DNA of 64,000 nucleotides. It comes from Saccharothrix saharensis (lineage in GTDB: Bacteria; Actinomycetota; Actinomycetes; Mycobacteriales; Pseudonocardiaceae). The translations under genes and the position numbers were made by a program. Positions 1 to 64,000 of this stretch are shown piece after piece (the stretch's first letter is position 1; every line of letters starts with the position of its first letter). The notes under the pieces were generated by a model, which did no database searches, had not been told where the DNA came from, and saw only the letters and a program-made list of their open reading frames with translations. The stretch lies in the NCBI RefSeq assembly GCF_006716745.1, contig NZ_VFPP01000001.1, positions 558,001 to 622,000 of the forward strand, written 5' to 3'.

Positions 1-462
1 CAGCATCAGCGCTTGCCTACCTCATCGACAATCTGGCCGCCTCACGGCCGAGGAGTTCTCCCGACGCACCGGGCGCCCCCGGCGCTGTTCACCAACCTCC
101 TCATCGACCCCACCCTGCCTGACTTGAACACCGTCCAGGCCGTGCTCACCGCCACCCGCGAGACCTCCCCCGAGGCCACCTGCACGTGGAAACGCCGCTG
201 GGAAAGCCTGCGCAGCGATCACACCGACTGGGTTGGCGCCGTGGCACGCCGCCACCGCGGCACCCGCGCCCGCTGGCCCCGCGCCCGTACCGTCCGCACC
301 GAGTACACCGAGCCGAGCACCTACGTCACCGACGACGTCCCGTTCCTCGGCTCGGCCTACGGCGGACTGGAGCAGACCCGACGGTCCCACCGGGAGGTCA
401 TGGCTTCCTCACCGCCCAACAGCGGCTTGTCGGCCGGCCCCTTGGGATACGGGCCGCGGTAG
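1..462 (+). pseudogene. Truncated, frame-shifted remnant of unknown protein
   Basis: Protein-like composition is visible only by changing frame: about 3-45 in frame 3, 45-85 in frame 2 and from about 79 onward in frame 1, where stretches such as FTNLLIDPTLPDLNTVQAVL and RWESLRSDHTDWVGAVARRH read like real protein. The left end is cut by the window edge. The frame-1 reading runs to a stop at 460-462, overlapping the tail of the convergent gene by about 100 bases, so the true end is uncertain. I do not recognise the family. It could also be chance open frame in GC-rich DNA. Confidence 0.3.
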
Positions 463-1580
463 ATGACCTTGTGGCGTTGCTCGGAGGGGTACCACTGGCG
501 CACCTTGTGCATCCGCACCACCCAGCGGTGCCGCCACTGCCGACCGGGCTCCCCCGCGCCCGAGTCGGCCTCACCCGGCGAGGCGGTGGTGCGCAGGCGG
601 GCCACGCGCACCTCGGGCGAGACGCCCGCCTTGGCCGCGGCCACCCGCGCGGAGTGGCGGACTTCGGCCGGGTCGGTCACCACGATGCGCTGCTCGCACA
701 GCCGCCAGAACGCGTAGAGGAACCGCATGGCGAAGGTGTCGTCGTGGTCGTCGATCTCGCTGCCCGGCGTGTACTCGCCGATCACCCGCTCCTCCTCGAA
801 CCCCAGCTCCTGCACCTCCTCGCGCGCCTGCCGCCCGGTCCGGCGCGCGATCTCGCCGAAGTCGGCCAGGGCACGGCGCTGCTCCTCGGTCGTGGTCTGG
901 CCGAAGGCCCAGCAGCGCATGGCGTCCAACATAAACGGCGGCAGCGGGGTCCCCTGAGCGCGAGCCATCGCCGCGACATCGAGGAACGAGTCGGGCCGCA
1001 CCGGGCCGTGGGTGTCGTGGTAGACCGAGAACCGCACCGCGGGCTTGCGCTCGAACCCGCCAACGGCCGGGTCGGGCACCGCCAGCTCCACCGGCGAATG
1101 CCAGTGGTAGGCGCGGTCGTCGCCGAGGTTGCCGTTGATCGCCCGGACCAGCAACGGATGCGGCAACACCAGCACACCCGACGGGCTGGGCAGGTCGTCT
1201 GCCGACAGCAGGCTCAAGTCCTCCAGCGTGAGGGTCTGCGCCGCGGCGACCACCACGTCGCACATCTCCGGACTCACGATGTAGAGATCGGCCTCGCCCA
1301 ACCAGCGCGATTCGTCGGCCAGCACCCGCTCGGCGACCTCCATCCAGTGCCCCGGCCGCCAGGACATCGGGTATCCCAGACCGCCCAGCAGCAACGACAT
1401 GGCCACCGACCGCGCCGTCCCCGCGTCGGTCTGCGCGCTCAAGGTCTCCATCTTGACCTCGAAGTCCGACATCAACCGCGACGCCTGCCACGCCCGCGCG
1501 ATCGGCGCCTCACCCAGGAACCGCGCGGTCCCGATCCGCGCCTCCCGCGCCGCCCGCGCCCCACCCGCAGCCGTCCACAC
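357..1580 (-). CDS. Hypothetical protein typical of actinobacterial mobile elements
   Basis: Encodes about 407 residues. I chose the GTG at 1580 because GGAAGGCGAAG lies directly upstream and the residues before it are low-complexity; an inner ATG at 1472 (MSDFEVK) is a second choice. The protein has a soluble mixed composition and a charged C-terminus containing QWYPSEQRHKVIYRGPYPKG. From memory, this tail (basic, W-YPS, then a KGP-x-PLL segment) is seen in uncharacterised proteins of integrative elements in Saccharothrix, Streptomyces and relatives. No enzymatic motif is visible. It lies next to dnaE2 debris and an integrase scrap, consistent with an element origin. Function unknown. Confidence 0.65.
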   Translation of the reverse strand: MWTAAGGARAAREARIGTARFLGEAPIARAWQASRLMSDFEVKMETLSAQTDAGTARSVAMSLLLGGLGYPMSWRPGHWMEVAERVLADESRWLGEADLYIVSPEMCDVVVAAAQTLTLEDLSLLSADDLPSPSGVLVLPHPLLVRAINGNLGDDRAYHWHSPVELAVPDPAVGGFERKPAVRFSVYHDTHGPVRPDSFLDVAAMARAQGTPLPPFMLDAMRCWAFGQTTTEEQRRALADFGEIARRTGRQAREEVQELGFEEERVIGEYTPGSEIDDHDDTFAMRFLYAFWRLCEQRIVVTDPAEVRHSARVAAAKAGVSPEVRVARLRTTASPGEADSGAGEPGRQWRHRWVVRMHKVRQWYPSEQRHKVIYRGPYPKGPADKPLLGGEEAMTSRWDRRVCSSPP

Positions 1581-2364
1581 CTTCGCCTTCCGACCCCCCA
1601 CAGCCACCCCTTTGCCCGCCGCACACCGGCTACGTCCGACCCTGACCATGCCACCACCCGGCGTCACAGCACGACCGCGACGGGCGACACCCTCGTCATG
1701 TCGGTTCACGTCGGCAGGTTGCACCTTCCGGCCGCTACATGGTCCCCGTCCGATCCGACCGCGACCCCGACTGGCCCAGCCACCTCCACTCCACCCGCGA
1801 CTCCCTCCACGAAGCCGAGATACGAGATATGGGTCATCGAAGGCCTCACCCACCGCTACCCCGCCAAGGTCCTCGCCGGACTCGTTCCAATGGCCGCCGT
1901 GCGGCGTCAACCTGCTATCCACACCGACGTCGACGCCCAGAATGGATGACCGACTACCTCACGCACACGCTGCGGCGACGTCGCCAACGTCCTTGACTCT
2001 CACGTCGAACCCGGCCTCCTCGGCCCTGCTTCGCCACTCCACGTGTCGACGCCGCTACCCCTACTACGTGTGCGACATGATCCCCAGCATCGGGCATACG
2101 AAGACGGCGACCGTGAACGCGGCATCTGTTACCGGATCAACTCCGTGCCTGCGCGTGGCAATGCACCAGCCTTCACGCCCTACGGCTACACGCTGCGGAA
2201 CCCGAACGCCCAGGTCAGAAGGGACGAGCGGCCCAACGCTCCCCAAGGTACGAGCGGCCCTAAACGCTCCCTGCCGGAATATTTACGCCCAAACCAGGAT
2301 CTGGCAGCATAACTTGCGGCGACGAGATCTCGTCACCGGAAGATCACTAGAGAAGGGAGTCCCG
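1581..2364. other. Gap without a confident gene
   Basis: Several long open frames exist on the plus strand, but they show proline/arginine-rich shadow composition and no ribosome binding site. A short reading at 2043-2312 (ending RSLPEYLRPNQDLAA) looks slightly protein-like and could be the remnant of a small gene. I see no RNA gene or clear repeat here. Confidence 0.4.
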
Positions 2365-2622
2365 GTGCCGAAGCGGCCACGCAAGAAACGCCGGGCACGC
2401 GTTCAACGCACACGGCGAACGCAGCAGCATCGGCGAACGATCGCCGCCGTCAAGACCAACTCCACACCGTTCAAGGCGCGCGAGAGCCTGGCCACCATCC
2501 GTGCAGCGGCGGCCAGGCTCTCAGCTAAGTGGCAGCCGACGCTCCACTGGATGTTCAGGCTGGTGCGCCTGTACAGCCAGGTCAAGAACGGCGACTACAC
2601 CGTATTCGATCTGTTCACCTAG
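2365..2622 (+). CDS. Small basic protein, unknown
   Basis: GTG start preceded by a strong AGAAGGGAG ribosome binding site five bases away, giving 85 residues. The N-terminal 30 residues are extremely basic (PKRPRKKRRARVQRTRRTQQ), followed by a helical half ending SQVKNGDYTVFDLFT. The good start signal and the change from basic arm to amphipathic segment favour a real gene, perhaps a small nucleic-acid binding protein, but that role is inference from charge alone. It stands alone between a gap and the broken dnaE2 end. Confidence 0.5.
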   Translation: MPKRPRKKRRARVQRTRRTQQHRRTIAAVKTNSTPFKARESLATIRAAAARLSAKWQPTLHWMFRLVRLYSQVKNGDYTVFDLFT

Positions 2623-2733
2623 ATCCACTAAGTGGTCGGAGCCGGGTGGCGTCCCGGTTCCGGCCCTCTCACTCTAAACCCGGGCGCTAGCGGCAAGTCC
2701 ACCGCACCAGGGGTTCATTAAGCAAGCCTTCGG

Positions 2734-3205
2734 CTACGTGTAGTCACGGGAGCGGGAGAGCACGGCGGCCAGGTCGAGCGCTAGTAGCTGGTCGGCTTGG
2801 ATGTTGACCACCGCGCCGCCGTGGTCGGACTCGATCCGGCCTCGGACCAGCAGCGCGGTCGCCGAGGAGGCGAGCACCCGGTAGCGGTCCCACAGGCCCG
2901 GTGAGCAGATGACGTTGGCCATGCCCGTCTCGTCCTCCAGGTTGAGGAACGTGACGCCGCCCGCGGTCGGTGGCCGCTGCCGGTGGGTGACCACCCCTCC
3001 GACCAGCACCCAGGTGCCGTGCTCGACCTCGGGTAGCTCGGCGGTGGTCAGCGCGCCGCGTTTGGCCAGGTGGGCGCGCAGCAGGCTCACGGGGTGGGAG
3101 TCGGGGGAGATGCCGGTGCCCAGGCGTCGGCGGTCAGCAGCTCCAGCGCGGTCATGCCGGGCAGGGCGGGGGCGGGTGCGACGCCGGTGGTGCCGGGCAG
3201 TGCGT
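2734..3205 (-). pseudogene. dnaE2: dnaE2 (error-prone DNA polymerase III alpha), 3' fragment
   Basis: The C-terminal portion of DnaE2 is recognisable: TGISPDSHPVSLLRAHL, the OB-fold region with GVVTHRQRPPTAGGVTFLNL and EDETGMANVICSPGLWDRYR, and the usual tail down to SRSRDYT. One base is missing near 3120: upstream residues (ALPGTTGV, ALPGMTALELLTADAW) are in another frame. The match stops near 3205, directly beside an integrase scrap. The 5' part of the same gene lies at 6323-8024, so the central palm/fingers region has been lost. DnaE2 normally works with ImuA'/ImuB in SOS mutagenesis; this copy cannot be functional. Confidence 0.85.
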
Positions 3206-3213
3206 AGCCGACC

Positions 3214-3318
3214 GAGCAGGAGTGGCGCGAGTTCCAGCAGCACTTCCAGGCCCGCAAGCTCGAACTCGGCGAATGCGGCCGCCCCTACGGCACCCCCTGC
3301 AAGCACGAACACGCCTGC
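3214..3318 (+). pseudogene. C-terminal scrap of a site-specific integrase
   Basis: Reads EQEWREFQQHFQARKLELG, then ECGRPYGTPCKHEHAC. This CGRPYGTPC-x-HEHAC segment is a signature of the C-terminal end of actinobacterial tyrosine-type integrases. The expected following segment (CPMLxxxP) is absent; the reading goes straight into unrelated sequence. It sits exactly between the dnaE2 3' fragment and the NLR module, marking the left side of the insertion. Confidence 0.7.
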
Positions 3319-3511
3319 TTCTCTGAACTAACGCCGGTCGCGGGTTGGCCGGTGAAGATCTCGGCGGGGTCTAGCGGTCGGTGTGTGTCTGCGTCCGGGT
3401 GGTTTCCGTCCGGTGGCGGTGTGGGCGATGATCGTCACCGGTGTAGCGGGCGGACGGGTGGCGACGATCACCCCGGTGAACAAGGTCGACGTGCGATGAG
3501 GGGCGGGTTCG

Positions 3512-3913
3512 GTGATCGAGTCGGTGGACTTACTGGTCACGGCGTTGGCGGCGGGAGCGGCGGCGGGGTTGACCGATACCGCGTCCACGGCGGTGAAGGA
3601 CGCCTACCTGAGCCTCAAGGCAGGCGTGTTGGGTGTTCTGCGTCGTGACGGGTCCGTGGCGGGTGAGGTGGTGCGGGCTGTGGAGGACGACGCCGTCGCG
3701 ACGGGCGGGCAGGCCGGGGAGTTGACGGCGGCCCTCCACGGGGTCAGCGCCGACACCGACCCCGAACTGCTCGCGGCGGCCCGGCAACTGCTGGAGTTGG
3801 CCGACCCCAGTGGCGCCGGGAACGGGAAGTACCGGGTGGTCGTGCACGGCGGCCAGGGAGTCCTGGTGGGCGACGGGAACATCCAGCACAACACCTTCTC
3901 CCAGCCCCGATGA
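3512..3913 (+). CDS. Small helical effector with C-terminal RHIM-like amyloid motif (Bell-type candidate)
   Basis: GTG start with AGGGGCGG just upstream; 133 residues. Residues 1-45 are strongly hydrophobic and helical (LLVTALAAGAAAGL, then VKDAYLSLKAGVLGVL), residues 50-98 are an acidic helical segment, and residues 108-129 form the motif VVVHGGQGVLVGDGN-IQHNTF. The next gene starts inside this stop codon (ATGA) and carries almost the same motif at its N-terminus. This matches the published arrangement of bacterial amyloid signalling pairs: a Bell-domain effector (thought to attack membranes, like fungal HET-S/HeLo) templated by an NLR through a shared motif of the RHIM-like class. Assignment rests on architecture and motif identity; membrane activity is inference. 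Confidence 0.75.
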   Translation: MIESVDLLVTALAAGAAAGLTDTASTAVKDAYLSLKAGVLGVLRRDGSVAGEVVRAVEDDAVATGGQAGELTAALHGVSADTDPELLAAARQLLELADPSGAGNGKYRVVVHGGQGVLVGDGNIQHNTFSQPR

Positions 3914-3985
3914 CCGAACCCGACGAGCCGGACCAGTCACCCTGGAGGCCGTCGACGGTCGTGCACGGCGGCCAGGGAGTCCTGG
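3839..3985 (+). repeat. Direct repeat encoding the shared amyloid motif
   Basis: The 28 bases at 3839-3866 (end of the effector gene) recur exactly at 3958-3985 (start of the NLR gene). Both encode VVHGGQGVL; the following codons diverge but keep G-x-GN-x-Q-x-N. Identity at DNA level suggests recent duplication or gene conversion keeping effector and receptor motifs matched. Confidence 0.85.
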
Positions 3986-6294
3986 CCGGCAATGGGAACA
4001 CGCAGACCAACGTCTACCACCAGCACACCACCTACCCGGCGCGGACGGTGACGTGGCCGGTCCGTGTCGGCACCCCGCCGCCGGTGGACCACCACTACCA
4101 ACCCCGCTACGCCGACACCGCGGTGGCCGCGGCGTTGGCCGTCGGGGACGCGGCGGTCCTGGTCGGAGCCCCCACCGGCACGGGCACGGTGGTGCGGGGT
4201 CAGGGCGGGGTGGGCAAATCCCAGACCGCCGCGCGTCTGGCCTGGTCGCTGTGGAAGGACCCCGGGCTGGACGTGGCGGTGTGGGTGAGCGCCCTGTCCC
4301 ATGACGCGGTGCTCACCGCCTACACCGAGACCGCCAAACAAGTGTTGTGCGAACGGCACCCCGACATCGACACGCGGCCCCCGCAGGACGCGGCGCGGTT
4401 GCTGCGGGACTGGCTGGCCGCCACCGACCGCCAGTGGCTGATCGTGTTCGACGATCTCCAGGACCCCGGCGACCTACGAGATCTCTGGCCGCGGCACCAT
4501 CGGGGTGGTCGGGTGGTGGTCACCACCCGACACCGCGACAGCGCCCTGGGCCAGGGCCGGGTGGTCGTCGAGTTGGACGTGTTCACCGAGACCGAGGCGG
4601 AGGACTACCTGCGCGGTGTCCTACCCGACACAGACCCCGAGGACCTGCGCGGGCTGACCCGTGACCTGGGCGGGCTGCCGCTGGCCCTGGCCCAGGCCGC
4701 GGCGTTCATCAACGACAACCCCCTGCTTACCGTGGCCGGATACCGGGAGCGGCTGGCCGACCGCCGCCGCACCCTGGCCGAGCTCATGCCTGCCACCGGT
4801 GAACTGCCCGACCACCACCGTGACACCGTCGCCGCGACCTGGTCGCTGTCGATCGAACACGCCGACACCCTGCGACCCAAGGGTCTCGCCCGGCCGGTGC
4901 TGCGGCTGCTCAGCCTGCTCGACCCCAACGGCACACCCTTGACAGTGCTGACCACCACCGCCATCCGCGAGCACCTGGCCACCGTTGTCAGCCGCACCGT
5001 CACCTCCGACGATGTGGCCGACGCGTTGGGTGTCCTGCACCAACTCAGCCTGGCCACCATCGGATCCGACCGATCGATCCGCATGCACGCCCTGCTGCAA
5101 CGGGCCGTCCGCGACGCCCTCACCGACGACACCACCGCTGAACTGGCCCTCATCGCGGCAACCGCCCTGGTCGAAGCCTGGCCTGAAATCGACACCCGCG
5201 ACGTCGCACTGGCCCAAGCCCTGCGCTCCGCCACCACCACGCTGCACGACACCACCACCCCCGCCCTGCTCACCCCCGACGCACACGTCGTGCTCTTTCG
5301 CGCCGGACACTCGCTCGGCGACTCAGGCCAGGTCCACGCCGTCGTCACCCACTTCGCCCGTCTCTACGAGGACACCACCCGACACCTCGGCCCTGACCAC
5401 CCCGCCACCCTGACCACCCGCAGGCACCTCGCCCGCTGGCGGGGTGAGGCGGGTGACTGGGCTGGCGCCGCGACCGAGTTTCGGACGCTGCTCGACGACT
5501 ACCGTCGGCTGCTGGGTCCCGACCACCCCGCCACCCTGGCGACCCGCAGCCACCTCGCCTCCTGGCGGGGTAAGGCGGGTGACTGGGCTGGCGCCGCGAC
5601 CGAGTTTCGGACGCTGCTCGACGACTACCGTCGGGTGCTGGGTCCCGACCACCCCGACACCCTGTACACCCGCAGCCACCTCGCCCGCTGGCGGGGTCAG
5701 GCGGGTGACCCGGCAGGCGCCGCCACCGAGTTCCGGACGCTGCTCGACGACTTCCGTCGGGTGCTGGGCCCCGGCCACCCCGACACCCTGACCACCCGCA
5801 ACGGCCTCGCCTCCTGGCGGGGTGAGGCGGGTGACCCGGCAGGCGCCGCCACCGAGTTCCGGACGCTGCTCGATGACCGGCTCCGGGTGTTGGGCCCCGA
5901 CCACCCTGACACCCTGGCCACCCGCATCCACCTCGCCCGCTGGCGGGGTGGGGCGGGTGACCCGGCAGGCGCCGCCACCGAGTGCCAAGAGCTGCTCGAA
6001 GACCAACTCCGCGTATTAGGCCCCGACCACCCCGAAACCCTGACCACCCGCAGCCACCTCGCCCACTGGCGGGGTGAGGCGGGTGACCCGGTCGGCGCCG
6101 CCACCGAGTTACGGACGCTGCTCGACGACTACCGTCGGGTGCTGGGCCCCAACCATCCTGACACCCTGTACACCCGCAGGCACCTCGCCCACTGGCGGGG
6201 TGAGGCGGGTGACCCGGTCGGCGCCGCCACCGAGTTACGGACGCTGCTCGACGACTTCCATCGGGTGCTGGGCCCCGGCCACCCCTACAACTGA
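3910..6294 (+). CDS. NLR-type receptor: amyloid motif, NB-ARC ATPase, tandem TPRs; 3' end damaged
   Basis: 794 residues. Residues 16-36 hold the motif STVVHGGQGVLAGNGN-TQTNVY. The NB-ARC domain has the P-loop GQGGVGKS at 97-104, Walker B WLIVFDDLQD at 176-185, GGRVVVTTRH at about 199-208, GLPLAL at 255-260 and an MHD-like RMHALLQRAVRD. From about residue 490 run eight 42-residue TPR-type units starting LGPDHP-x-TL, spaced 126 bases at DNA level. Known role of the family: ligand-induced oligomerisation of STAND ATPases, here probably passing an amyloid fold to the upstream effector by ATGA-coupled expression. Oddity: one base appears lost near 6290, giving an early stop; the next repeat continues in another frame (TTRDNLAYWR) for about 30 bases and is cut by the junction with dnaE2 at 6323. 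The protein may be slightly shortened or normal. Confidence 0.85.
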   Translation: MTEPDEPDQSPWRPSTVVHGGQGVLAGNGNTQTNVYHQHTTYPARTVTWPVRVGTPPPVDHHYQPRYADTAVAAALAVGDAAVLVGAPTGTGTVVRGQGGVGKSQTAARLAWSLWKDPGLDVAVWVSALSHDAVLTAYTETAKQVLCERHPDIDTRPPQDAARLLRDWLAATDRQWLIVFDDLQDPGDLRDLWPRHHRGGRVVVTTRHRDSALGQGRVVVELDVFTETEAEDYLRGVLPDTDPEDLRGLTRDLGGLPLALAQAAAFINDNPLLTVAGYRERLADRRRTLAELMPATGELPDHHRDTVAATWSLSIEHADTLRPKGLARPVLRLLSLLDPNGTPLTVLTTTAIREHLATVVSRTVTSDDVADALGVLHQLSLATIGSDRSIRMHALLQRAVRDALTDDTTAELALIAATALVEAWPEIDTRDVALAQALRSATTTLHDTTTPALLTPDAHVVLFRAGHSLGDSGQVHAVVTHFARLYEDTTRHLGPDHPATLTTRRHLARWRGEAGDWAGAATEFRTLLDDYRRLLGPDHPATLATRSHLASWRGKAGDWAGAATEFRTLLDDYRRVLGPDHPDTLYTRSHLARWRGQAGDPAGAATEFRTLLDDFRRVLGPGHPDTLTTRNGLASWRGEAGDPAGAATEFRTLLDDRLRVLGPDHPDTLATRIHLARWRGGAGDPAGAATECQELLEDQLRVLGPDHPETLTTRSHLAHWRGEAGDPVGAATELRTLLDDYRRVLGPNHPDTLYTRRHLAHWRGEAGDPVGAATELRTLLDDFHRVLGPGHPYN

Positions 6295-6322
6295 CCACCC
6301 GCGACAACCTCGCCTACTGGCG

Positions 6323-8024
6323 GTGGATGCCCAGGTGCCGCGGGACGTCCTCGAACTGGCGGGCCAGGTCCAGCACCGCCTCGGGCAGCGGCGCGTCGTC
6401 CCGCACGCCGCCCTCCCGTCCTGCGCCGCTCCCGTCGGCCGCACCGGCGGTCGTCGGGGTGTCGGCGCCGGTCAGCGCGGACAGCAGCTGCCACAGCCCG
6501 ATCCGCCGGGTCCAGGTGTCCACCTGCCCGGCCGCGTAACCCAGGGCCCGCGCGGCGTCGCGCCCCGCCGACCGCGCCCGATAGGTGATCACCGTGCTCA
6601 CCAGCGCCGCCCGCTGGCGGCCGTAACGGTCGTAGACGTGCTAGATCACCTCCTCACGCCGGTCGGACTCGATGTCGATGTCGATGTCCGGTGGTGAGCC
6701 CTGCCGCTCGGAGTTGAGGAACCGCTCCAACATCAAGTCTCACTTGACGGGGTCCACGGTGGTCACCCCGAGCGCATAGCAGACCGCGGAGTTCGCCGCA
6801 GAACCCCTGCCCTGGCAGTAGATCCCCCGCTCCCGGCAGAACTGGACCAACGACGCGACGATCAAGAAGTAGCCGGCGAACCCCAGCTGCGCGATCACGG
6901 TCAGCTCGTGCTCCAGCTGCGCGTAGGCCTGCGGCTCGCCTTGCGGCGTGCCGTAGCGGTCGCGTGCGCCGCGCATCGTCAGCTCCCGCAGCCAGGAGTC
7001 CTCGGTGTGCCCGTCCCCGACCGGGAACGGAGGCAGGCGGGGTGCGACCAGCCGCAGGTCGAACGCGCACTCCAACCCCAGCACCGCCGCGTTGGCCACC
7101 GCGCCGCGGAACCGGGAGAACCGGCGCGCGGCGAACTCCCCGCTGCGCAGGTGCCGTGTCGCGCCCGGCGGCAACCAGCCGGCCACTTCGTCCAGGCTCG
7201 CGCGCGCCCGCACCGCCGCCATCGCCCCCGCCAGGCGCGCCTGCCGCGGGTGCGCGTAGTGCACCCCGCCCCCGGGCGACCAGCGGCACCCCGAAGTCCT
7301 CCGCCAACCCGGCCAGCACGTCGTTGGCCGCGTCATGCCCCGGCAGCCGCTGGTCGACCAGCTCCACCGCCACATGCCCTCGCCCGAACCTGTCCGTCAG
7401 CCAGGCCAGTTCCCGCCGCGCGCCCTGCGCACCCTCGACGGTCAGGGCCCGGCGCACGCGGCCCTTGCGGCAGCCGGTCAGCACCAGCACGTGCCCGGCT
7501 AGCTCGTCCACCACCTGCTCCAGGTCGTAGCGCGGCCTACCCTTGCCCTCCCCGCCAGATGCGCCGCGGACACCACCCGGCACAGCCGCCGGTACCCCTC
7601 CGCGTCCCGTGCCAACGCCAGCAGGTGCTCGCCGCCGGGGTCCGCCGACCCCGCCCGGCCGTCGACCAGGCCCAGGTTCATCTCCACTCCGTAGGCGGTC
7701 GGCACGCCCAACGCCCGCCCCACCTCGGCCAACCGCACCACCCCGTGAAACCCGTCGTGATCGGTCAACGCGATCGCGTCCAGGCCGAGCCGGGACGCCT
7801 CCTCCACCAGCTCCTCCGGATAACTCGCACCGTCGAGGAAAGAGAAGTTGGAGTGCACGTGCAACTCGGCGAACGGCACCCGCGCGACCGGCCGCTCCGA
7901 CAACACCCGCGCCCCGGCCACGTCCTGCGGCGGCCGGTAGCCGTCCCGCGCGTGCACACGCCCGCCACGCGCCACAACCCCGACGGCGGAATCCGCCGAC
8001 CCGTCGACCACCACGACAACCCGT
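6323..8024 (-). pseudogene. dnaE2: dnaE2 (error-prone DNA polymerase III alpha), 5' fragment
   Basis: The PHP domain begins VPFAELHVHSNFSFLDGAS near 7885, followed by ALTDHDGFHGVVRLAEVGRA. The reading moves between frames near 7550 (into RPRYDLEQVVDELAGHVLVL) and near 7290 (into [20 protein letters not shown], then [20 protein letters not shown]). A stop interrupts it near 6740 (after TTVDPVK) and another follows near 6640 (EEVI-stop-HVYDRYGRQ). The last recognisable residues are LARQFEDVPRHLGIH at 6323, where NLR sequence takes over. Several independent lesions show long decay, not a single sequencing error. The long antisense open frames here are shadows. Confidence 0.85.
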
Positions 8025-8198
8025 CCGCGCACGCCACGGCCGACGGGGAAGATCAGCCACTCCAGAAGATGCGAGGGATTCTCACCCGCGTGTACTTGCA
8101 GGTCAAACCGATCACACCTACCCCCTCCCCGGTCCCCCGGTCACCGATCCGCACGACCGGCGCTCCGCAACCGTGTCCCCCGCGCACCCGCGCGGGTG

Positions 8199-8969
8199 AT
8201 GAGATGGCACCAGGGCAACGGGGTGTGCGGTGCCGGGCAGGATGCGGGGCGTCGGGGGGTGAAGGCAATAGAGGATCTACCGGATCGAGGTCTGCTGGGC
8301 CGGTTGGACAACCACGTCGCACAGGCGATGCTGACCCTGGGCCACCCGATCGGCTACCCGCCCGGCACGCAGCTCCTGCGCCGTGGTGGTGAGGACCGCC
8401 ACGCGCTGTTGCTGCTACGCGGCGCGGTCAAGATCCAGGCCGGCGAACCCGACGACCCGGCGTTACTGGCGGTGCGGGCGGCGGGTGATCTGGTCGGGGA
8501 GATGGCCGCGCTGGACGACCGCCCCCGCTCGGCCACCGTGATCGCCGGCGGCGAGGTCGTGGCCCGGCTCATCCCGCCGCAGGAGTTCCGCCGGTTCCTC
8601 CAGCGTCACCCCGAGGTGCTGCTCGACATCGCCCGCGACAACAACGACGAGCTGCGCTGGGCCAACCGGCTGCGGCAGGCCGTGCCCCTGCCCGCCGAGT
8701 CCCGCATCGCCCTCGTGCTGGACCACCTCGTGCGCAGGTACGGCCACCGCACCCCCGACGGCCGGTGGAGCCTGGAACTGCACCTGACCAACATCGAGCT
8801 GGCCTCCATCGCCGGAATGCGGGCCCGCACCGCCGAGCAGGCGTTCAGCAGACTGCGCGACGCCGGGATCGTGCTCACCGGCACCCGACGCGTACTTCTG
8901 GTCCCCCGCATCGACCGCCTCACCGAGGCGACACGCATGGACAGCCGGCCGACACCCGCGCCGGTCTGA
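8199..8969 (+). CDS. Crp/Fnr-family transcriptional regulator
   Basis: About 256 residues. An N-terminal cyclic-nucleotide-binding-type beta barrel is seen (YPPGTQLLRRGGEDRHALLL, GDLVGEMAALDDRPRSATVI), then a long dimer helix (RHPEVLLDIARDNNDELRWA) and a C-terminal winged helix (ELHLTNIELASIAGMRARTA, EQAFSRLRDAGIVLTGTRR). The effector is unknown. Start is uncertain: ATG 8199 and GTG 8196 have weak ribosome binding sites, and GTG 8259 (VKAIEDLPDRG) fits the usual family length better. It is divergent from the dnaE2 remnant and probably acts as a dimer on promoters. Confidence 0.85.
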   Translation: MRWHQGNGVCGAGQDAGRRGVKAIEDLPDRGLLGRLDNHVAQAMLTLGHPIGYPPGTQLLRRGGEDRHALLLLRGAVKIQAGEPDDPALLAVRAAGDLVGEMAALDDRPRSATVIAGGEVVARLIPPQEFRRFLQRHPEVLLDIARDNNDELRWANRLRQAVPLPAESRIALVLDHLVRRYGHRTPDGRWSLELHLTNIELASIAGMRARTAEQAFSRLRDAGIVLTGTRRVLLVPRIDRLTEATRMDSRPTPAPV

Positions 8970-9112
8970 ACGGCCGAGCACCCCGTCGACCGCGGAGCCG
9001 GCTGTCGGCTGCGCCCGCCACGCCCGCCAGTGCGGACGGCGAGCACCACCGACAACGACCACCGGGTCCACCACCGCCGCGACGTCACCCCGCCCACCCG
9101 GTGCCGGGAAGG

Positions 9113-9604
9113 TCAGGCCAGGTGGGGGGCGAGCGCTTCGGCGATCCGACCCGCCGGCACCCACCCGTCCGCGTCGACGTCCACCACGACCTCGGCCACC
9201 GGCGGGTCGGCCGGATCCCCGGCTCCGTCCACGGCCCACACCCGCAGCAGACTCGCACCGGGACGCACCGGCACCACCCGCTCCCCCGCCCGCAACGCCA
9301 TCACCTGCACCGGACCGCGCCCGTCCACCACCAGCGCGTCGTCCTCGCGCACATCCTCACGCGTCCGGTCCACCACCGCCTCCACCCCGGCCGCCACCAG
9401 ACGCGCCACGACCGCCTCGCACAACGACGTCGACGCGCCGAACAGCCGCGCCCGCCGCAGGATCGGCGCCAGGATCTCCCCCGGAGGGATCTCCAACCGC
9501 CGCCCGTCCCGGTCCTCACCGGTCAACGTCCTCGGCTCAAACGACGCCCACCGCGCGCGGGCATCCGCTTCCAAGGCGACCGGATCAGCGACCGTGCCAG
9601 ACAC
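9113..9604 (-). CDS. Hypothetical protein
   Basis: 163 residues, starting at GTG 9604 behind a clear AGGTGAGGAG ribosome binding site. Acidic, soluble, without cysteines in a metal pattern; contains ILAPILRRARLFGASTSLCE and a C-terminal DVDADGWVPAGRIAEALAPH. It has the look of a helical N-terminal region and a beta-rich C-terminal half, but I recognise no family. It stands convergent to the Crp-type gene. The 9605-9934 stretch upstream holds no gene I can support. Confidence 0.6.
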   Translation of the reverse strand: MSGTVADPVALEADARARWASFEPRTLTGEDRDGRRLEIPPGEILAPILRRARLFGASTSLCEAVVARLVAAGVEAVVDRTREDVREDDALVVDGRGPVQVMALRAGERVVPVRPGASLLRVWAVDGAGDPADPPVAEVVVDVDADGWVPAGRIAEALAPHLA

Positions 9605-9934
9605 GAGAACTCCTCACCTCAGGGTCAGGGCCGGGAGATCGTTCGTGTCGCCACCGACACCCGCCCGCCGCTCGGCACGGTGACCGATGTGCACCCGACC
9701 ACGCCGGTGCCGCAGTACGAGCCCACACTTCCGCACGCGGCTCCCGCCGAACGTGGCCACGGCCGACACGATCAACACGGTGCTCATCGTCGCCGGAAGC
9801 CTGGTCAGCCAGCCCACTTCGCCCGTCAACTGCCGCAGCGCCTCCACGACGGCACACTGTGCGGCCACCCGGTCGTGGCGTCGGACGGTCCGGTGGCCGG
9901 ACGGCGCGACGCGGTGGCGCGGAAGAATGCCGCC

Positions 9935-10570
9935 ATGCCACGGCCCTACCCGCACGCCCACGACGACTGCGACTCCTGCGGGCAGTTCGACGCGGACATG
10001 GCCGTCCACCACCGGCACCCGAACGGCGCCGACCAGCGGCTGTGCCAACGTTGCGCGGGCCCGGTGCTGACCCGTCTGGTGCTCACCGGACACACCCTCA
10101 CAGTGCGCGCCCTCGATCACGATGACCGGATCGACCAGGGCACGCCCGGGACCGGACACGACGCGGTCGATGGACACCCGGATCCGACCACGCTGTCGCA
10201 CGAGCGGATCGAGCCCCGGCACGTGGAGGGCGTGCTGTGGACGGTCGAGCTGGCCGAGCAGGCTCTGCGGGGCGCGCGGCCCGCCGGCTCGACGTTCCTG
10301 CGAGTGCTGATCGACCAAGGCGGCACGGCGACCGCGGCCCGGCTGCGCGAGCTGACCGGCCAGCACAACCTGCACCACATGACCCTGACGGTGAACACCT
10401 CCGCGCGCCGGGTGCTGGGAGGCCGCCAAGACGGAAGCGGGGAACGGCTGCGCGTCGCGATCCCCCGCCCCGACCCGAACGCGCCGCGGTCCCAGACCGT
10501 GCACGACTACACGTTGCCCGAGGACCTGGTGCCCATCCTGGACGCGGCGCTGCGGCGCATCGGCCGCTGA
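9935..10570 (+). CDS. Hypothetical zinc-ribbon protein with possible winged-helix tail
   Basis: 211 residues from ATG 9935 (a GTG at 9914 is possible). The N-terminal 45 residues contain CDSCG and CQRCAG, two CxxC knuckles about 25 residues apart, as in a treble-clef or ribbon metal site. The C-terminal half (FLRVLIDQGGTATAARLREL, TLTVNTSARRVLGG) could be a winged helix. A perfect hairpin terminator follows the stop. Together this suggests a small nucleic-acid-binding regulator, which is inference. It neighbours two other CxxC-bearing hypothetical genes. Confidence 0.6.
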   Translation: MPRPYPHAHDDCDSCGQFDADMAVHHRHPNGADQRLCQRCAGPVLTRLVLTGHTLTVRALDHDDRIDQGTPGTGHDAVDGHPDPTTLSHERIEPRHVEGVLWTVELAEQALRGARPAGSTFLRVLIDQGGTATAARLRELTGQHNLHHMTLTVNTSARRVLGGRQDGSGERLRVAIPRPDPNAPRSQTVHDYTLPEDLVPILDAALRRIGR

Positions 10571-10577
10571 ACGCCGT

Positions 10578-10608
10578 GTCGGCCCGGCGGGAAGTCCGCC
10601 GGGCCGAC
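10578..10608 (+). terminator. Rho-independent-type hairpin
   Basis: Perfect 13-bp stem (GTCGGCCCGGCGG, loop GAAGT, then its complement) starting eight bases after the preceding stop codon. No U-tract, which is common in actinomycetes. Confidence 0.7.
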
Positions 10609-10911
10609 TCGGATCGAACCTGCGTGATCAGGCCGGCGGGGCAGCCGTAGCCGCGCCGGCTGCTCCTCGACCGCCGCGCACGACCCGAGGGCTACGACTC
10701 CGCCCCGAACCCGGCTCGTCGGGGTGATCGTGCGGTGAGGGGCCGGACCGGTTAGGGTGTCGGCCACGCGGCAGGACGTGCACGCCGCTCACCGACGCCC
10801 GCCCGGCCCGCGCCCGGCACGGCGACACCGGTCAAGGTCTCTCGGGGCCCACGTCCCTGGTTCCGCACGCCCTCGCGGACAGGCGCGGGATGTCCGGGAA
10901 AGCACACGGCG

Positions 10912-11748
10912 ATGCCCAGGAAGCAGTCCACCGCGGCCCGCAAGGCCCGTGCCTACGTCCGTGCCACCGAGGACGCCAAGTACACCGAGACGTTGCGCGA
11001 CTTCACCACCACCCCCACCACCGACGCGCCACCCCCGGACGGGTTCCGGATCTTCGACACCGAGGCGGCGGGCCGACGGTTGGCCGCGGCGCTGCGCCGC
11101 GCGGACATGGTCGAGTTCGCCGAAGACCTCGAAGCCACCCTCGACTACGAGGAACCCGAGGACCAGCCCTTCGACAGCGGCATCGCCTACGACAACGAGC
11201 GGAAGCTGATCTCGGGCGCAACCCTCGCGCTGGCCGAGGTCGCCGCACGACCCGGCGTGCTGTTCCTGGCCGAAGCGGCGGCCGACCTGCTGGAGAACTG
11301 CTACCCGGACTTCACCGCCGACGCCGTGCGCGGCATGGAATTACCGCTGCAACACCTGCCCCGATGCCGCCCCGCCACCGCGGCCAAGGAAGCACGGCGC
11401 GCGATCCGCGCCCTGGCCGCGGCCACGGACGTCCCCCACGGCGGCGACCACGAGTGGCACGCCTGCAAAACCCTACTCGACCAGGCCCTGCTCCACGCCC
11501 ACAAAGCCGCCACCGGCAACGACCGCGACCAGGCCCGCTCCATCGAACCCGTGCCGCTGCTCGAAGCCCGCGCCGAACTCCGCCAGCATCCCACCGACCA
11601 CCACCCCGCACCGCTCCACATCCCCGAGACCGCCACCGCCACCAGGTGCACCGGATGCGGGGAGATCCGCATCTCCCCGCCCGGCCAGCACACCGACCCC
11701 TGGCACGGCCACCAGGACGAGCAACTCCGCCTCTACCCCGCCGACTGA
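10912..11748 (+). CDS. Hypothetical protein with C-terminal CxxC
   Basis: 278 residues from ATG 10912 (MPRKQSTAARKARAYVRATE). The N-terminus is basic, the middle is helical and acidic (RRADMVEFAEDLEATLDYEE), and near the C-terminus CTGCGEIRISPPGQHTDPWH gives one CxxC with a following His pair that could bind zinc. I know of no named family. It shares the CxxC theme with the genes at 9935 and 11977 and lies between two terminator-type hairpins, so it is probably transcribed alone. Confidence 0.6.
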   Translation: MPRKQSTAARKARAYVRATEDAKYTETLRDFTTTPTTDAPPPDGFRIFDTEAAGRRLAAALRRADMVEFAEDLEATLDYEEPEDQPFDSGIAYDNERKLISGATLALAEVAARPGVLFLAEAAADLLENCYPDFTADAVRGMELPLQHLPRCRPATAAKEARRAIRALAAATDVPHGGDHEWHACKTLLDQALLHAHKAATGNDRDQARSIEPVPLLEARAELRQHPTDHHPAPLHIPETATATRCTGCGEIRISPPGQHTDPWHGHQDEQLRLYPAD

Positions 11749-11873
11749 CCGACGCGCCAACCACGGGGATCCGGGTCGTGCTCGCCGTCGTCGGCCACCG
11801 CAACGTCCACGACGTCCCCGTCCCTCGATCACCGCGACCGACCGGGCGCGCCGCCTGGCGGAAGCGCTGTACC

Positions 11874-11915
11874 GGTGGTCCGGCCACGCCGCCAGTCGGG
11901 CGAGGCCGGACCACC
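11874..11915. repeat. 12-bp perfect inverted repeat, copy 1
   Basis: GGTGGTCCGGCC at 11874-11885 is matched by its complement at 11904-11915 around an 18-base loop. A diverged copy is at 12762-12829, with flanking sequence (ACGCCGCC, CGGGCGAGG) also conserved. Could be a terminator, a mobile hairpin or an operator. Confidence 0.7.
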
Positions 11916-11976
11916 ACCTCCATCGAGCCGGCTCGCCGCGCAGACGGCGGCCACCCTGATGGGATCATCTCGCGTC

Positions 11977-12615
11977 ATGTCCATCGGAACGACTCGCCAC
12001 GTCGAGTTGCACATCGGCCCACATCGCTTCCCGCGCGAGATGGAGGTGCAAGCCCAGTGGTCACGCAGCCACGACACGCAGTGGCTGATCGAGGCCGAGG
12101 CCACCCAATGGCTGTTGGACCGCGTCGCCGACGGCGAGATCGACGCCGCGCAGGCACGGGATTGGATGCGGACGGCCACCAGTTGGACCTCGGGCTGCTG
12201 TGCCTATTGCGATTGGGCCGTGGACAGCCACGCCGAAGCCAGGCAGCTCATGGACGACCTGATCTCCCGATGGCGCCACGAGCAGGACGCCATGACCCCC
12301 GACTCCCACCCGTACCTGCTGAACAAGAGCCTGATCCACGCCTGGGACTGTCCGACCGTGAGCACGGCGAACCCGGTCAACCACCTCACGACCTTGCACG
12401 CCTACGCCATCGAACTGGACGGTTGCGGCAGCATCGACAGGCTTCTGGAACGGCACTGGGAGAGCTGGACGAAGACCCGCCGGATGACCGCCGCCGACAT
12501 CGCGGCCCGGCTCGAACGCCGCAACCCGAACGCGAGGGACCCGCGCTGCAAGCGGTGCTCCCCGCCACTGCCAGGCGCGTATCTGTCGCAAGCCTCCGAC
12601 GTCCAGCACCGCTGA
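11977..12615 (+). CDS. Hypothetical cysteine-rich protein
   Basis: 212 residues from ATG 11977 (MSIGTTRHVELHIGPHRF). Contains WTSGCCAYCDWAVDSH in the middle and RCKRCSPPLPG near the end, so two candidate metal-binding CxxC sites. Other conserved-looking pieces are EATQWLLDRVADGEIDAAQA and SHPYLLNKSLIHAWDCPTVS. No catalytic motif is recognised. A strong terminator hairpin follows at 12661. Function unknown; the cysteine placement suggests a zinc-stabilised fold. Confidence 0.6.
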   Translation: MSIGTTRHVELHIGPHRFPREMEVQAQWSRSHDTQWLIEAEATQWLLDRVADGEIDAAQARDWMRTATSWTSGCCAYCDWAVDSHAEARQLMDDLISRWRHEQDAMTPDSHPYLLNKSLIHAWDCPTVSTANPVNHLTTLHAYAIELDGCGSIDRLLERHWESWTKTRRMTAADIAARLERRNPNARDPRCKRCSPPLPGAYLSQASDVQHR

Positions 12616-12660
12616 CGAAACGACGACTCACGCCTTGACCGGCCGCCGCGCCAGGGCATG

Positions 12661-12689
12661 AGCGTCGTCACCCACCTGGTGACGACGCT
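12661..12689 (+). terminator. Hairpin terminator
   Basis: Perfect 12-bp stem AGCGTCGTCACC, five-base loop CACCT, and complement, 45 bases after the previous stop codon. Confidence 0.7.
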
Positions 12690-12761
12690 TCCCGAATGGT
12701 GAACACGCCGACCTGAGAGGGGAACACACCGCCCGCACCCGACCCGCTGAGGCGCCGTACT

Positions 12762-12829
12762 GGTGGTCCGGCCACGCCGCCGCGATGACCCGCGCGATCA
12801 TGCCGCCGGCCGGGCGAGGCCGAACCACC
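12762..12829. repeat. 12-bp inverted repeat, copy 2
   Basis: GGTGGTCCGGCC at 12762-12773 pairs with GGCCGAACCACC at 12818-12829 (one mismatch). Same flanks as copy 1 at 11874 but with a longer loop. Confidence 0.65.
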
Positions 12830-13255
12830 GCCTCCCGTCACCACCGCCGGCGCGGAAGGACTCGATAGGTCTAGCACGACTATTCCCTATTAGATGTGCG
12901 TTTTGGTGCACGTCGAGAGGGAATCGCAACGTGGCGGAGTGGTGTGTGTTCTGGGTGCCATGGGGTGCGGCTCGGGGCGGGGTTGGTGACCGGTTGGGCT
13001 GACCTGGTGGTACGTGAGGACGAGGTCGGGTGCAGTCCAGCGACCCGATCTTCCTTACTCCGGATCATCGGGCGGACATCGTGCTAGGTCTGTTCGGGCA
13101 GTCGACGGGGGTTTCGCCGGTACACCGAGGAGACACACGTCGGTGTCGTCGTAACGTTCCCGCCAGGCCGTCCACCCCTCCCTCACGCCGAGCAGCAGTG
13201 GCAGTGGCAGTGGCAGTGGCTCGACCATGTCGTACGGCTGCGACGACGGCAGGCG
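12830..13255. other. Gap, no supported gene
   Basis: Contains AT-richer sequence at 12870-12930 with a GTGCGTTTTGGTGCAC imperfect hairpin, and a fourfold GGCAGT tandem repeat around 13196-13222 close to the end of the NB-ARC gene. No convincing open frame with a start signal. Confidence 0.4.
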
Positions 13256-15637
13256 TCAGGTCTCAGTGTCGACGCCCTCCTGCTCAAGAGCATTTCGCCA
13301 TCGGTCGAGGTTGCTGCGGGTGTTCAGGGTGTTGGGGTGGTCGGGGCCTAGGACCCGTAGCTGGTCGGGCAGTACCGCCTCGAATTCAGCGACCGCGCCG
13401 GCCGTGTCACCGGCCTCACCTCGCCAGCGGGCGAGCTTGTGGCGGGTGGTCAGAATGTCGGGGTGGTCGGGGTCGGGTCCCGGATCTCTCAGCTGATCGA
13501 GCAATAACGCTTCATACCCTGCCACTGCGCCAGCCCGGTCACCAGCCTCGCCCCGCCAGCCGGCAAGTTTGCGACGGATAGCGAAGGCAATGGGATTGTC
13601 GGGATTTTGAACGTGCGGCACCTCGGCAAGTAATGATTCAAGCTCAGTCACCGCACGCGCCGGGTCGCCAGCCCGCCCCCGCCAGTTGGCTAGCTCGCGG
13701 CGGATATGCATGGTGGAAAGCTCGTCGGGGCTTGAACCCTGGAGTAGGTCTGCGAGCAGGACTTCAAAGGCGGCCACCGCGTCCGCCGGATCACCGACGT
13801 GCGCTCCGTGTCGCCAATGTTGCCAGTGAATGATTCCGCGACGCATTACCACGAGAGCGTGAAAATCATGACTGGTCGTCAGCTGCACCTCTGCGAGCAA
13901 GCTCTCGTAGTCGGCGATCGCACTCGTCGTATCACCGGCTTCGCCGCGCCAGCGGGCCAGGCCGTGCCGGGTGGGCAGAGTATCGGGGTGTTCGGGTCCC
14001 AGCACCCGTAGGCGGTCTGCCAGCAAGGCCTCCAAGCCGGCCACCGCACCAACCCGATCGCCGGCCTCGTTCAGTAAGAACGCGAGCTGTCGTCGGATGG
14101 TCAGAGCGACCGGATGGCCGAGTCCCAGATGGGTGCAGGCGTGGTCGTGCAGCGTGCGCCAATAGGTAGTTGCGGCCTGGATCTGACCGCTGAAACTCAG
14201 TGATCCACCTACACGATCGAACACGTCATGAAGAGTGGGGGTAAGCAGGGCGGGGATGGTGTGAAGGTGAAGGGCTGTGGTGGTCGACCGCAGGGCTTGA
14301 ACGAGATCTCGAGAGAAGATCTCGCTGGCAGGCCAGGCGGCGAGTAGCGCGTTGGCGGTGGTGTGCGCGAGATGGTGGAGGTGACCGGAAGTGAGGGTGT
14401 CGCGGACGGCGCGTTGGACCAAGGCGTGTACCGCCACCGCCCGCGCCGGTCGGTCAAGGATGAGGGTGATGAGGTTAAACCGGTGCAGTCGAGTCAGTCC
14501 GTCATAGACGTCATCGGGGGCGACCGGCCTGCCCGCGAGTGTGGTGAGGAAGTCCAGCATGGGTTGGACGGTGAATACATCGTGGGGGATGCCGTTGGGG
14601 TCGAGCAGGGCGGCGATCTCCAGCAGTCGGCGGGCCAGTCCCGCGCCTCGTGGCCGGGCCGGATCTCCGATCCGGTCGGCGCGGTCGATGGACACCGACC
14701 AGGTCACGGCGACCGTGGCCTGGTGTTCGGGCAGGGTGTGTTCGGGTGGGGTGAGGTCGGTGAGAGTTCGGCGCCAGTCTGCCAGCATCGCCCGGTAGGC
14801 GGTGACGGTCAGCAGTGGCTGATCGGCCAGGTACGCGGCGGCCTGGCTCAACGCCAACGGCAACCACCCCAGCTCCTCAGCCAACCTCTGCCACTGCTCC
14901 CGGTCGGCACTACTAGTGGTGCCGGCCAGGGCCTCGGTGAGATAGGACAGGGCCTGGTCGGGAGCAAACACATCCAGTTCGATCACCCGGTGTCCGCCGC
15001 GTCCCAACCCCACGTCGCGCCGTCGGCTGGTGAGCACGACCTGCCCGCCGGCACCGGGTGGAGGGTCGAGACCGCGCAGGTCGGCCGGGTCCTGCACGTC
15101 ATCGAGCACCACCAGCCAGCGACGCGATGTCGTGGCCAGCCACTCCCGAAACAGCCGCGCCGCATCCTCCGGCGGCCGGTCGGCGATCTGTGGATCCTGC
15201 TCGATCAGCACCCGGGCTGCGGCCTCGGCATAAGCGGTGACCACCGCGTCGCGCGACAACGCCGACACCCACACCGCCAAGTCCAGTTCCGTATCGGACC
15301 ACACCGACCAGGCGTGGCGAGCGGCCAACTGCGACTTGCCCACCCCGCCCAACCCCGACACCACCACATCCGCGCGCCGCCCGGACCCGACTACCACGAC
15401 CGCGCGCCCGGCCTCCAACGTCTCAATCAGCACCGCGTGAGCTCGGCGTTCCTGATAGTGCTCCGCCAGCGCGTGCGGTAGCCCGACCCGTACCGGCCAT
15501 GCCGCCCGTACCGGAACCGCCTGATGAACGACCGTCACGTCTCGGCCAGCCTGCACCGACAACCCGGACCCAAGCACGGTCGAGTCCTGCCGCACACCGG
15601 CCACTACATGATCGTCATTGGAGTCGTCCGCGGTCAC
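13256..15637 (-). CDS. NLR-type receptor 2: short N-terminal motif, NB-ARC ATPase, TPR-type repeats
   Basis: 793 residues, clearly homologous to the protein at 3910. P-loop GLGGVGKS at 95-102, Walker B WLVVLDDVQD at 174-183, then QVVLTSRRRD, WLPLALSQAA and VHALVQRAVRD. The N-terminal 40 residues contain STVLGSGLSVQAGRDVTVVH, a G/Q-containing motif in the place of the RHIM-like motif of the first receptor but of a different type. TPR-type units (LGPEHPDTL-x-TR, then ARWRGEAGD) fill the C-terminal half and are more diverged than those of the first receptor. No matching small effector gene lies next to it; the upstream side is an IS remnant. Confidence 0.85.
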   Translation of the reverse strand: MTADDSNDDHVVAGVRQDSTVLGSGLSVQAGRDVTVVHQAVPVRAAWPVRVGLPHALAEHYQERRAHAVLIETLEAGRAVVVVGSGRRADVVVSGLGGVGKSQLAARHAWSVWSDTELDLAVWVSALSRDAVVTAYAEAAARVLIEQDPQIADRPPEDAARLFREWLATTSRRWLVVLDDVQDPADLRGLDPPPGAGGQVVLTSRRRDVGLGRGGHRVIELDVFAPDQALSYLTEALAGTTSSADREQWQRLAEELGWLPLALSQAAAYLADQPLLTVTAYRAMLADWRRTLTDLTPPEHTLPEHQATVAVTWSVSIDRADRIGDPARPRGAGLARRLLEIAALLDPNGIPHDVFTVQPMLDFLTTLAGRPVAPDDVYDGLTRLHRFNLITLILDRPARAVAVHALVQRAVRDTLTSGHLHHLAHTTANALLAAWPASEIFSRDLVQALRSTTTALHLHTIPALLTPTLHDVFDRVGGSLSFSGQIQAATTYWRTLHDHACTHLGLGHPVALTIRRQLAFLLNEAGDRVGAVAGLEALLADRLRVLGPEHPDTLPTRHGLARWRGEAGDTTSAIADYESLLAEVQLTTSHDFHALVVMRRGIIHWQHWRHGAHVGDPADAVAAFEVLLADLLQGSSPDELSTMHIRRELANWRGRAGDPARAVTELESLLAEVPHVQNPDNPIAFAIRRKLAGWRGEAGDRAGAVAGYEALLLDQLRDPGPDPDHPDILTTRHKLARWRGEAGDTAGAVAEFEAVLPDQLRVLGPDHPNTLNTRSNLDRWRNALEQEGVDTET

Positions 15638-15958
15638 TCACCCCAATCCATCCAGGCTCACGTGCCGCCCACGGAGATACCATCCCCGGCTCGTCCGCTG
15701 ACGTACACCGCACAACTGCGGAAAGTCGCCGGTTCATCCTCAACACAAGCAAGGCCACATTCCGAACAGCACCAGCGCCGCCTCCCCCAACGAGGTCCGC
15801 TACCCAACGCCATCGGCATCCAGCCACCGCACCTCAACCCATTCTCGGCGGGAGCTATCGTCAAGACCTGTGGATCAAGTTCTTTAGAGGTCCTAACAGA
15901 ATGATCTTGGCTATGCTTTGATCTTGTCGGATGTGGTGTTGTCCGGTGGGAGGTTGGT
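15638..15958. other. Upstream region of NLR 2, no supported gene
   Basis: Should hold the promoter of the minus-strand NB-ARC gene. One minus-strand reading (CCSECGLACVEDEPATFRS) is protein-like but has no start or context. The right end joins an IS5-type fragment. Confidence 0.4.
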
Positions 15959-16236
15959 GTGGCCCGGCGTCGGCCGTGGGAGGTCGAGGACGAGCTGTGG
16001 GAGTTGGTCGAGCCGCTGTTGCCGAAGGTCGAGCGGCGGTTCCGGTATCCCGGTCGTCGGCGGTTGGACGACCGCAAGGCGTTGTGCGGCATCCTGTTCG
16101 TGCTCTACACGGGTATCCAGTGGGAGTTCCTGCCCCAGGAGCTGGGCTAAGGGTCGGGCATGACGTGCTGGCGGCGGCTGCGTGACTGGACCGAAGCCGG
16201 GGTGTGGCCGCGGCTGCACGAGCTGCTGCTCGCGTT
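15959..16236 (+). pseudogene. IS5-family transposase, 5' fragment
   Basis: GTG start behind GGGAGG gives ARRRPWEVEDELWELVEPLL, PKVERRFRYPGRRRLDDRKA and GIQWEFLPQELG, the conserved N-terminus of IS5-type transposases of actinomycetes. A TAA at 16148 replaces the usual Phe codon of QELGFGSGMTCWRRL, after which the same frame continues (MTCWRRLRDWTEAGVWPRL). The match ends near 16236, where integrase sequence begins. Inactive. Confidence 0.8.
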
Positions 16237-16672
16237 GACGCGGCTGTGGGCGTTCGACCAGCTCAGCGCCCGGCCCTGCCGGATCGGCCGCCCGCCCTGG
16301 GAAGACCGGGGCATCGACGACTACCTGCCTGCCGCGACCACGACCGGCGGGGAGAACAGCACCGAACCGCTGTCCGAGCACACGATGGGCCCGCTGCTGG
16401 TCTGGGCGCTGCGCATGGTCGAAGACCTCGGCGGCGACATCCTCGCCGCCGAGGCGGAACGCCGACGCCTCACCCAGGCGGCCCGCACAGCCGCCTCCAG
16501 CACGGCCGGGGCCGCCGCCCTGCGCGCCGACCTCCCCGCCGCTGTCCTCGCCGACCTCCTCGGCCTCCACGTCAACACCGCAGTCCGCTGGGTCACCTAC
16601 GCCCGCCGAGACTGGACCGACTACCTCGCCCTCCGAGCACAGCACGCCGGACGTTGCATAACGCCCGGCTGA
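16237..16672 (+). pseudogene. Composite integrase fragments
   Basis: Two pieces read in one frame. First, WEDRGIDDYLPAATTTGGEN and EHTMGPLLVWALRMVEDLG belong to the N-terminal part of the large actinobacterial tyrosine-type integrase whose C-terminal half lies at 18318. Second, RADLPAAVLADLLGLHVNTA and VRWVTYARRDWTDYLALRA resemble the helix-turn-helix tail of a partner recombinase. The middle portions of both are gone. Family recognition is from memory of such integrases; the fusion seems to be a deletion scar. Confidence 0.6.
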
Positions 16673-16759
16673 AAGTTGACCTCTATCATTACGTGCACCG
16701 CAGACGAGGTGTGTGTCGGTGCCGTTCCATAGGGGACGACAGCCTCGCGACCGGCTGGT

Positions 16760-18055
16760 TCACTTCTGGAGTTGGAACTTGGTCAGATCCAGGTTGTCGG
16801 TGAGGATCAAGACTGTGACTACGACAAGGCTGAAGATCGCCCAAACCGCAGTGGCGATCCGCGAGTACCTGTCGAGCAGGTCGCCCGTCCTCGTGAGCGC
16901 CACTGTCCAGCGGCCAGGCGATTCTCGCCGCAGTTCGCCCAAGGGCTGCCCTTCCGCGTCGAATGCACCCACGAGAACTCCCAGGGCGGCGACCTTCTGC
17001 GAGTCGCCGGGTTCGGCCAGAACGATCATGAGTCCGTTGAGCACGTCGACGAGTTGGTCGGGGTAGGCGCTGGTGAGTGAGTCGCTTCCGTTCAGGAAGC
17101 GCCGTAGGTAACGGGCTCCTCCCAGGACGCTCGAGGCGAGCGGGTGTCCGGGCCATGCTCTGTCGAGGCGACGGCCCACGAGGGTGAGCGCACGGGCGGC
17201 CTGTTCAAGGTTCCGACGCTGCCTCCCCAACGGGTCGTGAGCCCATCCGGTGCGCGCTGTTGGGCGGTCGTCCTGATCGAGGCAGCGACGGAGGGCGACA
17301 GCAGCGTGTGCTGGCGACAACACGACGGCGACTGCGGTGGCGAGCCTGTTGAACACTATGAGGACGAGTAAGGCCGAGCCCAGGAAGACGGTGGTCCAGG
17401 CGGATCCGTCCGAGCTTGCGGCGGGCGGCATCGACTCACGGCCGGCTGTAGAAGCCGCGAGGACCAGGAGGAGAGCCGCTGGGGCGGAGACGCCAACCGC
17501 CCACCGCAGGTGGGTGTAGAGGTGTACTCGCCTGTCTAAAGAGATCCTGGTTCGCAGGCTCAGCGCCCGTCGGACGGCGCTCGGATCGGGACCGGATCCT
17601 TGCCCTCGGCCTACCAGCGCCCGCACGCGCCGTCCCAAGGACACTACTCCCAACACGCCGCCCAGGATCACGACGAGCGGCACGCCGTCCGGTACGGCGT
17701 GCCCCGACAGCGCCAGTGTCGCGTAGTAGGGAAACGTGACGAGCACTCCTGCGGCGAATCCCGCCGCACCCGCGACGACGACCAGCAGTCCTACTCGACA
17801 CACCCGTCGCACCATCGCGGCTATCCCCGCGTTTCGGGCGGTCCTCCACAGGTGGCGTTGCACGACCCACCATCGAAGCCCTGGGATCGGCCCGTCACTC
17901 ATTGCTCGCCAGCGCCCCACGCTCGGCGCCCGGCCACTGAGTTCGTCGACAACCACGGCGACCATAGCCAGGCCGCTGAACACCAGTAACGTCGCGATGG
18001 GCGGCGCCAATAGAGCAAACAGTAAGTCGGGATCCACAACGACGGTGTCTAGCAC
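16760..18055 (-). CDS. Multi-pass membrane protein, unknown
   Basis: About 431 residues if it starts at GTG 18055; the frame stays open to a TTG at 18097, and no ribosome binding site settles it. Hydrophobic segments lie near the N-terminus (LLFALLAPPIATLLVFSGLA), then VGLLVVVAGAAGFAAGVLV, VPLVVILGGVLGVVSL, VSAPAALLLVLAAS and VFLGSALLVLIVFNRLA, and one near the C-terminus (IATAVWAIFSLVVVTVLIL). Between the last two is a soluble region of about 160 residues. I recognise no transporter or enzyme family. It sits between two halves of a wrecked integrase, so it probably arrived as cargo or by rearrangement. Confidence 0.6.
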   Translation of the reverse strand: MLDTVVVDPDLLFALLAPPIATLLVFSGLAMVAVVVDELSGRAPSVGRWRAMSDGPIPGLRWWVVQRHLWRTARNAGIAAMVRRVCRVGLLVVVAGAAGFAAGVLVTFPYYATLALSGHAVPDGVPLVVILGGVLGVVSLGRRVRALVGRGQGSGPDPSAVRRALSLRTRISLDRRVHLYTHLRWAVGVSAPAALLLVLAASTAGRESMPPAASSDGSAWTTVFLGSALLVLIVFNRLATAVAVVLSPAHAAVALRRCLDQDDRPTARTGWAHDPLGRQRRNLEQAARALTLVGRRLDRAWPGHPLASSVLGGARYLRRFLNGSDSLTSAYPDQLVDVLNGLMIVLAEPGDSQKVAALGVLVGAFDAEGQPLGELRRESPGRWTVALTRTGDLLDRYSRIATAVWAIFSLVVVTVLILTDNLDLTKFQLQK

Positions 18056-18301
18056 GGCACCCGACCTGGACGCCGGAACGTCACCGCTCCGAAACAAGAT
18101 CAGCGCCCAGAGTCGGCCGATCCACCAGACTGCATCGTCCGCTCATCGGCAGAAGAGGACGTTCGAGCGGCGGCAGGCGCCGACGACACACGACGATGCG
18201 AGGTGCTGGCTGTCCCAGCAATCGGCGCTGCCCTCCGTGACCATAACGCCAGCGTGGTCAGGCCCTCGTCTCCAGCGAGGAATAGCGCATGGTTGGAATA
18301 A

Positions 18302-22138
<3,837 letters not shown>

Positions 22139-22330
22139 TTCGTTGCGCACAAAGTCGGGCACGCGCCCGACGCTACGGAATCTGGTCGCGCTTCACCACG
22201 GCGATGCTCCAAGGCGGACAACGGCGCTTCTGCCAGCAGCCTCGGCCACACCACCAGACTCCCAACTGTCCCCGAGCGAATCACCTCATCAGACGACACC
22301 AATACTCCATCCGAGCAACACGCTGACTTG

Positions 22331-22345
22331 ACAGGAAATTCCTGT
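22331..22345. promoter_or_regulatory. Palindromic operator candidate in a divergent promoter region
   Basis: ACAGGAA-A-TTCCTGT, a perfect 7-bp inverted repeat around one base, preceded by TTG, in the 440-bp gap between the STAND gene (minus) and the nuclease-like gene (plus). No other gene is supported in 22163-22602. Confidence 0.45.
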
Positions 22346-22602
22346 ACCGGTCGAGTGGAATACCGGCCGCCCGAACGGAGCAGCGACCCGGGCCGGCCGG
22401 TTCGCGGCTTCGGCCAATTCGGGTCCGGCCGATCGACGGTGGACAGCCTGTTGCGCGGATGCCTGTCGAGCACGGCTCGGCGATGCGCCCCCACGAAGTG
22501 CGCGGGCCGCCCGGACGGGTGTAGCCGCCGACGCCGCGCTGCGCGAAACCCCACCGTCCATTAAGCACCGTAGAACCAGGTGTGAGGACGAGGAGTGTGG
22601 CC

Positions 22603-23259
22603 ATGCGGGGCAGGTGCGTCGGTCTGGCAGTGGTGTGCGCGGTGACGCTCGGTGTGGCCGTCCCGGGCGCGGCCCGCGCAGCCGCGGCACCGGAGGAGAT
22701 CCTGCTGCGCGAAGCGGTGGCGCGGCTGTCGGTGGCCGAGGAGAACCGGGAGGGCTACCACCACGACGCGTTCAAGCATTGGGTGGACACCGATCGCGAC
22801 GGCTGCTCGACGCGGGCCGAAGTGCTGTTGGAGGAGGTAGTCGAGCCACCGCAGGTCACCGGCCGCTGCACTCTGACCGGCGGACGCTGGTACTCCTTCT
22901 ACGACGACACCCACGTCGACGACGCACACGGCCTGGACATCGACTACATGGTTGCGCTGGCCGAGGCCTGGGACAGCGGCGCCCGCGACTGGACCGCGCA
23001 ACGCCGCGAGGACTACGCCAACGACCTCGCCGAACTCGACGCGCTGTGGGCGGTCACCGCCCGATCCAACCGCGGCAAAGCCGACCAGGACCCACGGCAA
23101 TGGATGCCGCCCCACCAGCCGGCGGCATGCTGCTACCTCACCGCCTGGGTCACCGTGAAGACCCGCCGGCAACTCACCGTCGACCCGGCCGAACGCGCCA
23201 CGCTCACCGCCCTGACCCGGGACTGCCCCGACGTGCCGATCACCACCCGGCCCGCCTGA
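22603..23259 (+). CDS. Secreted GmrSD/HNH (DUF1524)-type nuclease homologue, catalytic His replaced
   Basis: 218 residues. ATG 22603 has AGGAG seven bases upstream, and residues 1-29 are a Sec signal peptide (RCVGLAVVCAVTLGVAVPGA, then ARA). The mature part follows the actinobacterial secreted HNH family: HWVDTDRDGCSTRAEVLLEE, then AEAWDSGARDWTAQRREDYA, AVTARSNRGKADQDPRQW and a C-terminal WVTVKTRRQL. In the family the segment before AEAWDSGA is normally DHVVPL with the catalytic His; here it is LDIDYMVAL with Tyr115. Either the protein is inactive or it uses another base. The Asn of SNR is kept. Likely extracellular. Confidence 0.8.
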   Translation: MRGRCVGLAVVCAVTLGVAVPGAARAAAAPEEILLREAVARLSVAEENREGYHHDAFKHWVDTDRDGCSTRAEVLLEEVVEPPQVTGRCTLTGGRWYSFYDDTHVDDAHGLDIDYMVALAEAWDSGARDWTAQRREDYANDLAELDALWAVTARSNRGKADQDPRQWMPPHQPAACCYLTAWVTVKTRRQLTVDPAERATLTALTRDCPDVPITTRPA

Positions 23260-23373
23260 CCTCAATCGACGTGTATCTCGTGTCCAACATCCAAGGGTCA
23301 AGTTCCTGTGGTCGCGGCACGTTGTTTGTGTCGTGGTTGGTGAGCGCTGTCCGATCGGTGGCGGTGCCGCAGT

Positions 23374-23820
23374 TCAGGCGGGCCAGATCTGCAGGGTCCA
23401 GGTGTCGGTCGGTGCCACGTCCTCAGCGGTTTGTTTCCGGCGGTGGGCGCGGAGGCGGTAGGCGCCGGGGTGGGGCAGGTGCACGGTGACGTCGTTGGGT
23501 GATCCGGTGGTGCAGGCGAGCAGGATCTGCTCGGTGTCGACGGTGAACTCGCCGTCGAAGCGTTCGGTGACCATGTGTGGGTCGGTGGGGTCGTCGGGTG
23601 GGGTGTCGGTCCACAGTTCGAGGGTGACGTCGGCGGCGAGGGATTGGCGGCCGGCGGCGTTGAAGACGGCTCCGCCGGGTCCGGCGACGGCGATCCAGCC
23701 GGGTGTGCGGCGGGCGAGCAGGTCGGTGGTGGTCGCCTGGCCGGTGTAGTCGAACAGGACGAACTGGGCGAACTCGATGGAGACGCGTGCGGTGATCGTC
23801 GTGGTCTTCTGCGCGGTCAT
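23374..23820 (-). CDS. ComJ/Nin-like nuclease inhibitor
   Basis: 148 residues from ATG 23820. The order of segments resembles Bacillus Nin (ComJ), the inhibitor of the DNA-entry nuclease NucA: an opening strand VSIEFAQFVLFDYTG (compare the family's SYxQFxVF), WIAVAGPGGAVFNAAGRQS, and a closing HLPHPGAYRLRAHRRKQT. It starts 79 bases downstream of the NucA/NucB-type nuclease gene on the same strand, mirroring the nin-nucA pairing. Role inferred: cytoplasmic protection against its own nuclease. The resemblance is from memory of the family and should be tested by profile search. Confidence 0.65.
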   Translation of the reverse strand: MTAQKTTTITARVSIEFAQFVLFDYTGQATTTDLLARRTPGWIAVAGPGGAVFNAAGRQSLAADVTLELWTDTPPDDPTDPHMVTERFDGEFTVDTEQILLACTTGSPNDVTVHLPHPGAYRLRAHRRKQTAEDVAPTDTWTLQIWPA

Positions 23821-23898
23821 GGCGAGGTCTGATCTCCCGTAAGAGGTGTGCACGCGGCGTGACCGGAAGGGTTGTTCCCGGTCACGCCGCGGAAGGTA

Positions 23899-25332
23899 TC
23901 AGTCCTTGATCAGCACGTAGAACGGGTCTTCCTCGACGAGGTGGTCGTCGGCCAGGAACTGGGACAGGCTGTTGCCGGCGTTCTGGTTGTGGACCGAGTG
24001 CAGTGGTCGGACCGCGTAGCTGCGATCGGTGTTGGCGTTGATGGTCATCTGCACGCCTTGGTGGGTGACGGAGAAGGGGTACTCGTCGCAGTCGTTGGTG
24101 GCGGTTGGGTCGTTGGGGTCGTTGCGCTGGCTGTAGTCGGGGCCGAAGTGCTTCTTGCATTCGGCCACGGCGGCGAGTCGGTTGTTGTCGCGGGCGACGG
24201 TGTCGTAGTACATGCGGGTCAGCGGGTAGGGGGTGCCGAACTTGCCCGGGATCCAGGTGCCGGGGGTGCCGGGTTTGGTGGCGGGCAGGTTGTCCTGGGC
24301 GTCGCGGATGAGTTGTGCGGATTCGGCGACGGCGGGGTTGGAGGCGCTGAGTTGGAAGATGCCGGCCTGTTCGTGGAAGACGCAGTCGGCGCCGCGGGCG
24401 TAGTTGGCGTTGACCGCGGTGCGGGCCTGGTCGCAGCGCAGGTGCAGGTTGGGGGCGCCGTAGAAGGAGTTCGAGCCCGGGCTGTTGGGCAGGTAGAAGT
24501 AGGGTGCGAACTCGTAGATGCGGCGCTGTTCGTTGGGTGAAGGGTCGTCGGGCATCGTGGAGCCGCCGGTGGGAAACTGCACCGTGGCGGTGCGGCGGGG
24601 GTTGGCGCCCCAGCCCTGCGGGGTGTCGCTGTGGGAGACGGTGTCGGGGGTGCACTCGGGGCCTGAGGGGTTGACGTCCCAGCAGCCGGCGCCGAAGGTC
24701 CACCTCTTGGTGATTGGGTAGCCGTCGGTCCAACGCCAGTTGCCCAGCTCCACGGACAGCTCGCCGGTGCGGGTGTTCTCGTTCATGCTCACCATCACCG
24801 CGGCGTCGACGAACGCGGCGGCGATCAGTGTGGGGCGGCCGTTGCGGACCTCGAAGTGCTCGGAGAGCAGGGTGACACCGTGGCAGCCGTTGAACCGGTT
24901 CTTGTACCAGTAGTTCGGTGGTGGCGAGGAGGCGTTGCGGAAGAAGTCCCAGCACTCCCGGGTCGTGATCCGGTCGCGGACCGGCAGCCCCTCGGCCGCC
25001 GCGTCGAGGTGTCCGGACGAGGCGGTGGGAGGGAAGGCGACCTTGCCCGGCCGGGCGATCTCCGCCAGTTCCCGCCTCGACCGAATCGGTCGGATCGGTC
25101 GAGGAATCGCCGTGGCCGGGCGCATGTCGGGTGTCGCGGAGGTGGTGACGTGTCCGATGCGGTCGGCCAGCAAGGTCCTCGCCGCCTGCACCATTGGAAC
25201 CGAGGTGACGGTGGTGAACGTGGAGCCCTCCGGAGCGCTGTGCGCGGCGAGGGCCTGGCCCTGACCGAGCGCCAGACTCGCGGTACAAGCTAATACGGCG
25301 GACGACAAAGCGGATCCGCGCCTTCTATGCAT
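23899..25332 (-). CDS. Secreted NucA/NucB-type deoxyribonuclease
   Basis: 477 residues from ATG 25332, with an N-terminal signal peptide (RRRGSALSSAVLACTASLAL, then GQGQALA). The C-terminal domain contains CDEYPFSVTHQG at about 415, the hallmark of the NucA/NucB family in which the Asp-Glu pair sits in the active site, followed by the family-like NAGNSLSQFLADDH and EEDPFYVLI. The long middle region (TRECWDFFRNASSPPPNYWY, WTFGAGCWDVNPSGPECTP) is cysteine-containing and typical of large actinobacterial members. Probably exported to degrade DNA. A ComJ-like inhibitor gene follows. AT-rich upstream sequence (25333-25450) should hold the promoter. Confidence 0.8.
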   Translation of the reverse strand: MHRRRGSALSSAVLACTASLALGQGQALAAHSAPEGSTFTTVTSVPMVQAARTLLADRIGHVTTSATPDMRPATAIPRPIRPIRSRRELAEIARPGKVAFPPTASSGHLDAAAEGLPVRDRITTRECWDFFRNASSPPPNYWYKNRFNGCHGVTLLSEHFEVRNGRPTLIAAAFVDAAVMVSMNENTRTGELSVELGNWRWTDGYPITKRWTFGAGCWDVNPSGPECTPDTVSHSDTPQGWGANPRRTATVQFPTGGSTMPDDPSPNEQRRIYEFAPYFYLPNSPGSNSFYGAPNLHLRCDQARTAVNANYARGADCVFHEQAGIFQLSASNPAVAESAQLIRDAQDNLPATKPGTPGTWIPGKFGTPYPLTRMYYDTVARDNNRLAAVAECKKHFGPDYSQRNDPNDPTATNDCDEYPFSVTHQGVQMTINANTDRSYAVRPLHSVHNQNAGNSLSQFLADDHLVEEDPFYVLIKD

Positions 25333-26030
25333 GATTTCCCCATAACGACAGGAACAGAGATACGAGATGCCAAAAGAAGTCCGCCGGACACCACGACAAG
25401 TGACGCCTTTCACGGTTTTCCTGCGGACCTCAGCCCTCGATGCCGGCTCGATCGGCCGTCAGCGACGTTAGGGAAATTTCCACTGCTTGTCACCCATGAT
25501 TGCGAGGATCACTCGCGTGGCCGAGATCGACGCTTGGAGCGTCACCAAGCGTGATACATATGGAACGACCGAAGAGACATGCGTCACCAACGATATTCGC
25601 TCGACGCACCACACAGCACACTACGGTCCGCGTCGACCGTTCTCGTGCACTACCGGAGTCGGACGGCAGGCAACCGCTGGAACAGCACCTTTGACTTCGC
25701 TGCGCTGCCCACGAGACTCCCACGCCTTGTTCGACAGCCGACCACGACTGGGCCTTGAGGGCATGCGGATTACCGACCGGGCAACTCTGCCGTTCGTGTG
25801 ACAGTCACACCACGTTGTGGCGCACATAGACCGCAAGCTCGTACGGTGAAGCTGTGGTGGCCGTAATTTTACGGTAGAAGGATTCTATCGCACGCGTAGT
25901 GGCGTAACCGCCTGCGGGATTCACTTCTCCGATCTCACCGCCGACATCACACATATCACCAATACCTACCGGTGTCACTGAGCCCTTTCCAACCTGACGG
26001 CGTGGGCGGTGACCGTGGTGGGGACATAGC
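25333..26030. other. Long non-coding gap
   Basis: No supported gene. Visible elements: GTGTGACAGTCACAC at 25796-25810, a CCGTAA/TTACGG hairpin near 25861, and at 25978 a TGAGCCCTTTCCAACCTGAC sequence that recurs in diverged form at 26091 around the inverted repeat below. The region looks like IS-end or recombination debris. Confidence 0.4.
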
Positions 26031-26085
26031 GAAGCTCCTGGTAGATGACTTAGCGACCAAGAGCAAGGCCATCGCCAGGAGCTTC
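26031..26085. repeat. 11-bp perfect inverted repeat
   Basis: GAAGCTCCTGG at 26031-26041 and its complement at 26075-26085, 33 bases apart, flanked on both sides by GAGCCCTTT(C/T)CAACCT. Possibly the end of a lost insertion sequence. Confidence 0.55.
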
Positions 26086-26211
26086 GAGTGCTTGAGCCCT
26101 TTTCAACCTCATCCGCCGTTGAGGTGGAGTGTGAGCACGGCTTTGGTCAGGTCGGTGATGCGGGTGGTGGAGCAGCGGAGTCTGCGCAGCAGCCGCCAGG
26201 CCTCCAGAATT

Positions 26212-26506
26212 GAGACGGCTGGCCGAGCAGCAGGTGGGCTCGGTGGCCGAGTTGACTCCGGCAGTGTGGAACCGGTGGCGGCTGCACCTGGTCAACCCTG
26301 CACCCCGGGCACAGGGTCGGCAACCGACGGCCATGTCCGGCCACGAGCGGTTGCTGGACTCGCGTGTGGTTGCGTTGGCCTTGCCCGAGTTGCGCGCCGA
26401 CACCGCCCGCACGATCGAGATGCGCGTCGGCCGCGTCCACCGGAGCAAGGACAAACCCTTCTACACCCAGGCGCAGTTCGAGGCGATCCAGAAGGCCGCC
26501 CGATGA
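26212..26506 (+). pseudogene. Integrase fragment
   Basis: Reads RLAEQQVGSVAELTPAVWNR, RRWRL-like residues, then RTIEMRVGRVHRSKDKPFYT and QAQFEAIQKAAR. This matches the region just before the catalytic domain of actinobacterial tyrosine recombinases. It begins without a start and ends where another partial gene begins with an ATGA overlap. Confidence 0.55.
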
Positions 26507-26646
26507 GCGAGCACGTGCGAGGACCCACGTTGGAGACCGAGATCGTTTCGCGTGCGATGGCCGCGGCGACAGCGCTGACCGGAGAGTTGCACCTACGGGT
26601 CGACGACGCGGCCGTGATTCACAATTTGAATATGCTCGCCCTTTGA
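26503..26646 (+). pseudogene. N-terminal scrap of a phosphotransferase-like gene
   Basis: 47 residues from ATG 26503: ETEIVSRAMAAATALTGELH, LRVDDAAVIHNLN. The last part resembles the N-terminus of aminoglycoside/choline-kinase-type phosphotransferases (LRVDDAVVLHxSN), where a DVLARVA segment should follow; instead there is an early stop. Truncated and inactive. Family recognition is tentative. Confidence 0.4.
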
Positions 26647-26817
26647 ACAGCATTGGTCTTGCGATCGATATCGACTCATGCTGATGTGGGTGTGCTGACG
26701 CTGCACATCCCGCTTCGAGGTGTAACGTATGGTTGCAGGCGATCCGCTTGTCTTGGCGACGATGCGACTCGGACTACGATAGGATTGAGTTCCTTCAACT
26801 TGATGAGGGAGTTGCAG

Positions 26818-27702
26818 ATGAGCGAATCAGATGACGCTGTGGCCCTGAAGGTTATCATGATCGGAGATTCACAGAAACTGCGATCGGTTTCCCGTCGGCT
26901 TGAAGCTCACGCAAATCTGATAGTTGTGGCAGAAGCGGAGTCCGCCGAGTACTCCTACGGCTTGATCCGGCATTGCCGTGACGATGGTGTTCGGGTAAAC
27001 ACAGTGTTTATCGACCCGCTCTCCGACCGCTTCGATCCGCACCAGTCGTCTCTATTCATCTTGAACACCCGAGTGCAGTATCCAGACGTCGTTTTTGTTC
27101 TTCTTGCATCGGAAGCGGATATTCGATCGCGCAGGCCGGACTTTCCCTACGAGATTCGAAACAGGATCGACCACTACTACAGGATAGATCCGTCGGCGCC
27201 GAAGCGATTACTCAACGAAATAACGGACAACGCCATCGACCAGTGCCGATCCTGGCATGCGAGGGTAATCCGCGAACCGGCGCTCCGTCGTCACAAGTAC
27301 GATGTGGCCCTATCCTTCGCTGGCGAGGATCGTGAAATTGCGTCGCAGCTGGCGAGACTCTTGACCGAGCGCGGCATTCGCGTATTTTACGACGATGATC
27401 AACGGGCATCCCTTTGGGGCGCAAACCTCTACACCACTCTGTATGATGTCTACGCTCACGAGTGCCGTTTTTGTCTTCTTTTAGTAAGCAAGGCATACAG
27501 AGATAAGATGTGGACGAATCATGAGCGCGTTGCAGCGCAGGTGAGAGCGTTCGAGATGCGTGAACGAGAGTACATTCTTCCGGTCTACTTGGAAGATGTC
27601 TCGATACCGGGCCTGCCGCCCACTGTTGCCCATGTGCAAGTCAGTCTCGGCGTGATAGGAATAGTTGATCTTCTTATCCGGAAGCTCGCTTCGGCCAGTT
27701 GA
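26818..27702 (+). CDS. TIR-domain protein with receiver-like N-terminus
   Basis: 294 residues. ATG 26818 has GAGGGAG six bases upstream. Residues 10-100 look like a response-regulator-type alpha/beta domain (LKVIMIGDSQKLRSVSRRLE, VNTVFIDPLSDR, YPDVVFVLLASEADI). Residues 160-290 form a TIR domain: YDVALSFAGEDREIASQLAR, GIRVFYDDDQRASLWGANLY, CLLLVSKAYRDKMWTNHE with Glu236 at the catalytic position, then YILPVYLED. Bacterial TIR domains of this type commonly cleave NAD+ or make cyclic ADP-ribose products in antiphage defence; activity here is inference. Codon use is noticeably AT-richer than neighbours, suggesting recent acquisition. No partner effector lies alongside. Confidence 0.8.
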   Translation: MSESDDAVALKVIMIGDSQKLRSVSRRLEAHANLIVVAEAESAEYSYGLIRHCRDDGVRVNTVFIDPLSDRFDPHQSSLFILNTRVQYPDVVFVLLASEADIRSRRPDFPYEIRNRIDHYYRIDPSAPKRLLNEITDNAIDQCRSWHARVIREPALRRHKYDVALSFAGEDREIASQLARLLTERGIRVFYDDDQRASLWGANLYTTLYDVYAHECRFCLLLVSKAYRDKMWTNHERVAAQVRAFEMREREYILPVYLEDVSIPGLPPTVAHVQVSLGVIGIVDLLIRKLASAS

Positions 27703-28084
27703 TGTACCTCACATACGTAACGGACGCCCAACACCGGGCAGACGACTCCACGAACTGTCCTTCTCCGTAGGAGGGGGAACGGACCGCAGCCCAGCGCATC
27801 GGCTTCCTCGACCAGGTGGCAGGGTGTCCCCTTAAGGACGGACGTCCACGCCTCGCAAAACAAACATCCTGTCATTCCGCGATGCGCGTGGCCCGGCCGC
27901 TTGCTCGTGCCACTCCATCAAGCAGGGCGCCCATCAGAGTTAGAGCAGAGCCCACACCCTGTGTATCGCTGAACGCGGCGGCGCGGCGTGTCGGCCTGGG
28001 TGCCTGGACCAACAGCTCGAAACCGTGCACAGAAGTCCCACTTGAACTCCACCGCCCACCCCGGACCCGACGGCGGTTCACCTA
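27703..28084. other. Gap, no supported gene
   Basis: Downstream of the TIR gene. Readings on both strands lack starts and context. The right end joins the duplicated leader region at CTAGG. Confidence 0.4.
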
Positions 28085-28272
28085 GGTCGCCAGCATCGGC
28101 GGGATGACCGGCTGGTCACCGGCAACAACGGCCGCACGCTCCACCCCGACCACCTCCAGCACCGACGGGCATTCATCGTCACCGGGAATCAGCCGAGGCA
28201 CGAACGCAGCACCGACAGCTCCACCACACCCTCTGATCGGCGAGCCCGAGTACTCCGAGGCAGCATTACAGC

Positions 28273-28470
28273 GTGAACAACCCCTACACCGACGCCATCC
28301 AGTCCGAGGAGGGCTACCGTCAGCAGGCCGAACACCTAGGCGTGACCGGGGAACACGCCGATCGCCTCCTGCGACGCGCCCTCGCCGACGCCCGCGAAGC
28401 ACCGGACACGAACCCATACGAACTCGCCTACCTACAGCTCGTCGCCGACATGAACCAAAACCCGAAGTAA
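28273..28470 (+). CDS. Small leader-linked acidic protein, copy A
   Basis: 65 residues from GTG 28273, with GAGG about 12 bases upstream. Reads NNPYTDAIQSEEGYRQQAEH, a helical segment HADRLLRRALADAREA, then NPYELAYLQLVADMNQNPK. A second copy at 59916 differs at only a few residues while the flanking non-coding DNA has more changes and indels, which suggests the protein is maintained. It lies about 470 bases before a CRISPR array in both places. Function unknown; there is no evidence that it is a Cas or anti-CRISPR protein. Confidence 0.6.
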   Translation: MNNPYTDAIQSEEGYRQQAEHLGVTGEHADRLLRRALADAREAPDTNPYELAYLQLVADMNQNPK

Positions 28471-28845
28471 CCGGCGCGTCCACCCCTTCGACCGGCATCG
28501 ACATACAGCCACCCACAACTGCCCCGCCTCGGCACCGACGTCGCTGTGGCAACGGCCAGCCAACCCCGCGGCCAACGTCGACACCCAACGTTCCACAACC
28601 GCCCTGACCAGCAAGCGCCGCACCTAGATTCGACCAAGTCAGGCGCTCGTCTCGAACCGACGACCTACAGCGAGGTGTGCCACACGCACCGGCCGTAAGA
28701 CACAGCGTGGAGAACACCCGGTGATCGTCACACCCGAACGCGTCATCCGACGGGAAAGGCGCACTGGGCCGCGGCACGCATGCACTACAACGACGCGAGA
28801 CATCGGCGCACTGTGCCCTCCGGGGGTAACCACAGCTGACACAGC

Positions 28846-28938
28846 GTCACCACGCCAGAGCGGAACAGCAGTCGTCCCTACCCGACCAAACTGAACGAAA
28901 AACGGCCATCCGCCGTGTATCGTGGCTGGTCAAGGAGT
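28846..28938 (+). promoter_or_regulatory. CRISPR leader of array 1
   Basis: Leader core GACCAAACTGAACGAAAAAC, then CCATCCGCCGTGTATCG and GGCTGGTCAAGGAGT directly before the first repeat. Related cores precede arrays at 39222, 41089 and 60580, which fixes the transcription direction as plus. Confidence 0.75.
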
Positions 28939-30108
28939 GTCTTCCCCGCGCGAGCGGGGGTGGTCCGATCCGCTTAGCCCTCGCGTCCACCGCCCTGCTG
29001 TCTTCCCCGCGCGAGCGGGGGTGGTCCGTCGGCCTGCTTCGTGTGGAAGTGGATGCCAAAGTGTTCCCCGCGCGAGCGGGGGTGGTCCCGCCTCCAGGTC
29101 GAACGTGGTGTCCACGTGCCTGTCTTCCCCGCGCGAGCGGGGGTGGTCCCAGCAGGCCCCGGTCGGCCTCGGCGGCGTCGTCGTCTTCCCCGCGCGAGCG
29201 GGGGTGGTCCCGTGGATCAGGCCCATAAGGCTCTCAGCGAGGCGTCTTCCCTGCGCGAGCGGGGGTGGTCCGGCGTACCTCGCGTCGATCGGCTGACCGG
29301 CGTCGTCTTCCCCGCGCGAGCGGGGGTGGTCCCGCCAAGGACGCGCCTGGTGCCTTCGTCCACACGTCTTCTCCGCGCGAGCGGGGGTGGTCCACTGGTG
29401 GCTGCCCAATGGCCTGTTCGCGCGGTCTTCCCCGCGCGAGCGGGGGTGGTCCGTCGGCGAACTCGTTCAGCTCCTTGACGGTGCCGTCTTCTCTGCGCGA
29501 GCGGGGGTGGTCCGCGGCCACCACCCGCAAGCACAGCACCTCACGGTCAGCCCCGACCGAGCGGGGGGTGATCCTCTCGGGCTTCATGGCCCGGCGTTCC
29601 TTCTCGTCTCCCCTGCGCGAGCGGGGGTGGTCCGCAGTCGCCGGTGTACTCCGTCACCAGCGGTTCCGTCTTCCCCGCGCGAGCGGGGGTGGTCCGCGCT
29701 CACCAAGCTGTTCGCCGCGGTCGGCGACGTCTTCCCGCGCGAGCGGGGGTGGTCCTCTCTCGTGCTGTCCACAACTCGTCCAGCCACAGTCTTCCCCGCG
29801 CGAGCGGGGGTGGTCCGAAGCCATGCCCTACCTCAATCCTGCGGCCGGTCTTCCGCGAGAGCGGGGGTGGTCCCCACTGGATCACTGCCGCCGCCGCGCA
29901 TGTCTTCCCCGCGCGAGCGGGGGTGGTTCGCCGAAGGGGAAGCGCTGGCGCATGGCTGGCTTGTCTTCTCCGCGCGAGCGGGGGTGATCCCACGTGGCGT
30001 GTCGTCGGGGATCGCATGGTCGAGTCTTCCCCATGCCAGCGGGGGTGGTCCGTATACAGAGTTCCGGTTGCATAACGGCCGGGCCTTTCCCGTGCGAGCG
30101 AAGATCCC
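28939..30108 (+). CRISPR. Type I-E CRISPR array 1 (20 repeats)
   Basis: 28-base repeat beginning GTCTTCCCCGCGCG and ending AGCGGGGGTGGTCC; CCCCGC/GCGGGG form the hairpin cut by Cas6e. Twenty repeats are countable (28939, 29000, 29061 and so on at about 61 bases), so 19 spacers mostly of 33 bases. Repeats are clean near the leader; the one at 29546 and those after 29700 carry deletions and substitutions, ending with a badly diverged copy near 30082, the pattern of an old trailer end. The array ends 60 bases from the stop of cas6e, tail to tail. Confidence 0.97.
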
Positions 30109-30167
30109 GCGACTGCGGCACGCTTCAGCTCTGCCACCATGATCTTCACGGCCCCGGTGGGGGTGGG

Positions 30168-30833
30168 TTATGTGTTGCGTGGTGGGGCGAGGGTGAGGAG
30201 GCCGCAGCCGTAGGCTTTGGCGCGTCCGATGCCGGTGGTGAGGGCGTGGGTGAAGGCGATGTGGTCGGTGATGATGAGGTGGCCGTCGAAGCGGACTGGG
30301 TCGATGGTGATGGTGGTGTTGTCTTTGTGGCCGGTCATTCTCGGGACGGGTGAGGGGTTGACGTCGGGTTGGCCGTCGCGGGCGGTGGGGATGACGAAGC
30401 CGTGTTGTTCGCCTTTGCGGATGAGCCAGGTGATCTGGTCGTCGGGTTGGTGGTGTGCGACGCGGCGGGTTTTGCCTTTGAGTGGGATGGGGCGGGTGTC
30501 CTGGGTGGCGTTGGCGAGGAGTCGGAAGGACAGTTTGCGGCCGGGGGTGATGGCGTCGAGCACGGGTTGCAGTGGGCGGACTTCGGGTGTGGTGGTGGTG
30601 TAGTCGCGGGGCAGTTTGATCCAGGTGGGGTTTGTGTGGCTTTGGATGTAGGCGGTGTAGCCGATGTGGGTGGGGTCCAGGCGCCAGAGGACGCCGTGGG
30701 CTTGGCGGGCGGGGATGTCGCCGTCGGTGTCGGGGTAGGCGGACATGACGGTGCGGTGCAGGTCGTGGATGTTGGCGAAGTCGCGGCGGAACTCGCGGGA
30801 CCTGACGTTGACGGTCAGTTTGGTCAGGAACAC
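30168..30833 (-). CDS. cas6e: CRISPR-associated endoribonuclease Cas6e (CasE)
   Basis: 221 residues from GTG 30833, with AGGAGA upstream, overlapping the end of cas5e by 10 bases. Starts FLTKLTVNVRSREFRRDFAN and has HGVLWRLD with a candidate catalytic His, and the C-terminal glycine-rich loop GIGRAKAYGCGLLTLAP typical of CasE. It cuts pre-crRNA at the repeat hairpin and stays on the crRNA as a Cascade subunit. Last gene of the interference operon; in most I-E loci cas1 and cas2 would follow, but here array 1 comes next. Confidence 0.95.
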   Translation of the reverse strand: MFLTKLTVNVRSREFRRDFANIHDLHRTVMSAYPDTDGDIPARQAHGVLWRLDPTHIGYTAYIQSHTNPTWIKLPRDYTTTTPEVRPLQPVLDAITPGRKLSFRLLANATQDTRPIPLKGKTRRVAHHQPDDQITWLIRKGEQHGFVIPTARDGQPDVNPSPVPRMTGHKDNTTITIDPVRFDGHLIITDHIAFTHALTTGIGRAKAYGCGLLTLAPPRNT

Positions 30834-31543
30834 GAGGTCTCTCCTGTGCGGATCATCTCGTCGGTCAGGTCGGTGTCGGCTACCAGGACGTGGCGGGTAC
30901 GGAAGGTTCGTTGGGCGATGCTGACGGGGTGGTCGTGGCGGGGTTCGGCGCCGGGTGTGGTGGGGGTGCAGTCGGTGACGGTCCGCAGCGGGGCTCTGTC
31001 GGTGGCTGGGCGCAGGCGTTCGGTGTTGCGCACGTCGACATCGATTTCCAGCCACGAGTGGGTGGCGATCACGTCGGCGGCGGGTTGTTCACTCAGTGCC
31101 TCGCGCGTGAGGAGAGGGCGGGCGGGAACGAAGGCACGGCGGCCGAAGAACAGTGGCCAGTGAGGGCGATCGACCCGATCATGCAGTTCTTGCAGCAGGG
31201 CGGGGTCGCCCTCGAGTACGACGAGGAAGAGCGCGTCGGCGAGGTAGTAGCGTTCGCTGACCACGGTGCGGTGGCCTTTACCTTCGGTGGTGGGCACGTT
31301 CTGGGTGGTGTGGTAGTCGCGTTCGAGGATGCCTTCGCGGTCGACCCGGACCGCCATGTGCAGGTTCGCGAGCGCCTCTGTCGCCTCGTCGTCTCCGCGG
31401 TGCTTGCCCAGTGCGGCGGCGAGCAGACCCACGACCCCGGATTTGGTGGGTTCGCGGGTGGTGTCGCGGATGATGCCGCGTGATCGGGTGCCCCACGATT
31501 GCAGTGGGGCGTCGAAGCACAGGGCCAGTGAGGCGGTGGTCAT
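30824..31543 (-). CDS. cas5e: Cascade subunit Cas5e (CasD)
   Basis: 239 residues. The N-terminal ALCFDAPLQSWGTRSRGIIR and REPTKSGVVGLLAAALGKHR are the conserved Cas5 opening, and FVPARPLLTREAL is also family-like. It binds the 5' handle of the crRNA and caps the Cas7 backbone in Cascade. ATGA overlap with cas7e upstream indicates coupled translation. Confidence 0.95.
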   Translation of the reverse strand: MTTASLALCFDAPLQSWGTRSRGIIRDTTREPTKSGVVGLLAAALGKHRGDDEATEALANLHMAVRVDREGILERDYHTTQNVPTTEGKGHRTVVSERYYLADALFLVVLEGDPALLQELHDRVDRPHWPLFFGRRAFVPARPLLTREALSEQPAADVIATHSWLEIDVDVRNTERLRPATDRAPLRTVTDCTPTTPGAEPRHDHPVSIAQRTFRTRHVLVADTDLTDEMIRTGETSCS

Positions 31544-32646
31544 GCCGTTGCCGCGGCCAGCAGTCGGCCGGTGAACTCATCGATACCGGTGACGATCTCC
31601 TCGTCCGGCAGGTGGGGCAGCACGCCGGTAACGGAGGCGCCTGCGACGGTGTGCAGGCCGGTGCTGCCGTAGAAGGTGCGCAGCTGGGTGAAGTGGTGGG
31701 CGAGTCGTTCGGTGGAGGCGGCCATGAGGTCGGTGTCAGTGACCGGCTTGAGGAAGGCGTTGGCGAGGTTCCAGGCGCCGGTGTCACGCACGACGCCGAG
31801 CAGGGTGTCCGGCATGGTGCGGGCGGCGGTGGAGTTCTGCTTGCCGCCGGGCACGGCGTTGACGAACGCGTGCAGCCACGCCCGCACACCACGCGCGGCC
31901 AGCTCGGCGTCGTCGCCGAGGTTGTGGGCGAGTTGGGCGAGGTCGACGTTGGCGTAGCGGTAGTAGCAGGCGGAGTTGAAGTCGACGGTGCCGATCATGT
32001 CCGCGCCGGAGTCCTCGGTGGCCTTGAGGTCGTCGACCGCGGTGTAGAAGTCGAACTCGTTGACCACCGCGTGGGTGGACAGCGCGTGGGCGACCTGGGA
32101 GGCGGCGTCGACGTTGAAGTCCTTGTTGTCGGCGATCATCCGCCCGAACAGCGCCACGTCGACCGCGCGGCTGCCGTCGAGGATGCGCTTGGCCTCCGCG
32201 GAGGTGGCCTTGTCCGGCTTGGCTTTCGTGCCCTTCTTCTCGATCTTGGCCAGCGTGTCCCAGTTCGCCAGGCAGTACTCGGCCAGGTGCTCGATCGAGG
32301 ACCGGCCGACGAACAGCAGGTACTGGGTCAGCCCTTTGTTGACGTCGACGCCGAACCCGAGGTGGCCCAGCGCAGCCATCACGATCTCCCGCGACTCCTT
32401 CTCCTCACGGCCTCGTGCCACGAGCAGCTCGGTGGTGCTGTCGACCAGACGCTTGGTCCGCACTCCGGTCTCACCGGCGTCCAGGCCGTGGTAGTTGAAC
32501 AGCAGCCGCGCGGCGCGCTTGAGCGACTGGCTCGAGATCCTGGCGCGGGTGTGTCCGCCGAAGGTCGCCGTCTTGGGCTGGCCGACGTCGTCGCGGTTGA
32601 GGTTGCTGACCGGGAAGGACTGCAGCAGGTGCAGTTCGAGGATCAC
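31540..32646 (-). CDS. cas7e: Cascade backbone subunit Cas7e (CasC/Cse4)
   Basis: 368 residues. Typical opening ELHLLQSFPVSNLNRDDVGQ PK then KTATFGGHTRARISSQSLKR, and later DKATSAEAKRIL and ALFGRMIADNKDFNVDAASQ. Forms the helical crRNA-binding backbone. Overlaps cse2 (ATGA) and cas5e (ATGA). Length and motifs are normal, and no damage is visible. Confidence 0.96.
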   Translation of the reverse strand: MILELHLLQSFPVSNLNRDDVGQPKTATFGGHTRARISSQSLKRAARLLFNYHGLDAGETGVRTKRLVDSTTELLVARGREEKESREIVMAALGHLGFGVDVNKGLTQYLLFVGRSSIEHLAEYCLANWDTLAKIEKKGTKAKPDKATSAEAKRILDGSRAVDVALFGRMIADNKDFNVDAASQVAHALSTHAVVNEFDFYTAVDDLKATEDSGADMIGTVDFNSACYYRYANVDLAQLAHNLGDDAELAARGVRAWLHAFVNAVPGGKQNSTAARTMPDTLLGVVRDTGAWNLANAFLKPVTDTDLMAASTERLAHHFTQLRTFYGSTGLHTVAGASVTGVLPHLPDEEIVTGIDEFTGRLLAAATA

Positions 32647-33257
32647 GATGCGTCTCCGGGTTCGGGTTCTTCGTCGTCGTTGTCGGCGACCGCCTCGGTC
32701 GACCGGCCGTTCCTGGCCGGGACGTGGTAGTCGCGAGCCCAGTTCAGGCGGATCTGGTGGGCGTGGTCGCCGCGGTAGTTCTCGCCGAGCAGCACCACCA
32801 GGTCGTCGAGCAGCTGGTGGTGGTCGATGGGGATGCCGTGGGACGCGAGTAGGCGGACGGTCTGGCGCAGGTGGTGTGACAGGGCGTCGCGGTCGCGTGC
32901 CAGTAGCTGGGTAAAGCGGCGGTCGGCGGCGGTGCCGGTCTTGGCCTTCAGCTCGCCCATCGAGGCGCCGAAGGTGCGGCGGCCCTTCCTGCTGCGCGGT
33001 GGCTGAGGGTTGAGTGCGAACAGCCCTGCCACCAGCAGCCAGGTGTCCTGCTCGGCCTGCGGCGGGTCGTAGGGGAAGACGTACTCGAACGCCTCGGTCT
33101 GCTGCCGGGTGCCGGAGAACATCCGGCGCATCCGTGCCAGAGCCTGACGGCAGTCGCCCGCGTACTTGGGATTCTTCGATCGGGTGCCGCGTTCGCGGGC
33201 GTAGAGGTTGTCGACGAACGCTTGCCGGCGGTCGCGAACGGTCATCGGCTCGGTCAT
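32643..33257 (-). CDS. cse2: Cascade small subunit Cse2 (Cas11e, CasB)
   Basis: 204 residues from ATG 33257, which overlaps the cse1 stop. All-helical protein with RKGRRTFGASMGELKAK and LLARDRDALSHHLRQTVRLL, which match CasB proteins. It contacts the displaced strand and stabilises the R-loop. The tail is acidic (DNDDEEPEPGDAS). An in-frame extension upstream lies within cse1 and is not needed. Confidence 0.93.
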   Translation of the reverse strand: MTEPMTVRDRRQAFVDNLYARERGTRSKNPKYAGDCRQALARMRRMFSGTRQQTEAFEYVFPYDPPQAEQDTWLLVAGLFALNPQPPRSRKGRRTFGASMGELKAKTGTAADRRFTQLLARDRDALSHHLRQTVRLLASHGIPIDHHQLLDDLVVLLGENYRGDHAHQIRLNWARDYHVPARNGRSTEAVADNDDEEPEPGDAS

Positions 33258-34852
33258 TCCTCCTCCCGGGGGATGTAGTTGCGCACCTCGTGGTCGAAGG
33301 TGCGGATCAGCGTGGTGAGGCGGGTGAGGAACCGGTCGAGGTACTTGGCCATCAGCAGCAGGTCGGCCGCCTCGGCCTGGGCACCACCGGTCCACCGCTG
33401 CGCGGCGTGTTGCGCGGTGCGGCGCACGTGCCTCGACCATGCCGTGACCGCCGCGGTGGAGGCAGTGCCTTCGGGCCATGCCGTCGCCAGGTCGGTGAGC
33501 AGGGTGGCGAAGGGCGCGGTCAGCTTGGGCCAGTAGTCCAGATCGAGGGTGCTTGACGGCTTTGCGCGTTTGTCTTTGCGGTAGTCGCGTTCCATGTGCC
33601 GCAGCGCGGCCCCGGCGTTGTCGGCCAGGCTGATGGCCGTGCCGATCAACGCGCCCAACACCTCGTCGTCGGCCCTCAGCAACGCCACCGGCGCCGGCAC
33701 GTGATCTTCCAGGTAGGTCTCGACGACCGAGTTGTTGTCGTCCAATTGTTGCCCGTACACCCGTAGTGTGTAGACCGCGTCAGCCGGGATGTAGCCGTGC
33801 ACGACACGGTCCGGGATCGCGTGCAGCGTTCTGGGCCGCAGGCGGGACTTGTTCTCCTCGCGCCGGTCGGTGAGCAGCAGCTCCACGCTGTGCCGCCACA
33901 CGCCGCGCACCGGGTGCAGGCGCACCGGCAGCAGCGGCTTGTCCTTCATCGGTTTGCCGTTGGTCCCGACCGGTTTGCGGAACGCCGCCATCTTCTCCTC
34001 ATCGGCCGATGACCCGTCGTACCGGTCCCCCGGCGTCACGACCACCCCGTCCACCACCTGCCGGTCGTCGACCTGACGGTGGAACAGAAGGATCCGCCGT
34101 GACTGCCAGGTCAGCAGATCCGTCCAGCCTCGCGAGACCTGCGAGGTCTCCGGCTCGCCGCCCGGTGGCTCCGGCTGTTCCCACACGGGGTGGTCGTCCG
34201 GCCACGTGCCGTCCGGGCGCTCCAGTTCCGGATCGTAGCGAAGGGCGTTGAGCAGCAGGGTTTCCTTCAGCGTCGCGCCTTCGACCAGCACCACCCCCAT
34301 CGTGTTGCAGGGGGCTTTCTGCGACGACTTGTCCTTGTTGAACGGTGTCTTCATCCCACCGGGGTCGAACGCCTGCGCGGTGACCAACCAGCGGGCCGCC
34401 TCCGCGGGCGTCATCGTCACCCGGTCCGACGCCGTCGTGTGGTCGAACAACGTGACCTTGTTGCCCACCGCCCGGTGTGGCACCAGCTTGAACGGGGTGC
34501 TCGGCGTCAGCTTCGCCAACGCCGGGCACTGGAAGAACGGGCGCACCGGATCGAACAGGTCGAACCTCGACTCCTTGCCCGTCAGGTACTTCCGCAGGCG
34601 GGTGCGGGGCAGCTCCGGGTCGCGCCACAACAGGCCCCAGTCCCGCTCCGTTTCCGGCCCATAGGCACGGTGCAGCAGAGCCAACACCACACGGTGCAGA
34701 GCCGCAGTCATCGGCGGCGTGTCACCGGTGATCCGCCGCAGGTCATGAGCACGAAGAAGAACGTCCTCCAGACCGACCTCATCGGCGTAGCCATCCATGT
34801 CCAGCACGGGAATCCAACGTTCGCTGAGCAGATCGAACCGAGCGCCGGTCAC
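33254..34852 (-). CDS. cse1: Cascade large subunit Cse1 (Cas8e, CasA)
   Basis: 532 residues. Starts with FDLLSERWIPVLDMDGYADE, the conserved CasA opening, followed by SRFDLFDPVRPFFQCPALAK, AARWLVTAQAFDPGGMKTPF and a helical C-terminal bundle. This subunit recognises the PAM and recruits Cas3. Its start overlaps the stop of the small Cas3-CTD gene (34849-34852). Complete. Confidence 0.95.
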   Translation of the reverse strand: MTGARFDLLSERWIPVLDMDGYADEVGLEDVLLRAHDLRRITGDTPPMTAALHRVVLALLHRAYGPETERDWGLLWRDPELPRTRLRKYLTGKESRFDLFDPVRPFFQCPALAKLTPSTPFKLVPHRAVGNKVTLFDHTTASDRVTMTPAEAARWLVTAQAFDPGGMKTPFNKDKSSQKAPCNTMGVVLVEGATLKETLLLNALRYDPELERPDGTWPDDHPVWEQPEPPGGEPETSQVSRGWTDLLTWQSRRILLFHRQVDDRQVVDGVVVTPGDRYDGSSADEEKMAAFRKPVGTNGKPMKDKPLLPVRLHPVRGVWRHSVELLLTDRREENKSRLRPRTLHAIPDRVVHGYIPADAVYTLRVYGQQLDDNNSVVETYLEDHVPAPVALLRADDEVLGALIGTAISLADNAGAALRHMERDYRKDKRAKPSSTLDLDYWPKLTAPFATLLTDLATAWPEGTASTAAVTAWSRHVRRTAQHAAQRWTGGAQAEAADLLLMAKYLDRFLTRLTTLIRTFDHEVRNYIPREEE

Positions 34853-35211
34853 AGGTCATCATCGGTGTACACACCGAGCTCCTCGTCGTAGTGCAACACC
34901 CGATCCCCCACTACGCATCGTCCGTTCTCGAACACCAGCGCCCGGTGGTGCAGCAACCACGGCTGCGCCGCGAACGCCGCCGGCACCGCGGCCGCCTGCA
35001 GTGCGTGCACCACCGCCTCGGGGACGCCGTCGGGCGCCGACAACACCGTGGCATCGTCGAGCACCTGCGCCGTCACCGCCGTTGACAGTCGATCATCGGC
35101 CAGGTCGAGCGGCTCGTTACCCGACACCGTGGTCACCGCACCGGAGGACGGATCGCGTTTCAGCAAGGCGACGGACACCGCCATGGTCAACGGCTCGGGA
35201 TGCTCAGCCAC
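34849..35211 (-). CDS. Cas3 C-terminal domain as a separate reading frame
   Basis: 120 residues from GTG 35211, overlapping the cas3 stop by eight bases in another frame. It does not look like a distinct Cas protein: LHHRALVFENGRCVVGDRVL then HYDEELGVY matches the extreme C-terminus of actinobacterial Cas3 proteins (HRAVVF-x-GRC-x-GG-x-LDPELGL pattern), and MAVSVALLKRD fits the start of that domain. Removing one G from the GGGGG run at about 35220 would fuse it to the helicase frame with the linker SGAGGVAEHPEPL. Hence it is a natural split, a frameshift mutation, a programmed frameshift, or a homopolymer sequencing error. Confidence 0.8.
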   Translation of the reverse strand: MAEHPEPLTMAVSVALLKRDPSSGAVTTVSGNEPLDLADDRLSTAVTAQVLDDATVLSAPDGVPEAVVHALQAAAVPAAFAAQPWLLHHRALVFENGRCVVGDRVLHYDEELGVYTDDDL

Positions 35212-37582
35212 GCCGCCTGCCCCCGCTCCGAAGGTTCGTCACGTACTTGGGGATGTCGGTCATCTCGTTCAACCGCTCCAACGCCATCGGCATGGGCACG
35301 TACCACTCACGGGCCTGAGCCCGCTCCCTGTCGACCGCCCGGCGATAGGTCTGCGCCCACGCCCGCCACGACGCCTCCCACCCGGCCGGACATTCGACCG
35401 CGTCCTCCGGTCCGTAGACCGCGTCGATCAAACCGGACACGTCGTCCGGGCAAGTGATCATCGACCGCTCACGCAGCAACGCCCACGTCCTGGCCAGTAG
35501 GTGGAAGCGGTACACGCCGTGCAGACCCTTCGGGAACTTCGGCCCCTCCGGTGTGTCGGTCACACCGGTGATGCCCAGCACCAGCTCCCCGCGGTCATCG
35601 CGCCGGTGTCGATGGACACGGCCGGCGCGTTGGATCAACAGATCGACCGGTGCCAGATCGGTCAGCATCGCGTCGAAATCCAGGTCCAGGCTCTGCTCCA
35701 ACACCTGCGTACCGATCACGATTGCGTGCCGCCGCCTGCCGTCACGGCCGAACCACGACCGCAGATCCGCCTCTTTACGACGGCGTACCGCGTTGGTCAT
35801 GTCCCCGTGCAGCAGGACGACCTCCGGCCGTCGGTCCGGGGGCAGGTGCTCGACCTTGTCGCGCACCGCCTCGTAGGTGGCCTTGGCCCGCGGTCTCATG
35901 TTGTGCACTGCGGCCACGGCACGCCCACCCTCAGCGTGCTTGATCAACCAGTCGGCGACCTCATCGTCAGCTATGCCCTTGTCCAGTACCACCCGCCGGT
36001 CGGCGTTCAGCTCCTCCGACACACCGACCCCCACCACCCTGGCCGGTTCACGGCCGGCGATCGTGACCCGCGGGTAGGAAGCGCTGCCGTCCTCGGCAGG
36101 AACCGCCGAGGGCGCCACACCGAGCAACCCGGACTGCCACGCCACGACCAACTCACGACGACGATGCGACGGCAAGGTGGCCGACATCAGCACGACGGAC
36201 GCGCCCAACCGCCCCAGCCACATCAGCAGCCGATCCAGCAGCTTCGACATCTGCGTGTCGTAGGCGTGCACCTCGTCGAACACCACGACCTTGCTCGACA
36301 ACGCCGTCAACCGCACGAACAAGTGCCCCGACCGCACCACCGACTTCAAGGCCTGATCCAAGGTGCCCACCCCCAGAGGTGCCACCAGGCTCTTCTTGCG
36401 GGTGAACCACTCCCCCGCCGCCACATCCGAATCCTCACCGTGATCCCGACCGACGTCGGACGGCTCGACCGCACGTTCCTCCAAGAACTCCCTCGCCTCG
36501 GAGTGGATCAACCGCACCGCCGTCGAATCACCCAAACGCTCCAACAACTCCTCGACCTCACCGAGGAACTGATGACTCGTCGCCTTCGTCGGCATCGCGA
36601 CGTAAACCCCGCTCAACTCCAAATCCCGCACGAGCGTGGCAGCCACCTGCAGCGCCAGATTCGTCTTACCCTCACCCGTCGGCGCCTCGACCACCAGCAT
36701 CGTCGACCCGTCCCGGCCAGCCGTCAGCGACTCCGCCGCCCGCTGCACCGGCCTGACCTTGTCGTGGTGCGGGAACAGCACGCCGAACGACGTATCGACA
36801 GGAGCGACCCAAGCCCGCAACCCGGCCGTCCGCACGGCCTCACGGGCATGCTCCCGTGCCTGCTCCACATAGTCGCTCAGATCGAACCCACCCTGCGGCG
36901 AGGTGTAGTTCGACGTGTCCGACGCGATCCAGTCACTCACCGACGTCAACGCCGCCAACGACACTGCCACCTCGACACCAACCCGCACCCCACCCCAAGG
37001 CAACGACCCCGGCTCAGCCAAACCCAGCGCCCGCGCCACCTCCACCACCATCTCGTCACGCCACCCGGCCCACCGCCGACCGCCGTGATCGTTGACCTCA
37101 CGCCTCGCCTGCTCGACCTGATCGACAGCCGGGAAGTAACCGTGATGACCACCCAACGCCGCCGCGACCGTCACCGCCCCCGGCGTCTCCATCCCCCACC
37201 GCCGCAACATCCCCCGCACGTGCAACGCCGTCACCGTCCCGTGCGGCGTGTCCACCTTCCCCACCCCCTTCGGCCGCTCCACATACAACACATCCACCGC
37301 CGCCACCGGCAGCCGCTCCACAGCCACATCGGCACGAAGAGCCTGGAACCCCGGCGCGTACTTCCCCAGGTCATGCAGACCGCACAGCAACGCGATCCAG
37401 CCGTCAGGGTCGCCAGTGGCGGAGAACGCGGCTCGCAACTCCCTCACGCACCCAGGCCCCAACAGGACCGGCATCAACAGCTCTGCGACCGCAGCCGTGT
37501 CGACGATGTGACAGACCAACGGATGAGGCAACCGTGTCCCGGACGCCTTCCCCCAGGCACCCCACACGGGAGGTGACCCCAC
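35204..37582 (-). CDS. cas3: CRISPR-associated nuclease-helicase Cas3 (lacking its C-terminal domain)
   Basis: 792 residues from GTG 37582. HD nuclease motifs: LPHPLVCHIVDTAAV (His20, His25), LHDLGKYAPGF (His70-Asp71, Lys74), GGHHGYF (146-147) and SDWI (216). Helicase: Walker A EAPTGEGKT at 299-307, VVVFDEVHAYD around 436, SATLPSHRRRE, and LIQRAGRVHRHRR. It unwinds and degrades target DNA after Cascade recruitment. The frame ends at NLRSGGRRRG just after the helicase, and the expected C-terminal domain is in the next frame. First gene of the minus-strand interference operon; the promoter should be in 37583-37700. Confidence 0.95.
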   Translation of the reverse strand: MGSPPVWGAWGKASGTRLPHPLVCHIVDTAAVAELLMPVLLGPGCVRELRAAFSATGDPDGWIALLCGLHDLGKYAPGFQALRADVAVERLPVAAVDVLYVERPKGVGKVDTPHGTVTALHVRGMLRRWGMETPGAVTVAAALGGHHGYFPAVDQVEQARREVNDHGGRRWAGWRDEMVVEVARALGLAEPGSLPWGGVRVGVEVAVSLAALTSVSDWIASDTSNYTSPQGGFDLSDYVEQAREHAREAVRTAGLRAWVAPVDTSFGVLFPHHDKVRPVQRAAESLTAGRDGSTMLVVEAPTGEGKTNLALQVAATLVRDLELSGVYVAMPTKATSHQFLGEVEELLERLGDSTAVRLIHSEAREFLEERAVEPSDVGRDHGEDSDVAAGEWFTRKKSLVAPLGVGTLDQALKSVVRSGHLFVRLTALSSKVVVFDEVHAYDTQMSKLLDRLLMWLGRLGASVVLMSATLPSHRRRELVVAWQSGLLGVAPSAVPAEDGSASYPRVTIAGREPARVVGVGVSEELNADRRVVLDKGIADDEVADWLIKHAEGGRAVAAVHNMRPRAKATYEAVRDKVEHLPPDRRPEVVLLHGDMTNAVRRRKEADLRSWFGRDGRRRHAIVIGTQVLEQSLDLDFDAMLTDLAPVDLLIQRAGRVHRHRRDDRGELVLGITGVTDTPEGPKFPKGLHGVYRFHLLARTWALLRERSMITCPDDVSGLIDAVYGPEDAVECPAGWEASWRAWAQTYRRAVDRERAQAREWYVPMPMALERLNEMTDIPKYVTNLRSGGRRRG

Positions 37583-38030
37583 AACAACCCACCTTCAATT
37601 ACTTCTCGATTGCCCCCCCGACTCCCGAGGCTGGACATACAAGCAGATCGTGCACAGAAACGCCAATCCGGCATCCACCCGACTACATCCGCGTTCGAAG
37701 GTCACCCGAATGACGCAGTCCACTGAACTGCAGGCCAGTTGCAATGGCCGACAGTTCACCAACGCTGGCACATCCCGCAAAATTGCGGTTCCCGACGTTA
37801 GGCGATGGCACTCACGAGGACCCGGCTGCCGACATCCCGAGCACACACCAGGCGAGCCTGGTGTCGAGACACCAGAACAAGCGGACACCCACCCGTGGGA
37901 TCGACGTACTTGCCGACTCCACTGCCCAAGAGGGCGATGGGTCGGCATGGTCGAGTACAACCTGCACAGTGAGTTCTCTCCACCAATTGAGTGGGCCTAC
38001 GCCAGCTCGCTCACCGAGCACCGAAACGAT
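37583..38030. other. Upstream region of the cas operon
   Basis: No convincing gene. AT-richer than surroundings near 37600-37800, as expected for a promoter of cas3. The weakly biased plus-strand open frame here has no family resemblance. Confidence 0.4.
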
Positions 38031-38390
38031 GTGTCCCGCGCGAGCGAGATAGTCCGGATGCGATCGCCTGCCGGCACGCACCTGACGCAGGCGCTTACCA
38101 CGGGCCGCTTTACCTGCAGCGACATAGAGGACCATCCCATCTGCGTAGGGCACCGGTGTCGTATGGCGGCCGGTGACGTGGTCGCCTCTTTCCGACTCTA
38201 GAGCGAACCGCATACAGAACGAGGTCGGGGTTAGGTACAATCCCTACGAAGGGTTCTCCCCGCACAAGCGGAGATAGTCCCTTGGCGCGCTCGATGGTGG
38301 CGCAAGTTTCCCGCGCAAGCGGGGGTGGCCCATCCCGGCCGCGCGGGCTCGCCGGGCGGGCTTGGTTTCCCCACGCGAGTGGGGGTGGTG
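38031..38390 (+). CRISPR. Relic CRISPR array (about 4 decayed repeats)
   Basis: Diverged repeat copies at 38031-38055, 38253-38280, 38306-38331 and 38365-38390, each keeping the CCCCGC-type stem (for example GTTTCCCCACGCGAGTGGGG). Two of them end AGATAGTCC instead of GGTGGTCC. Spacing of the last three is about 53-60 bases. No leader precedes them. Looks like the trailer end of an array left by rearrangement. Confidence 0.7.
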
Positions 38391-38439
38391 TACCTGCCTG
38401 TAACCTCGTCCGTGCAGTTAGAGAGCGTATGAAGCCCAA

Positions 38440-38684
38440 TGCCTTGAAGCGCTCACGGGCACTACTACCGTCCGCCGTGGCATCGTCCAGGACGGCACAA
38501 TGACCGTACACTGCGTCCGCGACATCTAAACCCTGCTCCGCGAGGAGGACGGGCTCGTCGAGTACGGCCCCGAAGCATTCGACGATCCCGACTTCGAATC
38601 CCGCAACGTCGTCATGCTCTGGGACGACAACGGACGAGCCGTCGCCGGCGGCACCAACTACCACGACCAGGACGACGACCTGTC
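38440..38684 (+). pseudogene. cas1: cas1 (Cas1e) C-terminal relic
   Basis: Frame-1 reading: RRGIVQDGTMTVHCVRDI, TAA at 38527, then TLLREEDGLVEYGPEAFDD, VVMLWDDNGRAVAGGTNYHD. This fits the C-terminal end of Cas1e (VRDIQ-x-LL followed by an acidic linker and VxLWDxxxGxVPGGxNY); the stop stands where Gln is usual. Everything upstream, including the active-site Glu/His/Asp region, is missing. Position directly before cas2 supports the call. Not functional. Confidence 0.75.
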
Positions 38685-39140
38685 ACCGTCATCGTCGTCG
38701 CCGCCTGCCCTACCGGACTCCGCGGCGACCTCACCCGCTGGCTCCTCGAAATCTCCCCCGGCGTCCTCGTCGGCAAAGTCAGCAAACGCGTCCGCGACCT
38801 CATGTGGGCACGGGTCATCGACATGGTCCGCACTGGACGCGCCATCATGGTCCACCACGCCGACAACGAATAAGGACTCGACTTCAAGGTCCACCACCAC
38901 ACCTGGCACCCCGTCGACTACGACGGCGTCCAACTCATGCTCCGCCCCGCCGACCCGCAACCCGACGACACCACTCCCGCACCCGGCGGCAAAAACTGGA
39001 GCACAGCAGCCCGCCGACGCCGCTACGGCAACGCTGAACCTCAACCGGTACAGCGCGACCACCCTCGCCGACAGACAACCCGCCGAGACCCGCCAACCGC
39101 GACCCTCCGCCAGCTCCGAAGCGAGACACGGCCACTCTAA
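38685..39140 (+). pseudogene. cas2: cas2 (Cas2e) with lost start and internal stop
   Basis: Clear Cas2e sequence: TVIVVAACPTGLRGDLTRWL, LEISPGVLVGKVSKRVRDLM, WARVIDMVRTGRAIMVHHAD, then NE followed by TAA at 38871, and in the same frame GLDFKVHHHTWHPVDYDGVQ and the tail GKNWSTAARRRRYGN. Family members have Gln at the stop (NEQGL). The initiating Met codon before TVIVV is replaced by GTC with no ATG in frame upstream. With cas1 destroyed too, the adaptation module is dead. Confidence 0.92.
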
Positions 39141-39221
39141 GCTACTCGGCGGCCCGTGCGTTCCCCGAGCAAACCGATGCCAGAAACGACTCCGCCGCTG
39201 TAACGTGCCTGGTCAGGAAGT
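39141..39221 (+). promoter_or_regulatory. CRISPR leader of array 3
   Basis: Between the end of cas2 and the first repeat; ends GTGCCTGGTCAGGAAGT, like the other leaders, but its upstream half (ACCGATGCCAGAAACGACTC) is more diverged. cas2-leader-array is the ancestral I-E order. Confidence 0.65.
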
Positions 39222-40030
39222 GTCTTCCCCGCGCGAGCGGGGGTGGTCCCCAGTCGGCGGCTGCGCACAGGCCGATCTGGCGGTCTTCCCCGCGCGAGCG
39301 GGGGTGGTCCCGAATACGTCGTGTCCGCGCCGGGAACCAGACGGTCTTCCCCGCGCGAGCGGGGGTGGTCCGTCCATAAACGACGAGCCCAGGGCCCACG
39401 ATCCGTCTTCCCCGCGCGAGCGGGGGTGGTCCGGCGGACGCCGGGTCGTGTCCTTCGCCGTCGACGTCTTCCCCGCGCGAGCGGAGGTGGTCCGGCTGGC
39501 TGTGGGTCGTCGGCAAGGTCGTCACCGTCTTCCCCGCGCGAGCGGGGGTGGTCCATCCACGACCCGACAGCCGGCGTCTCCGTGCTCGTCTTCCCCGCGC
39601 GAGCGGGGGTGGTCCCAGGACCCGTACGCGCACCCGGCCGTGCCGGTGGTCTTCCCCGCGCGAGCGGGGGTGGTCCCAGGACCCGTACGCGCACCCGGCC
39701 GTGCCGGTGGTCTTCCCCGCGCGAGCGGGGGTGGTCCCAGGACCCGTACGCGCACCCGGCCGTGCCGGTGGTCTTCCCCGCGCGAGCGGGGGTGGTCCCC
39801 GCCTGACCTGCTCGGCCGGGTCCATCGCGGCGTCTTCCTCGCGTGAGCGGGGGTGGTCCCAGGAGGTCGACCTGGCGCACGGTCTCGTGCCGGTCTTCCC
39901 CGCGCGAGCGGGAATGGTCCTGAGGCTCGAAGCGCTGATTTACAAGCGGTTCAGTCTTCCTCGCGCGAGCGGGGGGTGGTCCGCCCGTGCTCGACGCCAT
40001 CGGGACGGGCAGCACGTCTTCCCCCGCTGA
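39222..40030 (+). CRISPR. Type I-E CRISPR array 3 (13 repeats plus a partial end)
   Basis: Repeats start at 39222 and every 61 bases to 39954, followed by a truncated copy at 40016. Spacers are 33 bases. The spacer beginning CAGGACCCGTACGCGCACCC occurs three times in succession (39616-39648, 39677-39709, 39738-39770), showing repeat-spacer unit duplication. The last three repeats have substitutions (CTCGCGTGAGC, GAATGG), as at a trailer end. Confidence 0.97.
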
Positions 40031-40108
40031 ATCAGCCGCAACGCCCAGGCCGCTCTCTGCGCTGCGCCGACGGAAGTCGGTGATGGACCAGGTCCTCGAC
40101 GGGTTGGG

Positions 40109-40860
40109 CTACAGCCCCTGAGCCTCCGGCAAGAGCTCTGCGAAGGTGGCTCTGACTTCCCGCGCGGTGTCGGCGAAGGTCTCCGGATCGGCGGCGGTGA
40201 GGTGCTGGTAGATGACCATACTCTCCGAGAGAGTGTTCAGGACTTCCGACATGTCGTCATGCATGTCGTATTTCGACGCGCTCAAGGCGTACAGGGCTTG
40301 AGCGAGGCGCGGCAGGTGGGCAGCCGGGTCCGCTCCGGCCAGGCGTCTGTGGATGTCGACGGCTTCCTCGACGGCGAACCGGGCCTGCAGTTCCCGGTTG
40401 CACTCGGAGAGCATCATGCTTCAGCGTCACGGACTCCTCCGCGGCGGCGAGGGCGTCGGCGAGTCGGTCGACCTGGAGCAGGTGGCTGCCGTAGTTGTTC
40501 AGTGCCGTGGCGAGTTCGAAGGTGTGGGCTGCGGGATTGACCTCTACAATCTTTCGGACGGCCAGCTTGTGCCGCACCACCGACGACGGCACCAGACGCA
40601 GAACGCGCCCCCGCCCGCTGAATCGGGCCGTCAGCAGCACCAACGCGACCGCTGCCTCGCTGCACAGCGGGTATACGCCCGTCAGGTTCACCACCACCGT
40701 GTCCGCTCCGACAGCAGCAATCGAGCGAAGCCACTGCTCAGAGGCAGCATTCTCGAGTAGGTCACCGCACCGGCCACCCACAGCACCACGGCGTCGTCGG
40801 CGAGCTCGCCCAGTTCGATCGACCAGCGGCGCACACAGCGAACGGGAGGGCGATGACCCC
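40109..40860 (-). pseudogene. Broken STAS-like/TPR gene
   Basis: Upstream part: NAASEQWLRSIAAVGADTVV, VNLTGVYPLCSEAAVALVLL looks like a STAS (anti-sigma-factor antagonist-like) fold. It runs into TPR-like sequence FELATALNNYGSHLLQVDRL, ADALAAAEESVTLKHDA; the frame then shifts near 40420 to NRELQARFAVEEAVDIHRRL and LPRLAQALYALSASKYDMHD, ending EAQGL at 40109. The TPR part resembles C-termini of actinobacterial NLR-type proteins. Probably two remnants fused by deletion; the region lies between two CRISPR arrays. No start signal was found. Confidence 0.5.
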
Positions 40861-41005
40861 TGGGTCGCTTCGGCCGCCCCTGCCCGGCGGGGGCCCACTG
40901 CCCGTCGCCACAACAGGCGAAACTCAGGCTCGCCGTCGGGTCGGAGCACCGTCGTGAGGCTCCTGCTGAGAGTAGCCAGCGGTCGCTACAGGTCGGTCAA
41001 TACAC

Positions 41006-41088
41006 CACAGCCAATCAGCAGTCTTCCCCATGCGACCAAACCGAATGAGAATCGACCATCCGGCGTGTATCGTGCCTGGTCAAGAAGT
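41006..41088 (+). promoter_or_regulatory. CRISPR leader of array 4
   Basis: Contains GCGACCAAACCGAATGAGAA, CCATCCGGCGTGTATC and GTGCCTGGTCAAGAAGT directly before the first repeat, closest to the leader at 60496-60579. Confidence 0.75.
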
Positions 41089-42951
41089 GTCTTCCCCGCG
41101 CGAGCGGGGGTGGTCCGCTGGTGGAGAAGCTGGCCGAGCTGACCGGCGTGTCTTCTCCGCGCGAGCGGGGGTGGTCCCCCATCACCTACGCCGAGTTCAG
41201 CCGCCGGATCGTCTTCCCCGCGCGAGCGGGGGTGGTCCGGAGTACCCGCTGGACCGGGTGGCGGCGATTGCGTCTTCCCCGCGCGAGCGGGGGTGGTCCC
41301 GCCTTGGTGCCGATGCGCGCGGTGCCGCAGTGGTCTTCCCCGCGCGAGCGGGGGTGGTCCGCTGACCACGGACGGCGAGCTGCGCCAGGACCAGTCTTCC
41401 CCGCGCGAGCGGGGCTGGTCCGTCCTTCATCTCCTGCAGGGAGCGACCGGTTCCGTCTTCCCCGCGCGAGCGGGGGTGGTCCGTCCTTCATCTCCTGCAG
41501 GGAGCGACCGGTTCCGTCTTCCCCGCGCGAGCGGGGGTGGTCCGGTGATCCGGTGGATGTACCGGCAACTGTTCGCGTCTTCCCCGCGCGAGCGGGGGTG
41601 GTCCGTCCACGGGCAGGGGTTGCGGTGTACGTACACCGTCTTCCCCGCGCGAGCGGGGGTGGTCCGCGGGAGTGGCGGCGCAAGGTGGACGCTGCCGAGT
41701 CTTCCCCGCGCGAGCGGGGATGGTCCGGTGCTCGGCCTGGAGATCGTCTACCCGGGCACGTCTTCCCCGCGCGAGCGGGGGTGGTCCCTCGGCGCGCAGG
41801 TGGCGGCTCGTGACGCCGAGCGTCTTCCCCGCGCGAGCGGGGGTGGTCCGCGGCGGCCGTACCTGAACGTCGAGAAGACCCGGTCTTCCCCGCGCGAGCG
41901 GGGGTGGTCCCAGGACAAGGTTGCTGAGCCGGTGGGGGAGTTGCGTCTTCCCCGCGCGAGCGGGGGTGGTCCCTGCGAGGAGTTGCCGAACAGCTCGTAG
42001 GCCTGGTCTTCCCCGCGCGAGCGGGGGTGGTCCCCCGCAGTCGTTCGCCCCAACGTCCCTGGCCGAGTCTTCCCCGCGCGAGCGGAGGTGGTCCGACCTG
42101 GCGCTGGCGGACCGCGTGGCGAACGTGGTCTTCCCCGCGCGAGCGGGGGTGGTCCCAAGGGCGGCCTGCGACGCTCGATCCCGTCCCGGTCTTCCCCGCG
42201 CGAGCGGGGGTGGTCCCAAGGGCGGCCTGCGACGCTCGATCCCGTCCCGGTCTTCCCCGCGCGAGGGGGGGTGGTCCCGGGTTGCGGTAGCCGAAGTCCA
42301 CCGCCCACCAGTCTTCCCCGCGCGAGCGGGGGTGGTCCGTTCGCGACGGTGCGCCGCTGGTGTTCGGGTACGTCTTCCCCGCGCGAGCGGGGGTGGTCCG
42401 GACGTGGTCGAGGTCCGGGTGATCCGGACCGAGTCTTCCCCGCGCGAGCGGGGGTGGTCCCTCGCCGAACACCTCGCTCAGGTCGGCGAGCCGGTCTTCC
42501 CCGCGCGAGCGGGGGTGGTCCGTGCCGCTCCCGCAGCTGCTGCCTGAGGGCGGCGTCTTCCCCGCGCGAGCGGGGGTGGTCCGCAGCGCCGACTCGGCGT
42601 ATGCGACGCGGTGGTGTCTTCCCCGCGCGAGCGGGGGTGGTCTCGCGCCGATGCCCGTCGTGGCCTTCGTGCCGATGTCTTCCCCGCGCGAGCGGGGGTG
42701 GTCCGGCCGGCCGCACCTACACGGTCGAGACCTCGACGTCTTCCCCGCGCGAGCGGGGGGTAGTCCCCCGCTGGCCCGGATCGCCCGCTTCAACACCGAG
42801 GTCTTCCCCGCGCGAGCGGGGATGGTCCGACCAACGGCTCCGGCGCGGCCACCGACCGGTTCGTCTTCCCCGCGCGAGCGGGGGCGGTCCGAGGACCCGG
42901 AGCTGGGCGGCCTGATACGCGTGGTCTTCCCCGCGTAAGCGGGGCGAGTCT
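41089..42951 (+). CRISPR. Type I-E CRISPR array 4 (31 repeats)
   Basis: Thirty-one repeats from 41089 at 61-62 base intervals; the last (42924) is diverged (CCGCGTAAGCGGGGCGAG). Two spacers are duplicated in tandem: the one starting TCCTTCATCTCCTGCAGG (between 41422 and 41515) and the one starting CAAGGGCGGCCTGCGACG (between 42156 and 42249). Most repeats match the consensus exactly, with scattered single changes (for example at 41394, 42067, 42250). All open frames here (VFPARAGVVR patterns) are translations of the repeat. Confidence 0.98.
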
Positions 42952-43499
42952 TCCTCACGCGCGCGGCCCGTCAGTCCATGGCCACCCTCGTCCAATCACG
43001 GCATGCCAGCGCGTTCGGACCGCACGCCTCGACCAGACGCCGTGCCGACGTACCCCAATCCGAAGACGCCTGCGCAGGGTCTCAGCCAAGATCGGACCCC
43101 GGTGCGCTTCCTAATGACGAGCGTCCTCCAACCGAGCCTGATGCAGGAGCGCAGCCGCCGCGTCGAATACGACATCGTCGCCACCATGAGGTGCCCTCCT
43201 CGACCACCGCATCATCCCGGACGACGACCGTCCCGTTCACAGCCCGCAACAGCTCCGGCCCGACCTCCGCCCAGCCGATCAGCAACAACGGGCCGACAGC
43301 GTCGAAGGCGGCCTTGCCGAACTGACCGGCGACCAACGGATCAGCGACGTCAACGCCAACGTCACCAGACTCGAGAAATCAAAAGGCGTAGAGCAGGCTG
43401 AAGCTACTCCCGACTGGCACCGCACACGGGCACCGGATGGACCGACCGCACCCTCACCACGCTGACCGCCCGGCTCACTCCGCTCGAGACCCCGCACAG
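42952..43499. other. Gap after array 4
   Basis: No supported gene. A frame around 43190-43450 reads GGLAELTGDQRISDVNANVT RLEKSKG in part, which might be a coding relic, but nothing identifies it. Confidence 0.35.
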
Positions 43500-43502
43500 C
43501 CC

Positions 43503-43730
43503 GTCCATCGACATCGCCTCATGCCGCGTGGCCGGCTGGGCCACAGCCGATCATCTGCGCACCGACCTGGTCGCCCAGGCGTTGGACAACGCCGTGCGAC
43601 ACCGCCGCCCCGAACCCGGAGTGATCTTCCACGCCGACCGCGGCTGCCAATACACCTCCCGCCGGTTCGGCGCCCTCGCTCGCACCGCCCGCTGGGTCCG
43701 CTCCGTACTCGCCTACCGCAGCTGGACTCC
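43503..43730 (+). pseudogene. IS3-family transposase (orfB) fragment
   Basis: Reads DIASCRVAGWATADHLRTDL, VAQALDNAVRHRRPEPGVIF, then HADRGCQYTSRRFG. This is the DDE-domain segment of IS3-type transposases (GWA-x-xDHxRT, HSDRGxQYTS with the second catalytic Asp). The sequence before and after is unrelated, so only a scrap remains. Confidence 0.75.
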
Positions 43731-43981
43731 CGCAGGTAGGCTGAGCCACCCTCCTTTCGCGGCCTGCGCGACAACCTCGCGCCTCACGACGTCCGTACGA
43801 CGAAGCCCGACTGAAATCCGGATACTCCTGGGCACGACCGGCGACCGGAATCGACATCGTGGGCGCCTGGGCGCGTAGTATGCGGAGTCTTCGCCACCGA
43901 CATGCCCAAACCAGTTGCGTCGTGGGAATACTTGGCGTCGTACGCGGACAACCAGCGGCGCGACGCGGCATCTCTGCTCGG

Positions 43982-44009
43982 CCGGTCCTGCGTGACGTCG
44001 CAGGACCGG
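43982..44009 (-). terminator. Hairpin terminator
   Basis: Perfect 11-bp stem CCGGTCCTGCG, six-base loop TGACGT and complement, 13 bases beyond the stop of the minus-strand regulator gene. Confidence 0.7.
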
Positions 44010-44021
44010 TCACGATGCGGG

Positions 44022-44870
44022 TCACCGGTCGTAGGTGTCGGCCCACCGGGCGAAGACCCTGGCCGAATTGTTGACGTCCAGTGCCCGCGCGGCGAGATCG
44101 CGGAACTTCCGCTCGTGTACGGCCACGGCCTGCGGGTCGTCCTGGAAGACGGTGACCGTGTCGGTTTCCTGGACGACGACGGGCGGCTCCGGCTCGCGCA
44201 GGGTGATCAGCGTGCTGCCATGGCGCACGAGCGTGCCGCCGTTCGTCCTCATGGGCACGAGCCGCACGCGGACGTTGTCCGTATGCCACATCGTCAGCGT
44301 CAGCAGTTGTTCGGTCATGACGCGCGGATCGCCGACCATCTGATGGACCGCGGCCTCGTGGACGAAGAAGTGCACGACCGGGCCTCGGGGATGGTGCAAC
44401 AGACGCTCCTGGCGTTCCCTGCGAATCCTGGCGACCTGTTCGTCGCCGCTGATGGCACGGGCGTAGTCCTCGGTCTGCAGCAGGCTCGGGATGATCAGCG
44501 GTTCGTACGTCGAGATCGCCACGGCCAGGTCCTCGTGCACGGCCAGCGCGGTCAGCGAGTCCGCGGCCGGGTCGTTGGGGCGCAGGAAGCTGCCGGTCCT
44601 GGGCTCGTTGACGATGCGTTGGATGCGGTCACGGGTCGCTGCGTCCGCACCCAGCTGTCCGACGAGGGCTCCGACGTCGCGGGCGTCCGCGCTTCGTCTG
44701 CCGACCTCGAGTTTGGCCAGCCATCCGGCCGAGCGTCCCAGGCTCTCGGCCACGGCGACCGCACGTCGGCCCGTTGCGCTGCGCAGTAGCCGCACCTCTC
44801 TTCCCAGTTCCCGGTCGCGGGCGGTTCCGGGCCGGGCGCTCTCCGGATCATGACGGTCCTCGTCGTCCAT
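44022..44870 (-). CDS. XRE helix-turn-helix, DUF5753 (Scr1-family) regulator A
   Basis: 282 residues. N-terminal helix-turn-helix (ELGREVRLLRSATGRRAVAV, AESLGRSAGWLAKLEVGRRS) followed by a DUF5753 domain (AVHEDLAVAISTYEPLIIPS, LLQTEDYARAI, HFFVHEAAVHQMVGDPRVMT). Such proteins usually pair with a small DUF397 protein, which I do not see here. Ends in a terminator hairpin. It follows a paralogue by 65 bases, so both are probably co-transcribed. Confidence 0.88.
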   Translation of the reverse strand: MDDEDRHDPESARPGTARDRELGREVRLLRSATGRRAVAVAESLGRSAGWLAKLEVGRRSADARDVGALVGQLGADAATRDRIQRIVNEPRTGSFLRPNDPAADSLTALAVHEDLAVAISTYEPLIIPSLLQTEDYARAISGDEQVARIRRERQERLLHHPRGPVVHFFVHEAAVHQMVGDPRVMTEQLLTLTMWHTDNVRVRLVPMRTNGGTLVRHGSTLITLREPEPPVVVQETDTVTVFQDDPQAVAVHERKFRDLAARALDVNNSARVFARWADTYDR

Positions 44871-44935
44871 TTGGACCTTTCTCTGGCGGGTTCGGCAACG
44901 CGGGGAGCCGGGTCGGGGACGACACGGCTCGGTTG

Positions 44936-45895
44936 TCAGTCGGGGCGGCGTGACCTGGTCCGGGTGTCCGCCAGTCGGTACAACGTCCGCACGGACTGGT
45001 CCGGATCGAGCGCCACCTGGTCCAGGCGGTCCAGCGCGGACCGGTAGGCGCGTGCGTGGTCGCCCTCGGCGAACACGGTCGCGTGCTGGGTCTGGCTGTA
45101 GGCCAGGGGCTCGACGGGGGCCTCGAAGGTCATCACCGTGAAGTCGTGCCGCAGTAGCGGGTCGGTGGTCGTCGGAACGAGCCGTACGCGCACGTTGGGC
45201 GTATCGGTCACCAGGGACGCCAGCGTCGCAGCCTGATCACGCGGGATCTCATCGTCGCTCGCGTCCGACAGCATCGACTCGTGCACGAAGAACAGCGCGG
45301 TGCACGACGTCCTGAAGCGCAGCCGCTGCCAGCGCTCCAGACGACGGCGCACGGCCTGCTCGACGTCCTGGCAGTGCGCCAGCGCCGCACGGGCGTAGCC
45401 CTCGGTCTGCACCAGCGCGGGCACCGCCGACCGTTCGTAACAGGTGATCGTCGAGGCGACCGCCTCGTGCACGGCCAACACGGTCAACTCGTCGGGTGCC
45501 CGCCCAGGGTGGGGACGGAGGAAATGCCCGGTGACCGGCTCGTCGACGAGCCGGTTGATGCGGTCGCGGGTGGCCAGGTCGGCATCACAGAAGCCGAGCA
45601 GCACGTCGATCTCCCATGGACTCGCGCGGCGTGTCCCGGATTCGATCTTGGACAGCCATGCCTCCGAGTAGCCCAGGTACCGAGCCAGATCGGCGGTCGA
45701 GTGCCCGCGACGCTGTCGCAGGCGGCGCAGTTCCTCGCCCAGCTCGCGCGTCTGGGCGCTGCCCACTTTCCGCTTCCCCGGTGATTGCGGGAGCGACCGT
45801 CCCGACGACGTGGTGCTCTGCAACGTGGAACCTTCCGTAACGTCAGCTGATGAGTCGTCATCCGTCGGATGCACCGACGGTGATAGCCGGTTCAT
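44936..45895 (-). CDS. XRE helix-turn-helix, DUF5753 (Scr1-family) regulator B
   Basis: 319 residues from ATG 45895, which overlaps the stop of the PadR-like gene (ATGA). The N-terminal 45 residues are low-complexity (SSGRSLPQSPGKRKVGSAQ), then the helix-turn-helix LGEELRRLRQRRGHSTADLA and RYLGYSEAWLSKIESGTRRA, and a DUF5753 domain (ITCYERSAVPALVQTEGYAR, LFFVHESMLSD). Paralogue of the gene at 44022. DNA-binding regulator, target unknown. Confidence 0.88.
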   Translation of the reverse strand: MNRLSPSVHPTDDDSSADVTEGSTLQSTTSSGRSLPQSPGKRKVGSAQTRELGEELRRLRQRRGHSTADLARYLGYSEAWLSKIESGTRRASPWEIDVLLGFCDADLATRDRINRLVDEPVTGHFLRPHPGRAPDELTVLAVHEAVASTITCYERSAVPALVQTEGYARAALAHCQDVEQAVRRRLERWQRLRFRTSCTALFFVHESMLSDASDDEIPRDQAATLASLVTDTPNVRVRLVPTTTDPLLRHDFTVMTFEAPVEPLAYSQTQHATVFAEGDHARAYRSALDRLDQVALDPDQSVRTLYRLADTRTRSRRPD

Positions 45896-46221
45896 CCCGG
45901 GTTCGTGCGGCGCTTCGCGGGTAGAGGTGCCAGGGTCGGCAGGGGACGGCGGCGATCGGCCTCCGCCAGGGCGTCCCGGATCCGGGCGTCGTATCCCGGC
46001 ACCGGCCGGTAGTAGCGGCGGCGTGGCCTGTCGCCGGGCCACTCGTCGTCGCTTTCCACCCGCGAGGTCAGCCAGCCGAGTACTTCGATCCGGTGCAGGA
46101 TCGGTATCACCGTGGCGGGATACATCCCCCGCTCGGTGGAGACAGCGCTGCCGTAGGTCTCCTCACCACGTGCGTGGTTGGCGAGTACCGCCGCCAGCAC
46201 CACCCGGGTGTGAGGGGTCAT
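45892..46221 (-). CDS. PadR-like winged-helix regulator
   Basis: 109 residues from ATG 46221. TPHTRVVLAAVLANHARGEE, SAVSTERGMYPATVIPILHR, IEVLGWLTSRVESDDEWPGD and RPRRRYYRPVPGYDARIRD match the short PadR/winged-helix layout, including the RR-YY wing. The start lies 59 bases inside the preceding TPR gene, so expression is coupled. Part of a minus-strand regulator operon 47537-44022. Confidence 0.75.
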   Translation of the reverse strand: MTPHTRVVLAAVLANHARGEETYGSAVSTERGMYPATVIPILHRIEVLGWLTSRVESDDEWPGDRPRRRYYRPVPGYDARIRDALAEADRRRPLPTLAPLPAKRRTNPG

Positions 46222-47041
46222 CCGTAGCCGCACGGTCTCCTTCTTCCAGTTCGCGGATCCTGTCGCGTACGGACCGGGTGGCGTCGCCCCCGGTGCCGAT
46301 GAGCAGGCCGATGGCACGGTTGAACCGCCGGTACGCCTCGGCGCGGTTCCCGGACAGCCACAGCGCCCGGCCCAGCTCGGGCAGGCAGGCCGCACGTCCG
46401 GCGGGATCGTCCAGTTCGGTGAACAGCTTGTCGGCCCGGGAGAGGTATTTGACCGCGGAGTCGTGCCGGCTGACCTCGAGCATCAGCGCTCCGAGATGGA
46501 CAAGCGCCGCCGCGGTGCCGGGCCGGTCGTCGTGCAGCAGGTACAGCTCCAGCGCCTCGTCGGCGCATCCGACGACTTTGTGCAGCCGGCCCTGGGCCCG
46601 GTAGGTGGCGGCCAGGTCGCCCAGCGCGGCGGCGGCGGTGTCCGGGTCGTCGTCGCGCAGGCGGTGGATCGCCAACTCGCGCATTCCGGCGACGGCGGCC
46701 AGGCGCAGCGCGCCTCGCAGGCGCAGGGACGCCGCGGCCCGGCGGAAGCCGGTGGCCAACAGCAGCGACGTGGGCAGCACGGCGGCGAGTTCCGCGCCGG
46801 CGTCGAGCAGGTCGCGCGCCCACGCCTCGTTCACCTCGACGGGCACCACCGGCCACACCTCGGCGAACAACGCGACCGCCGGCTCCGGCTCGGTCAGCGA
46901 GTCGCGCAGCGTGGCCGACAAGTGGTCGCGGTGCGCGCCGAACCACGTGTGGCCGGTCTCGTCCCCCCGGCCGACGGTGGTGCGGGAGATGGTGCGCAGT
47001 TCCCCCAACAGCCGTGCGACCGCATGGCGCGGCTCGTCCAC
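46163..47041 (-). CDS. TPR-like helical repeat protein
   Basis: 292 residues from GTG 47041, six bases after the stop of the small helix-turn-helix gene. Helical pairs of about 36-40 residues: GALRLAAVAGMRELAIHRLR, ALGDLAATYRAQGRLHKVVG, ALVHLGALMLEVSRHDSAVK and LPELGRALWLSGNRAEAYRR. It looks like a scaffold or sensor domain without an enzymatic part. The C-terminal 60 residues overlap the PadR-like gene and may be partly unstructured. Confidence 0.7.
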   Translation of the reverse strand: MDEPRHAVARLLGELRTISRTTVGRGDETGHTWFGAHRDHLSATLRDSLTEPEPAVALFAEVWPVVPVEVNEAWARDLLDAGAELAAVLPTSLLLATGFRRAAASLRLRGALRLAAVAGMRELAIHRLRDDDPDTAAAALGDLAATYRAQGRLHKVVGCADEALELYLLHDDRPGTAAALVHLGALMLEVSRHDSAVKYLSRADKLFTELDDPAGRAACLPELGRALWLSGNRAEAYRRFNRAIGLLIGTGGDATRSVRDRIRELEEGDRAATDDPSHPGGAGGGTRQPRTW

Positions 47042-47047
47042 GTGTGG

Positions 47048-47257
47048 TCAGCCCTTCTGCTGTTCCCGAGCACCGCCCCGGCCGCGCAGTCGCACGCCGG
47101 CTCCGAGGAGGATCCGGCGCACGAACCCGTAGGAGCGGTCGATCGACTCCGCCAGTGTCCGGATGCTCGCGCCCTTTCCGTACTGCTCCTTCAGCCGGGC
47201 GGACAGGTCCTTCCGTGCGGTGCCGGTGACGCGGGTGCCTTTGGCCGGTGTGGTCAT
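47048..47257 (-). CDS. Small helix-turn-helix protein 1
   Basis: 69 residues: SARLKEQYGKGASIRTLAES, then IDRSYGFVRRILLGAGVRLR. A one-domain DNA-binding protein of a type common in actinomycetes. Paralogue of the next upstream gene (47319-47537). Packed within an operon of regulators. Confidence 0.8.
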   Translation of the reverse strand: MTTPAKGTRVTGTARKDLSARLKEQYGKGASIRTLAESIDRSYGFVRRILLGAGVRLRGRGGAREQQKG

Positions 47258-47318
47258 ATTGGGCGTCCCTTTCGATGGTGGCGGATGTGTCCGGGCTGGT
47301 GAGGGTGACCAGCCGGGG

Positions 47319-47537
47319 TCAGGTGCGGTTGGCGCGGCGCGGACCGCCGTGGCTGCGCAGCGTCGTGCCGGCCTTGAGGAGCACGGTGCGCACGAAGACG
47401 TAGGAGCGGCCGACGGACTCCGCCAGTGCCTGGATGCTCGCGCCCTTCTCGTACTGCTTCTTCATCCGGTCGCCGATCCTCTTTCGTGCGGTGCCGGTGA
47501 TCTTGCGGTAGCGGATCGGCCGTGCGGAGCGGGTCAT
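47319..47537 (-). CDS. Small helix-turn-helix protein 2
   Basis: 72 residues: RMKKQYEKGASIQALAESVG, RSYVFVRTVLLKAGTTLRSH. Same fold as the 69-residue paralogue downstream. First gene of the packed minus-strand regulator operon; palindromes upstream at 47608-47684 could be its operator and the terminator of the preceding STAND gene. Confidence 0.8.
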   Translation of the reverse strand: MTRSARPIRYRKITGTARKRIGDRMKKQYEKGASIQALAESVGRSYVFVRTVLLKAGTTLRSHGGPRRANRT

Positions 47538-47607
47538 GTCGCGAGTCCTCGCGGTCCGGTGTCGTCGTGGTTGTGGTTCGGCTCAGCCGAGCAGGAGAAG
47601 CGGCACC

Positions 47608-47625
47608 GCGTCCCGGCCGGGACGC
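47608..47625. promoter_or_regulatory. 18-bp perfect palindrome, operator candidate
   Basis: GCGTCCCGGCCGGGACGC, about 70 bases before the start of the small helix-turn-helix gene. A half copy GGCCGGGACGCGG follows near 47633. Confidence 0.45.
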
Positions 47626-47649
47626 CCCACCAGGCCGGGACGCGGTGGC

Positions 47650-47684
47650 GGTCGACAGGAGTCCGGGGGAACGTCCTGTCGACC
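47650..47684 (-). terminator. Hairpin after the AfsR-like gene
   Basis: Perfect 11-bp stem GGTCGACAGGA (47650-47660) with its complement at 47674-47684. A second hairpin GACGGGCC/GGCCCGTC at 47689-47718 lies between it and the stop codon of the STAND gene. Confidence 0.6.
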
Positions 47685-47737
47685 TGGTGACGGGCCCGCG
47701 AGGAGGGGGCGGCCCGTCGGAGGGGGTAGCTGGGGTG

Positions 47738-49840
47738 TCATTGCCGGTCCGGCTCCGGCCCGTGCTGTGCGCGCAGGCCCGACGCACGCTGGGGGTGACC
47801 GGCGTGCTCGAACAGCCCGGCGGCCAGGGCGCGGTGGCGGGCGGCGTCGTCGTGGGCGCCGGCCGCGGTCTCAACCCGGCCGATCAGCTCGTGCAGTTCG
47901 GCTAGGTAGAGCCGGTCGGTCGGCGGGTCGAGCAGGCCCAGCGCCCGGGTCGCCTCGGCCCGCGCGCCGTCCGGGTCGCCGAGGTCGAGCAGGATCGCGG
48001 CCAGCACGGTCAGCGCCCTGGCCGTCTCCACGGGCCGGGGCACGGGGTTGAGCAGGGTCAGGTGCACCGCGATTCGCGCCGCGGTGCGGGCACCGACGAG
48101 GTCGCCCAGTGCGTGGCGGGCCTCGGCCCGGTGCCGCCAGCGCAGCCCGATCACCCACCAGGGCGCCCCGCGACGGCGGTCCACCGTGATCGCCCGGTCC
48201 AGCACCGGCAGCGCCGCAGCAGGGTCGGCGGCCGCGATGTGGGCCTGCGCGAGCGTGGACAACGCGGTCGCCAGCGCCACGTCGTCGCCGCGTTCGTCGG
48301 CCAGCCCCATAGCCCGCAGGCACACCGGGGCCGCCTCGTCGGGGCGGCCCAGGCGCAGCAGTGCCCACCCGTGCCGCGACCACGCCGTCGACTCGTAGCG
48401 CTGCGCCCGACGCCCGTCGGCGTGCACCCCGAGACGGCCGACCGCCTCGGCGGCGATGCGCTGGGAGAGCAGGACGTCGGCTACATGCCCGCCCGACCGC
48501 AACGGCACCCACAGCGCCTCACCGAGCATCCAGGCCAGGTCGTCCAGGTCCAAGTCCACGGCCAGCCGCTGCACCGCGAGCAGACACGCGTGCTCGCGGT
48601 CGAACCACTCGCGCGTGGCGGCGCGGCCAGCGAACCGGTACAGGCCCCGCAGCGGGGACACCGCGTGCTTGCCCGGCTCGACCGCCTCCGACGCGGCCGT
48701 GGCCAGGATCGCGACGTACTCGACCAGCCGCTGCAACGCCGCGATCACCTCGACGTCGTCGTAGGGCGGCCCGCCCGTCGCGCGCAGGATCGCGGGCACG
48801 TGGAAGCGGACGTCGCCGTCGCCGTGGTCCCGGGTGGTCTGCGCGAGCAGGTTGCGGTCGACCAGCTCCGTCAGCGCGGCGTCGGCCCCGGCCGGGTCGG
48901 CGGCCAGGACGCGGATGGTGTCGCGGCCGATGTCGGGGACCGGCAGCGCGCGCAACGTCCGCCACAGCTGGCGGGTGGCGGCGGGCAGGTCGTCCTCGGC
49001 GAGGGTCACGGCGGCCGTCCAGGTCTGCGCGGGCTCGGGATCGCGGTCGCGGTAGCGGGCGGCCAGCAGGCCGACGGGGAGTTCGGGGTGCGCCGCGAGC
49101 TGTCCGCCCAGCAGGCTCAGCGCCAGCGGGTGGCCGTGGCAGGCTGCCGCCAACTCACGGAGCTCGTGCACGGCGCCGGCGCGCTCGGGACCGGCGTAGG
49201 CGGCGAGCAGGTCGATCGCGTCCTCGTCGGTCAGCGCGAGCAGCCACACCATCCGTGCGCCGTTGATGGCCAGGCCGGGCAGGCGACGGCAGCTGGTGAT
49301 AACCGTGAGGCAGCCCGGCGCGGCGGGCAGCAGGTCGCGGACCTGCGCGGTGTCGGTCACGCCGTCCAGCACCAGCAGCAGCCGGCGGCTGCTGGTCATC
49401 GACCGCCACAGCCCCGCCAGCTCGACATCGGTCGGAGGCAGCCCTGCCTCGGCCACTCCCAGCGCCCGCAGCCAGCGCCGCAGCACCACTGCGGCGGTCA
49501 GGCCCTGCTCGGTGAAGTCGGCGTGCAGGTGCCCGTCGGGGAACAGCTCGGCGTGTCGGTGCGCCCAGCGCAGCGTCAACGCCGTCTTGCCCATGCCCGG
49601 CAGACCACTGACCACGACTACCTCGCCGGAGCCCTCGCCGTCGCCGCCCGCGGCGAGCACGGCCGTCAGGCAGCCCAGCTCGCGCTCCCGGTCGACCCAC
49701 AGTGCCGGACGGCGCGGCAGTTGGCGTGGCACCGGTGGCACGAACACCGGCAGCAGCTCGTGCACGGTGATCGCCCCCGCTTGCACCACCGGGCCCACGA
49801 CCCGGCCGCCCACAGCGTTGCCCACCTCCATGCTCACCAC
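47738..49840 (-). CDS. AfsR-like STAND NTPase with TPRs (no DNA-binding domain)
   Basis: 700 residues; GTG 49840 follows a GGGGAGGGCGG site. Residues 10-28 hold VGGRVVGPVVQAGAITVHE, a Q-A-G motif shared with other STAND proteins here. P-loop GLPGMGKT at 79-86, then RRLLLVLDGVTD (Walker B with DG) and CLTVITSCRRLPG, HPLALSLLGGQL. The C-terminal half is TPR-like (HGWALLRLGRPDEAAPVCLR, ALSTLAQAHIAAADPAAALP, DLGDPDGARAEATRALGLLD). Family role: ATP-dependent signalling switches. No SARP or other effector domain is attached. Confidence 0.82.
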   Translation of the reverse strand: MVSMEVGNAVGGRVVGPVVQAGAITVHELLPVFVPPVPRQLPRRPALWVDRERELGCLTAVLAAGGDGEGSGEVVVVSGLPGMGKTALTLRWAHRHAELFPDGHLHADFTEQGLTAAVVLRRWLRALGVAEAGLPPTDVELAGLWRSMTSSRRLLLVLDGVTDTAQVRDLLPAAPGCLTVITSCRRLPGLAINGARMVWLLALTDEDAIDLLAAYAGPERAGAVHELRELAAACHGHPLALSLLGGQLAAHPELPVGLLAARYRDRDPEPAQTWTAAVTLAEDDLPAATRQLWRTLRALPVPDIGRDTIRVLAADPAGADAALTELVDRNLLAQTTRDHGDGDVRFHVPAILRATGGPPYDDVEVIAALQRLVEYVAILATAASEAVEPGKHAVSPLRGLYRFAGRAATREWFDREHACLLAVQRLAVDLDLDDLAWMLGEALWVPLRSGGHVADVLLSQRIAAEAVGRLGVHADGRRAQRYESTAWSRHGWALLRLGRPDEAAPVCLRAMGLADERGDDVALATALSTLAQAHIAAADPAAALPVLDRAITVDRRRGAPWWVIGLRWRHRAEARHALGDLVGARTAARIAVHLTLLNPVPRPVETARALTVLAAILLDLGDPDGARAEATRALGLLDPPTDRLYLAELHELIGRVETAAGAHDDAARHRALAAGLFEHAGHPQRASGLRAQHGPEPDRQ

Positions 49841-50556
49841 CCGCCCTCCCCGCGTCGGCGCGGGTCGGGACGCGGCGCTGGAGGCGAGGCGCCCGGCGGC
49901 GAGCCGAGCGGCAACAGCGCCGTCCCATGCACGCGTCGGCGCATCCGGTCCGCATAAGGCGAGTGGGCGCGGTCGAACAGATTCAGCGCCTGACGCAGCA
50001 GCGCGGGCCAGGTGGGATCCTGGGTAGCCGCGGCGACGTCGGCCTGCGCCTTCACGATGCGGCTCTGTTCGGTCAGGTTGCCCGGCGCGACTTGCCGCAC
50101 CCGCTCCGGCGCCTTCACCAGCACGGCACGCGCCTCGCGGAACCGGCCCGGCGCGGTCAGCGCGCGGCCCCGGGCGGCCAGCATCAGTGCGGCGTTGCAG
50201 TCGTTCTGCTCGAGCAGCTCGGCGAACACCGTTTCCGCCGTCTCGAGCTCGCGCAGCGCGCCGTCGGCGTTACCTGCGACCAGCGCGATCGAGCCCGGGT
50301 CGAAGAGAGTCAGCATGTACGCGCGCCACGCGCCCGATGCGGCGTAGGTGTCCAGCGCAGCGGTGTCCTTCTCGCCGGTCTGCTGGAGCAGACCGGCTGC
50401 CACCAGCTGGGTCAGGTCGGTGTCGAGCCAGTCGGGTCCGTGCTCGGGCGACAGAGCGTGAGCGGCGCTGCGTTCCAGGTCGTCCTGCGGGGCTGCGCGT
50501 ACCGCGGTGCACAGGCGGCGGGCGGAGTCGGTGAAGTCGTCTTCGGCCAAGGTCAC
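49834..50556 (-). CDS. Partial AfsR-like protein (post-NTPase and TPR part only)
   Basis: 240 residues from GTG 50556, poor ribosome binding site. It begins TLAEDDFTDSARRLCTAVRA, which aligns with the middle of the neighbouring STAND protein (TLAEDDLPAATRQLWRTLRA), so the NTPase domain is absent. Later ALRELETAETVFAELLEQND and LMLAARGRALTAPGRFREAR are TPR-like; LLRQALNLFDRAHSPYADRM matches the end of the next upstream protein. It is either a 5'-truncated paralogue or a stand-alone partner subunit. The end overlaps the start of the 47738 gene by seven bases. Confidence 0.6.
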   Translation of the reverse strand: MTLAEDDFTDSARRLCTAVRAAPQDDLERSAAHALSPEHGPDWLDTDLTQLVAAGLLQQTGEKDTAALDTYAASGAWRAYMLTLFDPGSIALVAGNADGALRELETAETVFAELLEQNDCNAALMLAARGRALTAPGRFREARAVLVKAPERVRQVAPGNLTEQSRIVKAQADVAAATQDPTWPALLRQALNLFDRAHSPYADRMRRRVHGTALLPLGSPPGASPPAPRPDPRRRGEGGW

Positions 50557-50603
50557 AGCACGTCCAGGGGTCCGAATGGTCGGGGATGGTGTCCAGCTGG
50601 TGG

Positions 50604-52019
50604 TCAGTGCTTGTCCTGGGCCGTCACGTCGGCCAGCAAGTCACGGATTCGGTTGGCGTGGGGCGAGTTGACCGATTCGTACAGGCTCAGGGCTTCGGCG
50701 AGACGCTGCCGATAGGACGAATCCTCGGTGGCGCGCGCGATGTCGGCCAGCAGCTCAACAGCCCGCGCGCTCTCCACGGCATTGGCGAAGGCCGCCAACC
50801 CGCCCAGGGCTTCGACCGCCAGATCACGGGCTTCTCGGTAGTGCCGCAGACCTAGGTGGGCTCGAGCCAGATCGATGCGCACGCGCAGGGCGTTGTACTC
50901 GTCCGGCTCGGCCAGCGCGGCGAACTCCTCCACAGTGCGCTGCAACTGGACCAGCGCAAGGTTGTACTGGCCGGTGTCCACGTAGAGCGCGCCGAGGTTG
51001 TGGTTGGCCAAGCACTGCTCACGCAACGCGCCCACCACCCGGTAGGTGTTCGCGGCCAGGCGGAACTGCGTGGCGGCGAAGTCACTGTTGCCGACAGCCC
51101 GGTGGTAGAGACCCAGGGCGTTGCGGCAGTCTGCCTGCCCCCACTGGTCGCGCAGCGTCAACCGCAGCGCCAAGGCCGCCCGCAGCGCCTCGTGGGCCTC
51201 CTCGTACCCACCCATAGAGATCTGCACGAGCCCGATCCGCTTGAGCATCTCCGCCTGAGCGGCCTCGTCGTGCAGTTCCCCGGCTGCGCGCAGCGCGAGC
51301 GCGTCCAGCTCCAAGCGCATCGTGTAGTGCTTGCGGTGCAGCCACAACGGCCACAACGCGTCGACCAGGAGCAGCACCCGCTGGTACTCCCCCATGGTGT
51401 ACAGGGCACGGACGTAGGCCGCGATGGTGTCGATGTGCAGGTCGAGCCAGGTCAGCGCCTGCGCGCGGTCGGTGAACGCCACCTCGCCGATCGCGGCCAG
51501 GGCCCCAGGCCGAGCAAGGGAAGGCATCCGGCGCCGGTACGGGGTGACCAGCGTGTCGGCGGCACGCAACGCCGGCCACAGCACCTGGTCGACCACACGC
51601 ACGACGACGGCGGCCCGGACTTCCGGAAGGTCGAGCGTGTCGGCGAGTTCACGGGCGACCTGGTGAGGCACCGCCTCGATGGTCCACACCGGCCCGGCCA
51701 TGCCGGTCGGATCGCCGGCGGCACTCTCGGATGCGGTGTCGAGCGGGTAGTCGACCAGCAAGTCGGCCCTGGTCAACTCGTCGATCAGCTGCCGCACGCG
51801 GCTGTCCCGCCGGGATAGGGAGTTCGCCGGGTCGAGGTCGAGTTGGTAGTCGGCGGCCTCCTTGGTCCCGGCCGCAAGCGGGTGCTCCGGAGCGGGTGGG
51901 AGCAGCGCGGTCAGCATGCGGAATGAGAACCGGCTGGTCGGTTGAGTGCCGATCAGCCGGAAGAGAGCTTGGCCGAGCGGGGTCAAGCCGTCGTAGTCTG
52001 CCCGGACTGCGTGGTTCAC
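50604..52019 (-). CDS. TPR partner of a split AfsR-like STAND protein
   Basis: 471 residues from GTG 52019, which overlaps the TGA of the NTPase gene (GTGA). It begins in the region that follows the ATPase in single-chain relatives (YDGLTPLGQALFRLIGTQPT), then a helical part and TPRs (LKRIGLVQISMGGYEEAHEA, CRNALGLYHRAVGNSDFAAT, NLGALYVDTGQYNLALVQLQ). It ends AEALSLYESVNSPHANRIRD. With the 52016 gene it forms a two-subunit version of an AfsR-like switch. Confidence 0.75.
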   Translation of the reverse strand: MNHAVRADYDGLTPLGQALFRLIGTQPTSRFSFRMLTALLPPAPEHPLAAGTKEAADYQLDLDPANSLSRRDSRVRQLIDELTRADLLVDYPLDTASESAAGDPTGMAGPVWTIEAVPHQVARELADTLDLPEVRAAVVVRVVDQVLWPALRAADTLVTPYRRRMPSLARPGALAAIGEVAFTDRAQALTWLDLHIDTIAAYVRALYTMGEYQRVLLLVDALWPLWLHRKHYTMRLELDALALRAAGELHDEAAQAEMLKRIGLVQISMGGYEEAHEALRAALALRLTLRDQWGQADCRNALGLYHRAVGNSDFAATQFRLAANTYRVVGALREQCLANHNLGALYVDTGQYNLALVQLQRTVEEFAALAEPDEYNALRVRIDLARAHLGLRHYREARDLAVEALGGLAAFANAVESARAVELLADIARATEDSSYRQRLAEALSLYESVNSPHANRIRDLLADVTAQDKH

Positions 52020-52894
52020 GAGGTTGTCGCCATTCGGTCGAAGGTGTCCAACGGGCGGTTGAGGTCGTCGACCAGGTCCGCTAACGGCATACCGGGGCGG
52101 AGCGCCGTGGCTGCGGCGAAGGCGGCGATGGTCAGCGGACGCCCGTGACACAGCTCGACCGGCCTGGCGGCGGCCAGGAGGTCGGAACACGCGCGATCGG
52201 GGCCGGTAATGCCTTGGAACAAGGCCAGCCTGTGTTCGGAATCCAGGGGTCCTACGTGGTGGACGCGCACGCCGTGCTCGACCAGCGATCCCAGTGGGTG
52301 GCGGTTAGTGGTCACCATCAGACAGGCGGAGCCACCGGGCCGCAGCGACGTCACTTGCCAGCCGTGGTCGACGTCGTCGAGCAGCACCACCAAGGTCCGG
52401 TGGGCGGTCAGCGTGCGATACAACGCGGCGCGGTGCTCCGGATCGGCGAACAGCGCATGCTGCGCCACGCCCAGCGCGAGCAGAAACCCCGCCAGGACCG
52501 ACTCCGACTCACGGGTCTGTCCCGGGCCGCCGATGTCGAAGCGGGCATACAGCACCCCATCGGGGAACTGCTCGCCGATGTCGAGCACCCACCGCACCGC
52601 CAAGGTCGACTTCCCGATGCCGGTGGCATCATGCAGGCCGACCACCATCAGCCCTTCGCCCCTCTGATCACCGGCTCCGTGGGTCTCGGCGAGCACGAGG
52701 CTCAACCGCTCCCGGTCCCCTTGCCGTTCAGTGAACGCCCGGGTGACCGGCGGCAGCTGCTGCGGGACCCTCACGGCGCCAGCGGTTGAGCCCGGCAGTT
52801 GGATGTTAAACACGTCGACGCTGCCCGCTTGCAAGGCCGGGCCGTGCACCATTCCACCGAGGTGGTTGGCCGTGTCGACGCCACCGGACTTCAT
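52016..52894 (-). CDS. STAND NTPase subunit of a split AfsR-like protein
   Basis: 292 residues from ATG 52894, with GGGAG seven bases upstream. Residues 12-31 read LGGMVHGPALQAGSVDVFNI, again a Q-A-G motif. The P-loop is DATGIGKST at 89-97, with Asp at the first position where Gly is usual. Walker B is TLVVLLDDVDHG, followed by SACLMVTTNRHPLGS and GRPLTIAAFAAATAL. It stops right after the ATPase (RPLDTFDRMATTS) and the TPR part starts in the overlapping next gene. Divergent from the XRE-TPR gene at 53321. Confidence 0.78.
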   Translation of the reverse strand: MKSGGVDTANHLGGMVHGPALQAGSVDVFNIQLPGSTAGAVRVPQQLPPVTRAFTERQGDRERLSLVLAETHGAGDQRGEGLMVVGLHDATGIGKSTLAVRWVLDIGEQFPDGVLYARFDIGGPGQTRESESVLAGFLLALGVAQHALFADPEHRAALYRTLTAHRTLVVLLDDVDHGWQVTSLRPGGSACLMVTTNRHPLGSLVEHGVRVHHVGPLDSEHRLALFQGITGPDRACSDLLAAARPVELCHGRPLTIAAFAAATALRPGMPLADLVDDLNRPLDTFDRMATTS

Positions 52895-53181
52895 GCCACC
52901 GCTCCCAGCACACACCGAGGTCCGGCACACGTCGCCATCGACCGCGTCTTCGGCATGGGCTGGCAATGTGGTGACAACCGCGGCAGTGGTGACATACGGC
53001 ATGTGCGAAGTGCTCCCCCCTGCGAGTCGAGCTCGGACAAGGCATCCGTTACCGACCCGACCGCCTGCGCGGTGACCGCCTTTCGCCCAAGAGAAAGGCG
53101 GTCGCGTGGGCGGGAACCGAGACGATGACGGATGCCGAGTGAAAGCCAATCGCCCGCTACTGACTCACGCCAGGCGAAGAA

Positions 53182-53238
53182 GCGGCAACTTTGCGGCAAT
53201 CTTGCGGTATCAACTGTCCACCGAACGGGTGATGCACC
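53182..53238 (+). promoter_or_regulatory. Triple 11-bp-spaced GCGGCAA element, copy 1
   Basis: GCGGCAA, GCGGCAA and GCGGTAT begin at 53182, 53193 and 53204, exactly one helical turn apart, followed 40 bases from the first by CGAACGGGTGATGCACC. The same module with identical internal spacing lies at 55340, in both cases about 138 bases before an XRE-TPR gene. Likely promoter plus operator. Confidence 0.65.
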
Positions 53239-53320
53239 ATGCCACGATGCCGAATAACCTGCTGTTTCTCTGCCGTCCCGACTACCGTTCCGGGTCCAGG
53301 GAACGAAGGGAGCAGCGGGG

Positions 53321-54655
53321 ATGCCGAAGCGCGAAGGGCTCCAGGAGCGGCGAACCAAGCGTGGGTTCACCCAGGAGAGCTTGGCCGCGTTGCTGAACGT
53401 CAGCCCTCGTACCGTGCGTGGCTGGGAGGCGGGCACCAGCGCTCCCTACCCTGAACACCGCCAACCGCTCGCCGACGCCCTCGATGTAACCCTCGACGGC
53501 CTTGACCGACTCCTCGATGGACTCTCCCTCGGCGAATCCGGAATCACCTCTGCGGCGCGCTTCGACTCCACTACAGTTCACACCGCCGGACGAGGTCGAG
53601 TCCCAGCCTTCTTCGCAGGATCCTCGGGCGGCAAAAGGAAGCCGGACAATGTGGAGGAGCTGCTGATGAACGCGGCCGAGGAGTCCTTTGACTTCCTCTC
53701 TTGGGCGGAATCCACCAACGTCGGCGATCTGACCATCGAGCAGATGCACACCGAGGTGCGGCGTATCGCTCATGCCTACCTCAAGGTACCCACCCTGCCG
53801 CTGTTCTCCCGCACCCTGGCGCTGCGGGACCGGGCGTTTGGCCTGCTGTCCGGGCATCAGGCCCCGCGTCACGCCCGCGAGCTATACGCCGCGGCCGGGT
53901 GGTCGCTCACCCTGCTGTCCTGGATCTCGGTCGACCTCGGCCGCCCCGATGCCGCCGAGGACCACGCCCGCGCGGCATGGATGTGCGCCGAGCGGGCCGA
54001 CCACAACCCGCTACGTGCCTGGGTACGCGCCACCCAGCACACCGCGGCCTTCTGGCAGGCCGATTACGACACCGCCGCCCAGCACGCGGCCGACGGCCTG
54101 AACTACACCGGCACAGGCACAGCCAAGCTGTTCTTGTCCAGCGCCCTCGCCTTGGACCTGGCCCGCGCAGGACATGCCGACAGGGCCGACAGCACGCTAC
54201 TTCAGGCGCAGCAGATAGCCGAGACCGTCACGCGCGCCGAGGACGAACTCGCCGGGCCGCTGACCTGCTCGCTGGAGCGCGCCGGATCGCTGTGGTCGGA
54301 CACCGACCTGGTGCTGGGCCGCGCCGACAGTGCCCTGGCCTACGCCGACCGGGCCGTGGCGGCGTTTGAAGCCGCCCCGAATGAACTCCGCAACCGGGGC
54401 TCGGAGCGCATGACCCGCGTCCAGCAGGTCAAGGCGCACCTCGTGCTGCGCGATCTGGCCAGCGCCGAGGGCGCCCTGCGCCCGGTGCTCGACACACCTC
54501 CCGTCAACCGGGTCCGCCCGCTGGTCCACCGCGTGACCGAGGTAGGCACACTGGCGACAGAGATCGGCGGCTCGACCGATGCCACAGCGCGGCGCATCCA
54601 CGGGGCCGTTACCGACTTTCGCAGGGACACCGTGATCGAGGAGCTGACCGCGTGA
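53321..54655 (+). CDS. XRE helix-turn-helix/TPR regulator A
   Basis: 444 residues. N-terminal XRE domain LQERRTKRGFTQESLAALLN, VSPRTVRGWEAGTSAPYPEH, then about 330 residues of helical repeats (ELYAAAGWSLTLLSWISVDL, HARAAWMCAERADHNPLRAW, HAADGLNYTGTGTAKLFLSS). This resembles actinobacterial regulators that sense a small ligand through TPRs. Its stop overlaps the start of the RNA-ligase-like gene (GTGA), so the pair is one operon. A triple repeat element lies upstream. Confidence 0.82.
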   Translation: MPKREGLQERRTKRGFTQESLAALLNVSPRTVRGWEAGTSAPYPEHRQPLADALDVTLDGLDRLLDGLSLGESGITSAARFDSTTVHTAGRGRVPAFFAGSSGGKRKPDNVEELLMNAAEESFDFLSWAESTNVGDLTIEQMHTEVRRIAHAYLKVPTLPLFSRTLALRDRAFGLLSGHQAPRHARELYAAAGWSLTLLSWISVDLGRPDAAEDHARAAWMCAERADHNPLRAWVRATQHTAAFWQADYDTAAQHAADGLNYTGTGTAKLFLSSALALDLARAGHADRADSTLLQAQQIAETVTRAEDELAGPLTCSLERAGSLWSDTDLVLGRADSALAYADRAVAAFEAAPNELRNRGSERMTRVQQVKAHLVLRDLASAEGALRPVLDTPPVNRVRPLVHRVTEVGTLATEIGGSTDATARRIHGAVTDFRRDTVIEELTA

Positions 54656-55296
54656 GTGCGACCGAGCCGATGCGCGACCACTGGTGGTGGCGACCTGGCT
54701 GGAAGACCGGCCGATCCTTCTACACCTGGCACGTCACGTTCGCCGACCAGCCGGGCGCGCAACGCCTCGTCGCCGACTATGCGCCCGTCCTGGAAAAGCT
54801 GCCCCAACTCGACCCGGTCCCGAGCCGGTGGTTGCACCTGACGCTTCAAGGCATCGGCTTCACCGACGAGGTGGCAGATGACGACGTGGACCGCATCGTG
54901 CGGGCCGCCCGCCAGCGTTGCGCCGAGCTGGAGCCGTTCACCGTCGCCATCGGCCCGGCCCACGTCGACCCCGAGACCATCCAGATGCCCGCCCGACCAC
55001 TGGAACCGCTGGCTCGATTGCGGCTGGCCATCCGCGCCGCCATCGGTGACGTCTGGGGGCACGACAACGTGCCCGAGCCCGAGGCCGGATTCCGGGCGCA
55101 CGTCAGCCTCGGCTACTCCAACACCGCAGGCCCGGCCGAACCCGTCGCGCAAGCCTTGGACGCCCACGGCGGATACACCGGCGAGGTCACCGTGACCTCG
55201 GTGTCGCTGATCAATCTCAACAGGGACCGCAAGGCATACGAGTGGACCGACGTCGCCTCAGTACCGCTCGGCGGGGGCACACCGTCCCGGACGTGA
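54652..55296 (+). CDS. 2'-5' RNA ligase-like (2H phosphoesterase) protein
   Basis: 214 residues from GTG 54652. Two HxTx-type motifs define the 2H superfamily: WLHLTLQGIGF and FRAHVSLGYSN (HLTL and HVSL), about 90 residues apart. Such enzymes act on 2',5' or cyclic phosphate ends of RNA or nucleotides; the substrate here is unknown. Translationally coupled to an XRE-TPR regulator. Confidence 0.85.
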   Translation: MSATEPMRDHWWWRPGWKTGRSFYTWHVTFADQPGAQRLVADYAPVLEKLPQLDPVPSRWLHLTLQGIGFTDEVADDDVDRIVRAARQRCAELEPFTVAIGPAHVDPETIQMPARPLEPLARLRLAIRAAIGDVWGHDNVPEPEAGFRAHVSLGYSNTAGPAEPVAQALDAHGGYTGEVTVTSVSLINLNRDRKAYEWTDVASVPLGGGTPSRT

Positions 55297-55339
55297 CCGG
55301 TTGCGCGGATGGCGACGGCGCGCCAGAGGCGGAAATCTA

Positions 55340-55396
55340 GCGGCAGACTTGCGGCAATCCTGCGGCAACGCTCATCCGTCGAACGGGTGATGCACC
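55340..55396 (+). promoter_or_regulatory. Triple 11-bp-spaced GCGGCAA element, copy 2
   Basis: GCGGCAG, GCGGCAA and GCGGCAA begin at 55340, 55351 and 55362; CGAACGGGTGATGCACC starts at 55380. Spacing is identical to copy 1. Confidence 0.65.
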
Positions 55397-55476
55397 GAGC
55401 TTCGGCTCGATTCACCTGCTGCTTCCCCACCGTTTCAACTACTGTTTCGGACCCGGACACGAAGGGGACGACGGGG

Positions 55477-56598
55477 ATGGCGAAACGCGGGAAGCTCCAA
55501 GAGCGGCGAACCAAGCGCGGGTTCACCCAGGAGGGCCTGGCCGCGCTGCTACACGTCAGCCCCCGCACCATCCGCGGCTGGGAAGCAGGCACAAGCGCCC
55601 CCTACCCCGAATACCGACAGCCCCTCGCCGACGCCCTCGACGTCACCCTCGACCAACTCGAGCAACTGCTCGGCGAACCGCGCACCAGTGCGGCCGTGAG
55701 GTCGGCTCCCGGTGCTCCGCGCTATGCCGCGGCATTGGTCGACAGGCTGCACCGCGATTACCAGGCGGCCTGCTACGACGAAGTCCGCCGGGCGCTGCCC
55801 GCAGTGCTGGAGACGGTCGCCGCGCTGGTTGACGACAGCACCGGCGACGACCAGTACCGAGCGCTGAACGTGCAGTGCCAGGCCTCGGTCCTGGCCGCCA
55901 AGCTCGCCACGAAAATCGGCGACGGCATCGCCGCCTACGAGGCCGCCGAACAAGCCCGAACCGCCAGTGAGACCGCCGATGATGTCTTCGGGCAGGCCTC
56001 CGCCGCCTATCAACTGACCTGCGCCCTGCTTCGCCTCAACGCCTTCGACGAAGCCGAGCGGCACGCTGTCGCCACCCTCGCCACCCTCCACGGCAGCGAC
56101 CCGCACAGCCTCACGTGGCAAGGGATGATGGCGCTCATCGCCGCCGTCATCGCCGCCCAACGGTACGATCACAGCGAGACCCGTCAACGCCTCGACCACG
56201 CCGAACAACTTGCAGCCGCACTCGGACACGACGGCAACATCGGCTTCACCGCATTCGGGCCGACCAATGTCCAGATCCATCGGGTATCCACAGCCGCATC
56301 GGCCGACGACCCGCGCCTGCTGCTCGCCCAAGCCGACCCCGTGGACGTCACCACCCTGCCCACCGGACTGCACGGCCGACAAGGACGTTTCCACCTCGAC
56401 AACGCCTGGGCACACACCCAACTCGGTGATGACCCGCTGGCAGTCATCCACCTGCTCGAAGTCGAACGCGTCGCCCCGCAACTGCTCGCCACCGAACAGA
56501 CCGGGCGAACGCTCGTAGGCGAACTCATGACCCGCGAACAACGCAGCAAGACACCCGGCTTGCGAGGTCTGGCCAAACGGATCGGCGTCCTGACATGA
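55477..56598 (+). CDS. XRE helix-turn-helix/TPR regulator B
   Basis: 373 residues from ATG 55477, with GGGGACGACGGGG upstream. The XRE domain (LQERRTKRGFTQEGLAALLH, VSPRTIRGWEAGTSAPYPEY) is nearly identical to that of regulator A, whereas the helical C-terminal part is different (DRLHRDYQAACYDEVRRALP, AAYQLTCALLRLNAFDEAER). So the DNA-binding part is conserved and the sensor part has diverged or been swapped. Overlaps the flavoprotein gene by ATGA. Confidence 0.82.
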   Translation: MAKRGKLQERRTKRGFTQEGLAALLHVSPRTIRGWEAGTSAPYPEYRQPLADALDVTLDQLEQLLGEPRTSAAVRSAPGAPRYAAALVDRLHRDYQAACYDEVRRALPAVLETVAALVDDSTGDDQYRALNVQCQASVLAAKLATKIGDGIAAYEAAEQARTASETADDVFGQASAAYQLTCALLRLNAFDEAERHAVATLATLHGSDPHSLTWQGMMALIAAVIAAQRYDHSETRQRLDHAEQLAAALGHDGNIGFTAFGPTNVQIHRVSTAASADDPRLLLAQADPVDVTTLPTGLHGRQGRFHLDNAWAHTQLGDDPLAVIHLLEVERVAPQLLATEQTGRTLVGELMTREQRSKTPGLRGLAKRIGVLT

Positions 56599-57152
56599 AC
56601 AGCGGCCCACGCACCGTCTACCTCATCGTCACAGCCGCACCACCGGTACTCGGTATCACGCACCTGATCGATCTTCTTCGCTCCGCCGGATGGCAGGTGT
56701 GCCTTGTCGCCACTCCCATAGCAGCATCGTGGATGAACCTCGACGACCTCACCACCCGCAGGGGAACACTGATCAGAACCGAAGCAAGCCCACCAGGACA
56801 GCGGGACTCCCTACCCCGAGCCGACGCCGTACTCGTCGCCCCCGCCACCTTCAACACCATCAACAAGTGGGCGCACGGCATCAGCGACAACCTCGCCCTG
56901 GGCTTACTCAACGAACTCCTGGGCACCGAAGTACCGATTGTCGTCGTACCGTGCGTCAAAGAACATCTCCGCAAACACCCCGCATACCAGACAAGCTTGG
57001 AAACACTCCTCGCCGCGCACGTGACAGCGATGAACCCCGACGACGTGACCACCCGCTCACCCGACGGCCTCGCCGACTTCCATTGGCACACGATCATCAG
57101 CACATTCACACGAGTAGCTACCGCGACAGCCCCACCCGAACTGCCCGCCTAG
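56595..57152 (+). CDS. Flavoprotein of the phosphopantothenoylcysteine-decarboxylase (HFCD) type
   Basis: 185 residues. VYLIVTAAPPVLGITHLIDL and LLRSAGWQVCLVATPIAASW form the Rossmann-like start; LVAPATFNTINKWAHGISDN LA (with the APATFNTINK segment) is the conserved FMN-binding region; PIVVVPCVKEHL follows. Members oxidatively decarboxylate or bind FMN. Coupled to XRE-TPR regulator B; substrate unknown. It is too short to include a CoaB synthetase domain. Confidence 0.82.
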   Translation: MNSGPRTVYLIVTAAPPVLGITHLIDLLRSAGWQVCLVATPIAASWMNLDDLTTRRGTLIRTEASPPGQRDSLPRADAVLVAPATFNTINKWAHGISDNLALGLLNELLGTEVPIVVVPCVKEHLRKHPAYQTSLETLLAAHVTAMNPDDVTTRSPDGLADFHWHTIISTFTRVATATAPPELPA

Positions 57153-57340
57153 TGTCCTCCGCCTGCCGGAAATTTGCCTACAAACCGGTCGAGCTGCGCC
57201 GCCGTCTTGGTGGGCGTGCGCACCGGATGCGGCCGCGCGGCCTCCGCGATCAGGATCTCGATGTCGCGGCCGGGCTCCTAGAGCACCTGCTGGCACTGCA
57301 TCCGAGCCAGCACCGCCTCGTCCAGGTCGTGCAACTCGGC
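57149..57340 (-). pseudogene. DUF5753 regulator, C-terminal relic
   Basis: Minus-strand reading LDEAVLARMQCQQVL, TAG, then EPGRDIEILIAEAARPHPVR and AAQLDRFVGKFPAGGGH. This resembles the core of DUF5753 (RMxRQxVLYEPGR, IAEAALxxPV, MAAQLDRL); the stop replaces the Tyr codon. The right end is interrupted by the IS5-type element at CTAG. Confidence 0.5.
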
Positions 57341-57421
57341 CTAGGTCGTGTTTCAGATGTGGCGGAGCCAGATGTTGATGGCGGCGATGTCGATGGTGGC
57401 CTGGTAGCGGACGGCGAGTTT

Positions 57422-58768
57422 GATGCCCCTATGGATGTCAAGCGGCTTCGGATAGTGGCGTGGATGTGTCGTCAGGACTGTTGATCAGCGAGTAGACCTC
57501 GCGGGCGATGTAGCGCTTGAGGCAGCGGATGGCTTCGCGGCGGGTTCTGCCCTGGGCCAGGCGGCGGGCGAGGTAGTCCTGTGTGCGCGGGTCCCAGCGC
57601 AGGCGGGACAGGGCGATGCGGTAGAGAGCGGCATTGGCTTGGCGGTCGCCACCGCGGTTGAGCCGTCGACGTCGGGTCTTCCCGGAGGACGCCTCGATCG
57701 GGCTGACGCCGCACAGCGCGGCGAACGAGGCCTCGCTGCGCATCCGGTCGGGGTTGTCTCCCGCGGTGATGACGAGCGCGGCTGCGGTGTCCGGGCCGAT
57801 GCCCGGTCGTCGTAGCAGCTCGGGGACGTGTGTCTGGAGAACCGTCTCGATCCGGTTGTTGAGGTCGTCGATTTCGCAGGTCAGATCGCGGATACGGCGG
57901 GCGAGCAGCCGAAGCGTGTATGTCGCGGCCGAGCGGGGATCGGTCGGGGTGTCGGCATCGAGTTCGGCGCAGCGGCGGACGAGTTTGGGGTTGCCCAGCC
58001 CGGACAACGAGTCCCTCAACTCCGGGTCGGCGGAGACGAGTACGGCCTTGAGCTGGTTGATCGCCTGGGTGCGCGACTTGATCGCCGATGCCTTCGCCAG
58101 CTTGAACATGCGAATCATCTCGACCGGGCCGGCACCGGTTTTCGCTTTCGCGGCAGCGCGGCCGGACAGCACCGCCCTGGCCGCTGCCTCGGCGTCCCCG
58201 GCGTCGGTCTTGCCCCGGCGACGCTGGACCTTGTCGGGCTGGTTGACTTCCACCACCGCGATGCCCGCTGCGGTGAGATGACGTGCCAGGGCTGCTCCGT
58301 AGGAGCCGGTGCATTCGACACCGGCGTGGCGCACCCTGCCGAAGGACGAGGCCCAGGACAGCACCCGCCGATAGCCCGACACGGTCGTCGGGAACGTCTC
58401 ACTGCCCAGCAGCACGCCGAGAGTGCTGATCACGGCGGCGACGTGGAAGTCCTTGTGCGTGTCGACACCGAGAACGATCTCCGGCCGGTCGGCCTGGTCG
58501 CGTTCGGGCTTGTCGGGGACACTGGGCACGGTCGTTTGTCTCCTGGTCGGCTCTCGGGACGGATCGGCCGTCGCCGGGCCGGTCGGGAGCGGTCAGGACT
58601 GTGATGGCGCCTTGTTAGCGGCAAGGCCCCTATCGGGACACGCTCCGCCGGTCCGGCGACAGCAGGCACCGCTCCAGGCCCATGGCCGACAGATCAAACT
58701 AAGGACACTTGGTCAGTCGTAGCGCGGGTCAGACCACCGACCCGGAGCGGCACAACATGATCCTCACA
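57422..58768 (-). mobile_element. IS110-family insertion sequence
   Basis: Boundaries follow from rejoining the IS5 codons: ...CGCTACGAC at the right and AAACTCGCCGTC at the left. Length about 1347 bp; no inverted repeats needed, as in IS110. Non-coding ends are about 240 bp on the transposase start side and 16 bp on the other; in this family the non-coding end can encode a bridge RNA. Confidence 0.85.
57438..58529 (-). CDS. IS110-family transposase
   Basis: 363 residues, complete. The N-terminal RuvC-like DEDD domain has VLGVDTHKDFHVAAVIS, GVECTGSYGAALARHL, VVEVNQPDKV and GKTDAGDAEAAARAVL. The C-terminal transposase_20 domain has LLRRPGIGPDTAAALVITAG and FAALCGVSPIEASSGKTRRR RL in order, with the catalytic Ser. 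Likely active. It interrupts an IS5-type transposase. Confidence 0.95.
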   Translation of the reverse strand: MPSVPDKPERDQADRPEIVLGVDTHKDFHVAAVISTLGVLLGSETFPTTVSGYRRVLSWASSFGRVRHAGVECTGSYGAALARHLTAAGIAVVEVNQPDKVQRRRGKTDAGDAEAAARAVLSGRAAAKAKTGAGPVEMIRMFKLAKASAIKSRTQAINQLKAVLVSADPELRDSLSGLGNPKLVRRCAELDADTPTDPRSAATYTLRLLARRIRDLTCEIDDLNNRIETVLQTHVPELLRRPGIGPDTAAALVITAGDNPDRMRSEASFAALCGVSPIEASSGKTRRRRLNRGGDRQANAALYRIALSRLRWDPRTQDYLARRLAQGRTRREAIRCLKRYIAREVYSLINSPDDTSTPLSEAA

Positions 58769-59607
58769 GTCGTAGCGGGTGGCGACCGCCCGGTGCTGCT
58801 TGAGCAGGTTGATGCCGCACTCGACGGCGTGGCGCTGTTTGTAGATCTCCCGGTCGATCGTGGGTGGCCGTCCACCGGCGGAGCCTTTGGCCTTGCGGTG
58901 GGCGGCCTGGTCGCGGGGTTGGTCGATGGTGGCCTTGATCCCTCGGTGTCGCGGGTAGGCGCGGTTGGCCTTGGAGCTGTAGGCCTTGTCGGCCAGGATC
59001 CGGTCCGGTCGGGTTCGTGCCCGGCCGGGTCCGACGCGCGGCACCGAGATCCGCTCGATCACCGGGACGAACTGCGGGCTGTCACCCCATTGCCCGGCGG
59101 TGACCAGCAGGGACAACGGCCGGCGGCCCTGCTCGCAGGCCAGGTGCAGCTTGCTGGTCCACCCGCCCCGCGACCGACCCAACCCGTGATCATCGGGCTC
59201 GACCCCTCCGGCCGGGGTGTCGGGCGGTTCGACCTGCAGATCCCCCTTTTACGCGCACCCGCGGCATGCTGGTGCGCCCGCATGATCGTGGAATCCACGC
59301 TCACGTCCCACACGATCGACCCGGCGGCATCGGCGCGGGCCTGCAACGCGGCCACGACCTGCCGCCAGACTCCGGCCCGCTGCCAGCGGCGGAACAACCC
59401 GTAGACGGTCTGCCAGGGGCCGTAGTCGGGCGGGATGTCGCGCCACGGGGCACCGACGCGCACCCGCCACCGGATGCCGTCGATCAACTGCCGCCTGCTC
59501 CACTTCGGCGGACGGCCCGGCTTGGCACCGACAGGCAGCAAGGGTTCCAGCACCGCCCACTGCGCGTCGGTCAGGTCGGCCCGCCCCACTGCCACTACGC
59601 TGGCCAC
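58769..59607 (-). pseudogene. IS5-type transposase, interrupted
   Basis: GTG 59607 start: [60 protein letters not shown]. At about 59250 the frame shifts by -1 at AAAAGGGGG, as in two-frame IS427 transposases, to [60 protein letters not shown] and TRYD. It is cut there by IS110. The frame change may be programmed, whereas the insertion is inactivating. Confidence 0.85.
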
Positions 59608-59715
59608 GAGGTCTCCGGTACTGCGGTTTTGCTTGGTCGCTAAACCACTTACCGGAGACCTCGCCACGTTCCGGCCACCGACACGCCGCCGCTCACCTCA
59701 CCTTTGAAACACGCG

Positions 59716-60579
59716 CTAGGGTCGCCAGCATCGGCGGGATGACCGGCTGGTCACCGGCAACAACGGCCGCACGGCCCACTCCGACCACCTCCAGCACCGA
59801 CGGCCATTCATCGTCACCGGGAATCAGCCGAAGCGCGAACGCAGCATCGACAGCAAGGCAGCTCCACCACACCCTCTGATCGGCGAGCTCGAGTACTCCG
59901 AGGCAGCATTACAGCGTGAACAACCCCTACACCGACGCCATCCAGTCCGAGGAGGACTACCACCAGCAGGCCGAACACCTAGGCGCGACCAGGGAACACG
60001 CCGATCGCCTCCTGCGACAGGCCCTCGCCGACGCCCGCGAAGCACCGGACACGAACCCGTACGAACTCGCCTACCTACAGCTCGTCGCCGACATGAACCA
60101 GAACCCAAAGTAACCGGCGCGTCCACCCCCGACCGGCATCGACCTACAGCCCCCCATCACCCCACCTCGGCACCGACGTTGCTGTGACAACCACGGCCGG
60201 CCAACCCCGCCGCCAACGTCGACACCCGACGTTTCACAACCGCCCTGACCAGCAAGCGCCATAGCCGGATTCGACCAAGTCAGGCGCTCGTCTCGAACCG
60301 ACGGCACACAGCGAGGTGTGTCACACGCCCTGGCCGTAAGACACAGCGTGGAGAACACCCGGTGATCGCACCCGAACGCGTCATCCGGCGGGTGAAGGTG
60401 CACTGAGCAGGCGGCACGCACCCACCACACCGACGCGAGACATCGGCGCACCGTGCCCGCCGTTAGGTAACCACAGCCGACACAGCGTCACCGCATCAGA
60501 GCGGACCAGCAGTCGTCCCGACGCGACCAAACCGAACGAAAAACGGCCATCCACCGTGTATTGTGCCTGGTCAAGAAGT
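59716..60579 (+). repeat. Duplicated CRISPR leader region, copy B
   Basis: Nearly identical to 28085-28938, direct orientation. It starts at the CTAG flank of the IS5-type element and ends at a solitary CRISPR repeat. Confidence 0.9.
59916..60113 (+). CDS. Small leader-linked acidic protein, copy B
   Basis: 65 residues from GTG 59916: NNPYTDAIQSEEDYHQQAEH, HADRLLRQALADAREA, NPYELAYLQLVADMNQNPK. Differs from copy A at about five residues, all in the N-terminal half; the last 25 are identical. Retention of an open frame in both copies supports a real gene. Function unknown. Confidence 0.6.
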   Translation: MNNPYTDAIQSEEDYHQQAEHLGATREHADRLLRQALADAREAPDTNPYELAYLQLVADMNQNPK

Positions 60580-60608
60580 GTCTTCCCCGCGCGAGCGGGG
60601 GGTGGTCC
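60580..60608 (+). CRISPR. Solitary CRISPR repeat behind a leader
   Basis: One repeat, 29 bases because of an extra G (GCGGGGGGTGG), directly after a full leader ending GTGCCTGGTCAAGAAGT. No second repeat follows, so it is either an empty array that never acquired spacers or one that lost them. Confidence 0.85.
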
Positions 60609-60965
60609 ATCTGCCGTACTCCGTTGCGGTGGTGTCGGCGGGTAGTCGCGGCCGCCAGCCATGTACTACGGGTTGCGGTCACCTGGTTCGCTGGCGACGG
60701 GCGCGAACCGTCGGCGTTTTGGAGAGGAGTGGTTTCTGCCGGGTCGGGTGGATGTGTTTACCTTCTTGCGCACAGTCGCCGGTCGGTTGATCTGCCACGC
60801 CATCAGCCGCTTGGTCTTGTCCGGCATCCACCGTCGGTTTCTTGACTGCGGTTGCAGCGGCGGACGGCATAGCGAAGCGATCGTTGTCTCGCGGCGTGTT
60901 GCAGCGGGCGTTCGGCGCGTCGGGTCGGGCTCATGCGGCCGTGGTGCTCACACTGAGTCGTGACG
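60609..60965. other. Gap after the solitary repeat
   Basis: Frames on both strands are open in part but lack start signals and family resemblance. Should contain the promoter of the large gene to the right. Confidence 0.4.
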
Positions 60966-63900
60966 ATGAGCCAGAACGACAACCGTTTGTTGCTCGACTT
61001 GCCTCCGGAGGTGGTCGAGCGCGTCGTGGCCGAGCTGTCCGCGCAAGGTGAGAAGGTTGTGGCGGCGTTGCGGACCGCGGCTGTTCTGATCATGCAGGCG
61101 GTGCATGACGAGTCGGGTCTGCGGTTGGCGGAGAGTGCCGCGTACAACCTGCGCGAGGCGTTGGACGCGGTGGTCACCGGCCGTACTCCCGTGCCGGGCG
61201 GGTTGCCGGTGGTCGTCGAGGCGTGGGAGCGGTTCGAGCGCGAGGCGGCCCAGCCGGGCAACGACGACGCCGCGTCGCTGGATGTGTTCAGGGCCGTGAT
61301 CCGTAAAACGACTGAAAAGCAGGAGCGCGACTCCTATCACCAGAACCGGCTGCTGGGCTACCTGCGGGACAAGTCCGGTGTCGACCCGCTGGCTGGTGAC
61401 CTCGACCCGGTGATCGAGTACCAGCGCCTGCGCAGGACCGTGAGTCAGGGCCTGCACCGGGACACGGCACTGGACACCGTCACCGGGTCGTATCAGGACA
61501 CGCTGGCGTGGTTCGTGCGCATGTTCACGCCACCGGACGCCATCGTGCTGAGGCTTCGGGAGTTGGCCGCTCAGCCGTGGCGAGGGGCCGAGCAGGTCGA
61601 CCGTCTGCGGGAGACGGCGTCGAATCCGCACCACCTGAGGTTGTTCTTCGCCCGTCTGGTCGACCCGGCCTGGCTGGACCCGCTGTACGAGGCCGGTGTG
61701 GTGCGCCTGCCGGAGTCCGGGACACCGTGGCCGGTGGCCGGCCTATTGGAAGGGCTGGGGCGCTCGGCGTCCGCGGCGGTCGCGGCGTTGGCGCGACGAC
61801 TGCTCGCCGACTGCAAGCAGCTACCGGCGGAGCAACGCCTGGACGCCCGGTTCATGCTGCTGACCATGGCCACCCAACTGGGAGCCGACGGCCACACCAT
61901 CGTTGGTGACATCGCCACCGCGCACCCGGATGTGCGGGCGGTGCGGTCACTGGCGGCCGGCACGGTGAAGCGCGCCGACCCCACCGATCCCCTCGTCGAG
62001 CGTGTGGGCACCGCGCTGCTCAACGCCGGCCCTATGGACCGGGACAACTACTACTACCAGCTGCTGCTGGACCGGTTGGAGACCGGGATGACCCCGGACA
62101 ACGTCGAGAAGCGGACCCGGATGGTCGCGGCCAAGGTCCGCCTGGCCGCCGGAGCGCAGAACGCGGACTGGGTCGCCCTGGGCATCGCCCGGCTGACCAC
62201 GGACCTGGGCGAGAACGACCGGCAGTTCCTGATCGTGGCCTCCCATTACCTCGCCCGGATGATGGCACGTGCCCAGGTGCTCGGGGTGGCGAGCCGGCAA
62301 TTGCTCGCCTGGGTCACCGCCATCCCCGGCCAGGTCGGTGAACGTCTCGTCTGCCGGATCCTCGCCTGCGCCGAGGACATCCCGCTCCAGGACAAGATCG
62401 ACCACATCACGCGCCGGCTGGCCTCGCCGACGGCCACCGGTGACGACCAGGAGCTCGTCGACGCGGTACTCGCCGCCCGCCCGGGTCCCGCCCGGCTCGC
62501 CGCGTGGACCGACGCACTGGGTTCCCCCTCACCGCTCCCGGCCGACCCCGCCGTGCTGCCCCGGGACTGGGCCAGGGCGTGGCGCTGGTCGGCGATCCTG
62601 CCCGAACACCTGCTCACCGGATGGCAGGAACCGATCACGGCGGTCGCCGAGCACCACGGCAGGCTCGACCGTGAGGCATTCGACCGGAGGATCCCCGCCT
62701 TCTTTTCCCAGTGGGGGCAGTCTGCCTACACCGAGGAGCAGTTGGCGGCCCTGCCCGTACTCGACGCCGCCCGGCTGATCGCCGGGTGGCGCCCCGACGC
62801 CGACAGCGAGCAGCGGCTGATCAGCGCCCGCGAGCTGGCCCGCACCCTTCAGGCCGTCGTCGCAGCAGCGCCCTCGACGTGGTCGACCGACCCCGTCGCC
62901 GTGGTCGAGACGCTGCGCGAACCCGTGTACGTGCTGCACTACTTCCGCGCCCTGACCGAGAAGGCAGCCGACGTCATTTCCTACGCCGGGGGCATTATCG
63001 CCGCGGCACGATTGGCCAGGTCCCGGCGGTGGGCGCCGACGATTCTGGGCAACGACGACTTCGACTTCGAGCCTGGCTGGCACAACGTCGACACCGCCAT
63101 CATCGAGCTGGTCACCGCGTTGGCCGAGCACGACGCACCCATGGCCGACGAGCATCTGGACACCGCCTGGTCCTGGGCACTGTCCGCCCTCGACTCCCCA
63201 CCCGAAGCCGACGAGGACCCGGTGGACGTCTCCTACAACCGGGCGATCGGCACGCCGCACGGACGTGGGTTGCAGACGGTGCTCGCCCTGGCCGACTGGG
63301 AACAGCGCAACACCGCAGCGATCCGCCCGCGGTTCCTCGACACCCTCGACCGCGTCATCCGGACAACCGGCCTGGTCGCCATGCGATACCGGGCGATCTT
63401 GGCATGGGAACGCCCACGGCTGGAGCGCATCGCCCCGGTCTGGCTCGACTCCCGGGTCCAGGCGCTGTTCCGCGACGGCGACATCGGCCGGGCCACGGTG
63501 GACCTCGTGCTCGCGTACTCCCGGTACACCACCCCGTGGCTGCACCAGACCCTGCGCGACGAGATCATCGCCGCGGCGCTGCGAAGCGCCGGCGCGGTCC
63601 CCTGCCTGCTGCTGGGCACCCTGCACGGCGAACCCGGCTACGACGTCGACGAGGTCATCGCGGTTCTGCGCAAAGATCCCGCCGTCCTGGCCGAGGCAGC
63701 CGAGGACATGGCGCACCTGGTGCAGAACAGCTCGGCGGACTCACCAGTGCTCGCCACCGCGACACGGTTCTGGCAGGCCCTGCTCGACGCCAACCGCGAC
63801 GTCGCCCCTGTTGAGGTGCTGCGCCGCACCGGACGATGGGCCTTCGTCACCGGCCTGCCCGACACCATCTGGGCACCGCTCACGGCCCGAACCCTGACCC

Positions 63901-64000
63901 TCACTGAAGGACGGATTGACTACCCTGGCGAGATCGCCGACCGCTGCGAAACCGTTCCGGTCCCAGGAGACAGCACCAGGATCCTCCTACTGCTCCAAGG
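60966..64000 (+). CDS. Large hypothetical protein, 3' end outside window
   Basis: Continuous frame from ATG 60966 (MSQNDNRLLLDLPPEVVERV) to the window edge, at least 1011 codons. The N-terminal 80 residues are helical with SAAYNLREALDAVVTG; the rest is long alpha-helical solenoid-like sequence (LLEGLGRSASAAVAALARRL, NYYYQLLLDRLETGMTPDN, WHNVDTAIIELVTALAEHDA, LLLGTLHGEPGYDVDEVIAV). No P-loop, nuclease or protease motif is visible in this part; an enzymatic domain could lie beyond the edge. Size and position beside CRISPR and IS elements would suit a defence gene, but that is speculation. Ribosome binding site weak. Confidence 0.75.
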   Translation, partial: MSQNDNRLLLDLPPEVVERVVAELSAQGEKVVAALRTAAVLIMQAVHDESGLRLAESAAYNLREALDAVVTGRTPVPGGLPVVVEAWERFEREAAQPGNDDAASLDVFRAVIRKTTEKQERDSYHQNRLLGYLRDKSGVDPLAGDLDPVIEYQRLRRTVSQGLHRDTALDTVTGSYQDTLAWFVRMFTPPDAIVLRLRELAAQPWRGAEQVDRLRETASNPHHLRLFFARLVDPAWLDPLYEAGVVRLPESGTPWPVAGLLEGLGRSASAAVAALARRLLADCKQLPAEQRLDARFMLLTMATQLGADGHTIVGDIATAHPDVRAVRSLAAGTVKRADPTDPLVERVGTALLNAGPMDRDNYYYQLLLDRLETGMTPDNVEKRTRMVAAKVRLAAGAQNADWVALGIARLTTDLGENDRQFLIVASHYLARMMARAQVLGVASRQLLAWVTAIPGQVGERLVCRILACAEDIPLQDKIDHITRRLASPTATGDDQELVDAVLAARPGPARLAAWTDALGSPSPLPADPAVLPRDWARAWRWSAILPEHLLTGWQEPITAVAEHHGRLDREAFDRRIPAFFSQWGQSAYTEEQLAALPVLDAARLIAGWRPDADSEQRLISARELARTLQAVVAAAPSTWSTDPVAVVETLREPVYVLHYFRALTEKAADVISYAGGIIAAARLARSRRWAPTILGNDDFDFEPGWHNVDTAIIELVTALAEHDAPMADEHLDTAWSWALSALDSPPEADEDPVDVSYNRAIGTPHGRGLQTVLALADWEQRNTAAIRPRFLDTLDRVIRTTGLVAMRYRAILAWERPRLERIAPVWLDSRVQALFRDGDIGRATVDLVLAYSRYTTPWLHQTLRDEIIAAALRSAGAVPCLLLGTLHGEPGYDVDEVIAVLRKDPAVLAEAAEDMAHLVQNSSADSPVLATATRFWQALLDANRDVAPVEVLRRTGRWAFVTGLPDTIWAPLTARTLTLTEGRIDYPGEIADRCETVPVPGDSTRILLLLQ

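Follow-up and report, generated by a model that had tools for sequence, protein, structure and literature searches.

The window analyzed here, a 64,000-nucleotide stretch of the Saccharothrix saharensis genome (C1:558001-622000 of a single-contig, 8,924,967-base (8.92-Mb) genome), appears to hold what is left of two type I-E CRISPR-Cas systems of different origin. We propose, with a probability of roughly 0.78, that an interference operon of one lineage (B) reads arrays that were once written by the Cas1-Cas2 of another lineage (A), and that A has been deleted here, leaving the memory frozen. The two systems would have met in this locus. System A would have had the canonical layout array-cas3-cas8e-cse2-cas7-cas5-cas6-cas1-cas2-array, from which the stretch between the far end of the upstream array and the last quarter of cas1 was lost; the cas1 tail, cas2 and array 2 would have remained, with cas1 and cas2 then decaying. 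System B would be a separate effector-only I-E operon (Cas3, a Cas3 C-terminal domain, Cas8e, Cse2, Cas7, Cas5, and Cas6) with no adaptation genes of its own, which most likely relies, for the crRNAs that it processes and uses in interference, on arrays with A-type repeats and leaders, its new spacers having been supplied in trans by A's Cas1-Cas2. With A gone, the three arrays would be a read-only memory. The expression and activity of B, its use of the window arrays, the supply from A in trans and the order of these events are what we infer from the observations set out below.

The adaptation genes of the window are dead. About three quarters of cas1 is gone and the last quarter is left: with the Cas1e protein of a relative as query, residues 241-314 of 315 were aligned to 38458-38676 (E 5.7e-26), a looser alignment beginning at 38425. 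This relic (38458-38684, forward strand) carries a TAA at 38527-38529, and its frame continues beyond the usual end. The generic cas1 models PF01867 and TIGR03638 do not match it; PF01867 gives weak matches even to Cas1e proteins of this genus (E 1e-5 to 1e-7), and because a missing match to it says little by itself, the relative's protein served as query. The cas2e pseudogene that follows (38682-39030, forward strand) matches PF09707 with 107.7 bits (cut-off 24.7) at 38685-38936 (forward strand), over profile positions 2-86 of 86 and with one internal TAA (38871-38873). When the pieces on either side of this stop were searched alone, the 5' piece gave 80.5 bits with PF09707 and 43.8 bits with TIGR01873 (cut-off 33.15), and the 3' piece a weak 12 bits with PF09707. 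These scores exclude a chance match. The start position of cas2e, 38682, has GTC in place of the ATG or GTG of the six relatives used for comparison, and the 3' end of the gene is altered by a 1-nt deletion near 39031. In five of the six relatives cas1 extends into the start of cas2; at that point in the window the cas1 frame has no stop and the cas2 frame no start. The bacterium is thus probably no longer able to record new infections in its CRISPR memory.

A first-pass annotation, made from the letters alone, had described a cas2e recognizable from end to end without a start codon, a cas1e reduced to its tail, a TAA in each, and an adaptation module that was dead, all of which agrees with these results. 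It had also placed both stops at positions usual for Gln. This is correct for cas2, where the relatives have Gln; in cas1 the TAA replaces a Lys. Recoding or suppression of TAA at Gln was therefore rejected, because one of the stops stands at Lys and cas1 is mostly missing. The dN/dS of cas2 is 0.15 against G016 and 0.06 against G014, two relatives in the genus, which suggests that most of the divergence arose under selection and that the loss is recent.

Adaptation could in principle still be alive, either by readthrough of the stops or through a Cas1 outside the searched families that continues to acquire spacers. Each remaining frame has a single internal stop, and some of the leader-end repeats are clean, but the extent of the cas1 truncation and the combination of a non-start codon with a frame change in cas2 speak strongly against it. 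Moreover, a second cas1-cas2 pair, for which the first-pass annotation had advised looking, was found neither by profile nor by protein searches: across the 8,924,967 bases there is no match to PF01867, TIGR03638 or PF09827, no second match to PF09707 and no second match to the Cas1e protein. We regard continued acquisition as very improbable, and an error of sequencing or assembly as more improbable still, given that the genome is a single contig, that besides a large truncation there are three small changes in cas2 and another in cas1, and that similar debris is present in other genomes.

In contrast to the adaptation genes, the interference genes are kept, as the first-pass annotation had held: the operon is complete, all of it on the reverse strand with genes that overlap one another, and the motifs of Cas3 are retained. 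The cas3 gene (35204-37582) encodes a 792-aa protein that exceeds the cut-offs of PF18019, PF22590, and PF00270 and keeps its HD and helicase motifs in an alignment, although it has no C-terminal domain. The type I-E signature protein Cse1/Cas8e is encoded at 33254-34852 (PF09481, 351.3 bits; TIGR02547, 209.2 bits, cut-off 70.05), followed by cse2 (cas11; 32643-33257, likely start ATG at 33257; PF09485), cas7e (31540-32646; PF09344), cas5e (30824-31543; PF09704), and cas6e (30168-30833, likely start GTG at 30833; PF08798), each above its cut-off. Cas5 and Cse2 match only their own Pfam families. The other hallmark of type I-E, a working cas1-cas2, is absent from the window's genome. Cas6e is 88-91% identical to its counterparts in G006, G008, and G009 (L052-L054), although Cas8e is only 58% identical, a difference that recombination between lineages at the cas6-array end might explain.

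Between cas3 and cas8e sits a 120-aa gene (34849-35211, reverse strand) that overlaps both neighbors, and its product can be identified as the missing C-terminal domain of Cas3. It matches Pfam Cas3_C with 36.3 bits (cut-off 27); a profile of its family hits residues 848-947, at the C-terminus, of the solved Cas3 4q2c (E 1.5e-6) and can also be aligned to the corresponding end of lineage A Cas3 (hhalign probability 93%, E 3.4e-7). The AlphaFold model of the protein has a mean pLDDT of 92, and its top 14 fold matches are all Cas3 structures, two of them at E < 0.001; NCBIfam and PADLOC gave no match. Among the 36 distinct lineage B loci described below, the domain is a separate ORF in 28, in seven (L068, L070, L072, L073, L079, L081, and L112) it is joined in frame to Cas8e at the N-terminal side, and it was not found in one (L069). 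In the five lineage A loci examined, Cas3 carries its own C-terminal domain. Two lineage B loci also have a second stand-alone ORF upstream of cas3 that resembles the Cas3 HD domain (L071 6481-6954 and L074 6055-6900, in Kutzneria and Amycolatopsis).

The distinction between the two lineages was drawn from a sample of 25 genomes of the genus, the window's own being counted where it matches. PF09707 has matches in 8 of these, PF01867 in 11, Cse1 in 12 (11 over the cut-off), and Cas1e, by protein search, in 9. Lineage A is arranged on one strand as cas3-cas8e-cse2-cas7-cas5-cas6-cas1-cas2-array. Its cas1 and cas2 are open in G001, G007, G013, and G024, whereas in G014 and G016 cas1 lies in two frames. 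In G003 (L036, about 4000-4961) cas1 is cut at residue 275 beside an ORF that by eye is transposase-like, and no cas2 was found at the locus; this is another adaptation loss. G012 has one locus with A-like effectors and no cas1-cas2, and another that is a third, more distant I-E (L056, L035). Lineage B is represented in the genus by the window, G006, G008, G009, and a second locus of G024, with Cas8e proteins 55-59% identical to that of the window, and in the fetched stretches of the other four loci neither cas1 nor cas2 was found. Two stray pieces were also seen in the genus: a second, truncated cas2e-like piece of 42 residues in G007 (L033 9569-9694), distant from the I-E locus of that genome, where cas1 and cas2 are open, and a partial Cse1-like ORF in G024 (L057 9361-10143), in a stretch where the window proteins as queries found no other cas gene.

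When the relic and the operon are compared with these lineages, they fall on different sides. The relic is closest to G014 and G016, with the cas1 tail 92-94% and cas2 before its stop 94-95% identical; the dN of cas2 is lowest to the same two among the six relatives, and the leader of array 2 is by eye most like their lineage A leaders. We therefore assign the cas1/cas2 relic, on its sequence, to lineage A. The effector genes, judged by the Cas7 tree and by a Cas8e identity to A of at most 40% (about 30-36% in this genus), group with lineage B and not with A. In the Cas7 tree of 54 rows, from which L077 and L114 are left out, all 34 B rows lie on one side of a branch with support 100/97 that is present in all 200 bootstrap trees. 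The dead adaptation genes and the effector genes thus seem to differ in origin.

This bears directly on the view, taken in the first-pass annotation, that one system has lost its own adaptation module. Such a decay might have come about by an inversion of cas3-cas6 that cut the system's own cas1 and left the tail on the other side: operon and relic are divergent neighbors, as they would be after an inversion, and in one lineage B locus, L074, cas6 is directly followed by a cas1 tail, by cas2 and by array-like repeats. However, a relic 92-95% identical to lineage A adjoins a Cas8e that is so much less similar to that lineage, and none of the 36 B loci has an intact cas1-cas2 pair. The inversion would also leave the 5' part of cas1 beside cas6; the only tblastn match to cas1 in the window is at 38425-38670, so there is no such piece and this form of the idea was rejected. 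Decay of a single system is already disfavored and we consider it improbable; the first-pass view has to give way to one in which the relic is A's and the interference genes are B's.

The extent of lineage B was surveyed in 390 genomes of the family, using Cas8e matches at E <=1e-20 with three candidates scored per genome, and Cas1e matches with five per genome. The Cas8e identities leave a gap: 31 loci, each in its own genome, reach at least 45% (B), and 74 loci do not exceed 40% (A). Of the 74 A loci, 58 have a Cas1e of 250 aa or longer within 15 kb, as do two of the 31 B loci (Fisher p 2.9e-12, which is only a guide as the loci are related); at both of those B loci cas2 is cut or none was found. 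Anywhere in the 31 B genomes, a Cas1e of at least 250 aa occurs in 13 and only a relic, that of the window, in one, while 17 have no match, so that supply in trans is not current in those 17. A scan of 84,980 species genomes, which relies on two short peptide patterns, returned 17 loci (L067-L083, of which L067 repeats L053) with identities of 43-63%, from Pseudonocardiaceae, Streptosporangiaceae, and Micromonosporaceae. Twenty further loci were added, five of them repeating earlier ones, to give 36 distinct B loci in all. An intact cas1-cas2 pair was found in the fetched stretch of none of these, an absence that is weaker for the loci near contig ends (the stretch of L077 is only 4.4 kb). One of the B operons (G185, L112 579-5259) has upstream of it an extra divergent Cas8e (26%) with a Cas7 piece and an array of another repeat.

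Broken pieces of cas1 or cas2 are nevertheless found at seven of the 36 B loci. Besides the window these are L074, where the cas1 tail (by eye) after cas6 is followed by an open cas2; L113, with a stop in cas2 and no cas1 found; L125, with a cas1 tail (by eye) and a stop in cas2; L108, where a cas6 tail and a full cas1 precede a cas2 cut at about 42 aa; L109, whose cas1 is missing its end and where no cas2 was found; and L082, with fragments. Such debris raises the possibility of an effector swap, in which a B cassette inserted into, or took the place of, a canonical A locus, whose arrays it then made its own, while the leftover cas1-cas2 decayed. The recurrence of I-E debris beside B would fit, as would the order cas6 tail-cas1-cut cas2 in L108 and cas1 tail-cas2 behind B's cas6 in L074. 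On the other hand, 29 of the 36 loci are without debris, and a comparison of the neighbors of 21 B loci (ORFs of at least 90 aa, not all of them identified) revealed no shared mobile element. A swap differs from the reading we prefer solely in having B arrive in A's locus, and we hold it to be possible but rather doubtful.

Two other ideas were tried. The neighbor comparison showed no tns-like shared family and, within its scope, gives no support to TnsB/TnsC as a replacement adaptation module. Nor is carriage of lineage B on Streptomyces plasmids supported by the matches listed (40 of 86 plasmid records, 36 of them Streptomyces): their identity is at most 33.2%, and the three plasmid records viewed have the canonical form, cas1-cas2 and a long Cas3 included.

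The window holds three arrays, all on the forward strand. Array 1 (28939-30052; leader 28846-28938) is convergent with cas6e and has 17-19 repeats depending on the method, with a degenerate far end. Array 2 (39222-39981; leader 39140-39221, its left edge approximate) has 13 repeats and includes one spacer in three tandem copies, and array 3 (41089-42890; leader 40996-41088) has 30-31 repeats by method; its leader and first repeat are 84% identical to those of array 1. The arrays fit the I-E format, in which repeats measure about 28 nt and spacers about 33 nt (33 nt in 51 of the 61 spacers here). Their repeat is common to lineages A and B in this genus, and by eye and alignment their leaders belong to the same type as the lineage A leaders and the leaders of most B-adjacent arrays compared. 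Given the shared leader type, A's Cas1-Cas2 could have served the window arrays. No array-like run was present in the fetched stretch of 15 of the 36 B loci (including the 4.4 kb of L077); the B locus of G024 is among these, and the A locus of the same genome has an array.

Several further features of the arrays and their surroundings were recorded. Tandem spacer-repeat duplications occur in arrays 2 and 3 (39616-39770, 41422-41515, and 42156-42249; one spacer three times, two spacers twice), and recombination without Cas1-Cas2 could make such duplications. An ORF with an rve integrase core (43402-43875; 38.4 bits, cut-off 32.6) lies just to the right of array 3, and a TIR-domain protein (26653-27702; TIR_2 58.3 bits, PADLOC PDC-S66 59.3 bits) is encoded 1.1 kb to the left of the array 1 leader. 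Searches of phages for protospacers of the window arrays gave no convincing target; the best match pairs a 33-nt spacer with an unannotated Salmonella phage record of 2,652 bp (93.9%, E 5e-4), and the others are weaker.

Compared with relatives that have an intact cas1-cas2, the repeats next to the leader are more mutated in the window, in keeping with arrays that are no longer being extended. Among the first eight repeats from the leader, changed repeats number 2 of 48 in intact A, 10 of 54 in broken A (G003, G014; p = 0.032 against intact A), 6 of 24 in the window (p = 0.014), and 36 of 77 in B-only genomes (p = 9e-8), where several arrays are so short that the first eight repeats are the whole array. 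Intact A here comprises six arrays of G001, G007, and G024, because four without a recognized leader motif were dropped (L034 of G013, L052 at 7123, L128 at 19408, and L129 at 418). A second count, restricted to the first six repeats of arrays with at least 12 and taking in L128 at 19408, gave 2 of 36 for intact A, 1 of 24 for broken A (p = 1.0, no effect), 5 of 18 for the window (p = 0.034), and 11 of 30 for B-only (p = 0.002); in both counts the repeats and loci are non-independent samples. In the B-only genomes G006 and G009 some arrays have clean leader ends, so that either the loss is recent there or another source exists; G009 carries a Cas1 of another type.

A comparison of leader-end spacers between close relatives, which the first-pass annotation had recommended, was made for another B-only pair, G008 and G009, which have no Cas1e match and are 97.9% identical over the cas locus. 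The array beside cas6 (L053, L054) has five repeats in one and nine in the other. The leader-adjacent spacer is identical and the last two spacers agree if point changes are allowed, with differences that are internal only, which indicates that at this array spacers have been lost and none gained since the two diverged.

The remains around the cas1 tail also suggest how system A was removed. Just upstream of the tail, in the same orientation, are three degenerate CRISPR repeats (38253-38391, forward strand; the first recognized by eye), and in the A loci of G001, G007, and G014 an array stands upstream of cas3 in a corresponding way. A deletion that ran from this upstream array into cas1 would explain what is left. 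The scenario draws on locus architecture; a deletion junction in a sister strain was not found. For clade B as a whole (36 loci from Pseudonocardiaceae, Streptosporangiaceae, and Micromonosporaceae), we lean with modest confidence toward a general form of the same history, in which a system with no adaptation of its own, and with its Cas3 C-terminal domain split off or carried on Cas8e, free-rides on the arrays of canonical I-E systems with the same repeat and is later left with frozen immunity beside cas1-cas2 ruins.

Where cas1-cas2 are dead and the interference genes next to them are kept, the decay of one system is the easy reading; the comparison made here splits the modules by origin. 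Loss of adaptation is as such ordinary; the new part is clade B together with the adjoining cas1-cas2 debris. These sequences suggest an effector-only I-E variant that depends on other systems for its memory, and it can therefore be asked directly whether a crRNA effector persists without an integrase of its own and for how long frozen spacers stay useful. A search of titles and abstract openings, mostly outside subscription journals, did not find the split Cas3 C-terminal domain or clade B, and the parts of PMC12231136 and PMC12669027 available to us contain no description of the split domain.

Cas3-Cse1 fusions occur in some actinomycetes, and they resemble part of clade B in that a Cas3 part is joined to Cas8e. 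In clade B, by contrast, only the C-terminal domain of Cas3 is detached, being either free or on Cas8e, and the helicase and nuclease are in a separate protein. The detached domain, with its fusion to Cas8e in some species, is a natural test of the role of this domain in bringing Cas3 to Cascade.

The canonical actinomycete I-E system (lineage A; the S. avermitilis I-E of PMC4762764, as far as the accessible text goes) is like the window in its effector order and kind of repeat, and the relic belongs to it; it differs in having cas1-cas2, a Cas3 with its C-terminal domain attached (in the five loci examined), and Cas8e proteins distant from that of the window. Another comparison, from the sections open to us, is an I-E system of Streptomycetaceae that lacks cas1-cas2 and carries tnsB/tnsC (Faure et al. 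2019, in the description given by PMC12231136). This system has the same effector set (cas3-cas8e-cse2-cas7-cas5-cas6) and may be identical with the I-E5 of PMC12669027, which lists the variants I-E2, I-E3, and I-E5. So far as this variety can be compared by description, it would differ from clade B, where the 21 loci compared showed no tns-like neighbor in common among the ORFs identified. The minimal Streptomyces I-E found beside STAND NTPases (Shmakov et al. 2018, in the account given in the available portion of PMC12231136) lacks cas1, cas2, and cas3; it is likewise without adaptation genes, but B keeps a Cas3 with its motifs. I-E2 and I-E3 are also derived I-E variants, defined in the part of PMC12669027 at hand by an HNH on Cas5 and a PD-(D/E)xK on Cas11, and differ from the window, whose Cas5 and Cse2 have no such additions in Pfam. 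Finally, the Flavobacterium VI-B system uses a II-C Cas1 in trans (PMC8092290) and Cas1 is shared between types I and III (PMC8482600), both according to the passages accessible to us. The likeness lies in an effector locus that lacks its own adaptation genes and depends on a co-resident system; there the partners are of different types, whereas here both would be type I-E with the same repeat.
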